A stretch of DNA of 64,000 nt, from the NCBI RefSeq assembly GCF_037975245.1, contig NC_092577.1, positions 4,684,001 through 4,748,000 of the forward strand, given 5' to 3'. The notes below the pieces were generated by a model. It had not been told where the DNA came from, made no database searches, and saw only the letters and a list, made by a program, of their open reading frames with translations. This document shows, in pieces, positions 1 to 64,000 of this stretch; the stretch's first letter is position 1; every line of letters starts with the position of its first letter. The DNA is from Apostichopus japonicus (Eukaryota; Echinodermata; Holothuroidea; Aspidochirotida; Stichopodidae). The translations under genes were made by a program, and so were the position numbers.

Positions 1-345
1 GTCTAAGGGGAGGGGTGTCCCCTCCCCTTTGGAAAATTTTTAGTTTTGAAACGTCCTTAGATGCAATCTGGTGCATATTGTAAGTCAAATTTGATTTGCC
101 GACGGATCTGGAAGTGGTGACTGAAATGGGGGAGGGGTATAAGGGGAGGGGCTTTCCCCTCCCCTTTGGAAAATTTTTAGTTTTGAAACGTCCTTAGATG
201 CAATCTGGTGTATATTTTAAGTCAAATTAGATTTGCCGACGGATCTGGAAGTGGTGACTGAAATGGGGGAGGGGTCTAAGTTTTGGAAAATTTTTAGTTT
301 TGAAACGTCCTTAGATGCAATCTGGTGCATATTTTAAGTCAAATT
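1..345. repeat. Tandem repeat, about 136-bp unit, 2.5 copies
   Basis: The unit starting at base 1 recurs at 137 and 274. Each carries a C/G-rich block with the palindromic motif GGGGTGTCCCCTCCCC, then a TTTGGAAAATTTTTAG segment, then a stretch beginning TTAGATGCAATCTGGTGCAT. The third copy has lost the C/G block. Diverged relatives are at 3050-3235, so this is a dispersed family as well as a local array. No coding potential is seen. Confidence 0.85.
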
Positions 346-1720
346 TGGCACCGTAGAATTTCCATCTCGATATTATTTTTATGGCAGTCGGCAGAAGAAG
401 AATTAATTGGGACCAATTATCGAACTGTGTTTTCTCTTTCACCGATCGTTGAAATAGTGAAACTTCGTGATGAAAATGTTCAGAAAACTTTCCGGTAATG
501 AGAAATAACAACATTCATTGATATACAAGCGAGAAACGTTAAAAATTGTGTACAATTCGTGAGCCGTGTCCTTAAGTTTTCCACGGAGAACGAATGACAT
601 CTGCGATGACGTCATTCTAAACAGAGGATAATAACAACACGTTGTCACACGATAGCACGACTCATGGGCTACGGCCTATACGGAAGCCTTTAATTCCATT
701 TCTTTCACTGAGTTGCCGGCGATTCTGGCACTCGTCTAGCTGAGCCTGGCTACAGTAGCTATACTGACGGCCGTGACATGATCAGTTATTTGCCGAGAGG
801 TTTTTAACTTGCAGGCGTCGGGTGATTGGATTGGTGAATGAGTTTATCAGATGAAGAACTGGAAAATCGAAATAACCGATAAAGAAGCTCCCGTTCTCCT
901 TTTCTCTATTCAGCTTTCCTTCTTTCTTCCCCTTCCGCTCTCTTCACCTTTTCTCCTTTTGCCGACAGACCCAAAATTTGCCGACAGCGACCAAATTATT
1001 ATATATAATATAATAAATCAAAAAATAAAACCAAAATCTCAAAGGTTTACTTGTTAACTCAAGGTTTCATACTAACGAAGAATCAGCTGACTCTCAAGGT
1101 TCACACGAAGCTCTTTTAGATGCTCTTATAGCTGCATTATGAGCCCATAAAAACTCGTGCACAGAAAGTAGATGCATTTTGAGAACGAGACGCCCAGGCC
1201 GAATATAAAATATTCAAAGGCTACTACTGATGAAGCTCCTATAAAGTTTGAGAGCAGAAACCGGTCTAGTTGGTCATAAGAACCTACACTAGTCTCTCCT
1301 ACTATTAACAGTACACTCAGTTCACCTAATAGGTGCAATTATGCTTCACCACGAGGAGCATGCTATAAGTTCATGTTCCTTGGGCCCTCCCTTAAAAATA
1401 CTTCAGGTTCTTGGCGACTACGTTGCGTTAGATAGTGTAAAACCGCCTACACCCCGTTTCATTCAGATAATTATGATATACTTGCTAACTGTGCATTGAT
1501 TTTCCCTGACAGTAATAGTCAGCACTATAGTACTGAGCCGTATCTAATTAATACGTGATGTCGCGTAGGCCTGGTAATTGCCTTAGTTTCAAATTTGGAA
1601 TAAAAACGATCGCGTTTCAGGGAAGAACAGCTGGATATATATTAGGCTTTTCTTTCACCAAGTTATGCCTATTAGGAATTTAAAGTACTCCCACATAAAA
1701 AAACGCAACTGATTTCCAAA
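346..1720. other. No gene recognised; weak coding-like relic
   Basis: No supported gene. One + frame from about 1183 to 1557 reads with only a few stops over roughly 125 codons and has balanced amino-acid composition, as a decayed transposon protein might. I do not recognise a family. The remainder looks like unique intergenic DNA. Confidence 0.4.
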
Positions 1721-1769
1721 AAGGGGGGGCCGGGGCCGGGTCGGCCCCCCCCCCCTGGATCCGCCCCTG
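1721..1769. mobile_element. hAT-like terminal inverted repeat, one end only
   Basis: Read on the minus strand, the right edge begins CAGGGGCGGATCCAGG followed by a G tract. This matches the usual look of hAT transposon termini. I could not find the partner end, so this is a relic or solo end. The G and C tracts at 1724-1755 belong to it. Confidence 0.4.
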
Positions 1770-1784
1770 ACTAGTGATCTAAGG

Positions 1785-1980
1785 TGGCATTGTGGTCAAG
1801 TAGTTAAAGGCAGTGGACTTGTGATCTAAGGTTTGCAGGTTCGAGTTCTGGCCAGATCATTAAGTTGTATCCTTGGGCAAGGCACTTTATCTCCATGGCC
1901 TCTATTCACCCAGGTGTATAAATCTGGACCTGTGAATTAAACTGTAAATTTGGGCGCTGTTAAGCTGATGCCATGTTAAG
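1785..1980 (+). mobile_element. tRNA-derived SINE
   Basis: The head has a tRNA-like A-box region (GTGGTCAAGTAGTTAAAGG) and a B-box (GGTTCGAGTTC at about 1838). It is followed by a body containing CTTGGGCAAGGCACTTTATC and CACCCAGGTGTATAAAT, a pattern seen in many invertebrate tRNA-SINEs. The cloverleaf is imperfect, so I treat it as a SINE rather than a functional tRNA. The 3' limit is uncertain. Confidence 0.65.
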
Positions 1981-2139
1981 ATTGACAGATTCTCGTTGAC
2001 CAGGGTAATACTGCTATGTGCCTCGAGCACTGTTTTCGGTGGATATGTCTGCGCACTAAAAATCCTCAATATTATTCTCTTCTTAATACTTTTCCACGTG
2101 CAGTCAATTTCACTAGCATAGGTCACCTGATTGTCATTC

Positions 2140-2294
2140 CAGGGATGCGCCTGGGGTAAAACAAAATCATGGAATTTTGCAAAAATATCGGTATAGGCTC
2201 CAGTTTGCGTATGCTACAGTGTGTTAGGATAATAGTTTTTGTCCCCGAGGAAGAAAAGAAATCACGGATAATTCGCGGGAAAAGCTCATGACTG
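2140..2294 (-). mobile_element. MITE family A, copy 1 (hAT-like)
   Basis: This is one of four copies in the window (also 4557-4720, 55270-55430, 60866-61028). Its ends are inverted copies of CAGGNATGAGC, slightly mutated here. The 8-bp flanks TGTCATTC and TTTCATAC agree at 6 of 8 positions, consistent with an old 8-bp target-site duplication. Confidence 0.75.
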
Positions 2295-2317
2295 TTTCAT
2301 ACAACCAGTGTCGTCGC

Positions 2318-2400
2318 CAAGGGGGGGGGGCAGGGGGGCACGTGCCCCCCTGGAAAACCTAGTGCCCCCCCCCCCCCGAGTGCCCCCCCCCCCCATCTGA
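2318..2400. repeat. G/C homopolymer cluster with a palindromic core
   Basis: Runs of ten or more G, then C, surround the palindrome GGGGGGCACGTGCCCCCC. The block resembles the G-rich terminus of a DNA transposon, but no matching second end was found. Confidence 0.5.
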
Positions 2401-3049
2401 GATTTGGGTTGGTAAAAAAATATATATATATTTTGTTATATTCAACTCCCATCATCTGAGTTGGTTTTTCATAAGGACAAAGAAGCACAGTAATTCGTAT
2501 TTTCTTCAAATGAGCTGCGAAAAAATGAAAAAGTTTATCCTTGACCGTCGGGTATCGAAGTCGTAACCCGCGCCATCACAACAGGTGTCGATATTTACAT
2601 TGAATGTGTCAGTGCTCAGCCAATAACGATGCTGGAACCTGTTACATCTTAATAGATAATGGGAGAAAACGAGGACAAGAAAGGAGTCGGGGGTCATGCA
2701 CACATTAATTCAACAAATGTAGGTTCTATTGATAGGGTTAGGCATAATATCGACAGCATGTGGTTCATATCCTCTGCAAAATTCTGTGCGTTGTTAAAAT
2801 CATTACCTCAAAAATAGCAATTTCTGGAGATATCTTCAGATCGAATTTAGCATCAAATGTGGCACCATTTTGCATCTAGCCCATCCTCCGTATGCGAAAA
2901 TTTTCCCCCAGGACGGCGATCCGTATCCACCTAAGTGCCCCCATCAAATGCTGGTGCCACCCCTGTGCCCCCCCCCCAAGACTGAAGAGTCTGGTGACGC
3001 CACTGCAAAAAACAGTTCCTACTATTGCAATGATGGCCGGCCTGATGGC

Positions 3050-3235
3050 CGGCCTGGGGGAGGGGTCTAAGAAGAGTGGGTGTCCCCCTCCCCTTTGGAA
3101 ATTTTTTGCATTTCCAGGTGGCCTCGGATGCAATTTGGTGCAATATAGCACACTTCAACCCACCCACTCCATATTGTATATAATTTTTCATTTTCACCTG
3201 GCCTTAGATGCAATTTGGTGCTCCAAATGAGATTT
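3050..3235. repeat. Diverged copies of the 136-bp repeat from base 1
   Basis: The motifs GAGGGGTCTAAG, CCCCTCCCCTTTGGAAA and GATGCAATTTGGTGC recur. The GATGCAATTTGGTGC segment appears twice, at about 3128 and 3209, showing a partial second unit. Several overlapping short ORFs on both strands here are repeat artefacts. Confidence 0.65.
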
Positions 3236-3261
3236 TTTTCTCATTTGGAAATGAAAAAGGG

Positions 3262-3360
3262 CTTTTCTGACTTGCGAAGCGGGGGGGGGGGGGGGCGGAA
3301 TGATACTTCCGCCCCTCCATGTTTTTCACTGGGGGGGGGGGCTAGCGCCCCCGGTTCCTA
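3262..3360. repeat. Two long G tracts with a GCTAGCGCCCCC hairpin
   Basis: Sixteen-odd G residues at about 3280 and eleven at about 3331 bracket short inverted C-rich motifs (GGGGGGGCTAGCGCCCCC). It is probably a decayed transposon terminus; no boundaries were determined. Confidence 0.35.
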
Positions 3361-3959
3361 CGCCCTTGCATAAAAGTGAAAACCTGTCTTTACAGTAGAG
3401 TACTTCATAAAAGTGAAAACCTGTTTTTACAGTATACAGTACAATGCCGCACATTCCTTAACACATGTATTCTCACCACAAATGAAATAAACTATTGACA
3501 TAGCCGCGGCTTATGTTTTCCATGTAGGCTACTATGAAATTCACTGACAGGGAATGACCATTTTGTCCGAGTACAGTGCCTACTTTGTGTACCCTTGTTT
3601 GTCCATAGTCTTCATTTCCACTTAGGTCTAGAAGCATTGCTGAGGCTTCCTACAAAGTACAGTTTTTTATTTCATTTGTTAGCAAATTATTTTGCCAGTG
3701 AACGTATTCGTTACAGTGCAGTGCCTATATTTCTCTGTCATCACTGCAGCCGTTTTCCAAAGTATTCTTCTGTTTGATCAGGTTACTGTTAACATCTCCT
3801 GCAGCACGAAAGTCCATTCTCTACCCACAAACATGTGGATCTTTAAAAATTAGAGGGGGTGGGGGGAGGGAGAGTGGATGTTTTCATATTGGTCTTTGTA
3901 TTATTACTAAAAGGGTATAGTTTGATGATTCTGTCATGACTTAAAATAGTTTTTGGACA

Positions 3960-4556
3960 GTAGCTGCATGGAAGTTCTCATTTCTTTGTGTCTGCTCTTA
4001 TGAAGTTTGAAACTGCCAGAATGAGAAAAGAATTTGTCCCAGTAGCTACACTCTCTCCTGCATGGGTCTCTTCGTGGGCCTTCAAACTTTCATGTCGGTA
4101 GAACACTTTGTCGCAGTGGCTGCACTGTAAAGTTTTCTCTCCAGTGTGACGTCTCTCGTGACGTGATATCGCCAGACTGTGTAAACATACTAAACATGCA
4201 CTTCCCTGCAGAAGCTACATTGGAAAGGTTTCTCTCCCAGATGTATCCTTGCATGTACTTTCAAGCTTTCTGGTCTGTTGAACAATTTATCGCAGTCCAT
4301 GGAATTGTACCGCCTCTCTCCAGTATGTATTGACTTGTGTCGTCTCAAGAGTTGCCGAACATGGGATCTCTTGCTTACAGTTACTGCACTGATAGGGTTC
4401 TGTTCCCTTATGCATACTTTTGTGTTGTCTCAGAGTTGCATGTCATGCCGTTTCAAATTTCCACGATGTGAAAACGTTTTGTCACAGAAGCCACAGAGAT
4501 GACAATTTCCTACAGGACGACTAGCTTTTATAGCGTCCAACAGTTTTACATCCTTA
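3960..4556 (-). pseudogene. Degenerate C2H2 zinc-finger array
   Basis: The minus strand encodes recognisable C2H2 fingers broken by frameshifts and stops. The clearest reads CGFCDKTFSHRGNLKRH near 4450-4500. Further down, linker-like HTGER and HLGEKPFQC segments appear in shifting frames. The array resembles the better-preserved fingers at 6188-7096 on the same strand and is probably a decayed extension or duplicate of that gene. A MITE-A copy lies directly at its upstream edge (4557-4720). No intact ORF spans it. Confidence 0.7.
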
Positions 4557-4720
4557 CAGGGATGAGCCTGGGGTAAATAAAGAATAACGAAACTTTGCAA
4601 AAATTGCGGTATAGGCTCCAGTTTGCGTATGCTACAGTGTGTTAGGATAACAATTTTTGTCGCCACGGTAGAAAAGAAATCACGGATATTCCGCGAATTC
4701 GCGGAAAAAGCTCATGCCTG
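4557..4720 (-). mobile_element. MITE family A, copy 2 (hAT-like)
   Basis: This is the best-preserved copy, 164 bp. It begins CAGGGATGAGC and ends GCTCATGCCTG, giving 11-bp inverted ends with one mismatch. It is flanked by a perfect direct repeat ATCCTTA at 4550-4556 and 4721-4727. It contains the internal palindrome CCGCGAATTCGCGG. A short ORF running from this element into the zinc-finger remnant is a chance fusion. Confidence 0.85.
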
Positions 4721-5166
4721 ATCCTTAGATGATGTGCTTTCAACTTTTTCCTTAAACTCCATATCGAGTGTTATCAACTCTTCTGTTCCTTCTCATATAT
4801 TTTTGTAAGGGTCCTTTGATTATGAAATACAGATTCCTGAGATATAAAAAAACATATTGCAAATTTATTATAGAGATTTAACAGTAACACCGAAGTAGGC
4901 TAGATATATTTTATCGTCTTTAAACTACAAAGATTCTTGTACATAATATAATGCATTCACATTCCTTCGTCTGAAGTTCATTCAGTCTTTGATACCTTTG
5001 GAGATATTGCTATATAGTACAAAGTTTTCAAATTTGAACCTTTGAACTCTATGAAATAGGATTTTGTTACTCACTGGTTGGATCCACTTATCATATTTGA
5101 AGTTCTTCAAAAGCTTCAGCTTTCAAGATTTAGCAAACTTTTGTTAACTTTATGTATGTATTTATG

Positions 5167-5548
5167 CAGTGGCGGAGCTAGGGGTATTGGTCAGGAGAGG
5201 CGAGAATGGTCTGTTGGGGCGCTTTCGACACTATCTCAGCGGAGCGCCACCACTGGTTGGCGCGTAGCGTACAGAATTTTTTTGAGTAAAGATACTCCCT
5301 AGATCGACAGGAATGACCCTTTCCGGGCCTGGCTAATTTGCAGATAAACGAAGAATAAATAGGTGTCATCGCCAATTTACACCAACAAAATGTGACAAAT
5401 GTCAATAAGTAGATGAGAGCGCAATAAAAAAGTCAATAATCGCGAATAAGTAAAAAGTGGTAAAGAGCTGAAAAGGGCGCCAGCAGTCCATTTGAGTCCG
5501 TCAGGGGGGGGGGGGCATCCCCCTGACTATATGGACGCTCCGCCACTG
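5167..5548. mobile_element. hAT-type MITE, 382 bp, with target duplication
   Basis: The left end reads CAGTGGCGGAGCTAGGGG and the right end is the inverse of CAGTGGCGGAGC. The flanks are TATTTATG (left) and TATTCATG (right), an 8-bp duplication with one difference. The TIR sequence and duplication length are those of hAT elements. There is no transposase, so it is non-autonomous. A run of twelve G lies near the right end (about 5505). Confidence 0.9.
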
Positions 5549-5619
5549 TATTCATGTACCATCACATTCTAATCAGACAGAGCAAACATTTTGATACTAT
5601 ACAGCTTCTCTCCTGAACA

Positions 5620-6187
5620 AGATTTTTCATATGCCTTCGTACAGTATATGTAAAAATAGTAAACCACTTGTTACAATAAAGTCATTTGTAAGGCTTTTGC
5701 CCTGTATATGTTATCTTTCATGTTGCCTCCGATCTACAGATCGAGTAAACCTTTGTGCAAGAATATCCACATCAAAAGGCTTCTTCTCTGTTGGTCTTCT
5801 TACTGAACATGCTACCTCAGTGCGCCAGATAGAGAAAATTATTTGCCACAATAATCACATTGATAAAACTTCTCTCCTGTTATGTGTTCTTTCATGTCTC
5901 CTCAAAATGTGCAGTCACAGCAAACTCTTTCTTACACTATCTGCATTGATAATGCTTCTTTCCTGTGTGTGGTCTTACATGCTTCCTCAATTGTCCAGAT
6001 CCAGCAAACTTTTTCTTACAGTAGCTATATTGATAAGGCTTCTCTCCTGTATGAGTTCTTTCATGTGCCCTCAAATTTCCAGATAAAGCAAACTCTTATC
6101 TCCTTACAGTAGCCACACTGATAGGGCCTTTCTCCTGTGTGTTCTTACATGTCTCCTCATTTGTACAGGTTCAGTGTTCTCAACGTT
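5620..6187 (-). pseudogene. Degenerate 3' extension of the zinc-finger array
   Basis: The finger spacing continues on the minus strand below 6188. Units beginning GEKPYQ-, GEKFYQCDYC- or RPYQCGYC- recur about every 84 bp, but stops and frame changes interrupt almost every one. At least four or five finger relics can be traced. The + strand ORFs here (5631-6112) are antisense shadows of the finger repeats. Confidence 0.7.
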
Positions 6188-7096
6188 TCAGAATGTGCAC
6201 ATTTTTGGCCTCGGTAGTCGAACTAATGTGACCTCTCTCCTGTGTGTTCTTTTGTGTGTCATCAAAGCAATAGAGCAAGCAAACATTTTGTCACAGTAGT
6301 TACACTGATAATGCTTCTGTCCTGTGTGTGTTCTTTCATGTGTTCTAAATTGCAAAGATTGAGCAAACATTTTCTTACAGTAGTTACACTGATAAGGCTT
6401 CTCTCCTGTATGTGTTCTTTCATGTGTCCTCATTTGTCCAGACACAGCAAACATTTTGTCACAGTAGCCACACTGATAAGGCTTCTCTCCTGTATGTGTT
6501 CTTAGATGTATTGACAAACTGTTACATTGAGCAAACATTTTGTCACAGAAGGCACACTTATAAGGCTTTTCTCCTACAGTGTGTGTTCTTTCATGACCCC
6601 TCATATGTCCAGATCCAGCAAAGTTTTTCTCACTTTTTCTTTTTCTCACTTTTTCTCATTGATAAGGCTTTCCTCCTGTATATATGTGTTCTTTCATGTC
6701 TCCTCAAATTTCCATAATAAACAAACGTTTTGTCACAGTAGTAACACCGATAAGGTTTCTCTATCTTTTTTTTGTCATATTTATTCCACACAATTCCACA
6801 TTGGGTAGACAGCTGGTTGCAATCGCTACTTTGGTCAGGATAATTTCCTCTTTGAAGTATACGAACATCTACTCGTTCTGGGTTTTCTTTTATTACTTTA
6901 GATTCACCAGAGAATTTTGCTCCATTTTTGGCCTCATTATCCAGACCGATCAACAGATGGCATGAGTAGCTATTAACTGGCTCCACTGCCTCCACAGATG
7001 ATGCCTCTTCATTTTTAACATCTTGTTGATGCCCTTGTTGATGCCCTTGGTGATGCCCTTGGTGATGCCCTTGGTGATGGGTGGGTCCCTGAGATC
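6188..7096 (-). pseudogene. C2H2 zinc-finger protein locus, frameshifted
   Basis: The last exon starts at about 7096, after a good minus-strand acceptor (TATTTTCAG). It encodes a His/Gln/Gly repeat (GHHQGHHQGHQQ), an acidic linker, and a first finger CYYCDKTFVYYGNLRRHERTH near 6700. At about 6640 a duplicated AGTGAGAAAAAG segment shifts the frame and ends the ORF at 6630. The next frame continues with a damaged finger and four good C2H2 fingers joined by TGEKPY or TGQKHY linkers (6490-6250), ending at 6188. The finger family is usually a nuclear DNA-binding transcription factor. With the frameshift this reads as a recent pseudogene, unless the shift is a sequencing error. Upstream exons were not found. 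Confidence 0.75.
7022..7077 (-). repeat. 15-bp tandem repeat inside the zinc-finger exon
   Basis: About four copies of a 15-bp unit (CATCACCAAGGGCAT on the minus strand) encode the GHHQG/GHQQG repeats. The spacing is a multiple of three, so the reading frame is kept. Confidence 0.85.
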
Positions 7097-7141
7097 CTGA
7101 AAATACAAGCAAATGTGATACAAGATGAAACACACAAGACT

Positions 7142-7437
7142 GTAAAAAAAAAAAAAAAAAATCCAGGAAACCAACAGGTATAGTGATTCCACATGAAACC
7201 AGAAAGTCACATGACTTAGTGATTCCTTGCCAATATGAGAAGAAACTTTAGATACAAGATTTTCTAACGAGCTGAATTGCTGAGCAGAAATGGCAAGTCT
7301 TGCAGAATTGAGTAATGCATACCTAGGCAAAGAGGGTCGAAGGTCAAACAGACTTCACTTCTGCATAATAAGACTTATTATGACTGTAACCAAAAATTGA
7401 CATTCGATGACCTTTGACCTATATGGAAAACACAAAT
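7142..7437. other. Sequence 5' of the zinc-finger exon
   Basis: This is probably intron of the minus-strand zinc-finger gene. It has an A18 tract at about 7143-7160. No further exon was recognised. Confidence 0.4.
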
Positions 7438-9815
7438 GCCCAAAGGCACTATGGTACCTTGCTTATAGGGACTAAGCACGATCCTAAAATTGTTATTTCC
7501 GGGGTTTAATGTACACACACAATATTATTGCCATAAGTATCACAAATCAATGATCGGTCCTTTTGAGAATCTGTTGACTTTTGTTAGATTTGTTTATAGG
7601 AACTTGCAGAATCATCCTACAGTAACTGTACTTAATAACTTTGGTTGCACAGGAGTAAACCCATGGACAATTAAAATATGGCCACAAAAATTAAAATATT
7701 CAACTTAAAAAAACTCATAACTGGAGGCGCTATTCCAAGGTCATGCGAGGTCAACAGAGGTCCACCTCTCAAAAACCAAACAAAACATTGACCTCTGATA
7801 ACTTTGCGCATGATGGTCGCACAGGGGTCAACCATGGACAATTTCGATCAATTTGGAGGTTGAGCTCTTGACCCATAATTGACCTTTATTGACTTGGATA
7901 ACATGGCCATTATGTTTGGAACAATCACTTACCCTATTCACAACTAGTCCCAAAATGTCAACCATGTCTGACCCCATCAGTGGGAGTTTCACAAGTTATT
8001 GCCCACAAAAAACACCTTTTGGAGCCATAATTGACCTTTGGTGACCTTGGATGACAAAACGGTTATTTCAAAAAACGTGCCCCTACTTCATTTACAGCTT
8101 GTTCCAATATATCAGCCATGTCAGACTTCATCACGGGAAGTTGTTGCAAAAATTAACATAAGTGGGCCGTCTTTTGCCCATAAGCGACCTTGAATGACCT
8201 TGGATGGCATGACGGTTGCAATGAAAAATGTTCCGTTCGATGATGTGCACTCCATCCTAAAATTGTTATGCACTCCAATGTACATACACAATGTTAATAT
8301 TGTTAAAAAGGTATCAAATCCAACCTTTGGCACCTCATAACGTAAGAACCAAGTGTCCAATCGAAGCGGGAGTTGGTTTGGTCTATATAGAGCACACAGA
8401 GCTCTATCATATCTTAAAATATTGACAAACATTTTTGCCCTGTATCTCCTAAAATGAGCTTATTTATAAAAAAAAAATGTAACCTCTGATAACTTTGCAC
8501 CCGAAGGTCGCACAGGGGTCATCCCATGGACAATTTTTGATCGGAAGATCATTTGAGATCTGAATATGGCCACGAAATTTCAAATAACCAAAGAAACTAA
8601 TACAGGTCACCAGAGGTCAACCTTAGGTCAAAGGTCACAAAGATGCAGGTCGACTAATGGATTAAAACAGCGTAACTCCCAACCATGACTGACATTTTGT
8701 TCTCAAGTTATCGCAAAAATACTAGTTTATGACCCCTAATTGACCTTTGTTGACCTTGAATCAAACGACTGTTATTTTTGAAAACGATTCCCTACCCCAT
8801 TTACAACTAGTACCAAAATAAAAAAAACATGTCGGACCATGTCAATAGGAGTTACTGTTTTCAGCCTTTGACCTCTGGTGACCCCAAATGACCTTTGACC
8901 TCCACGAAAAACAATAGGGATCATTTAATCACTAAGAGCTACCAATATATTAAGTTTAATGTTTAATTCAACTTTTACTTCTTGAGATATCATGTTTACA
9001 TGGTTTTCAGCTTTTGACCTCTGGTGACCTCAAATGACATTTGACTCCCATGAAAAACCATAGGGATTACCTGCTCACCAGGGGCTATCAACACACGAAG
9101 TTTAAGGTTCAAGCATCTTTTACTTCATGAGATATCATGTTTACAAGGTTTTTAACTGTTCACCTCTGGTGACCCCCAATGACCTTTGACCTTGATGAAA
9201 AACATTAGGGATTACTTGCTCACCAAGGGCTATCTACAGATCAAATTTAAAGTTCATGCAACTTTTACTTTTTGAGATATTGTGTTTACATGGTTTACAG
9301 CCTTTGACCTCTGATGACCCTAAATGACCTTTGACCTCCATGAAAAACAATAGGGATCATCTGCTATCCTAGGTCAATCCACAGTCTAAGTTTCAAGTTC
9401 AAGCATTATGTACTTCTTGAGATACCGTGTTTACAATGTTTTTGACCTATGACCTCTGGTGATCTCTCAAATGACCCTTGACCTCTATGAAAAAAGATAG
9501 ACACCATCTACTCACTAAGGGCTACCTACATACTAAGTTTGAAATTCAAAAAACTTTTACTACATGAGATAGTGTGCTTACAAGGTTTTCAGACTTTGAC
9601 CTCTGTTGACTTCAAATGACCCTTAACCTCCATGAAAAACAATAGGGATCATGTACTTACTAAGGGCTACACACACACCAAGTTTGAAGTTCATGCAGCT
9701 AAAACTTCTTGAGATACCGTGTTTACAAGCCAAAGCGTCACATACACACACACATACTCCATCACCATCGCATAGATCCCTTCGGCCTTCGGCAAAGAAT
9801 AAAAAATGAGAATAT
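7438..9815 (-). mobile_element. TGACCT-rich element, copy 1
   Basis: The minus-strand 3' end is at 7438 (inverse of AAGCAAGGTACC..AGTGCCTTTGGGC). The 5' end near 9815 carries the hairpin GCCGAAGGC followed by TATGCGAT and a TG-rich stretch. Both ends match those of the + strand element at 33747-37212, so these are two copies of one family. The interior is packed with TGACCT/AGGTCA hexamers. No protein is encoded. The class of the element is unknown to me. Confidence 0.7.
8860..9720 (-). repeat. Tandem array, about 146-bp unit, six copies
   Basis: The segment TTTGACCTCTGGTGACC recurs at about 8865, 9011, 9157, 9301, 9443 and 9594. Each copy is followed by ATGAAAAACAATAGGGAT and a TTGAGATA..GTGTTTACA block. 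The copies are diverged, so the array is old. Confidence 0.85.
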
Positions 9816-9829
9816 TTCAATAAGATAAC

Positions 9830-10860
9830 ATTAAAGATGTCCATGCTTTCAACCTCGATATTTGTAAGTGACTAGGAAGCTTCTTGCACTCAACTTAATG
9901 TGAAACTTTGACAAGGTTTTTTCTTACTTTGACCCTTGGGTTATCTGAGCTGACCTTTTGAACTCAACAATGTCATCCACTCAGAAGATTGTACATTCAA
10001 AACTGGATCAAAATAACAAATATGAAGTTCTTCCAAACTGCATCAAAATAAACTTTGATCTGATGACCAATGACCTTTGAACTCCTGAGGGAGTAGTTGT
10101 ACTTAACTAGATCTGCATATTAAAGTCTCATTAATTTATGCATTAAATCACAACTGTCCAATAATCTTTATTTGTAACTATTTGCTATAGTAAGGGCATA
10201 CATGTTATTTTCATATTGCTCAGTGGTTTATATCATTCATCTACAGTATACAGTATGTGATATCATTGATGGGTTGGAGAGATTCTGAAAACATAGAAAG
10301 TATGATACTTGTAAACGTAGGGAGTTAGACTGATCGAAAATATAAACAGTTCCGTACTTCGCGTGTACAGTATTTAAGTGTACTGTGTAATTCTGCTATA
10401 TATGTGGGTTTATCAACGGCGGGGTTAAATAAAATTTTGATGACTCAATTGTTTCACTGTGGCAATTCAAGCTGTTTTGTTCCAGGCATATGTAGATTAA
10501 AATTGGGATTGGAAATTGGTTAGTTTGACTTACAAACATGGGCAATTTCAATGTCAAATGTATAAGTGCAAGCTAAATCATGTAAATGCTACTTCAGTTC
10601 TCCTCCACAACCTTGGTTTATTCTCGAAATTTGCTTTCTGTACAAATTGCTGTGGAAATAAACTCTAGGCCTTGGCCTACACAGGTAAATACATTACAGA
10701 CTAACACAGAACTGCAACTTTAGGAGTTACAGTAGGTGATTTAGGTCCTACGTTCTTCACTCATCACTTTAAGAGAAGTTTAAAGTAAGCTCTTCATAGT
10801 TAACAAACCATGATACTAACTGGTATGCTGAACCTAGGGCCTATTTACTGTAGTAATACT
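9830..10860. other. No gene or repeat recognised
   Basis: AT-rich sequence without long ORFs. A few TGACCTTTGAAC motifs before 10100 suggest a decayed fringe of the adjacent TGACCT element. Otherwise I see nothing. Confidence 0.4.
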
Positions 10861-10865
10861 AGGCT

Positions 10866-11046
10866 AATACTTGTTACAATAGTTTTTTTCGCGGAACCGT
10901 TACCAGTGGTATCGTGCACAGGTGACCCTGGTTCCACCTTAATGGAGATCTCAAACATTTTGTTTCCAGTGGATCTGTGCTCGGTTGATGTTTTTCTATT
11001 GTTCCGCTTCGTCTTGTAATTTCTTTTCTTACCCGTGGTAATACAG
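10866..11046 (+). repeat. Dispersed repeat B, copy 1
   Basis: It shares motifs with 13405-13585 in the same order: GAACCGTTACCAGTG, CACAGGTGAC, GGTTCCACCTTAATGGAG, TCTCA-ACATTTTGT and a distal GTTGATG..TTGTAATTTCT. The two copies bracket the foldback at 11230-12495. Function unknown. Confidence 0.7.
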
Positions 11047-11159
11047 TATTTGAAAGTAGTGCATCACCACAATGTGATTGCGGTTGCAGCAAAACACTGA
11101 ATCAGAATCTTGCAGGGATTTCACAAGTTGTGTTCTACCGCATACAAACAACGACAACG

Positions 11160-12520
11160 AGGTAAATGAATCTGGAGGATTCATGTCAATTGGGTGCGCG
11201 CGTACCATGTATTGAGGGTCATGTGATGTCAACGAGGTAAATGAATCTGGAGAAACTATCACACAGTAAATACTCGCGTACGCGCGTACCATGTATGGAG
11301 GGTCATGTGATGTGTTCCAGGGTGGTACTAATATACTACTCTCCCTATTACGCATGATGATTTCACCCAACTAGTACGTAAATGTGTTTGCGTGCCTAGG
11401 GCAGCAGACGACACCCGTTACCTAGCAATAACCGTGCCTGTAGCCTAACGTGATAGCTATATTCTCGTCGAGCAGCATTAGGCTCTGTTCCATGGAGAAT
11501 TCCGTAGTTGCACTGAACTAAACATTTCCCCACATTTCCCATTTCTACATTCACTTATAGCGTGTAGTAATAACGTTAGGCCATATGAGACAAAGCTTGC
11601 CCCTAGAGCTGTATTAATAAGTAAGATTATGTAGAAAGCCTGCCTTCATTCAAGAGAATAAGGTTGAACGTTAGCATATTAGCACTATTTCGTAGGCCTG
11701 AAGTACCAGTACCTTCTTATGCCGTTAGTTCCCATGTCCGAACCGACCAATCTTTCACGAAGTCACTAACACTGTTCTCGAACTGCTACAGAGAAATATC
11801 AGTATAGTACCACCCTGGAACACATCACATGACCCTCCATACATGGTACGCGCGCACCCAATTGACATGAATCCTCCAGATTCATTTACCTCGTTGTGTG
11901 ATGTGTTCCAGGGTGGTACTATACTGATATTTCTCTGTAGCAGTTCGAGAACAGTGTTAGTGACTTCGTGAAAGATTGGTCGGTTCGGACATGGGAACTA
12001 ACGGCATAAGAATGTACTGGTACTTCAGGCCTACGAAATAGTGCTAATGCTAACGTTCAACCTTATTCTCTTGAATGAAGGCAGGCTTTCTACATAATCT
12101 TACTTATTAATACAGCTCTAGGGGCAAGCTTTGTCTCATATGGCTTAACGTTATTACTACACGCTATAAGTAAGTGTAGAAATGGGAAATGTGGGGAAAT
12201 GTTTAGTTCAGTGCAACCACGGAATTCTCCATGGAACAGAGCCTAATGCTGTTCGACGGGAATATAGCTATCACGTTAGGCTACAGGCACGGTTATTGCT
12301 AGGTAACGGGTGTCGTCTGCTGCTCTAAGCGCGCAAACTCATTTACGTACTAGTTGGGTGAAATCATCATGCGTAATAGGGAGAGTAGTATATTAGTACC
12401 ACCCTGGAACACATCACATGACCCTCCATACATGGTACGCGCGTACGCGCTTATTTACTGTGTGATAGTTTCTCCAGATTCATTTACCTCGTTGAACAAC
12501 GAGTTTAATGAATCTGGAGG
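11160..12520. mobile_element. Large foldback (inverted-repeat) element
   Basis: A left arm at about 11230-11829 and a right arm at about 11897-12495 are near-perfect reverse complements of about 600 bp, separated by a 67-bp spacer. Bases 11165-11229 are in turn an inverted copy of the spacer, so the structure is nested. The recurring terminal motif is CGAGGTAAATGAATCTGGAG. Arm identity is very high, with isolated substitutions (for example C/T at 11702/12020). No transposase is present. It is either a foldback-type DNA transposon or a recent palindromic duplication. Confidence 0.85.
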
Positions 12521-12529
12521 ATTCATGGT

Positions 12530-12990
12530 GGCATACTCCTATTAGAGTCTATATCAATCCGCTCGATTGTTCTCCTCCTTCAGGAAAAGTGCCAAAAAGC
12601 AGCAGGAGAACATCTTTTGTGACCTGTTATCAATCATAATCTAGTTTTTTGTGGCTTTCATGTTGAAGATCATGAATGGAAGTACATGTGGTGAAAAAAT
12701 TGGGTCAATTGAGGCAATTTTAGACCCCTTTAGGCTTCCCAGGAGCAGCGTAGGAAATTTGTTTACCACTGAGTGAAGAGGTTTGTTTACAAGTGACGAA
12801 AACTTCCGGCTCGGATAGCAAAAAATTTTCACGGTCATGGTACGGAGAATTGATGGTGCCATGAAAGGCCAACTTGTCAGCTATCCGGTGATGGGTAGCG
12901 TTAAGCTAGTGAAAACTTCTATCTAGACTTAGAGACCACATTACTTTTGTGATTTAGTGTGTAAGTCAATGGGGCTTTTAATGGGCGTAT
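12530..12990. other. No gene recognised
   Basis: No convincing ORF or repeat. A minus-strand 73-codon frame (12641-12862) has no recognisable domain. Confidence 0.4.
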
Positions 12991-12996
12991 GCTACC

Positions 12997-13110
12997 TCAT
13001 GTCAATTGGGCGCGCGTGTATGGCAAGCCATGTGGGACAAACACCGCATTATATATTTACGTATTAATTGCAATTTATACGTGTATTAATTCGAATGACG
13101 ACACGAGGCT
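12997..13110 (+). repeat. Dispersed repeat D, copy 1
   Basis: The block GGCAAGCCATGTGGGACAAA followed by CACCGCATTATATAT and a palindrome-rich TTACGTATTAATTG segment recurs at 13810-13885 with changes. It starts with GTCAATTGGGCGCGCG, which is also found in the foldback element. Confidence 0.6.
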
Positions 13111-13404
13111 GCTTCGATTGGGGCTTTTAAAGTGATATCGATACCCCGCCACTGAAAACATTTATCGCGGATGTATGTACACAGCAAAAGCGGAAATATG
13201 TTTTCGTGAGTATTCGAATTAATCCGTGCATATACTTCTAACCTACGTAAGAAGCGAAAGTTTCTTCCTAAAATGTAAAGTTTGTCGACATTGAGCAAAC
13301 TTGCCAGTTCAAAGTCTTATATTTATAAGTTCTACTATGTATTATGAGTTAGACATACTACAGTACCACACTAGCCTAGTAGTACTACAATTTACAAAGC
13401 AGCT

Positions 13405-13585
13405 TTATTTTCGCTGAACCATTACCAGTGTTCCGTGTAATCGTTCACAGGTGACTCAGGTTCCGCCTTTATGGAGGTCTCACATATTTTGTATCTCGCG
13501 GATTAATGATCTGTCGATGATGTTTTGCTGCTGTTGTTTTGTGTTTGATCCGTTGTTTTTGTAAATTTCTGGTAATATCGTTTTA
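13405..13585 (+). repeat. Dispersed repeat B, copy 2
   Basis: This is the partner of 10866-11046, diverged by substitutions and small indels, in the same orientation. Confidence 0.7.
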
Positions 13586-13809
13586 GTGAAAATCACCGAT
13601 ATTAGTTATTATGTTGGAGTGAGTTTGCAGCATAGAAATTGAATAAATTTCTATGGTTTGCAGATAACGACTAGAAGTAGTATACTAGTAGTAAGTTGAG
13701 TCTCGTCTATCCGACATGCTCATGTGATTAACCTCTGCCACGTATAACGATCATGTGCAAGGTTTATTGCTTCCTCGACTAGAAAGATGAAGAATAAATC
13801 TACAACGGC

Positions 13810-13890
13810 TACGGCAAGCCATATGGGACAAACACCGCATAATATATCCTCGTATTAATACGAATTACACGCGTATAAATGATTCTAATG
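13810..13890 (+). repeat. Dispersed repeat D, copy 2
   Basis: It matches 13020-13110 (GGCAAGCCATATGGGACAAA, CACCGCATAATATAT) and then runs into a TA microsatellite. Confidence 0.6.
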
Positions 13891-13893
13891 TAC

Positions 13894-13895
<2 letters not shown>

Positions 13896-13934
<39 letters not shown>
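13896..13934. repeat. (TA)n microsatellite
   Basis: About 19 TA repeats lie directly at the tail of the minus-strand SINE-like element, as expected for a SINE ending in a simple repeat. Confidence 0.95.
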
Positions 13935-13937
<3 letters not shown>

Positions 13938-14056
13938 GAAATCGTAGTGAGCTGGAAAATCCAGAACAGTGAAAAAACTTCCAGCCTCCAACCGGGATTC
14001 GAACCCGGGCCTTACGCTTTATTTGCGGACAACCTAACTACTAGGCTATGAACGCT
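13935..14056 (-). mobile_element. tRNA-derived SINE-like element
   Basis: On the minus strand there is a tRNA-like head with A-box TAGCCTAGTAGTTAGG and a canonical T-arm (CCGGG-TTCGAAT-CCCGG). It is followed by a tail with TGTTCTGGATTTTCCAGCTC and the (TA)n run. The acceptor and anticodon stems do not pair, so it is not a working tRNA. Confidence 0.65.
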
Positions 14057-14115
14057 GATTGTGTGTCCAGAGGTTCTAAACCGGTAAGGAAGGTCGTAAA
14101 TCCACTAACACCATG

Positions 14116-14118
<3 letters not shown>

Positions 14119-14180
<62 letters not shown>

Positions 14181-14225
14181 TTGATATCGTAGTGAGCTGG
14201 AAAATCCAGAACAGTGAAAAAAACT
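14119..14225 (-). mobile_element. Truncated second copy of the SINE tail plus (TA)n
   Basis: The (TA)n run at 14119-14177 is followed by the same tail (inverse of TGTTCTGGATTTTCCAGCTC, ATATCGTAGTGAGCTGG). The head is missing. The pair suggests recombination between TA tails or a second insertion. Confidence 0.6.
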
Positions 14226-14317
14226 GTGTCGAAGATTACTAGTTCTCTTTTGGTGACGTATTTGCCCTACTCTAGAGATAAAACATTATGCTAACCAACT
14301 AGAAATCATTTGTAATT

Positions 14318-14319
<2 letters not shown>

Positions 14320-14393
<74 letters not shown>
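14320..14393. repeat. (TA)n microsatellite
   Basis: About 37 uninterrupted AT/TA dinucleotides. Confidence 0.95.
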
Positions 14394-14397
<4 letters not shown>

Positions 14398-14487
14398 CGA
14401 AACAGATGGTCATTGCCCTGCATACAACTTGTTGTTTGTTGATGATGTTATGCAATATCTCACGGGAGTAGGTAGCCAATATTACTT

Positions 14488-14543
14488 TACGGTTGTGGCC
14501 CGCCTAATTTCACTGTGGCCCGCGCATTTTTTGTCCACCCCTG
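14488..14543. mobile_element. hAT-like terminus, solo
   Basis: Read on the minus strand it starts CAGGGGTGGACAAA and then has two GGGCCACA motifs (GCGGGCCACAGTG and GGCGGGCCACAACC), a familiar hAT/Charlie-like end. The opposite end was not seen. Confidence 0.45.
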
Positions 14544-14754
14544 GTTTAAAAGATATTAAGAAACTTCCTGGCTACCACTGGATATTACCCCGAAAGAGGA
14601 GGACAAGATTTGGTTTGGGAATCGCTATGCTAGACTTAACACCTCTTCTATAGCTTTTATGGTCTTGGTCAAGACCTCTGCTATATATTGATGCTAGCGG
14701 TAAATGATACTGTTATGATATTAAGAGGGCGCGCTTTTACTTCACCGTTACACT

Positions 14755-14945
14755 CACTGATCTACACTAACTTAGTGTAGATCAGTGGTTACACTCGGTG
14801 GTACTAGTTAGTACCACTGATCTACACTAACTGGATAGGCTGCGCGTACGGTGATTGTATAGCGAGCCGTGAAGTCACCGGAAGTTGTTCAGCGGCCATG
14901 TTGGGATATTCAAAACATCACCGCGCATATGACAACGACACGTCC
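14755..14945 (-). mobile_element. Dispersed repeat C, partial minus copy
   Basis: The inverse strand carries GATGTTTTGAATATCCCAAC, ATGGCCGCTG, ACTTCCGG and CTATCCAGTTAGTGTAGATC in the order found at 18500-18860 and 26110-26215. It ends in an almost perfect palindrome at 14766-14798 (16-bp arms CACTGATCTACACTAA around one base). Confidence 0.75.
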
Positions 14946-15188
14946 ATATACTACTATATGTATGTACTAGGGCATTACTTACATGTATGTCACTGTGGGA
15001 ACCAACCTGTAAAAAGCTGAGGAATATGAAGATTTTAACTGAAATTGTGGAGAACTGCTAAATAAATTGCTGTTGCAGCAAAGATATAACTGTGCATATG
15101 AACTATACGATAAATAGTTGTCTGTCGGCATTTACTTTAAAAAAAAATAACAACGGAATACATGTACAAAAATAATGACCTGTAGATG

Positions 15189-16509
15189 GGTTCTGGGACA
15201 AAATCCCCCCAAGCCAAAATCCCCCCATGACAAAATTCCCCCGGACAAGATCCCGCCCCCCCCCAGACAATATCCCCCTGACCCATACAAAACCTGCCTG
15301 CAACAACCAGGGATGGCCCAGGTGTGACAGTCAAGGCATGGGTCATTGCACTGGTTAGGGTACCGGTCAGGGGACTGGTCAGGGTACCAGTGAGGGTACT
15401 GGCGAGCGTAACTGTGAGGGCTCCTGTTAGGGTACCTGTGAGGGTACCGGTCAAGGTACTGTTCATGTGACCGGTCAAGGTACTTGTTAAAGTACTGGTC
15501 ATTGTACCAGTACTAGTAAGGGTATTTGTCAGGGTACGTGTCAGGGTACGTGTCAGGGTGCCTTTCAGGATACCAGTTGGGATACCGGTCGGGGTACCGG
15601 TCGAGGTACGGGTTGAGGTACCGGCCGGGGTACAGGCCGGGGTACGGGCCTGGGTACTGGTCAGGGAGCCATTGAGAATACCAGTGGGGTACCACTGAGA
15701 GTACCAGTGGGGGTACTTGGGGGTACCGGTGGGTGTAACTGTCAGGCTAATTATTAGGGTACCGGTTGGGGAATGGTCGGGGTACGGGCCGGGGTACTGG
15801 TCAGGGAGCCATTGAGAGTACCAGTGGGGGTACCGGTGGGGGTAACTGTCAGGCTAACTATTAGGGTACCGGTTGGGGCATGGTCGGGGTTCTAGTCGGG
15901 GTACTGGTCCGGGAACCACTGAGAGTACCAGTGGGGGTACCACTGAGAGTACCAGTGGGGGTACCGGTGGGGGTACCGGTAGGGGTAACTGTCAGGGTAA
16001 CTGTCAGGCTAACTATTAGGGTACCGGTTGGGGAATGGTCGGGGTACGGGCCGGGGTACTGGTCAGGGAGCCATTGAGAGTACCAGTGGGGGTACCGGTG
16101 GGGGTAACTGTCAGGCTAACTATTAGGGTACCGGTTGGGGTATGGTCGGGGTTCTGGTCGGGGTACTGGTCCGGGAACCACTGAGAGTACCACTGAGAGT
16201 ACCAGTGGGGGTACCGGTGGGGGAACTGGTGGAGGTACCGGATGACGGTACCAGATGACGGTACCGGATGACGGTACCGGGGACCGGGGATGCCGGGAAG
16301 ACCAGGGGGACCGGGGACACAGGGGAAACCGGGGACCGGGATGACGCAATTTTGTAAAGAATTGATGGGATTTTTTATAGCATGGGGGGATTTTGTCCTG
16401 GGGGGATTTTGGCAAGGGGGGATTTTGTCCAGGGGGATTTTGGCTCGGGGGATTTTGTCCGGGGGGTTTGTCCGGGGGGCATCTTGTCCGGGGGATTTTG
16501 TCCTGTCAC
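15189..16509. mobile_element. 1.32-kb element: inverted ends around a GGTACC minisatellite
   Basis: Both ends carry GACAAAATCCCCC-type subrepeats in inverted orientation (15195-15290 and 16385-16505). The flanks are an identical 10-bp direct repeat CCTGTAGATG at 15179-15188 and 16510-16519. The core (about 15340-16280) is a degenerate 6-12 bp minisatellite of GGTACC/GGTACTGGTC/GGGGTACCGGT with a higher-order unit containing AACTGTCAGGCTAAC. Long ORFs on both strands are artefacts of repeats with periods divisible by three. Duplication length and long ends resemble Mutator-like elements; no transposase is present. Confidence 0.8.
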
Positions 16510-16519
16510 CCTGTAGATG

Positions 16520-18180
16520 ATTGTGTTAATTCTATATCCCCAAACTGGACACTACGGTTTCGTGAAAGGAATTCCACATCTGGACACACTGCCGGATTCC
16601 CGATTGCCCGTAAATGAACACATGTGAAGACATGCTTTTAGAAAATCATTACTCGAGATAGGAATACACTAGAGAGCTTCCCATAGCTTTATTTTGCACA
16701 TAAGACAGCCTGCATCAATAAACAACCTTTTTCCGAGGGGGTCACATGGACCTTTTTTTTTTTTGTCTTCAAAGATTTGTTTACATTAAAAAAAACGGTC
16801 GTTTTGACCTTTTTTTCAAAAAAATCGTGAGAACAGTGAAAAGTTTTCAAGTCAACTGACCCTATCTCATACAACTAGCTAAGACATACAAGGAATCAAA
16901 TCAGGAGCCTCACAGGCATATGTAGAGAGATGGCTCTATATTTGGGGAAAACATGTCAAAAAATAACGTTTTTCGGTCTATGTTAAGGCCAAAAAACGGT
17001 CAACTTTCCGAAAATATTGCTCCCGAATGCCTCACCCTACAGAAAAGATTTTTAGCTCTCCAGAAGCGCCACACTGAACTTCAGTTCTACATAGAAACAA
17101 TTTAGCAATAGCGCCTCCACTTTGTGAGTAATCCTAGCAATTCAACTCCAGCATTTCTACGGTATAGAATTTCGGTCAACCACAGTTGATATGCTTCGTG
17201 TCGTTAGGATCAATGCAATCACTCACGTAATTGAAACGGTAACTATTTAGCACATATTATCATGGCTAAATACTTATAAGAGGCGTTAGACCTTCTTTTT
17301 ATGGGCAATTTGACCATCCAGCCGTTGGAGAAGAAGATTCTGACGATGAAATTCTGAAATTCTGATATGGTAAGCCGCACAGTTGCACACTGTATGTACT
17401 ATGTATTGTGTATACATGTACTGTCGTAGCGCAATTGGTATAGCCTATATGACTTACCGTTACGCGTGGCTACCATTGTATTACATAATACAGTACTTTG
17501 AAGAAAGGGTGGGGGGGGGGGAATCAGTCATATTCCTCACATTCAAACATCAAATTACAGTTTACTTATGAAATAACATGTCTTGAACTCATCAAACTAT
17601 CAAAAGTTCAGCAGATTTCATCAAAATAATTTCAAATGGGCAAAAAAAGTACATTGTTTGTATCATACTGTAACCTCATTTGCATATTTAAATATCTAAT
17701 AAGCTTAATTATAAAAAAAAAAATTATAAAAATTAAAACCTCATTTCAATACCTATATGTCAATACTTAGGTCCCTATTGACAAAATGAACAGATTTTAA
17801 GTAATTACAATTTGTGTAAATATTTTCCCCCAGGGGGACAATTATATGATCACAACATGGAAAAGAGGAGTTAAGACCCCCGCCTCATGCAAAAACCCTA
17901 TGCGACAAGTTTTTCCTGAGAACACATGGAATTTTTCCCTCCTAAATTTTTTATTTATCATGGAACTCGCATTTTTAGTTTCTAGATGGAAATTAACTCA
18001 ATTTTTGTAACCATGCGAGCCACCTCAAAATTTAATATTTGCCCTCCCTAATACTAGATACCGATACATGCAGTTTGTTGCATGGATGGTGTAGCCTCGT
18101 CCAGTTATGAAATTCTTTCCCCCAATTTAAAGTGAATTTAGAAGAAAAATAATTTTTCTTGAAATTAAAAGGCCCTAACC
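16520..18180. other. No gene recognised
   Basis: AT-rich sequence with homopolymer runs (T and A tracts near 16752 and 17719, G11 at 17511). No ORF with a recognisable domain. Confidence 0.45.
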
Positions 18181-18186
18181 ATGGAG

Positions 18187-18883
18187 GAAGGGATGCCCCT
18201 CAAGTTCCTAGTCCGACCTATCCCATAGACTTTGTATTGCATTGCAGTTGCAGCGTCTGTCTCTGTGCAGACGACCCATTCCATATCTTTTCCTGCACGG
18301 AAAATAGGCATATTAACCATTTTAGTCTGGCATAACACATATTTCTCAGGGGTTCAAATGTTCAACTTCACTTCCTTGATCAATAAGGATTGTTTCTGCG
18401 ATATTCACTTCCCTTCCTTGGCACCTCTTCGCATCACCTTCTCGGCCACCGACCGACATAACAACGTACAGTATGCACTGTATGTGCGCGCGGTGATGTT
18501 TTGAATATCCCAACATGGCCGCTGGGTCACTTCCGGCTGCTTCACACACGGAGCCACGCGCATATTTTTTTTTCCCAGGACGAACGTGAGCATCGGCCAA
18601 TCAAATCCCTGGATTCCAAACATGTGACGCTTTTTCAAGAAACATGTTCTGAATCTTTTTTCCTAGTTTTGACCCCAGATTATGAACGACAATCCTGCAA
18701 TTTCATAGAAACTGTATCCTTAACCCACTTTCTATACCCTAACTCTGATTTCAAACGAATTTGTAAATTCCTGAAAAACCTGAAACCCACGTTCGTCCTG
18801 GGGAGAAAAAAAAACACGAGCCGCGCGGCCTATCCAGTTAGTGTAGATCAGTGGACTGAGTACGGTTTGCGTGTTGAAAGCAA
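18187..18883 (+). mobile_element. Dispersed repeat C, interrupted by a nested MITE
   Basis: It matches 25836-26215 from CCTCAAGTTCCTAGTCCGAC through TTGAATATCCCAACATGGCC to CCAGTTAGTGTAGATCAGTG. The 18565-18814 insertion splits it near its 3' end. The distal part carries an AACATGGCCGC motif and an ACTTCCGG motif, like YY1 and ETS sites of TATA-less promoters. No intact ORF; family unknown. Confidence 0.8.
18565..18814. mobile_element. MITE nested in repeat C, about 15-bp TIRs
   Basis: The ends are CCCAGGACGAACGTG and its inverse (strict limits 18574-18803), extended by a T9 run on the left and an A9 run on the right. The flanks CACGGAGCCACGCG (left) and CACGAGCCGCGCGG (right) look like a diverged target duplication of the host repeat, whose uninterrupted copy at 26170 has one such segment. 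No coding capacity. Confidence 0.8.
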
Positions 18884-18899
18884 TCTAATTTAAACACGT

Positions 18900-21800
18900 T
18901 AAAAATCAAATCCTTGAAAAGATCCCAAAATTTATATTTCTACTGATACTCGTTACAATAACAAATTTCACACACTTTTTAAGCATTTTTACAGATCAAT
19001 AAAGACAAAAGCTATTTTTTGATCGATATTTTATTCAATACTATTGTTGAAAGTACAATTCTAATTATTTTAGGGATTGGCAACGATTTTGTCTTGGGCT
19101 AGCTTTCGTCACGGTACATCCGGGTACTGGCTCAATTCAAACAAAATGGTGCGACACATGAACTACATTCAAATCGTTTTTTCAACTCAAAGAAGGGATT
19201 TTTATACTTTTCTTTTGCTTTTACTGGAAAGACCATCTGTCAAAACGTAAGAATGGATGCAAAAAAAACTAGGGTTTATTTCTCCTTTAAGAAACTCGCA
19301 TGTGGGTTAGAGAGGCCCTTCAAGCGGGGACGTGGGGGGGGGGGGCTCTGTTATAAATAAGACAAACTGACTTTGTTTTGAAGTGCGACTGGTGTTCATG
19401 GCTCATATAGGCATCATAAATGCATGATGCATGGGTATTGTCTTTGTACTGAAAAGAAATAAATGTAAACACTGCAGCATGTGCACAAACAGATGAGAAA
19501 TATATTACAGAACAACGCGCACTTTTACAACAATACATTAAAAATACTATAACGGAAACGAGGCAAGATGACGTCACCCTCATGAACAGTATCACAAAAG
19601 AAATGAAAGAAAAACTGCAACATGTTGTTAACGTGATGTCGTCCTCCAGGCTCCATCAGGTTCATTACGTTGAGTAAATTTCAGAAAATCTACTATCCAC
19701 TTTCATTGATGCGGGTTGTCGGTGGGATGGGTGACCAAGCGTCCATTTTCAGAAGAACAGCGGTCACTAGAACTTGATGGACTCAAGTCATCTATAACAA
19801 ATCAAAGACAACGATGTCGGGTTATTAATATTCGTTTGCTTACAATAACGATCTTTGTACATGAACATAACGGCTTTTGTCTATGGAACTCGAAAAAGTA
19901 CCCGGATGCAAAAAGTACTCGATTTCGGTACTCGGATTCTTAAAACAGTACTCGGACTAGCATGGGCGGCGATCATGTGGGGGACGGGGGGGGGTGGCAT
20001 GCCCCCAATATTTTAGGGGCGATATAGTATCTAATATCCCCCCCCCCCCCAATATTTGGTGGCATAGCATTTTTGTGGTTATAAATTGAAAATAAATGCG
20101 TGAGATTATTTATCCAAATCATATTTGGCGGTGGCTTAAACTTCATCCAGCACATGGTGCATGAGGTAAATGACTCTTCGTGGTCGTTTCTGTGACCTGC
20201 GACCGTATAGCATGTTGTCACACATGATTTGTCTGTACATCTCTTGTGTATGAGTGTAAGTACGTACAGTCATATATATGATCCACATCGATATGGGTTC
20301 ACTGGGTTTCCATTTGGCCTGTTTCCTTCAAGATTTCTAACCGCAGGCTCGTAGCCAAGTGGGGGGGGGGGGGAGGGGCGGGCAAAGGAGGATACCGCCC
20401 AACTCGAGCATTTTTTTGTATTTTTTTTATGATATCGAAGTTTTATCGTAGACATTATAAGTGGTTTTAATATTTGTAGACCAATAAAATAACTGTCTGA
20501 ATTTTCGAAAATTCCTTGACCAACATTCTTCATCATACTTTCTATATTGGTTGTCCAAAGATGAATTTTGTTCAACATACTGGGTATGTTTTGAAGTAAA
20601 TTTACTATTAAAATTCTGAACAAATAATGGGCTTAAAACCTTGAAAAGTCGGGCTGACGGGTATTGTGGGCCGTTACGTAGTACTAGCTACAAAAGCAAT
20701 CTCCACAGGAGATGCAATGAGGTCGAACATGATGTATGACTGGTGACAATCTTGAAAAAGGTTATGGATGGAAAAAAAAAACTATTGGGAAAAACTTGGT
20801 TCTGAGGCAAAAGTGTACATCTGGTTGGTCATTTTCAAGCCTGAGAAGTGCCATTTCCTGTGATCTAGGGGCTATCAAAACCAGAAATTTTCCTGCTGCC
20901 GCCTGAGTTCGGACCATGGAAAATTCGGAATATCAATTGAGACCAAATCTTGACAACCAGAACCTAGACCCAGATATGGATTTAAACAGAAATTATCACG
21001 AAGAGACCAAATATGCCTGGTGACCTTCCATTTTTTTAAGCAAAATAAGTTAAATGTATTAAATAGAGAAGGATGAGCGACCAGTTGTCTGATGTGATGT
21101 ATTTATTAAGACTAGCATTCAATATCACTCAGCTGGGACAATATTTGGTATTGATGTACTTTCATATCCCGATTCAAAGCAATCGCATCGACGGTGTGAG
21201 CACTATGACCACCTCGCCAGTTGTATTTCAAGTTCAAATACTGTTCAATATATATAGGACAATAGAGTGGTCAAGCATTGGAAACCAATATCAACTGGCT
21301 GTTCAGTATGAATGTGCACGATAATAGCGACGGTTCCTGGTACTTTCTCGTGCAGTACGTGAGATATGTCATGGTTCTTCATCCTTACGCGATTCTACTC
21401 AGTAAGTTTGCCTTAACAGCTTAATATTTCTTGTAATCTCACTTTATTGAAGCCAATGTCTTGGCAAAGAAAGGAAGAATATATAACTACACCTGCAGTG
21501 AAGTTTCTAATTTCTTGGATTATGATATACCAATGTACTACAATTCTGGTAAGAATAAACTTTCAATGATTTAGATATCCTCCCAGAAGATGAACATTGA
21601 ACAAACATGACATCATACCGAACTCTGTAGTAACTTGAACCCTGGGAGGATGGATCTGAAGACCAAGAAGACTATCTTGACGGACATCCTGGATGTTTGT
21701 ATCCTCAGTACACTGGACTGGAAAAGTATCTGAAAAACAGAGAATGTAACTGTCCGGATGGAGGAGGAGAGGGGGGAGTGGCTGGGGGGGGGTGCTGGCA

Positions 21801-22205
21801 AATTTTTCTTGACAAAATATTTCTGATTGCCGCTACAAAAAGGCTCGAATATCCCATAGCACATACTTTCAGCTCGATCGAAATGGAAGTTAATACTGCA
21901 CTATCATACAATGAACAATTCACTAGTCCGTTTTATTCTCATAATCCATCGAAATTTCAATTTGCATCATGTCACTAATAAACATGTAAATTTTTGAGAT
22001 AAAATGTAGAAACATGTGAAATACAACTTCAAAATTTTAAGAGAAATACGAAAAAACTTTAAAGTTAAAACTTCGCCATTTTATAGAAAAATAACATATT
22101 TTTGAGATAAAAGTTTGAGTTTGGCGTTAACAATCCCGAATTAGACATCTCGTCTTTTTCTATAAATCTTCATTACCATAATTGAAAATCCAACTTAGAC
22201 GAAAA
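18900..22205. other. No gene recognised
   Basis: Long unique-looking stretch. Short ORFs of 60-117 codons lack recognisable domains. G or C tracts occur at 19337, 19985, 20041 and 20361, some beside short inverted motifs typical of decayed DNA-transposon ends (for example 19968-20055). Nothing else is supported. Confidence 0.45.
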
Positions 22206-22217
22206 AGCGCCCTAATG

Positions 22218-22854
22218 GGGACAAACTAAAACGAATGACAGCGAATGACCGAATGACAATTGACTTTGTACAGGGTTAATTATCACTTGCGAATGACAGC
22301 GAATGACAGCGAATGACAGCGAATGACAGCGAATGACAACGAATGACAACGAAGGACAGTGTTGAGTGGAGATAGAATGATTAACGGAGTGGAGTTATTG
22401 GTTTTCTGCGCAAAAATGATTTGCGGAAAATCGCATGTTGCGTGGTTGTAGGGTTTTGGTGTAATTTACGGATAGAAACCACAGGGAAAGTTTTTGTGTG
22501 AGAATGCGCTTGAGTGCTGTGCTTTTTACCTCTGTAGATTTATATAGAAAGATAACTGAAGCCGTTTCAAGATTATAGTATTGTTAGTTTCTAACAATTA
22601 ATATCGAAAAAATGACGTTAAATTTACTTTTTGAAATCAGACTTACAATTTCGCTTGCTATAAGGTGCGTGTTTATCTTGTCCGTACTATACTAGATCTA
22701 GATACCCACGAAGTCTGAACTGTGATATCCAGTTGAAGCAAATGTCTGTGCTGTCATTACTGTCATTCGTTTTAGTTAACGCAATTTTTTAGTGTGTACA
22801 ACATATTGTCATTCGTTACGTGTAACGCAATTGTCATTCGTTTTAGTAACACCC
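22218..22854. mobile_element. 637-bp non-autonomous DNA transposon
   Basis: The terminal inverted repeats share GGG-n5-ACTAAAACGAATGAC. The flanks are a perfect 8-bp direct repeat CCCTAATG at 22210-22217 and 22855-22862. Subterminal 10-bp repeats of GAATGACAGC occur about seven times near 22290-22355, and inverse TGTCATTCG motifs occur at 22757-22850. An 8-bp duplication fits the hAT superfamily. No transposase is encoded. Confidence 0.85.
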
Positions 22855-22869
22855 CCCTAATGTTAACAT

Positions 22870-25830
22870 AGAAATTGGTGGATTCCTCGTAAAACGTAAA
22901 GTTTTTAAGGAAAAAAACCAAATGCTTGATATAAAACATCAATATTTTGAGATGAAAAGTCATTTTCTTAGATAAATTAGATAATTTGGAGATATCACAA
23001 GCACTGTAAAGCAAATTATTCTGTGGAACGGCCGCACCACTGGCTTGGGCTGATCAATTTTTGTTGCATGTATTTCTAGGTCCTGGTGGGCAGACCTGAC
23101 AGGATGCAGGGGGGGGGGGGAGGGCTGCCGGAAGCTACATTGTAAAAAAACCTAGCTACATTATCGAATAAACACAGAACGAATTTAAATTTGAATTTGA
23201 ATTCAAAGTGAAGTTTTGAATATCCAAAGTCTATGCGAACCTACAATGACTTAACGGTACCTCATTCCTTTCCCCATTCTTACTAAAAAGTTTTCCTCGT
23301 CCAAAGTTTTTTCTTAAATCCATGTTTGTGGAACGAAGGAGCACTGGGACTGGGAATTTTGAAGTTAAATCACTTGAATGCCGACCACGTGACACCGGCC
23401 TCAGCGCCTATAGGTTCTGATGTGAGTATAACTTTTAATATTGTAAGATATCTTATATTTTACGAATTTTGAGGCTGCTGGCTAAGTGAGAGGATTGAAA
23501 AAAAAAACTTTAAAAAAAGTAGAATCGTAGAGGTATAATTAACACATTGATTTATCTTTCACATGTTGGTACTTTAAAAATTCTCTTAACATATACAGTG
23601 ATGGAATTTCCAGAAATTGGAAAATTATTGAAAGAAAAGAGAAGCATAAAACACGAAAGCTGTGATTTAAATTTAACTTACCAGCTGGAGGAAAAGGATT
23701 ATAGGGTCCAGAAAAACAGCAGCCCATGTTTTTTTTTTTTTAAAGTCAAGTTGAAGCTATGACAAAGTTCTGAAACCGGGTTCTGTTTTACCTCTATTTA
23801 TATGTACCTCTTATTGGTTCAGTAAACGAAAAAAAAAAAGTACGGAAGCCCTAAAGAGGCATTGTTGTGTCGTGCAAATGCGCCTTTAAAGAGCATACCG
23901 TAAACAAGCGTCAATCTCTTAATGGGTACTTAATGAATTTTAATCTATACTGCGATTGGGTGGAGGGGAGGAGTATGATGTGCGGGGGGGGGGGGGGTGA
24001 CAGGCTAATGTAAGCGAAGAGAAAATGAGACAGGTGTTCGGTGCGGGAATGGGGTAGGGGGGGTTGTCAGGGATTAAATAGAAATAAATCTAATGATATT
24101 GCTTTGCGCCGTCAGTTAACATGTATACAGATAATTGTAAAGTTCCATAGTTTGAATAGTGGGTATTATGAACATTACTGTACATGGTCTTGTCAGGACG
24201 ACAGAACATGATTGTTGCATAATCTTATAAAAGTCGTGGTTAAGTGAGTCCAGACAAACACCGTAATGAATCTTTTTGCAAACGTTGGTTTCAGAGGATC
24301 CAAATCGAGCTAAGAAAAAAAAACTGAATAGGTTAAGTTAACTAAACATAAAAACAACAAATGGTAACATTTCGGTCAGAAGAAATCATTACAATCTTGG
24401 TTGTGTATTGTTCTTTTCTGTGACATATATTCCTGGCAAGATGAGGATGGCCCCCCCCCCCAACACCCCTCACATCAAGAAAGCTGGCTACGTGCCTGTT
24501 TACAAAACACGCAGGTATGATCTCATGTGTTTTTATTAAAGAGGACACTCAAGTTCCAAACGACACACGAGGTTCAAAAGTTGAATCAAAGTTAAATACA
24601 GCATCAAAACAAAGAAAGACCTACTAAAAAAATGAACCGGAATTGTTTCAGACTATAAGTTCATCACCCAACATTCCTACTCTTGCTTAGCTGATATCAT
24701 GAATTACTCTACCGGCCTCCTCCTACCCCAGGACCATAGAATTCTGCTAGTAACTTGATCAGTCCAGTCCTCGGTTCTCCTCTCAACGTGAAGGCAACAG
24801 TTATCACTTTCCCTTTTGGCTTTGTTTACGTTTCATGCACTGCAAAACATAGAAAGAACTTTCTGCAATTTTCATTCATCTCTGCTTTTCATAAGATTTC
24901 ATCTCTCTGCGAGTCGGAATCTGCAACAGAAAACAAAAACAAGCCTTGTACATGCAAAATGATATAAGTGCAGTAAGAAATATTTCGGTGAAATATGCAA
25001 GCTTATACTAGTGAATCCTGTGACAAACGAACTTCTGCCCACGACACACGGCCCACGACACGCCTCAATGATATTGACCAATCGTTACGTTAACCCAATG
25101 AAATAGGACGCTGATTTCTAACTTTTTTAATCCTACAGGAAGTGCTAGGAGTCTTTCCCAAAATTTTGGCAACTTCATTTATACTTGCCGTTTGTAACGA
25201 GCTACCAAAGTTTCAGATCGAATACAAGATTGATCACACCTGTGACTCTTTGATTTAGGTTTGTGTCGCATTTTCTTATCCACCACGAACCTAAATAGCA
25301 GAATCAGTATATATAAATCTCTACACGAGAAAAGGAACACCGCTGCAATGGAGTAATAGAAAAACATGCAGACCTTGTAATGATGGTTCCTGGAGAAGGT
25401 AACCGACAAAATGAAAAATTAACACACGCGAATCCCTGTGCCATCAACCATTATGTTGTCTTGCAGAAACAGTGGAACCTAAACTGTACCGTACGCCCGA
25501 ATAACATCCGTGGAAGAACATAGCGGAATACTCGATGAGCTGAAATCCTCACAAAACGCACTCACTTTTAGTATTAACTGGTGTACTACCCGTAGAAATT
25601 CTGAGTTTAACCCATTGATGACTAACCTTTCACATTGACCTATCCCTGTTGCGTTTCGAATTATGAAGCCTATTCAACCTTATTTCACACTTTATCAGAG
25701 ATCTCTGTTGTCTGTTTGTCACAGTTCGACTTGTTCATCATTTACGCATCGGTTAACTTCCTTTTAACTCTGCCAAAACCACCAAAACCAAACAATACAA
25801 CAATACAAACAACAACTATTCTTCATATCG
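22870..25830. other. No gene recognised
   Basis: G tracts at 23110 and 23986 and short ORFs without domains. I see no exon with both good splice sites and a recognisable product. Confidence 0.45.
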
Positions 25831-25835
25831 CAACC

Positions 25836-26215
25836 ATGAGGGAAGGCCCTCAAGTTCCTAGTCCGACGTATCCCATAGACTTTGGATTGCATTGCAGTTG
25901 CAGCGTGTATACATTGGGCTCATTCCATACCTTTTCCTGCACGGAAGATGAGCGTATGTTACATCTCAGTCTGGCATAACACATATTTTTCAGGGGTTAA
26001 ATGTTTTATTTCGCGGTATATTTTCTGCAACCTCAATTTAGCTTCCCTGGTACCTCTTCGGATCACCTTCTCGACCGACATAGCAACGTACAGTATGCAC
26101 TTTGTGTGTGCGCGGTTATATTTTGAATATCCCGACATGGCCGCTGAGTCGGTTCCGGCTGCTTCGCACACGGAGCCGCGCAGCGTATCCAGTTAGTATA
26201 GATCAGTGGTTAGTA
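25836..26215 (+). mobile_element. Dispersed repeat C, uninterrupted copy
   Basis: It is colinear with 18187-18883 minus the nested MITE. It ends with CGTATCCAGTTAGTATAGAT, the edge seen in all three copies. It carries CGACATGGCCGCTGAG and TTCCGGCTGC, the promoter-like motifs of the family. Confidence 0.8.
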
Positions 26216-26304
26216 CTGCGTTTTCGTCAGCCTCCGTAGAAAATGTGAGAACGCATTTACAGAATATTTTAGAGCAAACGCAAGGTTAACCCAAAGTCTA
26301 AGCT

Positions 26305-26452
26305 GTGATGGATACATGGAGATGTTATATGAACGACCAAGCCATGACATACAGTATCTGGAAGGCTGTAAAGAACAGTGAAGCAGATCTGGAGATTAAG
26401 TCAGGAAACGTCTGCGAAGTTGTTAGAAAATCTAGTAAAACTGTAGAATGTA
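26305..26452 (+). CDS. Possible orphan exon, unknown product
   Basis: An ATG at about 26308 opens a frame beginning MDTWRCYMNDQAMTYSIWKA and running to a consensus-like donor (GAAT|GTAAGT at about 26452). Composition looks coding, but I recognise no domain. It could be an upstream exon of the gene at 28611 or a chance ORF. It lies just 3' of repeat C. Confidence 0.2.
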
Positions 26453-26569
26453 AGTCCCTTTACCCGAAACTGTGTCATAGGGGTGAAGACAGTAATGACA
26501 CCGTTTACCCCCCCCCCCACCAAACCCCACACCAACCACACACAAATACTCACATTCTTTAACATTGTC

Positions 26570-28490
26570 ACAGTGATCTATAGAGAGTCTGGTGAACTTG
26601 GTGAATGGAGGCCTGGAGAAGGGCCTGAGGTGGGGTATCCCTGATCTCCTTTGGTATGTTTTGGTATTGTTAAGGTTGCTTTAAATTCGAAATGGTGCGA
26701 TCTCTTTGAAAATTCAAGTTACATTTCGTTTTCAAGAAATGTTATCTAGTCATATCGACTGGTTTACGTTAGTCAACGATTATCCCGCCATAATCTTGGT
26801 AGAGATGCCTTCACGACTAACCCAAAAGGTCGCCTGACCAGAACATAATGGTCACAGTTCTATTTTAATCTGGTCCTACAATAAATGTCAGCACTGGGAC
26901 GAAACTCACTAGTCAATCAGGTTGATATATTCGTCACATGAAAAAGCGCGGGAAAATATTAACAATTGTAGCGCCACGGTACGGCCTAGCGTACTGCACT
27001 GAACTATAGTACATTGTACACATACGTACACGACGAGCAAGGAACGTACAGCAGGGAGTTAGCAGCCAGATGGTTACGGTACGAAAAATCAAAAAAGTAT
27101 TATCATCCAGTGATATTGTCAGTAACGATTGCAAGGTTAGTATATTAGACCAGTTTTCTTTGGGCCTTTGGCCAGTGTCGTTTGTTAGTCACTTAAAAAG
27201 TATATAGTATATTAGACCATAAAGTGTGTATTTTCGATTATTCCAACTTGTGTACGAACAAGCTAAGATCTAGGTCCTAGGCTAGGCCTATCATGCAGTA
27301 GCTATAGGCGAATTGCCTAACGTTAAACCTAATGACGTTAAGCTGCCTTGTAGTTGTAGTAGTTGTACAGCACAGTTTATCGTAACAGTAGGCCTCCGTA
27401 TATTTACAGTATCATGGTGGCTCCGGTATTCACGCGTTTCTCATGTTTGCAATGGATAATTTCTTTACAAAATAACAAACCTAAATTAAACTTAATATTT
27501 ATAATCTGTATTAGAAACTTTAGCCTTAGGGGGATAGGACCTTGGCTATATTATTCTTGAAATATTTTAGGGGGATAAATTCACAGCAGTGTTTCTCCTG
27601 CACTTTCAGGGGGGACATAGTCCTAGGCCGTATTATTTATACCTAGATTAGGTGTGAGTTAAGGATTAGCCTCCAATTAGGGTCACCCTAAGATAACGAA
27701 TTAACTAGAATAGTGTGTATGGGATTGTGTAGTTGCGTGCGAAACTGTTACACTAAATAAGCTGATTATTCCTAGGGCCCTATAGCCCCCCCCTCCCCAG
27801 GCCTAGCCCTAAATAGTTTTTATAAAATACAGAGGCTAGGCCTATGTTTCATACGAAACATCAACTGAACATGACGCCAATCTTTTATTACCAGTTTGTC
27901 CACTGACCATCCTATCTTATCCAACAATCCCATTAACAATTCACAGGAGAATACACTCCCCCTTCCAAAATAAACATTGGGGACCTTGGAGCAATCTAAC
28001 AGCCTATTGCTGCCACAGCTGTGTCATATCAATTTATAGGCCTAGTTGTCAGTAATATAGAGGGGGAATATTTCTGGACAATTGCACTGACTTGTCCGGA
28101 ATTTTTGGCTAAAATTTGTTATATATTCTAGCGACAGTTTTTTCTGCTATTTTTTAAGTTTGTACAAAACAGTTCCGATTCAGAACAAAGGTGGGTGGGT
28201 GTTTAATTTGTTGTAGCTGTTTGTAGGGAGTCATATAGCCTTGGACTAGGCTTTTTTCAAGATGGAATATTCCTCGCTTTACCTGTGGTACCGTGAACCG
28301 CAGTTGATCCCCCTAGGCTAACCCTAATTCCATTGGAAATAAAATAGGACATCTTTTACGGGGTGTTTCATTCAACTTTTTGGAAATACTACAATTTCAA
28401 ACATAAATGTATTTGGTTATCATTGTACACTTGACAAATGAAAATGTAGCTACCATAGCGGATTGATTAATGTTTGCACATGTTTCTTTT
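26570..28490. other. Upstream region of the 28.6-kb gene; no exon recognised
   Basis: No supported coding exon. A candidate 3' splice site (TTTCCATACAG, ending at 28498) precedes the start-codon exon, so a non-coding first exon may lie in this interval. Confidence 0.35.
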
Positions 28491-28610
28491 CCATACAGGT
28501 ATCAAATGCATTCAGGCTTCTGTATCACTGCATAGTAATTTCACTTTACCCACATGCTGTACAAAATATGCACATGAACATTAGGGATGTGAACAAATAA
28601 CAAAAGTTGT

Positions 28611-28712
28611 ATGTCTATCACATTGGCAGATAGACGTCGTTTAATTGTGGAAGAGGATGCTACTAGCGAAGTGGTTAAGAAAGTCTATCCTTGGCTATTT
28701 GAAGATGAAGAG
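28611..28712 (+). CDS. 28.6-kb gene, coding exon 1
   Basis: Thirty-four codons from ATG to GAA GAG|GTACTG. The exon probably begins at 28499 after the acceptor CCATACAG, with 112 bases of 5' UTR in which the ATG at 28611 is chosen because it opens the frame that continues in exon 2. Confidence 0.5.
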
Positions 28713-31700
28713 GTACTGTATGAATATGTCTTTGTAGATATTATTTATTATACAGTAGTCTGCGTAAAAGTAAAATTTAATCTTGTGGTTTCAAAAGTTA
28801 TGGACATTTGAATATATTCACTTTATGCCCACCACTTGTTCGAACCACGACTTTGTTTTTCAAAAATCAATTCAAGACAGTGTTGCGCTAAGCAGCGTGA
28901 TTGCAGGATTCCCACACTTTTTTTGCTGATACTGCTATTGGGAATTTGTAGGGGGGATGTTCCCCCTTAAAAAGAAACCATTTTGTTTTATTCTGAGCTA
29001 GAGCCCGATCTATACCTTTATCAGCAAGATCACTCCGCAAAACCTCATGTCCTCATCCCAAGACTTGGGGAGCCTACTGCTCCTACATTGACCTGCTACA
29101 GTAGTCTCTCTCTACTTCTTTACCAATTCACACCTTCCATCCCTTTCGACATGTCTAAACCATCTCAATCTACGTCTCTGAACATAATCCCGAATATGTG
29201 TTAGTCCTAAGCGATCTCTTAACTTCTCAGGTGAATTTACCATATGTACTGTATAATATCTAATTGATCTCATTTAACCATAGATACTACTTGAATTAAA
29301 GCGACTTGAAGGAAAGACGACAATGGCACAGTTGCTTGGTGAAGGGCTTTCCAAGTATGGAGATGCCATAATCCGCTGCACTTTGAAGATGAAGCATCCC
29401 ACTGTCATAGATACATCCATGGAGAAGGACGAGGGTGCCCGTTAAGGTACATTAGTAACAATTCAATCTGTAATTCACTATTCAAGTGATCATCACCCAG
29501 GTATGTGCTGGGTCTTCAAAATGGACTACGAGCAAAGTCTGAGGCAGGGGTGGATGCAAAATATGTCTTGGTAAGGGGGTATAACCATTCAGATGTATGG
29601 TAGTGAAAAATAAACACCTTCATTAGACATTAACGTTTGTCGTCTTGCATCATACAGTCTGAGGAAAATAGGGCGCATCCGTACATACTCAGACTGGTAG
29701 CACTAAAAGGCTAGTGCATGCATTTGTCTCTTCACATCTTGACTCTTGCAACAGACTCATTTATGGACTGCCAAATAAGCTCCAGTGTTGTACGAGCTGC
29801 CAGGTTGGTTACCTTATCTAGGAAGTGTGAACACATAACCCCCATCCTTGTAAATCTCCACTGGTTACAAGTGAAGAAGCGTATCATGTGTAAGTTAATG
29901 CTTTTGACCTACAAAATATTAAATAAACTTGCTCCATACTATCTATGTAAACTTCTCAATATCAATGAACCGGTACATATTCTCAGGTCAAATGCTGCTA
30001 CAACACTTATTGTACAAATGTCAGCACCATTACTTACGGTGAGAGTTCTTTTTTCAGCAGCTGCTAAACTCTGAAACCAACTACCACCACATGTTTGAAA
30101 TGCTAAATCTATATGTAAATTTAGGACCTTGTTAAGACTTACTAGCAGAGGGTTGTGTGATTTTAAATTATGCTGATTTAAATCAGTGGTTTTTTTTAAA
30201 TCACTGATTTAAATCACTTTTCTAATTCTTGGCAGGAAAAGTTGAATTTGTGGTCAGCATATTCTCTGAAATCAAGCAGTTCCTTATAAAATAGAGTCTC
30301 AATCAAGTATCAAAGCAATTTCAGTAAATCTGGGGGGGGGGGGGGGGGTTGTATTTTCAGGGAGAAAAATCCTTGTCACATACACCGGTATGGCATGAGG
30401 CCTATCATGCTTAAACAAATTGAACAATTCTAGAAATTGCCTGCTAGAATCCCCTCAGAGTTCAGTTAAGTTCAGTAGAATAAGGATCAGGATGGACCCT
30501 GTGAAAGACCCTGTACCACAGATAACCCAGACTGCCAGATATGATCATGGATGAACACAATCAAGTGCTCAGATGATAACGAGACAGGCTGTGTATTGAC
30601 GGTAGATTGCATAAATTATGGCTGTGAAGTACTTCATTTGGTACAAACAAGTGTCTGTGTTCAACAAAGGGAAATTGGTACAGTATCATGGGCCCCTTAG
30701 TGGAGGGGATATAGGGCCTAATTTTGATATTATATTCAAGACTGTTGACTTCCCTTGATTGTCCCGAAATCAAATTAAATCATTGGGCTGACTGCTCGTA
30801 TGTGATATGGGTGGGTATAGATGTTTTTGGAAGATTTAGGTAACATTTGAGAGGAAATTGAACTTTTGATTATTGCAAAATTTATTCGATTATTAAAAAA
30901 AAATTAAAAAATCAACTCTGAATTAGCATTTATATTTGCAATATGGGTAATGTTTTGTATAATTATATTTTTTCTGTGTGCAGTGCATTGCAGCATTGTG
31001 GTCTTGGACGGAATGCCCTATAAAAAAACGTTTTATTATTATTAAGGTTATTATAACATGTTTGAAGTTATGGATATGGATATAGAATGTCTATTCCAAT
31101 TTCCAAAAATATATTGTTCAATATGCAAATCCATGGGTGGAAGTAGGTGGTATGTGACAACCTGCCCCCACTTCCCTCTATATGCCTATATGTATTATAG
31201 GCTACACGATATGCAGTTTGATCCATTTATATGATGCAATGTTACATTGTTACAAGCTGAGTATATGGAAATCTAGTCTACTTACTCTACTTTGGAAACA
31301 AGAGGCATTTCAATTTATCACTGTCTGCATATTCTCAAATAATATCTTCCTTGTTCAACTTTCACACTAGTTCATGCTCTGTTGCCAGCTGAATCCTGAG
31401 GTTCAAATTTTCATGTGTCAATCTGCTTGCTAGTCTGCTCTCTATTATATTCATTTTATTGAAGACCTCAGAATATGGTATATGGTTGTTAATTCAGGGA
31501 AAACATGTTCTCGGACTTCAGGAATCTGTAGGTATCAATGAAACCTATCTGCTTTGGGTCCAAGATACGAGTTTGACAACTGATACATATTCTTGACAAA
31601 TGGAGCAACTCTTTCAATACAATCTCAGTATTTGATATTTTTCCATTAATGTTTCTATATTTTGCTTCAAATGTTCCTTAGTTATCAGTTATCATTGTCT

Positions 31701-33631
31701 TGAATCCCTCAAGCTGAAACAAGGACATGGATGCAATCCTTTTGTACAGCCCATGCCAGTAGGGGCCCACGACAAATAACTGAACATGGGCATAACTTAA
31801 AGATGCTTGCTTGGGTTGAGCTCATACTTGATATTACTTAGCTAAGTAGCCTAGACCTTATCAAATGATACAAATATCTTTGCTGAAAATAAGACCTGTG
31901 ATGTATTTAGTACCCTACTTTAATATTATCACCTAAGCAATTTATCGAGTATTGAGTATTGTTCTCCGGACTGCAGATGAGTGAATCTGTGATATTTTTG
32001 TCCTATCGATGTTACCAAATATGACATAATATCACTCTTCTGAAATGTCATGATGTTATGAGTGCTTTAACATTCTGTTGTTGATTTTTCTTTTAGAGTC
32101 TAGAATGCATGCAGCAATTCTGTCAGTTCCGACTCTACTGAATGAGAAGTTGGGGGCTATGATTGTATTTGCAGATGAGGATAGTGTAAGTACCCAATGT
32201 ATTATTTAAATCAACAGTATGTAAACTATGGGTCAAGGCCATCAGAGGTGGTCTGATATTGTATGTTACAGTGTCGAGGGTTCATCATGATAGTGCCCTG
32301 GTAGTGTTTCCTTTGGGGTATTCAGCAATTTTAGGTCTGATGCCATATGGGCTAGTTCAGGAAATAACTCAAAATTAACATTTTCCTACAGATTGTATGG
32401 TCACAATGCTTAGAGTTTAATTGTCATGATAGTGTTTTGGTAGTGCTCCTTCGGGGTGTTTGGAATTTTAGGCCAAAGGTCATATATGGGCCATATGGGC
32501 CATTTTGAACTCCTGAACTCCGCCTGAAATCACACAAAATGTTTCTTTTCCTATGAATTCTATGGTGCAGTGTTGAGCATTTTTCACAGTGGTACTTAGG
32601 TAGTGCCTCCTTTGGGTTTTTAGGATTTGGGGGCCTAAGTCACCTGTAGACCATATGGGCCAATTTATGAAATCACTCAAAATGATACTTTTCATACAAA
32701 TTTGCCCTAAAATTGGTTTAGCCCTAACATTTGTTGGGGCATCTTTTTTTCTTTTTTTTTTGGGGGGGGGGGCATTTTTTGGCATCCTTATTTCTGGGGG
32801 GTCTTGAAATATTTGGGCCCTGAAAACCTTCTGTCTGCAACAAAGGCCCGCACATCTGATCATTATTCCCTAACTAAATATCACATGTATGACCTGAGAG
32901 TGTTCATAGCTGTAAATATAGTAAGGGCATCATCACAAAGGTAGAATAGACTAGTATGTATGTGATAACTGGAACAGAATGTTGGACAGATTTCAATCTG
33001 TAGTTGCAGTAACCATAACCCAATGTGGATTTCCTGATCAGCCCCAAGTGTATTAAAATCATCTAGTGGAATGAATCCCTACCATGATGTAATTAGCTGT
33101 AACAAGATGTCATAACTCATGGCAAATATTCATTTCTCTCTAAAATACACGGAACCAGTGCACCATTTAGCTCTGTTGTTTCATTTATACTCTGCTATTA
33201 TTTATATCATCAAAAATAGTATTACTTGGAGTGAATACGATGTACTGTAAATTGATTTGAAAAAATATTTAAGAAATTATTTATTTTAATTCCTTCGTTG
33301 GTGGAGTATATTTGTTTGTTGGTCACTCATGGCCATCATGGTGGATCAGCCACCCCTCCCATTTTCTGAAACTGGAAAGCGCTGTATATTGAATACATAT
33401 ACCTTAATATCTTTGCAGGTTACAGACTTGTCAGACGTGCCAGTTTATATCCAGGTGACAGAGGATGAAGGTGTTCCAGAGTACACTGTGATAGTGGAAA
33501 CCTTGCAAGTAGCTACTTTGAAAAGTTTGTTCGCAGCCATGTGCAATTATTTGGCAGTGTTCTATGTCCTAAATATGGCATATGAGCCTTTGCTGAAGAA
33601 AACCCTTCAGTTTTTAAAAAAATCATTTTGA
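28611..33631 (+). CDS. Four-exon gene of unknown function, possibly decaying
   Basis: Coding segments are 28611-28712, 29284-29446, 32097-32185 and 33419-33631, with GT-AG junctions and phases 0, 1, 0. The product starts MSITLADRRRLIVEEDATSE and ends LNMAYEPLLKKTLQFLKKSF. The C-terminal exon, with a hydrophobic FYVLNMAY stretch, resembles the tails of uncharacterised animal proteins often labelled SAMD3-like; I recall this rather than having searched. In exon 2 a TAA at 29443-29445 lies two bases before the strong donor (AAG|GTACAT). The model is interrupted unless a weaker donor inside GAGGGTGCC is used. A poly(A) signal follows at 33667. Either a young pseudogene or a gene with alternative splicing. 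Confidence 0.5.
29284..29446 (+). CDS. 28.6-kb gene, exon 2 with in-frame stop
   Basis: Acceptor TTTAACCATAG. It encodes ILLELKRLEGKTTMAQLLGE and onward to MEKDEGAR, then TAA and G|GTACAT. The phase (1) is the one exon 3 needs, which argues that splicing at 29446 is ancestral and that the stop is a later mutation. Confidence 0.5.
29710..30150 (+). mobile_element. Non-LTR retrotransposon 3' end (ORF2 C-terminus)
   Basis: The frame 29718-30074 contains ARLVTLSRKCEHITPILVNL and HWLQVKKRIMCKLMLLTYKI, the standard C-terminal reverse-transcriptase tail of CR1/Jockey-type LINEs. The expected NQLPPHV motif follows after a stop at 30074. It is truncated and mutated, and sits in intron 2 of the 28.6-kb gene. 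Confidence 0.8.
30160..30225. repeat. Palindromic ATTTAAATCA repeats
   Basis: Three to four GATTTAAATCA(C/G)TG motifs in both orientations form nested short palindromes around a T8 tract. This resembles the hairpin tails of some DNA transposons. Confidence 0.6.
30330..30350. repeat. G18 homopolymer
   Basis: The longest of the many G tracts in this window, immediately followed by TTGTATTTTCAGGG. Confidence 0.9.
32097..32185 (+). CDS. 28.6-kb gene, exon 3
   Basis: Acceptor TTTCTTTTAG, donor AGT|GTAAGT. It encodes SRMHAAILSVPTLLNEKLGA and MIVFADEDS. The length of 89 bases fits phase 1 to phase 0. Confidence 0.5.
32263..32715 (+). repeat. Tandem repeat, about 150-bp unit, three diverged copies
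   Basis: Motifs repeat in order: TATGGT(C/G)CA..GTT, CATGATAGTG, GTAGTGCTCCTT, CATATGGGCC and GAAATCACTCAAAAT. Located in intron 3 of the 28.6-kb gene. Confidence 0.75.
33419..33631 (+). CDS. 28.6-kb gene, last exon
   Basis: Acceptor ATCTTTGCAG. It encodes 70 residues beginning VTDLSDVPVYIQVTEDEGVP, ending TGA. The 3' UTR is very short. Confidence 0.55.
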   Translation, partial: VTDLSDVPVYIQVTEDEGVPEYTVIVETLQVATLKSLFAAMCNYLAVFYVLNMAYEPLLKKTLQFLKKSF

Positions 33632-33666
33632 ATGTTGATGATACTACACCGGCAGATAAATCAGTC

Positions 33667-33672
33667 AATAAA
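33667..33672 (+). terminator. Poly(A) signal AATAAA
   Basis: Lies 36 bases after the stop of the 28.6-kb gene and 75 bases before the TGACCT element copy 2. Confidence 0.5.
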
Positions 33673-33746
33673 ATTCTGGAGAAACTAAACATGCAAATCG
33701 CTAAAAATTGATGGCCTAATTACTGCTCCAGGCACCTACCATTTTT

Positions 33747-36700
33747 GGTTCCTTGCTTTAGCAAAAGGAACCTATGCAGTCAGGTTGGCATGTGTATGTG
33801 TGTATGTATGTATGTGTGTGTGTGTGTCTGTGACACTTGCTTGGGTACGCTCTATCTCAATAAGGGAATGTTGGATTGAGGCCAAACTTGGACTATAGAT
33901 CCGCCATATGGAGAAGGTGTGCCCTATTGTTTCTGGTGCCCACAAAGGTCACCAAAGGTCAGTTATGGTCCAAGAACCGAAAATATTAAAACTGCAATAA
34001 CTCCCAGTGCCAATGTGTGACAAGATTGATATTTTGGGACAAGTTGTGAACTGGTTAGGGGAGCATTTTCATACTTAACGGTCATGTGATCCGAGGTCAC
34101 CAAAGGTCAATTAATGATAAAAAACTAGTATTTTTGCGATAACTTGAGAACGAAATGTCCGTCAGGGTTGGGAGTTGCTTCAATGTTATCCAATTGTCGA
34201 CCCGCATCTGGGTGACCCTTGACCTCAATTTGACCTCTGGTGACCTTTACGTGTTTTGGGGGATTTTTACAATTTTGATGCTATTTCCAGATGTCACAGG
34301 TACCTTCTGATCATAAATGTCAATAAGTTGACCCCGTGTGACCTTTATGTGCGAAGTTATATGGGGTCAAAGTTTTTCGGTCGGAGTTAGGATGGTTGTA
34401 CAGACTTGTCGTGTTGTTTTTTGGAATCAGGAGATTAAACTACATCTGAAACCAAGGTCAAAAGGTCAAAGGTCACATTAGAAAAAATGTGCTTATTTTG
34501 GGAGGAAACGAGCAAAAAAGGAAATGTTTGGTTTTGATGCTAGATTTGGATATCAAAGGTACCTTCCGATCAAAAATGTCAATTGGTTGACACCCGTGTG
34601 ACCTTCGTGTGCAAAGTTATACGAGGTCAAAGTTAATTTTCAGACATTTAATGCAACAACTCCCAGTTCCAAGGTGTGACATGGTTGATATTTTTGGACA
34701 AGTTGCAAATGGTGTAGGGAAATATTTTCAAACTTAACGGTCCTGTGATCCGAGGTCACCAAAGGTCAATTAATGTTAAAAAACTAGTATTTTGGGGGCA
34801 GAAAATGGGCAAAGAAAAAACGTTTGAATTTGTATAGTTTGATGCTCTAATTTAGATCTCATCAATCAAAAATGTCAATAAGTTGACCCAAGGTGACCTT
34901 TGTATGTTAAGTTATATGAGGTCAAAGTTAATTTTCAGACATTTAGTGTAATAACTCCCAGTGCCAAGGTGTTACACAGTTGATATTTTGAGACAAGTTG
35001 CAAATGGTATAGGGGAATATTTTCAAACTTAAGGGTCATGTGATCCGAGGTCACCAAAGGTCAATTAATGATAAAAAACTAGTATTTTTGCGGTAACTTG
35101 AGAACAAATTGTCTGTTAGGGTTGGGAGTTGCTTCAATGTAATCCAATTGTCGACCCGCATCTGGGTGACCCTTGACCTCAATTTGACCTCTGGTGACCT
35201 TTTCGTGTTTTGTGGATTTTTACAGTTTCGATGCTATTTTCAGATGTTAAAGGTACCTTCTGATCATAAATGTTAATGGGTTGACCCCCGTCTGACCTAT
35301 GTGTGCGAAGTTATATGAGGTTGAAGTTAATTTTCACACATTTAATGCAATAACTCCCAGTTCCAAGTTGTGACAAGGTTGATATTTTTGGAGTAGTTGC
35401 AAATGGTATAGGGGAATATTTTCAAACTTAACGGTCATGTGATACAAGGTCACCAAAGGTCAATTAATGATAAAAAACTAGTATTTTTGCGATAACTTGA
35501 GAACAAATTGTCCGTTAGGGTTGGGAGTTGCTTCAATGTAATCCAATTGTCGACCCGCATCTGGGTGACCCCTGACCTCAATTTGACCTCTGGTGACCTT
35601 TACGTGTTTTGTGGATTTTTACAGTTTCGATGCTATTTTCAGATGTTAAAGGTACCTTCTGATCATAAATGTCAATAGGTTGACCCCCATGTGACCTTCG
35701 TGTGCGAAGTTATATGAGGTCAAAGTTAATTTTCACACATTTAATGCAATAACTCCCAGTTCCAAGTTGTGACAAGGTTGATATTTTTGGAGTAGTTGCA
35801 ATTGGTATAGGGGAATATTTTCAAACTTAAGGGTCATGTGATCCGAGGTCACCAAAGGTCAATTAATGATAAAAAACTAGTATTTTTGCGATAACTTGAG
35901 AACAGGTTGTCCGTTAGGGTTGGGAGTTGCTTCAATGTAATCCAATTGTCGACCCGCATCTGGATGACCCTTGACCTCAATTTGACCTCTGGTGACCTTT
36001 TCGTGTTTTGTGGATTTTTACAGTTTCGATGCTATTTTCAGATGTTAAAGGTACCTTCTGATCATAAATGTTAATGGTTTGACCCCCGTCTGACCTTCGT
36101 GTGCGAAGTTATATGAGGTCGAAGTTAATTTTCAGACATTTAGTGTAATAACTCCCAGTGCCGAGGTGTTACACAGTTGATATTTTGAGACAAGTTGCAA
36201 ATGGTATAGGGGAATATTTTCAAACTTAAGCGTCATGTGATCCGAGGTCACCAAAGGTCAATTAATGATAAAAAACTAGTATTTTTGCGATAACTTGAGA
36301 ACAAATTGTCCGTTAGAGTTGGTAGTTGCTTCAATGTAATCCAATTGTCGACCCGCATCTGGGTGACCCTTGACCTCAATTTGACCTCTGGTGACCTTTT
36401 CGTGTTTTGTGGATTTTTACAGTTTCGATGCTATTTTCAGATGTTAAAGGTACCTTCTGATCATAAATGTCAATGGGTTGACCCCCATGTGACCTTTGTG
36501 TGCGAAGTTATATGAGGTTAAAGTTAATTTTCACACATTTAATGCAATAACTCCCAGTGCCAAGGTGTGACAAGGTTTATTTTTTTGGACAAGTTGCAAA
36601 TGGTATAGGGCAATATTTTCAAACTTAACGGTCATGTGGTCCAACGTCACCAAAGGTCAGCTAATGTTAAAAAAGTAGTATTTTGGGGGGGGGGGGGAAA

Positions 36701-37212
36701 TGGGCAAAGAAAACTGTTTGAATTCTTACAGTCATGCTCTATTTAGGTCTCACCGATCAAAATTGTCAATTGCTTGACCTTCGGCTGACCTTTGTGTGTG
36801 AAGTTATGTATACAAGTTCAAAGTTAATTTTTTTTAATTTAATGCAATTAAATCTCAATGCCAAGGTGTGACATGGTTGATATTTTGGGACAAGTTGTGA
36901 ACAGGGTGGTGGAACATTTTGAAACTTAAAGGTCATGTCATCTGAGGTCACCAATGTTATCATATCTGTTGACATGCTTGTAGGTCTCTTATATTTCTTA
37001 CATTTTCGACGCCATATCTCAAAAGTGCCTTTTGATCAAAAATCCGATCACATTTTGTGATCACAAAAGTGTTGGCTATAGTGTTGGTTACTTTATGGGA
37101 ACATGTAGGACCACAATTACTTGGACTGTTTGAGCCCAATCTTGCTTTATAATATTATGTGTATTGTCATATACCCCAAGCAAGGAACCACAGTGCCCTT
37201 GGGCTCTTGTTT
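33747..37212 (+). mobile_element. TGACCT/AGGTCA-rich element, copy 2
   Basis: The left end is a hairpin GGTTCCTTGCTT..GCAAAAGGAACC followed by TATGCAGTC and a (TG)n block. The right end is AAGCAAGGAACC..AGTGCCCTTGGGC, matching the inverse of 7438-7470. GGTTCCTTGCTT at the left and its inverse at the right act as short inverted ends. The interior is a roughly 400-bp satellite (about seven units) whose most constant block is GATCCGAGGTCACCAAAGGT followed by CAATTAATGATAAAAAACTA. No ORF of note. It starts 75 bp after the poly(A) signal of the 28.6-kb gene. Confidence 0.75.
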
Positions 37213-37416
37213 GTACAGTTTTTTGGGCTCAAACTGTCATCACATTTATAACATAGAATACTGCCTATCAATTGCACTAGCATATATGAGTCAAAATAGG
37301 CTAAGGTGTTATAAAACTGTAACTAACTTGCAAATAATAAGTCATTGAAAATTTTTTCATTATCATTTGAGCTGTTGCGTGTGTTAGTTTTGACTTACAA
37401 AATGTTGTTATTTTTG

Positions 37417-38560
37417 GTAACGATGCCGAAGGCCGAGTAACCTATGCGATCAAGTTGGCGTGTGTGAGGGTGCGTTTGTTTTGCTATCTGACCGAGGACT
37501 TGAACAAAACAATTTCAGGTCCTCGGTTGTGATTTCTAAAGAATCACCACGTCCTCGGAAGAATTCTATTGTATGGGGTATTGTTAAGGTTAGGGTACGT
37601 GGATTTGAACAATGGAAAATACAATGGGGTCCTCAGTCTGAATGTAATGCAAACATGTGTGTGTGGGTATGCGTTTGTTTTGCTATCTGACCGAGGACTT
37701 CAACAAAAGAATTTCAGGTCCTCGGTTGTGATTTCTAAAGAATCACCACGTCCTCGGAAGAATTCTATTGTATGGGGTATTGTTAATGTTACGGTACGTG
37801 GATTTGAACAATGGAAAATACAATGGGGTCCTCGGTCTGAACAAAACACAAACATGTATGTGTGTGTGTGTGTGATGTGACAGCTTGCTCGTAAACACGA
37901 TATCTCAACAACGACACATTGGATCAATGTCATATTGGACTGGTGATGTGTGGATGGTCCCTATTGTTTTTGTTCTCCATCACATGAATATTAATAAGTG
38001 GGTAGGGCTTAAAGTTAAATTCTTAAAATGTCAATATCTTCGCAACAGTATGTCCGATCTGCTTCATACTTGGTATGGTGATGTAAGTGATTCATTGTCA
38101 CATGACAATGGAATTTCATCTAATTAATATTCATGAGTAGGTGGGGCTTAATCCTTAATTGCTAGAAATAGCTTGTAAACCTGAAATCTTAGAAATTAAA
38201 TGTTGAATTACTGTCATTTTGAACTAGTACATGCTCCATGATTAGTAGATGTTCCCTATTGTTTTTGTTGTTCATGACATGAATATTAATGAGTAGGCAG
38301 CAGTTAAAGTGAAATTCTTAAAATGTCAATAACTTTGCAACGGTATAACCGATCATCTCCATACTTTGTTGATTGGTGGTGGATAATAATAGTTACATTT
38401 TCATATGAAAATAACATGTAACCTCATTAATATTCATGTGTTTGTTGGCCATATAGCATTTGTTGTCCCTCATTCCTAAACTCCTGTCATTCGTCACGTT
38501 TGACATGTTTTCCTGGTTCCTGGGAGCTTGCTGATCTTATCTATATTTGTTTTGCTTTAT
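37417..38560 (+). mobile_element. Relative of the TGACCT element, divergent interior
   Basis: It starts with the same GCCGAAGGC..TAACCTATGCGATCAAG head and TG-rich tract, then ACAGCTTGCTCGTAAACACG and ATATCTCAACAACG. The interior has repeated CATGAATATTAATGAGTAGG and TCTTAAAATGTCAATA blocks rather than TGACCT units. A further diverged piece lies at 39270-39480. Boundaries are uncertain. Confidence 0.55.
37470..37870 (+). repeat. Direct repeat, about 210-bp unit, two copies
   Basis: TTGCTATCTGACCGAGGACT through GAACAATGGAAAATACAATG and GGGTCCTC occurs at 37479 and 37679 with few changes. A third, more distant copy is at 45165-45340 inside SERINC intron 4. The 75- and 103-codon ORFs here are repeat artefacts. 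Confidence 0.85.
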
Positions 38561-38564
38561 AAAA

Positions 38565-39720
38565 CCTTGAAATTGGCTAGCCAGGCCATTAAAGGAGTAG
38601 TCCAGTGACAAATTAAACTGGACTGAAAAAAAGTAACCTTTGCAATTAAGTTGGCATATGTGTGTGTTGTGATGAGTTGGCATGTTTGTATGTTTTGATC
38701 AAGTTTGCTTGTGGGTATGTGTGTATATGTATGTTGCATAAATAGCTGGCTCAGACAATTAAAGGGATAGTCTATAGTGAAGTAAATGAACTTAATAATC
38801 TGGTATTACTGTACATGTACCTATAGAGTATAGGGAAATCTTATGTGAGTGGGGTAGATTAATGTGTTGGTAGTAAGGTGTGAAACTGGTCAAATCTGAT
38901 GGGTGTCAGGTGGGGGGGGGTTGTCAGATGAGTAGGGTGATGTTGGGATCAGGGTTGTAGGATGGTAGGTGAGGCTGCAGGTGGTATGATGGTAAGGGTT
39001 CCGCTCTGGGTTGGGGATATGGGTTGTGTTGTATGATCCCCATGTGTTTGTCTGGAGAGGGGGTGTGGGGTGGTGAAATGCCTAGAGTCAACTATATCAC
39101 TTTTTTTCAACTTTATATGTACATCAATAAAGGCATTAATTTTTGGTTTTGTTTACGATGGCCAGGTAATCTACAGTTTAGCATGTTTGCAAGTGTATGT
39201 ATAATCTTAAAAACAATAAATTTAATTACTGTAAATGTATTGAATAACTTGTAGATATGCTACATTATCATTACATGGACCTCATTGTTTTTGTTGTCCA
39301 GTACATGAATATGTGGGTGGGGCTTGTAATCAAATTCTTAAAATGTCGATATTTTTTCAAATATATGTCTGATCACCTTCATACTTGGTAGGTTGGTACA
39401 GTAGTGCCACATGAAACTGAAATTTCATTTATATTCATGAGTGCAACTGACAACTTTATGTCTGATCAGCTTCAGTTTGGTTTCAGTTGTCTGGCAATAA
39501 GTACAGTACTGGTATATAACAATAACAAATTCTGACTTATCTTATTTCATAAACTCTCATCGGCATCAGAACCACTAAACCTTTGGGTTTTCTGGTTCTT
39601 CAATTACTGATGAAATCAGACACTCTTTTGTACTTACTATTGAGGTGAAGCATATGTAGTGTTTAAGAGAAAATATAAAATGTGATTCCAAATTAATACA
39701 GAAATTCTTGCTTTCTTTTT
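38565..39720. other. Intergenic DNA with TG-rich and element-like debris
   Basis: Contains a short GGCCATTAAAGG..TAGTC motif twice (38585, 38755), TG-rich runs, and a fragment (39270-39480) like 37950-38110. No gene recognised. Confidence 0.4.
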
Positions 39721-39789
39721 TTCATGTGAGAGGGCTTGATGGTCTAGCAGTGGTTAAGGCCCAATCAGGTTTTATATCCAAGAATTGTT

Positions 39790-39859
39790 CCCACCAGTTA
39801 GCTCAACAGACAGCTTTGTACCTATAAGGGAGTTGTCGCAGGTTCGAATCTGTGGTGGG
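39790..39859 (+). mobile_element. tRNA-like sequence, probably a SINE head
   Basis: It has a perfect 7-bp acceptor pairing CCCACCA/TGGTGGG, a D-arm AGCT..AGCT and a B-box GGTTCGAATCTG. The anticodon stem does not pair and the T-loop is one base too long, so it is not a functional tRNA. A second A-box-like segment (GGTCTAGCAGTGGTTAAGG) lies just upstream at 39751. Confidence 0.45.
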
Positions 39860-39898
39860 TCATATAAAACTAGTATAGAAAAACTACTTTTATCCATG

Positions 39899-40345
39899 GG
39901 CAAGACTAACTGGATTAGTCAAGTGACTGCTGGACTAATCATTAAGGTCGCTTGACAAAAGCCTGGTCGATAGAGCATTGTTGAAAGTCTAGCAAAAACT
40001 GGTCATGTGACTAATTGAATAAGTCAATTGACATCTTGACTAATCGTTTAGGTCGCTTGACTAAAGCCTGGTCGATAGAGGCATAATTGAATGACTAGTA
40101 AAACTGGTCATGTGACTAATTGAACTAGTCAACTGACATCTTGACTAATCGTTTAGGTCGCTTGACTAAAGCCTGGTCGATAGAGGCATAATTGAATGAC
40201 TAGTAAAAACTGGTCATGTGACCAGGTTTACTTAGTCATATGACCAGAACTATTTGGTCACTGGACCAAAAGTTAGTCAAGTGACTAGAATTAATTGGTC
40301 GATAGAAGCATTGTCTGGACTAATGTACTCTAGTCATCTTGACTA
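39899..40345 (+). repeat. Tandem repeat, about 118-bp unit, of GACTAGTC-type motifs
   Basis: About 3.5 units containing TGACTAATCGTTTAGGTCGC, TTGACTAAAGCCTGGTCGAT and CTGGTCATGTGACTA. The last unit is degenerate. Short palindromes (GACTAGTC, GGTCATGTGACC) recur. Confidence 0.85.
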
Positions 40346-41825
40346 GATTATGTTTACAGTGTAATTTTGTTCGAATTGTTAAAGTTATAAACTGTCAGCG
40401 AGGGTGGGGGGGGGGGATCTGGGCCGAGTAGGTACCCCTCTTCCCTTTGTAAAATATTTCTTTGATTATAACTTTACAATTAAGAATGTTGATATGTTAA
40501 ATGACGCGATCTTCAACCTACAAAGAATAATCATTTTATATATTTCATTTCATCAGCAGAAAACAAACATTCTGTTGAAAATCATGATGAAGCTTTTAGA
40601 AATACAATTTCACTGCCACTACTACGCCTACTGTTGAAACTATAAGTAGGTTCAATTTTGGTAGTGGAGTCAAACATGTATATGTTTTGACAGAAAATTA
40701 AGTGTTCAAATATTCCCAAGGCAGGTATAAGTTTTGTGAATTATGCAGTTCATTTATCAACTATATATTCGCTCTTACATGCGAGGTTTTTCGTTAGCGA
40801 TATTTTGTATATGGGGTTCCTTCCTTTGGTGTGTAACATCTGTACAATAAATATAATGATGCATTTATATATTTCAATTTATAATTTGAACAACATTTGA
40901 AATTGTGTAACCGCCTGATTTTAAGCGATAAACTCATATAGCCATCCACCTGACAGCACTGAATACGCCTGTCAGTAAGTTACGAAATAGGCTAGGTCTG
41001 TTTATGTATAATGCTCTTCAGTTTATATCACTGATCAAAAATGGAAGAAAATGAACCGAAAGCAGTAAACTTAACGATTTGAACGATCGAAAAATCGATA
41101 TGTATATATACATATATATATATGTATATATATATATATGGAAAAATGCGTCGGAAGGTTTGGGTCGTCCGAACACCCCCCCCCCCTTGGAAGGTTGGAG
41201 TCGTCCGGCCGATCAACCCCACTCAACCCCCACCCCGCCCCCACTTGAACCTACATGCTTCAGGAAGAAATTTCTTGTTATGACATGGATCGATAAACCT
41301 GTCAAATTTGGGAGGGACATTAGATCATCTTTTCATTAGGAGAACTCCTACCGTGTTCGGCGCGATAGTACCAGACAAATGCCACCGTACATCCACCTTC
41401 GGCCCCACTTCCCCTGTACCTCAAAGTAAAGCTCTCAACAGAGTCAACACCCCCGTAATTTCTCTACCGAATTTCTGCTTATGTCACGCACCATGGCCAT
41501 ATTATTTTCAACACCTTTTCGACACCATTTTACCATGAATGAACTATAGACATTTAAGTTCAATTTCTATGGCATGAATTGATGACAAAGGTACGGCCCA
41601 ACCAGTGTGACGATGAGAAACCTGCTATTTTTAGTTTAATTTATGACGTCATTAGGAAACAAACATCTAAACCGTACAACTAAAACAAGCACAGGATAGG
41701 TGCAGTTTTAACCAAATTGTCGACATCGCTTGCCAGTTTAACTAGTCCCGGAATTCAGTCAAGAATACAAATTTATTTCATTAATTCACTAACTTTGTTT
41801 TGATTCCTCTTCGGGTTGTTTTTTT
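40346..41825. other. Intergenic region upstream of SERINC
   Basis: No gene recognised. Contains a G9 tract (40407), a (TA)n run at 41099-41140 and C-rich segments near 41180. The SERINC promoter or a non-coding first exon may lie here; I cannot place it. Confidence 0.4.
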
Positions 41826-41829
41826 CCAG

Positions 41830-41879
41830 GATCGTGAAAGTAAAGTAACAAGATGTGTATTGGTTGCGGCCTTGCCAGT
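41830..41879 (+). CDS. SERINC: SERINC exon with start codon
   Basis: Nine codons (MCIGCGLAS) from 41853, donor AGT|GTAAGT. A polypyrimidine tract and CAG end at 41829, so this is probably preceded by a non-coding exon. Coding part 41853-41879, phase 0 out. Confidence 0.85.
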
Positions 41880-44800
41880 GTAAGTTATGAGTTACGATTA
41901 AGTACCAGGCCTAGTCCTATCCTAACGTACTAAAGTAGTTTTCATTAGTATGGAGGCTAGCTCGCTAAATAACACTAGGCTCATATCATTGTGTCGCACT
42001 ATTTATTTGATACCTGAACGTGTCATTGTTGTTAGTGGTACATACAATTAGAAAGGCAAAGCTTCCCTTAAACTACATCGGGGAATGTTTCAATGGTTGA
42101 ACATATTTGACCCATGTTTTGCATAACCAGATGTTATACTAAGGTGTGACCAACTACTTTGTAATAAAATGATATTAACCACTAACTGGTAACTGTTGTG
42201 TTAGAACTTGCATTCATAACCGGCATTGGTGTTGTTATGTAAGGGTGTGTTTTGTCATCCATCCGTTTACAAAGTAACTCTTTAAAATAGTTATTTTAAA
42301 ATTGTTTATCATAAGTGCCAGGTCCAGCCTAAGTCAAATAATGTTAAAATTTGTCTTCAAAACTGTTAGGCGGGCTGAGAACCGAGGCCATAACTGCATT
42401 CCTAAGATGACACCAAGTGCTAACAATAACATTATGTCTTTTAACACTTTTCAAGTTTTTGCTTTTATACCTGTGTCATAGAAACAAACACAACATTAAA
42501 ACACAACTGAAAGTTAAAGTAGTATTAAGACAACCCCTCAAACACTTTGAAGCCATCTACACAATAGTAAATCACTTCGAAAAGTAACTTGACAAAGAAA
42601 TATATAATCGCTCAAATGGAGAATTAACTATTTTTTCTTTGTTTTTAATTTGCCTTCAGCTGGCCTGCTGTATCTCTTCGGCAGCATGCTCATGTTGCTG
42701 TGCGGCCTGCCCTTCATGTAAGAACTCAACCTCGACGAGGCTTATGTATGGGATCCTGTTTGTCATCGGCGCAATCGTCTGTATTTTGATGGTGGCGCCT
42801 TCTGTTCAAACAAGTCTGGCTTCCGTGAGTTAAAACATTTTCTCTTGGCAAAGACTGAAAGAACTGACTAGCTGATGCCAGGATGTTGTTCATCACATTC
42901 ATTCATTTCTGAAGAAATCATGTACAGTACTGAAATGTGGCAAGAATAATTATAAATACAAATTAATAAGAAAATCAATTTACCTTCCTACTGAAGCCAA
43001 ATAGGTACCATTTGGTTTCCAAGACGGCTTCGTTCACCATAGCTGCACAGAAATTGGGTGATGAATGGGGTATCCTTCACCTCTTTCATGATTTGATAAA
43101 GTGGTCAAATGGGGGGGGGGGGTATATATTGACAACTGTCCAACAGATGGGGATGTTAGGTGGTGGTCCCCAGAGCAGGATCAGTGTAAGAGACGTTTAC
43201 ATGCCTGCTTTGTTATTATCTGGACTGTCATTGAATAGAATAGGCTTGATGTAACATGGGATTTCAAATGAGTTGCTCCCGGCTGCCTAACATTTAGGAA
43301 ATGCTGAGTAATATACCCTCCTCCCCACCCCGCCTCGCCCGCCACCGCTCCCATCCCACCTTCATGTCATTAACTAATCATATTCCTTTCCTCTGTCAGA
43401 TTCCATTCCTTTGTGCAGAGGATTCCAGTCTGGTCGCGACCCTGAAAAAATTGTTCGATATCCCAGATACAATAGACACAAAACAAGTGTGCTCCCTAGT
43501 GGTCGGGTATCAAGCGGTCTATCGAGTCTGTTTCGGAATGACCTGTTTCTTCGTTTTGCTAGCAGTGATAATGTTGTGTGTCAGATCCAGCAAAGACCCC
43601 AGATCTGGAATCCAGAATGGGTGAGTTCTATTAATTTTTTTTTTTTTTTGGGACTCAATTGCCAGTGGTAATGGGAATATCTACATTTTGATGGTATGTG
43701 TCTGTGTGTGTGTGTTTAGTGTGTAGTGATGTGGCTTGTAAACATGATCACTTGCAATCAAGATGACTCTAAAAGCTGAAGCTTGCAGGTGAATTTTTAT
43801 CACATGGTATACGTATATCCACCTTGGTGAGTACAGCTACTCTGCTGTGTATGACATCTATAGGTCAAAGGCCATATGAGGTTAAACCGATGTCCTAGTC
43901 TGAAGGTCTTGTAAAATATTGAAAACTCTTTCAAGTAAAGCTTGGATGAACTTCAGACTTAGGTGTGCACGTTCGTCTTGGTAAGTACGAGAACCCTATT
44001 GGTTTTAAAACCCCCCTCCCAACCCCCCTCCCCTCCCCTCCCTTCCCCTCATATCCATATTCATGAATGTAATTTCACCATGTGTCTAGTTGTGAATAGT
44101 GTGTAATAACTAAAAGGACATCATGGCATGCTTAAATCTTGACATCAAAGATTATATCGTGGTCAATTGATGTCATCTTTGTTAAGGTATGGCAAATGAA
44201 TGGCATACACTATGACATGGACTTGTTCCTAGTGAACACCCTGCTGAATAGAACATAATGGAATAGCCAGCTTTTGAAGTCAAAGATCGGTTGATGTTCG
44301 TTCAAAGTTACTGTAAATGCACATCAAAATGAAAGCCCAGTGGGCAATTTTGTGATTCTGCATTGCCGCTCTGATCTTATACTTTGTTTCAGTATGATTT
44401 AAGTGCAGCTGTGGGTATTATACTATTTGATACAATATCAATAAATAACTTATAAATACAGTATATATCATACTAAGATGCACATGTATTCAGCCTCCGT
44501 GAAAGTCTCTCTTCGTTTTTGTATTTTTTTTCTCGTATTTAATGCTCTTGAATTTTTTGGCTCTTTAGATTTTGGTTCTTCAAGGTCCTTATCCTGATTG
44601 GAATAATTGTTGGCGCTTTCTTCATCCCCTTCGGCACTTTTGAGAAAGGTGAGCATTTGTGAAGTTGAACTTTTATTGATTCATACTTGGTAAAGATTCC
44701 TAAATCCTATTGGTCCATTCAGGTCAGCTGACCGTAGTTAATCCTGTGAGTAAAGCACGGTAAAATTACGGGGCATCACTTAAATAAATCTTTGGTTATA

Positions 44801-47800
44801 TGTAACCAAAATGTTTTGTTTTATGATTTTTCCCCCACACAAATGGTAGTGTATGAATGAACGGGGTTAATCAACGGTCTAGCGTGCGTTACTCACATGA
44901 TTAATGCACTCCGGGTGTTAATGCTGCACTCGGGCTCCGCCCTCGTGCATCGCTTGCATTATCCCCCGATCGTGCATTAATCCTGTGAGTAACGCACGCT
45001 AGACCGTTGATTAACCCCTCAATCTTCCTCAGTGAATTCATTACTGCAATTGTAATCATGAATGTGAACACCTGCTTCAAGACATAGTGCTTTGAACTTT
45101 GCCAGTCCACAATACTCACAATTTGTGTGTTTGTGCGTGTTTGTGTGTGTGTGTGGATGCGTTTGTCTTTTATTCTGACCGAGGACTTGAACGGAAGAAT
45201 TCCAGGTCCACGGTTGTGATTTCTAAAGAATCAGCACGTCCTCGCAAGAATTCCATTGTTAAGGGGTACCATTAAGGTTAGGGTATGTGGATTTGAACAA
45301 TGGAAAAAACAATGGGGTCCTCAAACTGAATGTAAAACACAGCTGGGTTTGTGTGTGTGTGTTTTTGATCTATTGTTTTGTTTTTGTCCTAGTTATTTCT
45401 TGTTCTTGTTCATTAGACATCCTCTGCTTGCCGATTCAGGAACTTTAAATTTGTAATCTTTCATTTTCTTTGTGATTCTAGTTTCCGTTAGTGAATGTAG
45501 TTCTAAATCTTGAAACCATGATATATTGCTAAATATCACTGACTACAGTATGGTCTTGGTGTAAGACTGTGACATTGTATGCATATTTTTCATAGTTCTA
45601 GTTACTGTTCTCTCCTCATGGGACAGAAGAAGCCTCATTGGCTTATCAAAGCCACAAGCTGACCGAAGTCAGTCTCTTACAGTCACATTTAACGTCCATG
45701 TTTATGAATTATGAATTGTCAACAACTCTGTCACTGGACAACATACGTTAATCTTTGGAGTGACTCGAACCGGGGACCTTGTGATTGGAAGGCACCGGCG
45801 TTAACCACTGAGCTAACACTCCTTAGTGTTATAATTTCACTCCTTAGTATTATCATAGTACCTTTCAGCTTTGAAGCTCTTCTTGATTGGTTCAGGCATA
45901 TGAAGATACCGAATATGACACTGGTTAAATGATGCGTGTATATAGGTACTGTTGTGGGGGAGTTCATAACACCTTGCTCGCATTAACGTATACTGTGAAA
46001 CAATGCTCTTGTCCTCATCCCCGTATTGTGGTGTATTATCGGTATGGTGGGGCCGTTCCATTAACGTATACTGTGAAACATTGCTCTTGTCCTCATCCCC
46101 ATATTGTGTGTATTATCGGTATGGTGGGGTCGTTCCATTAACGTATACTGTGAAACAATGCTCTTGTCCTCGTCCCCGTATTGTGGTGTATTATCTGTAT
46201 GGTGGGGTCGTTCCATTAACGTATACAGTGAAACATTGCTCTTGTCCTCGTCCCCGTATTGTGGTGTATTATCTGTATGGTGGGGTCGTTCCATTAACGT
46301 ATACAGTGAAACATTGCTCTTGTCCTCCTCCCCGTATTGTGGTGTATTATCGGTATGGTGGGGTCGTTCCATTAACGTATACTGCTAAACACTGCTCTTG
46401 TCCTCGTCCCCTCAGTGTGGCGTATCTTCGGTATGATCGGGTCATTCTGTTTCATCTTGATACAACTAATCCTCATCATCGACTTTGCCCACTCCTGGAG
46501 CGAGAGCTGGAAGGCGAAGATGGATGATTCTGAGAGCAAAGGATGGTTCTGTGGTAAGTACCAAAACATGGCTGGATTGGTGGTGTGGGGGGGGGGGGGG
46601 CTATGGGGAATATGCTTTGATCAATATTGTAGCCAAAAAGAGTTCACAGAATGGAAATTTCCGCCATGAGTGAAATGTGAATAAATGTGAATGTACTGAT
46701 GGGGTTTACACCTTTGGGAGAGAATGGGTAAGGAGGCAAGGGTCAGTGGTCAGAAAATGTACCTGCAGTTACAAAGTTACCTGCAGTACCTGCAGTTAAA
46801 ATGTACCTGCAGTTACCTGCAGTACCTGCAGTTAAAATGTACCTGCAGTTTAAAGAGATCCTTTCTAAATTGGGAGTAGATTATGTGTTTGTCCCTCATG
46901 GCGACGAGAAGTGGGCAATGACACCAAAGTGTGTGGTCTAGTAGTGAGTCCAGTACTGAAAGGTGGCAAATGTCTTTTGTAGTTTTGGTAGATTGGAGTG
47001 TGTGTGTCGAATGAAGACAGAAACATTTTCATACTGTCAAACAATACCTGTCAAGTTTTTGTAATATTTCCCCATTGTTTACCTAAATTTTAATATTTTC
47101 TCTGTGTCGCTTTCCTTTCACCTTTACTGGTGTTGCGACATTCCTTCTTATGTTCCCACTGAAGTGAGACGGTCACTGTGTAAGATCTCTTTTGTGGCTC
47201 AAACTTGCAATTTATCTTTTGTCTCTATTTTTTCTTTTTCAGCCCTGATGACCTCCACCATATTCCTGTACATGGTTGCCATCACAGGCATCGTTCTCTG
47301 CTTCGTCTTTTATGCCATACAGGTAGATTTTATTATTAATTATTAATTAATTAATTAATTAATTATTAATTATATTTATTATATTAATTATATATAATAT
47401 GTTCAAGAAGAAAACACAGACGAATGAAATCCAACACGTTGTAGCTATTTTTAATTTTGCTTTCACTATCATCTTATTTCATTGTCTTTTATACAGCCTG
47501 CTGCCACCTGCGGCTTACATAAGTTCTTTATCTCCTTCAACTTGGTCGCCTGTGTTGGGATCACTGTGCTGTCCGTTTTACCATTCATTCAAGAATGTAA
47601 GTAACCGTGTGTTGGGATCACTGTGCTGTGCATTTTACCATTCATTCAAGAATGTAAGTAACCGTGTGTTGGGATCACTGTGCTGTCCATTTTACCATTC
47701 ATTCAAGAATGTAAGTAACCGTGTGTTGGGATCACTGTGCTGTCCATGTTACCATTCATTCAAGAATGTAAGTAACCATGTGTTGGGATCACTGTGCTGT

Positions 47801-50800
47801 CCATTTTACCATTCATTCAAGAATGTAAGAAACCATGGGGACAGATTGTCTGAAGTCTGTCCACAAGTTTGTTTTCGTGAGCAGAATTTTAGAAAGATAG
47901 ACGACAGATTTATGGTGACACTGCATGGCTCCATGTAATCAAGAAAAGTGACCCAAAAAGTGTGGGGGAGGGGAGAAGGGGCGGGGGGATGGCAAACACC
48001 TCTTTTCTAGGTGTTGAAAAGTCTTGAAGTTTTTAAAGTTTAGTTTAAAAATTCTGAAAATTGAAGAAACCCTTCACAAGTGAACACTCATGGCTACTTG
48101 TAAGAAATTTCTTTTCCAGCACAAAAGAATATTTTTGGGATGTACATACAATTTTGTGATTGTTAATTTCCATCCTTCTTTGAAAGAGTGGGAACCAAGT
48201 CACTGGTGCAAGTTTAAATAAACTGAATCCGTAACTAGGATTAACTAGGATTCGCCGTTTCTGTATTTTCTGCATTGGTTTCTGACAAATGTTACTATCT
48301 TTAGATGTACTGGGGGCTTGGTTTAAACTTTTAAAAAGGATCGTTCATACACATTTGGTATATTATGATTATTATGCTTAATTTAGTTGTTATTATTGTT
48401 GTTGTTATTATTGTTATTATTATATTATTATTGTTATTATTATTGTTATTATTATGATGATCATTATTATTATTATTATTATCATGATTATTGTTATTAT
48501 CATGATTATTGTTATTGTTATTGTTATTATTATGATTACTATTATTATCATGATTATTACTATTGTTATTATTATGGTTATTATTATTATTATTATTTTT
48601 ATTATTATTATTATTATTATTAATTAATGACGTATGGTACTGTAAGGGTTGTATGAGGCTATTAATGAAACAAGGTTTGCTTTTTTAATCCATTTGGATA
48701 AAGTTTTAATGTATTTGTATTTTTATCATGACACTAACCGTCCTCTAATCTGCCTTTTGTTTAGACGTACCCCACTCTGGTATCCTGCAGCCGTCCGTCA
48801 TCTCTGTCTACACAGTATACCTCCTTTGGTCTGCTATGAGCAGTAACCCGGACGATAGTATGTAGATTTATGTTGCTTTTCACTGCTTTGTTCATATTTG
48901 CTAATAGTTGTTGTACCAGAGGTCATTGTCTTAAACTCCAAAAGTCACAAAGTAGGATTAATATTCGGCATAACTTTTTTTCTAATAGGGTTGTGAATGA
49001 GTGGAACGGTTTGCCTGAGAAAGTTGTACTTGCAAGTAGTGTCAATGGGTTTAAGAATGCTTTGGACAAGCACTTTAAGCATTGTAATCGGGTCTGAGTG
49101 TTTGTGTCTTCAGTTTTTTTTTTCCCTCCTATAGGGTCCTTGATTGGGACTTGAGTGTCCCTCCTGATTCTTTTTTTTCTACTAAACTAAACTTGTTTTA
49201 TAGGTCTTTCTTAGGTCTTTTATAGGTCTTTTTATGGTTTTGTTGAACTGAGGAAGTGATTTGAGCACAAGGTGGCCATTTAGTCATCTGAAGAAAGGCC
49301 AAAGCCCTTGATAATTGGGGCCATTAAACAAAAGCATCAACCCACCCGTTAGTAATAAAATTTGGTCAATTGTTGAAATTTGGTGTAAATCAGGTGTCAG
49401 AAAATTGATGGATTGATCGATTTATTTAGTTATTTTGGGAAAGAAGATAATTTTCAAAGTCATCATTGAAAATACATTCAATTGTGTTTATGCCCCTAAA
49501 AGAAAATGTAGCAGTATCTTTGAGTTGGTTTTAGTATTTGGATTGGGTTTTTTTTTTTGGCAATTTTTTTGGTGCAGCATCTCTGAGTGGAGATCTTGCT
49601 TTTTGAAAGAAGAAACATTCCACACTTATCCCAGTATATTATACCAAACTGGACATGTTGTCTGTGTTAGGTCAAACAAATCAAAGCAGTTGATTGGTTG
49701 ACCCTCAATCCAGCCATCCTCTTGCCATTCACGTTTTTTTAAATAACACGAAGGCTGTTCATCAGTGTTAGCAATTCACTTTGAAATAACACATCCCTTA
49801 GGACAGGGTTGTCCAACCTACGGCCCACGGGCCACAGTCCGGCCCGCCGCAGGGTTGCGTCCAGCCCGCCAGAGACGCTCTACGGTGCGAAATTTAGTGA
49901 GCAGATTTATTGATAACAATTTGAAGCTATATAATCAGTCATTCGAACCTACAGGTCTCAGCGTACGGGGGCGGGGCGGCTGGACTTCATTCATCTGCTT
50001 TATCAGGAAAGAAAATAAATCAGTGCGCACCGCGCGCAGTGCTCACATTTTGTTGCCTTGGGCTTCGTGCAAAAAATTGAAAAATCGTAGGGTTCATGCA
50101 GCCCCCTCCTTCATCATAATCATTCCATGTGGCCCTCCTCTGCAAAAGGTTGGACAACCCTGCCATAGGACAATCATACAGTGGATACTTTGCTCAGAAT
50201 AGATGTTGATTATAATTAGAACTTCAAATCACTTTGATTTTTTCACAATCCCTGGTCACTTTATAGATAGAAAGATCTACATGTTACTTAAATAATATGT
50301 TTTTATAATTATTTTTTGATATAATATATATATAAATATATATTTTTTTAACATGTAACATACATCACGTCACATTCATGAAGAAAACTGCTCATGTTAC
50401 ATCATCGAAGCCACAATGCATTTTTGCATTCTGGTCGTATAAAACATCATTATAAACTATCTTTTATATATAATATATATTTGTTTTATATATAATACAT
50501 ATATTTGTATATTTTAAAATATCTTGTGTAATTGATAAAGCATGCTGAGATGTCTAATGAATGCCTACTTCTGTTTGGTCCACATTGCAGAGTGCAACCC
50601 AGGTTTAGAACAAATTCTGAAGTTGAGCAACGGTACAGATGTCTCTCCTCTCGGTATCAGTGGTGAAGATTGGGTTGGCATGATAGTGCTTCTGTTCTGC
50701 GTAATCTATGCCAGGTAAGGAAACCTGAACTCTCTACAATCAGGTAAAACCATTGATTGGGTTGGCATGGTAGTGCTTTTGTTCTGCGTAATCTATGCCA

Positions 50801-53800
50801 GGTAAGGAAACCTGAACTCTCTACAATCAGGTAGAACCACTGATTGGGTTGGCATAAGTAGAAAGAATATTTCAGATATTTCACTTTTAAAATATGCTAA
50901 ACTTTGGGAATGCTAGATTAACGTTATCTCATAGTAATGAATCCAAACAACCAATGAAGTCTGTCTTTCCCAGTGATACATTTCTGTTGGTTATTTTTTT
51001 TTCTTACAGCATCCGCACGGCCTCTACCAGCAATGTCGGAAAGCTTACGGGGAATAACGTGAGTATGAATCCGCTACAACATTATACGAAGCTTATACAG
51101 CATAAAACTAGTATGAATCCGCTACAACGTTATACAAGCTTATACAGCATAAAACTAGTATGAATCGCTACAACGTTATCCGAAGCTTATACAGCATAAA
51201 ACTAGTTTGAATCCACTACAACGTTATCCGAAGCTTATACAGCATAAAACTAGTTTGAATCCACTACAACATTACACGAAGCTTATACAGCATAAAACTG
51301 CAAAATGTGAACTAGGAGCTCCTTACATTAGTAGAGGGTGACAGGTAATCCCACCCCTCCCTCACCCATACCCGTGGGGTGAAGCATTTGATTAGAACAG
51401 ACAACTGAGAAGGATCATAAACAAACTATCCCGGGCTGCATAGACTTAGTCATGAGATTTCAACAAAGAGAAACCTTAACAGCTTAAGTCTACCGACAGT
51501 CCGGTTTGCCACCCTCGACTTGTAATTTACGACAGTCGTGGTTACTATCAGAAAATGGAGCAACTTTGTCCATTCTGGAGAAGATTCAATTGTCGTTACG
51601 AGCAAAAAAATTCCTTGATCCAACATCAAGTAATAGACTGAAGTCACTGTGTCATCTTGTAAGTCAAAATACTAGACAAACTGTTTCAAGTCATTTCACA
51701 CTTGGTTACTCGAGTCATAACTCATTACAATAGTGGATCGAGCGGTTACGAGTCAAATACTCCATATTTTTGGAAGAAGACTTGATGAGAAATTGAACTC
51801 TTGATAACAGTTTTCCATGTGAAAATAAGTGCCCAAACACCAACACACTTAAGGGGTGCATTTAACAATGAGGTCACCCGAAAGATTTTGCGTTCTCAAC
51901 GTTCTTTGAAAACCAGCAAATCGTTTAAATATGTGTGACTTTACTTGAAAGTTGCAATAGTTAGTATTTCTGTACGACTTGTTCTAAAACTGCTTGAAGA
52001 GCTGACTTCATCTTGGTACCAATGTAAGACTTGTTATTGACCTCTTTCAGAGCATAGCTAAAACTTGATATCTCTGTAAAGGTTTTGTTTAAAAACTGCT
52101 CCGAAAAAAGTGACTAAAAGTTGTATTTGCTACTAGACTTGGTGAACTGAAAGCTGTAAAGAGGACTTGGTTTTATCACCTTAAGACTTACTTGAAAGTT
52201 TACAACTTTGTATCGCCGGACTTGCTATAACACTGTTTGAAAACTGCTTAAAAAGGGAACTAAGAGTTGGTTCTGCTTGAGGTGAAAGCTTAACTTGAAT
52301 GCTACTTGAAATGATATCTATTATAGTTAGTATCATAAGAAGACTTGCTTGAAGACTGCTTGAAAAGTAACTTAAAGTTAGTATCACTGTAGGTTTGCTT
52401 GATTGCTATTTGAAAAAATTGTGGCTACAAGCTAGTACCATGAAGATACTTGCATTAAGACTGCTTGAAAAGTACTTAAAAGTTAGTACCACTTAACCAG
52501 GTTTGCTTGAATGTTACTTGAAAACAAAAAGAAAAGTTATTATTAAAAATGAGACAAAATGAGAGTTGTTAAACTGGTTTGAAAAGGTAACTGGAAGTTG
52601 ATAATCACTGCAAGGGTGCTTGAATAAAATTTGAAAAAGGAGCTGAAAGCTTGTACCATTAAGAAACTAGCTTGAAAGGTAACTGAAAGTTGCTGTGAAA
52701 GGTGCTTGGAACTTTGGTAACTGAAAAATACAGTACTTGAAAAGGTAACAGAAAGGTACTTGAAAATGGAGCTAAACGTTAGTATCAGCAGAAGACTGGA
52801 TTTTTAACTCTGCTTGCAAATACTTGAAGCAAACTTGAAAGTGATTACTGCCTGAAGTGCCTTTGTGAGATTTTCAGTTTACAACAATCATGTCGTGATC
52901 AATTCTTCATCTCCTCGTAGTCTTTTCTTTTCATCATGGCACAATTTTTCCTTTTTCTCTTCTTTGACTCTTTGGTCTATCTACTTTTCTTACAGAAATT
53001 TTTTTTAGAACCTTTATTGTAAATCAGTGTGCATGCAAGTCTGGAGGTACATTGAAATTGTCGCTTTTTAGGTTTCACCACTGACATACTAAATTTACTG
53101 AGCATCATCAAAGTGCCCCTAACATGGGGGGGGGGGTCCTTTCACAAGGATCGCTCTTCAAATATGGTTTGTAACTCAGGTGTTTTAAATATAAACAAAG
53201 GAAGAATATAGGGCCAATTAAAGTTCTTCCAACCCTGAGTTTTATTGCATTTACTGAATGAATATTCTTTTTCAGTTATGGCCAGTAAGCAGAATCAATA
53301 ATAAATAATAATAATAATAATAACTGTTTTTTGTATAGCGCCGGTATCCAGAGCACAAGGCAATGTTCAAATGCGCTCCCATATAAAGGGTCTAACTGAT
53401 ATTTCTCAAAAAGGATAGTTTTTAACTGTTTCTTGAGATCCGTCTTACTGGATGGAGAAATAGGTGCCTCTTGTTTGGCTATGAGATTGTTCCACAGTCG
53501 TGGGGCCATCAAGGAGAAAGCTCGCCCCTTCGGAAACAACGACTACCATCTGAGAAAAACTTTGTTTCATAATGTTCTGTGTGAAGCATCTTTGTATTAA
53601 AATGGGTTGTGTGTATGTTACCATCTCAGTACACAACCAAGCCTACTGTGAAAACTGTAGGCACTCCATTGTTTACATCTGTACTTTCTCAACCTGGGCT
53701 CTTTGATTGTGGGGGAGGTTCTGTGATGGGAAAAGGAATTCGCTAGAGTGGGGGGGGTATGGGGGAACCAAGGAAAACGTGGGCTTTGTGAAAGACGAAC

Positions 53801-55215
53801 AGGTTGGTCAACATTTTACTCAAATATGTGCTTTCAAGAGAGTCCAAGCAGAGTCTTTTTGGTCGAATAAGACCCTGAATTATGGCTGAGCTCAGCCCCT
53901 GCCATGATGGGGCTGAGGGCATAGGTGATACTCGCTATGTCTGGGGGTCCGTGAAATTCTGTTCATTGTCCCAGTGGTTTGTGGATGAAGAAATGGTTGA
54001 TGAGCTAGGGGCTTACATCAATAGAAATTTGACACAAAACTGTCGTAAATGTATTGGTTGTCTTGCCTGCGGTATTTGTTGGAATACGCTGCTCCCGGGT
54101 TGCATGGCATGTTTGCTAAACTATTAAACATTCTGTAATACTGGTTGTATCCATCTTCACTGTCGGTGTCTTCCCCCAGATTTCTTAAGTAGAATGTAAC
54201 ACCATTTGTTACACCCGACAAATTATCTTTAGAAAGGTTGAATTGTTCAGCAGCACTAATTTCCATCAAAAAGACGTTAATAAAAAATTCAAAGTTTGTG
54301 TCGTTTCAAAATTGTTCGGGTTTTGAGAATAATTGCCACATCCAGCGTACCTGTCAAAATTCTATAGATATTTTTTTTTAAATTCAGCTCTAAACAAATA
54401 ATCAATTTCTTTGTCCTTTTCTTGCCAACATTCTAGGAGACAATTGTAAGTTAGTTGTGTGCATGGCAGTAGCCAATCATAGCAGAGCATTTGTCTGTCT
54501 GTTGTTATCCTTCATGAATATGCAATATCCGATTTTCTCCAGATTTTCTATCATTTATAATTTCTCATTTCTAGTTTTGCTTTCATGATTCATGTCTGAG
54601 TTTCTATTGCCTCGCGACCCCCAAATTTAGGGCCGATACTGATAAGCTCCAGAATTGTACATCGTTGTGTTCTTAATTTTCACCTTATAGTTTGAAATAC
54701 TCTCCTTATTACAGATTGTATTTAAAGTAATGTGATTATTATGATAATAATCACATTATTGATATCACGTAATCACATTATTGATAATAATGATGAATAT
54801 TGATATCACATATCACATTATCACATAATCACATTATTGATAATAATGATGAATATTGATAATCGATATCACATAATCACATAATCACATCATCGATATC
54901 ACATAATCACATAATCACATCATCGATATCACATAATCACATTATTGATAATAATGATGAATATTGATAATAATGATGATAATAATAATGTGATTATTTT
55001 GATAATAATGTGTGGTACTTTGGGTTAGCCTGGATAAAGCCTTGGTTCATTACATCTAATAGCCTGTGACGATGTTTGCAGTTTGAAAGTCAATCCATCA
55101 AATCAACGCAATAGAATGTGTTAAAACCGTGTGTTTCCTACATTGAGCAATAGCTACTGTTTCAAATGGCTCAATTTATCACAAGGACACAGGGGTTTCA
55201 TTAGGCTATACAGAC

Positions 55216-55272
<57 letters not shown>

Positions 55273-58200
55273 GCATGAACTTTTTCTGCAAATTCGCGGA
55301 ATATCGTGATTTCTTTTCTACCTCGGGGACAAAAACTATTATCCTAACACACTGTAGCATACGCAAACTGGAGCCTATACCGCAATTTTTGCAATGTTCT
55401 GTGATTTTTTTTACCCCAGGCTCATCCCTGATATATGTAGGATTACAGATGGGTTAGGAAGGAATGGGGAAAGGGAAGGTTGCTTACAGTAAGGTCAAGA
55501 TCAACATTTAGTATGGATAAGGTACGAGCATAAGTCATAGTAAATACCTAATTGATAGGTTTCCCGACAGGATTATGCATCATCTCCAATCATGTCATTA
55601 AAACTACCATATTAAAACCTTGGGTATTATAGGTCATCGTTTATCAAATTTTAGACAAGTTTGTAACGTTGCAATGCCTTTTGGTGGATTTTAATTTTTA
55701 AATTGAAAGTTCCACAGAGAGCTGGAATGGTTAACACTGTATGTTAACAATACACTGTTATTAAATTTGCAAGTGGCTGATCCCCTCCCCCTTCCTGCAT
55801 ACTATCCCCTTCAGTTGCATTGCCCATCAATGGCCTGTTCACAGCTTCAGTGGGGGTTTTTCCCCATATTTACCCCCAACATTTAAGGACTTATTTATGC
55901 TAAAATTAATGCCTTTTCCATATATCAGGTATGAAAGCTTCTTTTTGATATAAATTCTGCATGCAAAAGTTACTTAAACATATTTAATAGCTTCATCCAA
56001 ATGTACCCTATTTTCATTGTTTACAACCCCATCACCCTCTTCAACCACCCTCTTCACCCACCACCCCCCTTCCCCCTCACCTCCCCAGCATCTCTTAGAC
56101 TTATCATTAAACCGGAATTGGAACGATGGAGTGTCTACACAGTTGATTTCAGAAAAGTGTTTCTTTTTCTTAATATTCTTCCCATTCTTCTCCCTTTCCT
56201 GTGTGTATTTCTTTGATGCTTGCCTTTCTGCCCACGTCTGGAAAGAAAAACAATTAAGTGTAACTTATTTCGTTGGTGAAGTATTATGGGAATTCAGTTG
56301 ACTTAATTGCATGACAAGAAGTAATGTACTGGTCATCATTCATATGTTATTGAACGTATAATAAAATTTGATGAAAATGTAGCATGGAAGTCCTTTCAGC
56401 TATATGTATTTTAAATTAAAATTCCATCGCAAACTGGACTGTGCACCTTCTTGAGCCATTAAAAAAATAAGTATCTTAGGTCGTCGTCGTCGTACATGGC
56501 ATTAAATATTTTAGCTGTTGTCTTGCGAACAAAAAACATCCCCAACTGTGCTGCTTTGACAAAAAATGTAAGTTTACATAAAGTAAAGACGGATTAATTT
56601 TTTTTTTATGGCATAAAATAAAAAGTTTAAATGTACTCTAAATATACATATATGGCTGTTTATAAGATAAAACCCAGATTCGAACCAATTTTGAACTTGT
56701 AGTCATTTTAAATTTGGTGTCATCAATTTTTCGGTCATTCCATCAAAATCTATAAATGTGAATTGTTTCTGTGTCAAACTACAGTGTCATTGATTGTACA
56801 CTCGTTACACATCATCCTCATTAAATATCTAGGATAGAATTTAGGCAGATTTGGAAAGTACACATTACTATATTTTGATTCACATATTTCATAACGTACA
56901 TGCCTCCAGTATGTATCCTCAAAAACTGCCAGTGTAGTTTTCAATAGGTTTCATTTTAAGTTACTCCTTGTTTGTATTCTTTATAGGATATGGCAGACTA
57001 TGGGTCAGGGGAGGTAAGCATCGACTCTTTCCTATTGATTGCAGCAGAACTGGAAATTACCATTAATGTCACAATGGAATGGCCTATCAATAATACATAT
57101 GTTTATTGCATGAGTATGTCAACTTTAAGGCCAAAAAAGGAAAAAAATAATAATTATAATAATAATGTGGGGGTGGGACGTGGGGGGGGGGCCTTAATGC
57201 ACCTCATTCATACGGCATAATTATGGTACCTTTTAGATACTGTCGTGTGTGTAACTACCACCAAGCAAGTTCAATCATACTCAAACTTAAATCTTTGAAT
57301 TATCCTACGGGTACTACTGTAGAGGTAACGTTGTAAACCATTTTAAATGAGACTACTTAAGGAAAAAAATTAGGCTGGGCTTGCCCAAGAAATGCCATGG
57401 TGGCCCTTAATGTATTTCCAGGCCTGCTGTTATCTTTTCATCTTCAGTTCTGTTTTATTTCTTATTCATCGCACAACTTGTCTTTTTCGTTTCCATTTCT
57501 CTTTCTGTCTCTGTACTTAGCGTCTTTCCTTTAATCATACTTCATCTTAAAATCTCACCAGAACTGTTTGATCCTGCAAATGTAGAGCAAATAACTGGGT
57601 TAGAAGTGACAATGCCTATATATGCAACTTTTACTGTCACTTAAACGTTGCCATTGTTCCTCTAAAAGTCTCCCATCCATGCCCCCTCCCCCATTTCTCC
57701 CTCCACCCCCCCATTGATCCCCTCCCCAATCCCCTCTTTCTAACAAAATTTTTCATAAGATTTATAACAAAGTACTCTGATAATCCTGCAGCAGATTTTA
57801 CTGTGTCTCTGTGATTAAATTACCTGTTTGATCCTCCCGATATCAACACCAGTTCTACCCCATATTAACCTGCTATGTACAGCATAAATTCATCTTTCAA
57901 AAGGGTTGGAATCTGGGAACTGTTTAATGATAGCGTGACCCTTGATGATATGTTAAGGACTAACAGAAGACTAGCTATTTCTAGCAGATAGTTCATTCTC
58001 CCCCGGGGGACACGTGGTTGTGGTGCACTGTGGTGCCCCAGGAGAGATTGATTGAATTGTGCACACTTTGGTGTGTGGGTGTGACAAGTTACCAATGACC
58101 AGGGGTTAATAATAATAATCAGCGCACTGAGACTTAAGTGTGTATTTGCGCATTATAAGAACTGTGTATTATTATTATTATTCTCATTGGTTAATTGTGC

Positions 58201-58515
58201 AGACATTACATGCGTGTGTGTGTGTGTGGCTGTGGCACATCTGCGTGTACGTGTGAGTGTTTGACACATTACTTAGTAAAGCAATCCACTTTGAAGCTTA
58301 AAAGAGTTTACACCATCATGCAGAAGCTATGCAAAGTCAAGCACTCCATTCTGGTAATATTTTGTCACAGTTTGAAAGGTAGTGCCCATGTAGCTAATTA
58401 TTGGCAAGTTGCAATGGTCAGGCTCTTTAAAAATTCAAATTTTCATCTTCTAATGGAAGAGGCATGGACAAGGAAAGGACAAAGTTGTAAAGATTTTGAT
58501 ATCTGTTCAATTTGA

Positions 58516-58550
<35 letters not shown>

Positions 58551-61500
58551 TATATCCGTGTACATGTTCCAGTGTAAGACACCAGCCCCGGGTCATACAT
58601 TATGTAATGGTGTCCCTTTAAATATCCTTACATGACTTGATATTTCCTTGACCAAATCTAAAACAAACAAAAAAACATATGAAACTATTTGGCAAACTTG
58701 GATAAACTTGTAAAATTACAATTAAAAGCATTTAAATTTTTTGCTCCTAAGAAGGATGCCAAAAGCAATTTGATGTGTTGGTATTTGGTGATGTCACAGA
58801 CTATTTGCATAATTCATGTTTCCTCTGCTGGGAAATGGGCTTATTAAGATGCGGGAGTCAGAGGGAGTCAGATGGGGAGTCACTCCTGTGGGCTTCATGT
58901 TATATTTGCTGTGTACATATTTTAATTTAATTTTTTGCATTTTGATCACCTTTAAGATGTTTAATATAAGAGATTCTATAATTTTCAGTGAACCATGGTA
59001 ATCTGCTTGTATCATTTCATCCAGTTGGGACATTTTTCATTTCATACATCAAACATTCCTGTCCTGCTTCGAAGAACTTGTTCTAACAGTATGAATATTA
59101 TGTTTCTATCACATGAAGGTTACAAACTGTTCATACTGTCAGTACGAGTGCTATGAAGCAGGATATGAGAGGACAGTGTAGATTGGTTGTAGCATTAGGA
59201 AAATTGTCCCAATTGGCTGATAATTTGCTGTGTCTCATGCATATTCATGGTGCTCATAAATGTCACATGACCTGTGTATCAATTATAAACTATTACTTAA
59301 ATGTATGGCATTGTATGGGTGTTTCAGCACTTTGGTGACATACTTACTGCATACATATTGTAGTTGATTCATTGCATTATACTGCCAAAGCATATTAAGT
59401 AGGTTACTTTAGCCCCTAGAAATGTGCTTAACATACCAGGGCTGAAACTTTGCTATCTGGCAATCTTGTTGTGATCACCTCCTAAAGATATGACATAAAA
59501 GTCATCCTCACCTGCAGTATTTCCCGCTCAGGAAGAGCAATATGGAACTCAAATCGTGATTAATAACCCAAACACCCTCCCACCCCCCCCCCCACCCCTC
59601 TCCATCACTATAGTTGTGGCAGAGAATTTATTCAAAACCAAGACAGATGGCAAGAAAAGTTTTAGTTTCATAAAGAAAAAAAATCACCAAACAGCTATAT
59701 GTCAAGAGGTGTAAGACCCTCTCAAGCCTATGGTTATAAACATTGCATGCATTGCATTGAATTCCAATTATGTAACTTTGGTTTGAATGTACCATAGTAG
59801 TTCACACTGACTGAGGTATGTAGTCACAACTTTTTAATACAGGTGGTGTCAACAAATCTGTGTCCACATTTGTTAGAACTTTGCATAATTTTTTTTATGT
59901 CGCTTTATGATATCTATATCACATTGCCTAATGCTTCATCATATGTTGTATTTATGTCGGATATTTTTCTTTTTCTACTCTCCTCTTTTTTCCATATTCC
60001 TTAAAGAAGGTCTTGATTGATGAAGGAAAAGGTAAGAATATTTTCATCAAAATAATATTAACAAAAATGTTAAGATATTATTATATTTAATATAGGAAGC
60101 AAACTTTCTACAAGTGTGTTGTCCATCTGTTATTTTGGGCATCCTTTGACAGGCGGGCACTTTATGCAAAGTCCCTAAAGTTTACACGTCTCTTGTTCTT
60201 AACTTCCAGTCATGCAATGTTTAGCTCAAAATAAAGGCTACTTGGCCACATTAATAGGAATTTGGAAAAACGTCTAGGGCCACAGGAAATACGGCTGCAA
60301 TTTGCCCCGCCTGTTTGCTACAGATGGTTCGTTTGGTGTAGAACATAAAGAAAGTGTCTTTGACTTATCATTTGCAGTTTTTGGTGTTTTCGGTGATACT
60401 CTAATATTCGATGCAAAATACTAAAAAATTATCGTCGACTAATTATCGAACCACAGAGCTGCTTTTAGTGTCTCATTTTCAGTGAAGGTGATATAATCCT
60501 GGTCTCTGTTTGAGTTGATTAAACTTTTACCACCGGAATATTCTTTTAACGTTGACCCACTCACTCCCCCCCCCCCCACCATCCCTGATGTGATTTCTTA
60601 TTGGTCCTTCCAGACTCATCTTCTCCGAGTGGTGACGTGGAGGATCAGAAGGTCTGGGATGATGAGGAGGATTCGGTATCCTACAGCTATTCATTCTTCC
60701 ACTTCATGTTGGCTTTGGCGTCCTGTTACATCATGATGACCCTCACCAATTGGTTTGAGTAAGTTTAACAACCTGTTTTCCTATTTTCCTTAGCTTTTTT
60801 CCATTAATGTCTAGAAGTTACACAAAACTTACACATGTTCCCACCCGTTCATCATTACCTGTAGACAGGCATGAGCTTTTTTTGCATATTCGCGCAATAT
60901 CCGTGATATCTTTTCTACCTCGGGGACAAAAACTATTATCCTAACACGCTGTAGCATACGCAAACTGGAGCCTATACCGCAATTTTTGCAAAGTTCCTTG
61001 ATTTTTATTTACCCCAGGCTCATCCCTGTGTAGATGAAAACAGGTGCCTACTTTTTCCCTCTCTCAAGTTTTAAGACGAGATACATTTGTTAGGGGTACA
61101 TGTCCTGGGAACAGTTTGAATGCTCTACACCAACATATATAATGGTTGTGTCCTCTTAATAGCAGCTTTGAAAGAGTTACTTTATTCACTTTTTAATAGT
61201 CTCATATGTCATCTTATATTCTCTTTCTTGTGGCACGGCGTATTCAAAGAAACACATGTATCATTTACCACACCTTGACACATGTTCCCGGTTGATTCGA
61301 GCAAAGAACGACGCCATTTCGCAGTGAATTATTTTTATCTGATACCACATGGCAAATTTGGCTATGTGATGTGGTGAACTTGCTAACACAAAGTGCAGAG
61401 ATGTGTGGTAGTTTGCAGTAATTGAATGTAGACCAAATCTCATAGACCTTGTAAATCAATGAAGATTTCTTAATTCCGTATTCCTGAATTCAGTAATCCA

Positions 61501-62551
61501 AAGATTATTCAACGCAGCTGTAATGAGACGATTCGTTTATTTTGCTGTGATATGTTATTATCTGCTATCATCTGATACAATCTGTTTGTCTGTCTGACTG
61601 TCTGTCTGTCTGGTAAATAAAATCTTTGGTTTAACACTGGAAAACACTTCTTGCTTGAATACGTTCTTAATATCGAATGAACTCTATATACCGGCACATG
61701 ACCGTAAAGACAGAACCAATGACAACAACAAATTTCAAACACATACTCCAAAGGCACGCACGCACACTCGCACAAACACGCACACGCGCAGTAGCACTGC
61801 AACTTTACATGACGCACACTTCGTAACAATACACAAACAGCACATCGTGTGAGCGCGTTTACAGACCTACAGGTAGCAGCACAAAATGTGGACCATAAAT
61901 TTTTCCCTGTGATGGCAGAATTTGCTCATCAGAATGTTGATTGAAATCAGCAGAAATCCTCTTTTGGTAGTTGCTAAATGATTTCAACGCGCACAAACTA
62001 GCCTCGCCACTGTACAAATGGGCAGTTTAGAGCATCGGTTTTGCAAACTATAGAGCGCGACCCTAAGTGGGTCATGGAAATATATAGGGGGGGGGGGGTG
62101 TCACAAGGGCTTTCCAGACATCAAAGAAATGTATGTACAATTTTTGGAGCTTTCCGGGCGGAAATTAATCAGGTGATTTTTTTTTTAACATCAAGTCCAT
62201 AGACCAAGCCACCTTTCACACATTACTGAGCATTGAATATCTGAGGGGTATTTGTGGATGGGAAGAGGGGGGGGAGGAGGAGGGGTCTGGTTGGTTGTGG
62301 TTCGGTCCTCATTAGCCTTAAAGTTGTGGACCTCTGCTCAAGCAAGAAGATCTTATCGTCCACGTATTTGATGTCATCTTATATTTTACCTCTTTCTCTG
62401 TCCTTACAGCCCGAACCTGGAAGACAAAGAATCCCTACTCGCTGGTGTAGGAGCTATGTGGGTCAAGATCATATCCAGTTGGGTCTGTTTGGGTCTCTTC
62501 GTCTGGACCCTGTTGGCCCCCCTGATTCTAAAAGAAAGAGATTTCTCTTAG
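41853..62551 (+). CDS. SERINC: Serine incorporator (SERINC/TDE1 family), 14 coding exons
   Basis: Coding exons: 41853-41879, 42660-42824, 43400-43620, 44569-44648, 46416-46553, 47243-47322, 47497-47596, 48765-48857, 50591-50714, 51010-51058, 56987-57013, 60007-60031, 60614-60758, 62410-62551. The sum is 1416 bases, 471 residues plus stop, the usual SERINC length. Family landmarks are all present: a Cys-rich N-terminus ([18 protein letters not shown]), [40 protein letters not shown], the [20 protein letters not shown] block, and the C-terminal [19 protein letters not shown] and [12 protein letters not shown]. About ten hydrophobic segments are visible. Family knowledge: a membrane carrier-like protein linked to serine incorporation into phosphatidylserine and sphingolipids and to lipid scrambling. 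ATG 41853 starts the Cys-rich N-terminus directly. No frameshift or stop. Confidence 0.97.
42660..42824 (+). CDS. SERINC: SERINC coding exon 2
   Basis: Acceptor TTTGCCTTCAG, donor TCC|GTGAGT, 55 codons. It carries the Cys-rich stretch and the first membrane segment ([20 protein letters not shown]). Confidence 0.95.
43400..43620 (+). CDS. SERINC: SERINC coding exon 3
   Basis: Acceptor CCTCTGTCAG, donor AATGG|GTGAGT. It encodes an extracytoplasmic loop with the conserved [14 protein letters not shown] motif and the next membrane segment ([20 protein letters not shown]). Phase 2 out. Confidence 0.95.
44569..44648 (+). CDS. SERINC: SERINC coding exon 4
   Basis: Acceptor GGCTCTTTAG, donor GAAAG|GTGAGC. 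It encodes [20 protein letters not shown] and PFGTFEK, the family's most conserved membrane segment. Phase 1 out. Confidence 0.97.
44728..44763. repeat. Fragment of the 44863-45018 foldback MITE
   Basis: The sequence GTTAATCCTGTGAGTAAAGC matches the inner part of the right arm of the nearby MITE (ATTAATCCTGTGAGTAACGC). Confidence 0.6.
44863..45018. mobile_element. Foldback MITE, 156 bp with 47-bp inverted arms
   Basis: Arms 44863-44909 and 44972-45018 are reverse complements with one mismatch, starting GGGGTTAATCAACGG. They surround a spacer rich in TGCAC and CGGGC motifs. It would form a long hairpin in the SERINC pre-mRNA (intron 4). No clear target duplication was seen. Confidence 0.85.
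45165..45340 (+). repeat. Third copy of the 37.5-kb direct repeat
   Basis: Shares CTGACCGAGGACTTGAAC, GGTTGTGATTTCTAAAGAAT and ATGGGGTCCTC with 37479 and 37679. It is preceded by a TG-rich tract, as in those copies. Confidence 0.75.
45595..45822 (-). mobile_element. tRNA-derived SINE in SERINC intron 4
   Basis: The minus-strand head at 45822-45757 has pairing ends GGAGTG/CACTCC, A-box TTAGCTCAGTGGTTAACGC and B-box GGTTCGAGTC. The T-stem is deleted, so it is not a working tRNA. The body extends to about 45595. It lies 160 bp from the 78-bp array. Confidence 0.65.
45982..46449 (+). repeat. Junction array A: 78-bp units ending in SERINC exon 5
   Basis: Units start (ATTAACGTATAC) at 45982, 46060, 46137, 46215, 46293 and 46371. 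The sixth unit runs through the true 3' splice site into exon 5. The first five carry GTATTGTGGTGTATT(A)TCGG where the sixth has TCAGTGTGGCGTATCTTCGG. Each is therefore an intronic copy of intron end plus exon start, with the AG acceptor lost. In the exon frame each copy has a TAA stop. Confidence 0.9.
46416..46553 (+). CDS. SERINC: SERINC coding exon 5
   Basis: Acceptor GTCCCCTCAG, donor TGTG|GTAAGT. It encodes [20 protein letters not shown] and [14 protein letters not shown]. Its first about 34 bases are the terminal unit of the 78-bp tandem array that fills the preceding intron end. Confidence 0.97.
46755..46858 (+). repeat. Minisatellite of TACCTGCAGT (PstI-rich)
   Basis: Seven to nine TACCTGCAG motifs in two higher-order units separated by TTAAAATG. 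Located in SERINC intron 5. Confidence 0.9.
47243..47322 (+). CDS. SERINC: SERINC coding exon 6
   Basis: Acceptor TCTTTTTCAG, donor CAG|GTAGAT. It encodes one membrane helix ([20 protein letters not shown]). The intron after it starts with an AT-rich TTAATTAATT repeat. Confidence 0.96.
47330..47402. repeat. (TTAA)n-type low-complexity tract
   Basis: Begins six bases after the exon 6 donor; TTAATTAATTAATTAATTAA then TATATAAT. Confidence 0.9.
47497..47596 (+). CDS. SERINC: SERINC coding exon 7
   Basis: Acceptor TTTTATACAG, donor GAAT|GTAAGT. It encodes [20 protein letters not shown] and [13 protein letters not shown]. The last 46 bases plus 11 intron bases form unit 1 of a 57-bp tandem array. 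Confidence 0.96.
47551..47835 (+). repeat. Junction array B: 57-bp units starting in SERINC exon 7
   Basis: Five units, each exactly 57 bp, start at 47551, 47608, 47665, 47722 and 47779. Each holds 46 bases of exon 7 end and 11 bases of intron start. Units 1 to 4 keep a GTAAGT donor; unit 5 has GTAAGA. Only use of the first donor (47596) gives the SERINC frame. Reading on meets TGT AAG TAA. Confidence 0.95.
48378..48627 (+). repeat. (TTATTATTG)n-type trinucleotide tract
   Basis: About 250 bases of TTA/TTG/TGA triplets. The 78-codon Tyr-rich ORF across it is an artefact. Confidence 0.95.
48765..48857 (+). CDS. SERINC: SERINC coding exon 8
   Basis: Acceptor TTTTGTTTAG, donor GATA|GTATGT. It encodes the hallmark [20 protein letters not shown] and [14 protein letters not shown] fragment begins soon after the donor. 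Confidence 0.97.
48895..49190 (+). mobile_element. Non-LTR retrotransposon 3' end in SERINC intron 8
   Basis: The frame to 49097 reads [20 protein letters not shown] and [20 protein letters not shown], then [14 protein letters not shown], the typical C-terminus of CR1/Jockey-like ORF2. It is followed by a T-rich 3' UTR-like piece. It is 5'-truncated and begins within about 40 bases of the exon 8 donor. Confidence 0.85.
49804..50162. mobile_element. hAT-type MITE, 359 bp, in SERINC intron 8
   Basis: The ends are CAGGGTTGTCCAACCT and its inverse. The flanks are CCTTAGGA and CCATAGGA, an 8-bp duplication with one change. The left end continues ACGGCCCACGGGCC, the classic hAT/Charlie pattern. 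The 145-codon ORF across it is not a transposase. Confidence 0.92.
50591..50714 (+). CDS. SERINC: SERINC coding exon 9
   Basis: Acceptor CACATTGCAG, donor CCAG|GTAAGG. It encodes [20 protein letters not shown] and a membrane helix ([12 protein letters not shown]). The final 47 bases and the donor are duplicated downstream (87-bp unit). Confidence 0.96.
50668..50858 (+). repeat. Junction array C: 87-bp units starting in SERINC exon 9
   Basis: GATTGGGTTGGCATG recurs at 50668 (exonic), 50755 and 50842 (partial). Unit 2 is a near-perfect copy of 47 exon bases plus the GTAAGG donor and 40 intron bases. Use of the second donor would meet a stop at once (AG GTAA). Confidence 0.95.
51010..51058 (+). 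CDS. SERINC: SERINC coding exon 10
   Basis: Acceptor TTTCTTACAG, donor AAC|GTGAGT. It encodes [17 protein letters not shown], the conserved SIR(T/S)S motif. Its 3' end is the first unit of a 48-bp tandem array. Confidence 0.95.
51038..51300 (+). repeat. Junction array D: 47-48-bp units starting in SERINC exon 10
   Basis: AGTATGAATCC or AGTTTGAATCC recurs at 51062, 51110, 51157, 51204 and 51252; AGCTTA recurs in step from exonic 51042. The exon end (AAGCTTACGGGGAATAAC) and donor form the first, most diverged unit. Later units have lost the GTGAGT donor. Confidence 0.9.
51960..52870 (+). repeat. Degenerate minisatellite of ACTTGAAA / AAAGTTAGTA motifs
   Basis: Roughly 65-70-bp units containing GCTTGAAGACTGCTTGAAAA, GTAACTTAAAGTTAGTATCA and similar. 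Strongly diverged. In SERINC intron 10. Confidence 0.7.
53276..53640 (-). mobile_element. Non-LTR retrotransposon 3' end, minus strand
   Basis: The frame 53539-53276 contains [20 protein letters not shown] and [20 protein letters not shown], a LINE ORF2 C-terminus. It ends in a (TTA)n tail (+ strand AAT repeats at 53298-53322), as CR1/L2-like elements do. Confidence 0.8.
54725..55012. repeat. ATCACAT / GATAATAAT minisatellite
   Basis: Interspersed repeats of ACATAATCACATTATTGATA and GATGAATATTGATAATAATG, ending with an inverted TGATTATTTTGATAATAATG that can pair with the start. Confidence 0.9.
55219..55269. repeat. (TA)n microsatellite
   Basis: About 25 TA repeats directly abutting MITE-A copy 3. 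Confidence 0.95.
55270..55430 (+). mobile_element. MITE family A, copy 3 (SERINC intron 10)
   Basis: 161 bp, CAGGCATGAAC to GCTCATCCCTG. The flanks ATATATAT/ATATATGT agree at 6 or more bases, but the left flank is a microsatellite so this is weak. Highly similar to copies 2 and 4. Confidence 0.85.
55431..56986. other. SERINC intron 10, 3' part
   Basis: AT-rich, no repeat or second gene recognised. A C/T-rich segment lies at 56030-56090. Confidence 0.5.
56987..57013 (+). CDS. SERINC: SERINC micro-exon 11 (27 bases)
   Basis: Acceptor TTCTTTATAG, donor GAG|GTAAGC, nine codons (DMADYGSGE), phase 0 at both ends. It lies in the variable cytoplasmic loop, so it could be skipped without frame change. 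Candidate alternative exon. Confidence 0.7.
57014..60006. other. SERINC intron 11
   Basis: Contains C-rich tracts (57690, 59585), a TG-rich tract (58208-58256) and a (TA)n run at 58518-58548. No exon or mobile element is supported. A GTCGTCGTCGTCGTAC-like triplet run in the preceding intron (56480) is similar low-complexity sequence. Confidence 0.5.
60007..60031 (+). CDS. SERINC: SERINC micro-exon 12 (25 bases)
   Basis: Acceptor TTCCTTAAAG, donor AAAG|GTAAGA. It encodes KVLIDEGK. The alternative acceptor three bases on (AAG) would drop one Lys. The phase change (0 to 1) makes it obligatory for the downstream frame. Confidence 0.8.
60614..60758 (+). CDS. SERINC: SERINC coding exon 13
   Basis: Acceptor TCCTTCCAG, donor TTTGA|GTAAGT. 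It encodes an acidic loop ([17 protein letters not shown]), the invariant [10 protein letters not shown] and the next helix ([16 protein letters not shown]). Confidence 0.97.
60866..61028 (+). mobile_element. MITE family A, copy 4 (SERINC intron 13)
   Basis: 163 bp, CAGGCATGAGC to GCTCATCCCTG, flanked by a perfect TGTAGA direct repeat at 60860-60865 and 61029-61034. Same orientation as copy 3. Confidence 0.88.
61580..61615. repeat. (TCTG)n microsatellite
   Basis: TGTCTGTCTGACTGTCTGTC-type tetranucleotide run. A CA/CGC-rich tract follows at 61740-61800. Confidence 0.85.
62033..62115. mobile_element. hAT-like terminal relic
   Basis: The segment CGGTTTTGCAAACTATAGAG followed by CGCGACCCTAAGTGGGTCAT resembles the common hAT end with a GACCC..GGGTC hairpin. 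A G11 run follows. No partner end identified. Confidence 0.35.
62410..62551 (+). CDS. SERINC: SERINC last coding exon
   Basis: Acceptor GTCCTTACAG. It encodes [20 protein letters not shown], the last helix ([19 protein letters not shown]) and KERDFS, stop TAG at 62549-62551. Confidence 0.97.
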
Positions 62552-62645
62552 AAGCATCTAGAGGAAACCTGCAACCGTTTCAAATGCAATTTACTTTTTA
62601 ATGCTCTAAGTGTATTGGTGAAGGTGTATACTGTAGCTTTAAAGT

Positions 62646-62651
62646 AATAAA
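62646..62651 (+). terminator. SERINC: Poly(A) signal AATAAA for SERINC
   Basis: First AATAAA after the stop, 95 bases into the 3' UTR (GTAATAAACTAAC). Another AATAAA at about 63719 could serve a longer 3' UTR. Confidence 0.6.
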
Positions 62652-62659
62652 CTAACTCG

Positions 62660-64000
62660 TAATTAACATCCACGTTATTATTCACTTCTTGGGTTGTTTG
62701 TTTTTTTTTTCTTTTTAAATTGCTAAATAATAGAGAGAGGGATAGGGAGAGAAATAAGAAAAGTTGCTGAATTTGAGTAATGGCTTATTTAAGCAGTCGA
62801 ATAAATTATAGACATTTGAAGCTAAGTGTGGAGGTGGAACAAGTAATGTACTTGTAAGTCACTCTTTGAATCTTGTCATTACTATTCATCATAATACAGC
62901 ATCTTTTAGTTTATAATATCTCCATTGGTGTTAGTAAAGGGAGTATGTTGAAATTGTGAATTTATTTGTGAAATATTTGATGTAAGCAAAGACATTTACG
63001 ATGTAAATGTCACCAAGCAGACTTTTCTGCGGACGAGAGTACAAAATGTTTCTGTTGTCCTCTTTTTCGGGGGGAGGGGAGGGGGTGGGGGGAGGGGAGG
63101 GGGGTGTCTGTGCTATAACTGCAAAGTGAGAGTCACCCTTAAATGTTCATTTTATCCTCTTTCAGCTTTGTCTGTTATGCATCATGGTTCTTATTTTGCT
63201 GGCAAGGTCTAATTGAGAACTTTATAATCAAGAAACAATGATATATATCTCACAGTCATTTGAGTCTTAGAAGGTAGCTAGTAATCTAGTATCTTTCAAC
63301 CAGGGAGTTGTTTGTTGCCGAAGGTCACTGCTCCGCAGTTCAACTTACGTAGTCGTTTTTATCAAGAATATTGTAAATGAAGGAAGAAGTTGCGCAAATG
63401 CATTTCGTTTATAAGGGGATTAGATCTTTGCTATTTTTGTACTACAAATAGCCATTAATTTTGTAATTTGCTGTCAAATGGTAAGGAGGTGGAGGAAGGT
63501 GTGGAAGGGTGAATTCTGTGGTGCTTCAGACAATGTAGTCGAACCAATCAACCTTTCCCTCCCCACCCCCCCCCCCACACGGAACCACCCACGCGGAACC
63601 ACCCACGCCCTATTCTCTTCTTCTAAGAACATCACCCAAGTAATGTCAAATATTTCCCAGTAATTAACAGTTTTTCTCAGTCATTATAATATCCAAGAAA
63701 TGGAAAATTAGTTTTGTAAATAAAAGTAGAAATACAATGAAGGTTAACATTAATCAGTAGGCTAAAAGGGGTAATATGCTAGAAAGTGTCAAAAAATGGT
63801 CATCAATGACTGAATGTTTACACAGAAACAGTACATGCCCTACCATCTTTGGAGTATTGTGTCTGTTAACAAAATCTACTTTGACCAGCCTAAAATGATC
63901 TGGGAATTACGGTATTCTGTGGAATTTTTCAGGACCAGAAAATGTCATCTTTAACACAACAATCTCTGCAAATTGGCCAAAATTTGGGCCCAAAAAAGTC
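62660..64000. other. Downstream of SERINC; no gene recognised
   Basis: AT-rich, with a G-rich (GGGGA)n-type block at 63069-63105 and C-rich repeats at 63560-63600 that contain CACGCGGAACCACC twice. Possibly extended 3' UTR, then intergenic. Confidence 0.45.

Follow-up and report, generated by a model that had tools for sequence, protein, structure and literature searches.

The window, the whole stretch of 64,000 nucleotides analysed here, carries on its forward strand a SERINC gene of the sea cucumber Apostichopus japonicus, the located part of which spans positions 42660–62550 according to profile and structure matches and exon mapping. A Pfam search identified its product through the full-length Serinc domain (PF03348, E = 3.6e-149, profile positions 1–434 of 434), and its relatives in the PDB are 7ru6, 6sp2 and 7rug. 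Eleven exons were located (42660–42824, 43400–43620, 44569–44648, 46416–46553, 47243–47322, 47497–47596, 48765–48857, 50591–50714, 51010–51058, 60614–60758 and 62410–62550), and the reading frame stays open across exons 2–10 and 12–13 if the exon-side splice sites are used. Four of these exons recur below: exon 5 (46416–46553; phase 1 in, 1 out), exon 7 (47497–47596; phase 0 in, 1 out), exon 9 (50591–50714; phase 1 in, 2 out) and exon 10 (51010–51058; phase 2 in, 0 out). Exon 1 was not found among the ATGGG starts tried between 25001 and 42640, nor was the exon linking exons 10 and 12 when translations were scanned by eye. With eleven exons located and these two missing, the gene has at least 12 introns; the figure of thirteen given in the preliminary description is not established. 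In the window, no functional RNA was detected at Rfam gathering scores, and no tRNA in a search with the bacterial code. Elsewhere, the mitochondrial COX1 gene on C35 reads AAA as Asn at 11 sites, ATA as Ile at 23 and AGA as Ser at 7, and the gene order is cox1–nad4L–cox2; this code and this order mark the genome as that of an echinoderm.

Three tandem arrays straddle SERINC exon edges

Tandem Repeats Finder (TRF) placed array A at 45981–46447 on the forward strand (period 78, 6.0 copies, 93% matches), straddling the acceptor of exon 5, which starts at 46416. The authentic unit is the last one and runs from intron position −46 to exon position +32. Only this unit retains the acceptor AG, which is gone from all five intronic copies: these read CCCCGTAT or CCCCATAT, and the authentic acceptor reads CCCCTCAG. 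The repeated element in array A is a dead copy of the exon edge. One of its units measures 77 bp instead of 78, and the direction of the changes was ambiguous by eye against human and fly SERINC. Intron 4, whose acceptor bears this array, is absent at the equivalent place in the C13 paralogue, a difference that either gain or loss of the intron could explain.

Arrays B and C straddle donors, and in both the donor is intact in every copy. Array B (47551–47834, forward strand; TRF period 57, 5.0 copies, 96% matches) lies across the exon 7 donor with a unit of 46 exon and 11 intron bases. Its donors at 47597 (the authentic one), 47654, 47711 and 47768 read AATGTAAGT, and that at 47825 reads AATGTAAGA, so that one of its four extra sites, hereafter decoys, is altered at position +6. 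Array C (50668–50855, forward strand; TRF period 87, 2.2 copies, 96% matches) lies across the exon 9 donor with a unit of 47 exon and 40 intron bases, and has the donor CAGGTAAGG at 50715 (authentic) and 50802.

In all three arrays the real exon edge sits within the outermost, exon-side unit. The preliminary description had placed the exon 5 acceptor, the exon 7 donor (47597) and the exon 9 donor (50715) inside their arrays, and it was right to do so; its view of the units as mutually unrelated, local tandem duplications is likewise supported. A whole-genome DNA search found arrays A and B each at a single locus, and a dispersed origin of their units was rejected on this ground. Copies are unequally preserved: the authentic unit of array A is identical to four of its five copies at 64–65 of 78 bases, the copies of array B match its first unit at 54–56 of 57, and the first and second copies of array C agree at 83 of 87. 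The arrays thus apparently differ in age, as had been proposed. They lengthen the introns in which they lie.

The same description had counted a fourth array, D, as including the edge of exon 10. Array D (51062–51299, forward strand; TRF period 48, 5.0 copies, 94% matches) is intronic and adjoins the exon 10 donor, starting at intron position +4 (the exon ends at 51058). Similarity between exon 10 and the array unit was not significant under two scorings, the first of them gapped (P = 0.14 and P = 0.44). The single exact in-register match of 7 bases at lag 48 is equalled in length at 9 of the lags from 20 to 1999, 48 included. Given this start and this lack of significant similarity, we rejected array D as a junction-spanning array, or mirage. 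Its copies recur at lags of 46 and 48, with 2% indels. An imperfect 18-bp repeat at the exon 3 acceptor (43378–43419; TRF, 2.3 copies, 83%) was also rejected as a further junction array: it lies within the pyrimidine tract and was missed by the duplication test described below.

Junction arrays at control exons and the genomic background

To place these arrays against a background, we used a control set of 25 exon matches (21 in myosin genes and four in a SERINC paralogue), giving 50 edges. The 21 myosin matches, of 70 listed, were picked for several exons lying close together, before any array had been seen. A position was scored as duplicated if a second copy lay within 1 kb of it. A second copy was present at 3 of the 50 control edges, these being profile-match ends rather than mapped junctions, where duplications may be undercounted. 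The same statistic was positive at 130 of 2984 random positions, from which satellite locus L019 and low-complexity positions had been removed beforehand, and at 32 of 683 gene-interior positions, for which 7 of the 12 control loci were used, again after removal of low-complexity positions (P = 0.48 and 0.73, respectively). Of the sampled positions, roughly one in twenty-three is thus duplicated in this sense. The preliminary description had named a comparison of junctions with other positions as the check that could overturn its proposal; run here on a small scale, it revealed no significant junction excess, although the 95% interval for the control edges (1.3–16.5%) is still compatible with an excess of a few fold.

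Among the control matches we found three further junction-spanning arrays, all in myosin exons, with splice sites read by eye. At L045, an acceptor is present three times at spacings of 125 and 124, giving two decoys; at L042, a donor is present four times at spacings of 124, 163 and 163, giving three decoys and reaching the end of the sequence read at that locus; and at L040, a donor is present twice at a spacing of 220, giving one decoy in a duplication that TRF misses. These three arrays and arrays A, B and C are all junction-spanning minisatellites, in that each has a tandemly repeated unit running from exon sequence through the splice-site region into the intron, with the site mutated in the copies of array A. 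Outside array A, every decoy seen in these six reads as intact, 11 in total (four in B, one in C, three in L042, one in L040 and two in L045). By TRF alone, an array of period at least 10 touches 3 of the 25 control matches; one of these, at L036, is an A+T-rich 16-bp repeat before the exon and not a copy of its edge. The three duplicated edges among 50 suggest that junction-spanning arrays are common enough to count.

Is the SERINC gene then exceptional? A mutational process favouring splice junctions, such as R-loop, transcription-linked or splice-linked duplication, would make junction arrays commoner than others, and the gene offers some encouragement for it, with three strict arrays and one abutting array on 21 edges. 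When SERINC's own arrays (six of period at least 40) were placed at random, three edge overlaps had P = 0.029, or P = 0.0027 with array D counted as within 5 bp. The duplication statistic misses array A and so scores 2 of the 21 SERINC edges, or 3 of 21 with A included; set against the background rate, the latter gave a binomial P of 0.061 (0.012 with D counted). Both this figure and the placement P of 0.029 count against a plain background rate. The pooled edges (6 of 71 with array A counted, P = 0.13; 5 of 71 by the statistic as run, P = 0.24) point the same way, at about twice the background of 4.4%, but not significantly. SERINC had, however, been selected because it looked unusual, and its edges did not differ significantly from control edges (P = 0.35). 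Together with the rate at the control edges, this leads us to regard a junction-favouring process as unlikely; the claim of a process aimed at splice junctions found no significant enrichment behind it in a control that is small.

Periods, tolerance and the alternatives

The preliminary description also held that the array periods are divisible by three and proposed some filter on length as one possibility. All four nominal periods (78, 57, 87 and 48) are indeed multiples of three, but the rule is not strictly kept, given the 77-bp unit of array A and the unequal units of array D at lags 46 and 48. A filter retaining only such periods, since use of a decoy must keep the frame, could draw on these nominal values, on the 10 of 20 random-sample arrays of 40–200 bp that are divisible by three (P = 0.09) and on units of 60 and 108 bp included in the account of lancelet PGBD5 (PMC3902484). 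Against it, none of the control junction spacings (125 and 124; 124, 163 and 163; 220) is divisible by three, and these arrays contradict the filter. Among non-junction arrays of period 25–500, counted with zinc-finger coding arrays and TRF junction arrays excluded, the proportion was 17 of 47, and a lancelet unit of 157 bp is on record (PMC3087553). Moreover, splicing from the decoys of arrays B and C would run into a stop in frame, 6 nt beyond the authentic exon end in B and 2 nt beyond it in C; because a stop is reached within 6 nt, unit length cannot act through the protein. A filter by three is thus barely credible, and a specific junction process combined with it is not borne out.

We favour a simpler reading, to which we assign a probability of about 0.8: the arrays are minisatellite-type duplications of the mirage kind that land on exon edges at approximately the background rate and are tolerated through exon definition. 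Slippage or unequal exchange would generate tandem duplications, which would fall on exon edges about as often as on other positions in the genome. An array straddling an edge could survive if the unit touching the exon body retains its splice site and the machinery selects that site. Under exon definition, the nearest 5′ and 3′ sites would be paired across the exon, exons here being around 100–140 nt and introns mostly long, and any further sites, lying towards the intron, would be decoys that are passed over. Such decoys would then be free to gain or lose copies, to be homogenised and to decay. Exon definition, by selecting whichever splice site lies closest across the exon, is the probable reason why the arrays are tolerated, and we infer that the decoys are ignored in this animal. 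Consistent with this, when two identical donors competed in a human minigene whose flanking introns were 365 nt long, splicing went only to the upstream one, as described in PMC9225289. Two observations count against tolerance. The same source states that, across all alternative-donor events in humans, the downstream donor is preferred in about 60%, a figure for which strength is not yet equalised, and the intron that hosts array C is 295 nt long, about 194 nt minus the array, a length at which exon definition may not hold.

If the decoys were instead used, they could tune SERINC, with a share of transcripts gaining a stop and being degraded, and with copy number setting expression. The intact decoys of arrays B and C, use of which would introduce a stop, fit such regulation, as does a lancelet globin array whose copy number differs between two haplotypes (PMC3087553). 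The decoys of array A are dead, however, similar arrays occur in unrelated myosin genes, the authentic site is the one favoured by pairing across the exon (PMC9225289), and the lancelet RT–PCR described in PMC3087553 suggests regular splicing; regulation of this kind seems quite improbable. Still less probable is that the arrays are assembly errors, even though they are known here from the assembly alone and lancelet PGBD5 copy number differed between two assemblies (PMC3902484). Their copies carry scattered substitutions relative to one another, the assembly is contiguous (21 contigs of 19–46 Mb make up about 626 of 672 Mb), and, according to the same report, comparable arrays in lancelet PGBD5 held up when reads were examined again and new ones obtained.

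Tolerated duplication could extend well beyond this gene. Mirages may not be peculiar to lancelets: tentatively, intact decoys that are neutral behind a shield of exon definition could sit at several per cent of the exon edges of echinoderms, and perhaps of other invertebrates whose introns are long. If so, they would form a standing and polymorphic reserve that might be drawn on for novel introns, exon ends and decay-coupled switches, and arrays would be depleted beside short introns, for which about 250 nt is the boundary, with old arrays losing their decoy sites as array A has. Natural runs of identical splice sites also offer a test of how the cell picks the right one, and the arrays are a possible nursery for new introns.

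Comparison with known systems

The original paper on mirages is reportedly that of Canestro in 2002. Mirages are minisatellite-like tandem duplications of exon–intron boundaries, described in lancelet Adh3, the globins BflGb6 and BflGb9, PGBD5 and troponin C (PMC3087553, PMC3902484). According to these accounts, they resemble the present arrays in having the exon edge within tandem units that range from tens of bp up to about 160 bp, at donors and acceptors alike; in retaining AG or GT in many copies; and in homogenisation inside the array, from which the units at cluster boundaries are exempt. They differ in host, which here is an echinoderm, and its six arrays, known from DNA, belong to SERINC and to myosin genes. 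The lancelet host common to the published mirages is therefore lacking, a limit of taxon and not of structure. We found no earlier report of mirages in echinoderms in the open-access literature, covered by a few searches naming this group, and as far as these searches show, junction-spanning minisatellites are now present in a second phylum.

Two other systems bear comparison. Intron gain by tandem duplication, as described for potato RdRp (PMC4974935), shares with our arrays a duplication across an intron–exon boundary; what the arrays here show is a lengthening of introns. Competing identical 5′ splice sites under exon definition (PMC9225289) have a natural counterpart in arrays B and C, where a short exon is followed by a run of donors that are identical or nearly so; there, human minigenes were measured, whereas here the sites are read from sequence.

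Tandem arrays at SERINC exon edges

We located 11 exons of the SERINC gene, spanning 42660–62550 (+), whose joined frame is intact bar one gap, with a linking exon missing, between exon 10 (ending in phase 0) and exon 12 (beginning in phase 1). Neither exon 1, sought among ATGGG starts at 25001–42640, nor this linking exon, looked for by eye in translations, was found. The product gives a full-length match to Pfam Serinc (E 3.6e-149) and also matches solved structures of serine incorporator 3 and TMS1d. By exon coordinates and in gene order, the first six introns between located exons measure 575, 948, 1767, 689, 174 and 1168 nt and the next two 1733 and 295 nt; exons 10 and 12 lie 9555 nt apart, with the unlocated exon inside, and the last intron between located exons is 1651 nt.

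Four tandem arrays lie within 45981–51299, with TRF periods and copy numbers of 78 bp × 6.0 (A), 57 bp × 5.0 (B), 87 bp × 2.2 (C) and 48 bp × 5.0 (D). When A and B were used as queries against the genome (671,581,487 bases in 35 contigs), the SERINC locus alone matched. The preliminary description, in which four SERINC junctions sit in private tandem arrays, is borne out in that the arrays are real and A, B and C span junctions; D adjoins one, starting at intron +4.

The last unit of A carries the authentic acceptor, at the real exon edge, and runs from intron −46 to exon +32. Compared with four of the five copies that lie upstream, this unit is identical at 64–65 of 78 bases, and those four agree pairwise at 73–76 bases; the fifth is shifted in register by one base, making its ungapped match count meaningless. 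AG is absent from all five upstream copies. The B unit comprises 46 exon and 11 intron bases, with the donor AATGTAAGT in four copies and AATGTAAGA in one. Each C unit comprises 47 exon and 40 intron bases, and both copies carry CAGGTAAGG. By eye, each C unit also has, about 29 nt beyond this first site, another that resembles a donor, ATCAGGTAAAACC or ATCAGGTAGAACC, making four donor-like sites in about 120 nt (50715–50841). For D, the hypothesis that a unit with the exon edge is hidden there yielded P values of 0.14 and 0.44 under two scorings; one exact 7-base match lies in register, and at lag 48 there are 20 matches in 52 (mean 12.9, SD 3.2), a faint hint, not proof, that D may hold such a unit.

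Array A lies at the acceptor of intron 4 (44649–46415). A SERINC paralogue on contig C13 is continuous across the place of this intron (L032:2364–2540, in a stretch fetched from the same genome), and the junction of exons 3 and 4 interrupts the two genes at the same residue. Gain of intron 4 in this gene or its loss in the paralogue would each explain the difference. Intron growth had been the preliminary description's alternative to a junction process. Also in intron 4, 45124–45340 shares by eye a dispersed sequence (around GACCGAGGACTT) with 37460–37868, upstream of the located exons, where it forms two tandem copies of 199 bp. Intron 8 holds, at about 49804–50162, an element of about 360 bp whose terminal inverted repeats, CAGGGTTGTCCAACCT (by eye), are perfect over 16 bases and which has an imperfect 8-base target duplication; on these features it appears to resemble a short hAT-type transposon. 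Beyond the located exons, TRF reports a 399-bp unit array at 34865–36684 (4.6 copies, 92% matches), and a C2H2 zinc-finger coding array at 5857–6655 (−) repeats every 84 bp, as is usual for proteins of this type.

Exon edges against background

When six arrays of period at least 40 were placed at random within SERINC, neither inside an exon nor covering a whole exon, 0.73 junction overlaps were expected; at least three had P 0.029, and at least four arrays 'within 5 bp' had P 0.0027. Because SERINC had been picked for standing out, an outside control was needed. This comprised 25 exon matches in retrieved DNA, 21 from myosin-head profile matches (70 listed) and 4 from the C13 paralogue, giving 50 edges; these are profile-match ends, so some junction duplications may go uncounted. 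Each position was queried with 81 bases centred on it for a second copy within 1 kb crossing the centre.

Such a copy was found at 3 of 50 control edges (interval 1.3–16.5%). Random positions, drawn from 19 random 10-kb loci, had one in 130 of 2984 cases (4.4%) and positions inside genes in 32 of 683 (4.7%); the control edges showed no significant excess over either (Fisher P 0.48 and 0.73). A random 10-kb stretch of contig C19, L019, was dropped before this count; almost all of it (359–10000) consists of a satellite with a 165-bp unit (59.5 copies, 95%). SERINC itself gave 2 of 21 edges, or 3 of 21 with array A, which is too diverged to register, and 19 of 335 interior positions; its edges did not differ significantly from control edges (P 0.35). 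Pooled edges compared with random positions gave P 0.24 as run (5 of 71) and P 0.13 with A (6 of 71). These data do not support the earlier proposal of a local process acting at junctions: duplications show no significant junction preference, although the control interval makes a moderate edge excess compatible with them.

All three control hits read as true junction arrays in myosin-head genes, with none in the paralogue, and their decoys (extra splice-site copies) read as intact. L045:204–575 has three acceptors, each CTTAG|GTTGT, spaced 125 and 124; L042:1028–1619 has at least four donors, each CAGGTGAGA, spaced 124, 163 and 163, a minimum count because the array reaches the end of the fetched stretch; and L040:4865–5240 has two donors, each GAAGTAAGT, spaced 220.

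The proposal that all periods are divisible by three holds within SERINC (78, 57, 87 and, for D, 48) but not in these control arrays, where none of the spacings 124, 125, 163 and 220 is so divisible. Nor do the counts favour the suggested filter on length: multiples of three make up 3 of 6 junction arrays (78, 57 and 87, from A, B and C, the other three being the control arrays; P 0.32 for at least three) and 17 of 47 non-junction arrays of 25–500 bp. In the random sample alone (40–200 bp) they number 10 of 20 (P 0.09), an enrichment that is mild and unconnected to junctions. Lancelet units reported for such arrays include 150–160 and 157 bp (PMC3087553) and 60 and 108 bp (PMC3902484). An in-frame stop lies beyond the authentic exon end by 6 nt in B, 2 nt in C, 34 nt in L042 and 162 nt in L040, in each case before the next donor copy, so a protein-level length filter has no purchase. 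There is no modulo-3 rule.

Probable tolerance of the extra splice sites

Most likely, local tandem duplication is common in the A. japonicus genome and strikes exon edges at a rate close to background, and the unit adjoining the exon body would retain a working splice site. In human cells, as reported in PMC9225289, an internal exon with two equal-strength donors and 365-nt flanking introns uses the upstream donor exclusively, and near-equal donors in exon-defined exons show the same preference; without equal strength about 60% of events favour the downstream donor, as do short introns. Exons 5, 7 and 9 of SERINC measure 138, 100 and 124 nt, and the introns bearing A, B and C 1767, 1168 and 295 nt. 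Given these lengths and the upstream-donor rule, the duplicated sites would be expected to go unused, an expectation that is safest for A and B and least safe for C. If decoys are unused, the arrays would be close to neutral. Decoys are intact in five of six arrays and all dead in A, the most diverged, which fits decay with age, although one array proves nothing. Tolerance of junction arrays has a plausible reason.

Lancelet mirages and an echinoderm host

Mitochondrial COX1 on contig C35 reads well in the echinoderm code, with AAA as Asn at 11 sites (for example, STNHKDIG and GGFGNW), ATA as Ile at 23 and AGA as Ser at 7, and is followed by frames that by eye resemble nad4L and cox2. This code and the cox1–nad4L–cox2 order mark echinoderms, so the host does not belong to the lancelets, from which arrays of this type are known. 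On contig C29 (14745–31219), COX1 is fragmented, with its 3′ part present twice; either the nuclear assembly contains fragments of mitochondrial DNA here or a mitochondrial contig was misassembled.

The name 'mirages' was given to tandemly duplicated exon–intron boundaries in the lancelet gene Adh3 (PMC3087553). The same source describes them in lancelet globin genes, with six and three units on two haplotypes, regular splicing suggested by RT–PCR, and boundary units that escape homogenization. At PGBD5 splice sites, 60- and 108-bp arrays are reported whose copy number differs between two assemblies, the sequence being upheld by re-examined and new reads (PMC3902484). Our searches of one open-access collection turned up no echinoderm mirages. 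The junction-spanning SERINC and myosin arrays are of the same kind as the lancelet mirages but have an echinoderm host and, as far as these searches show, place this known kind in a new phylum.
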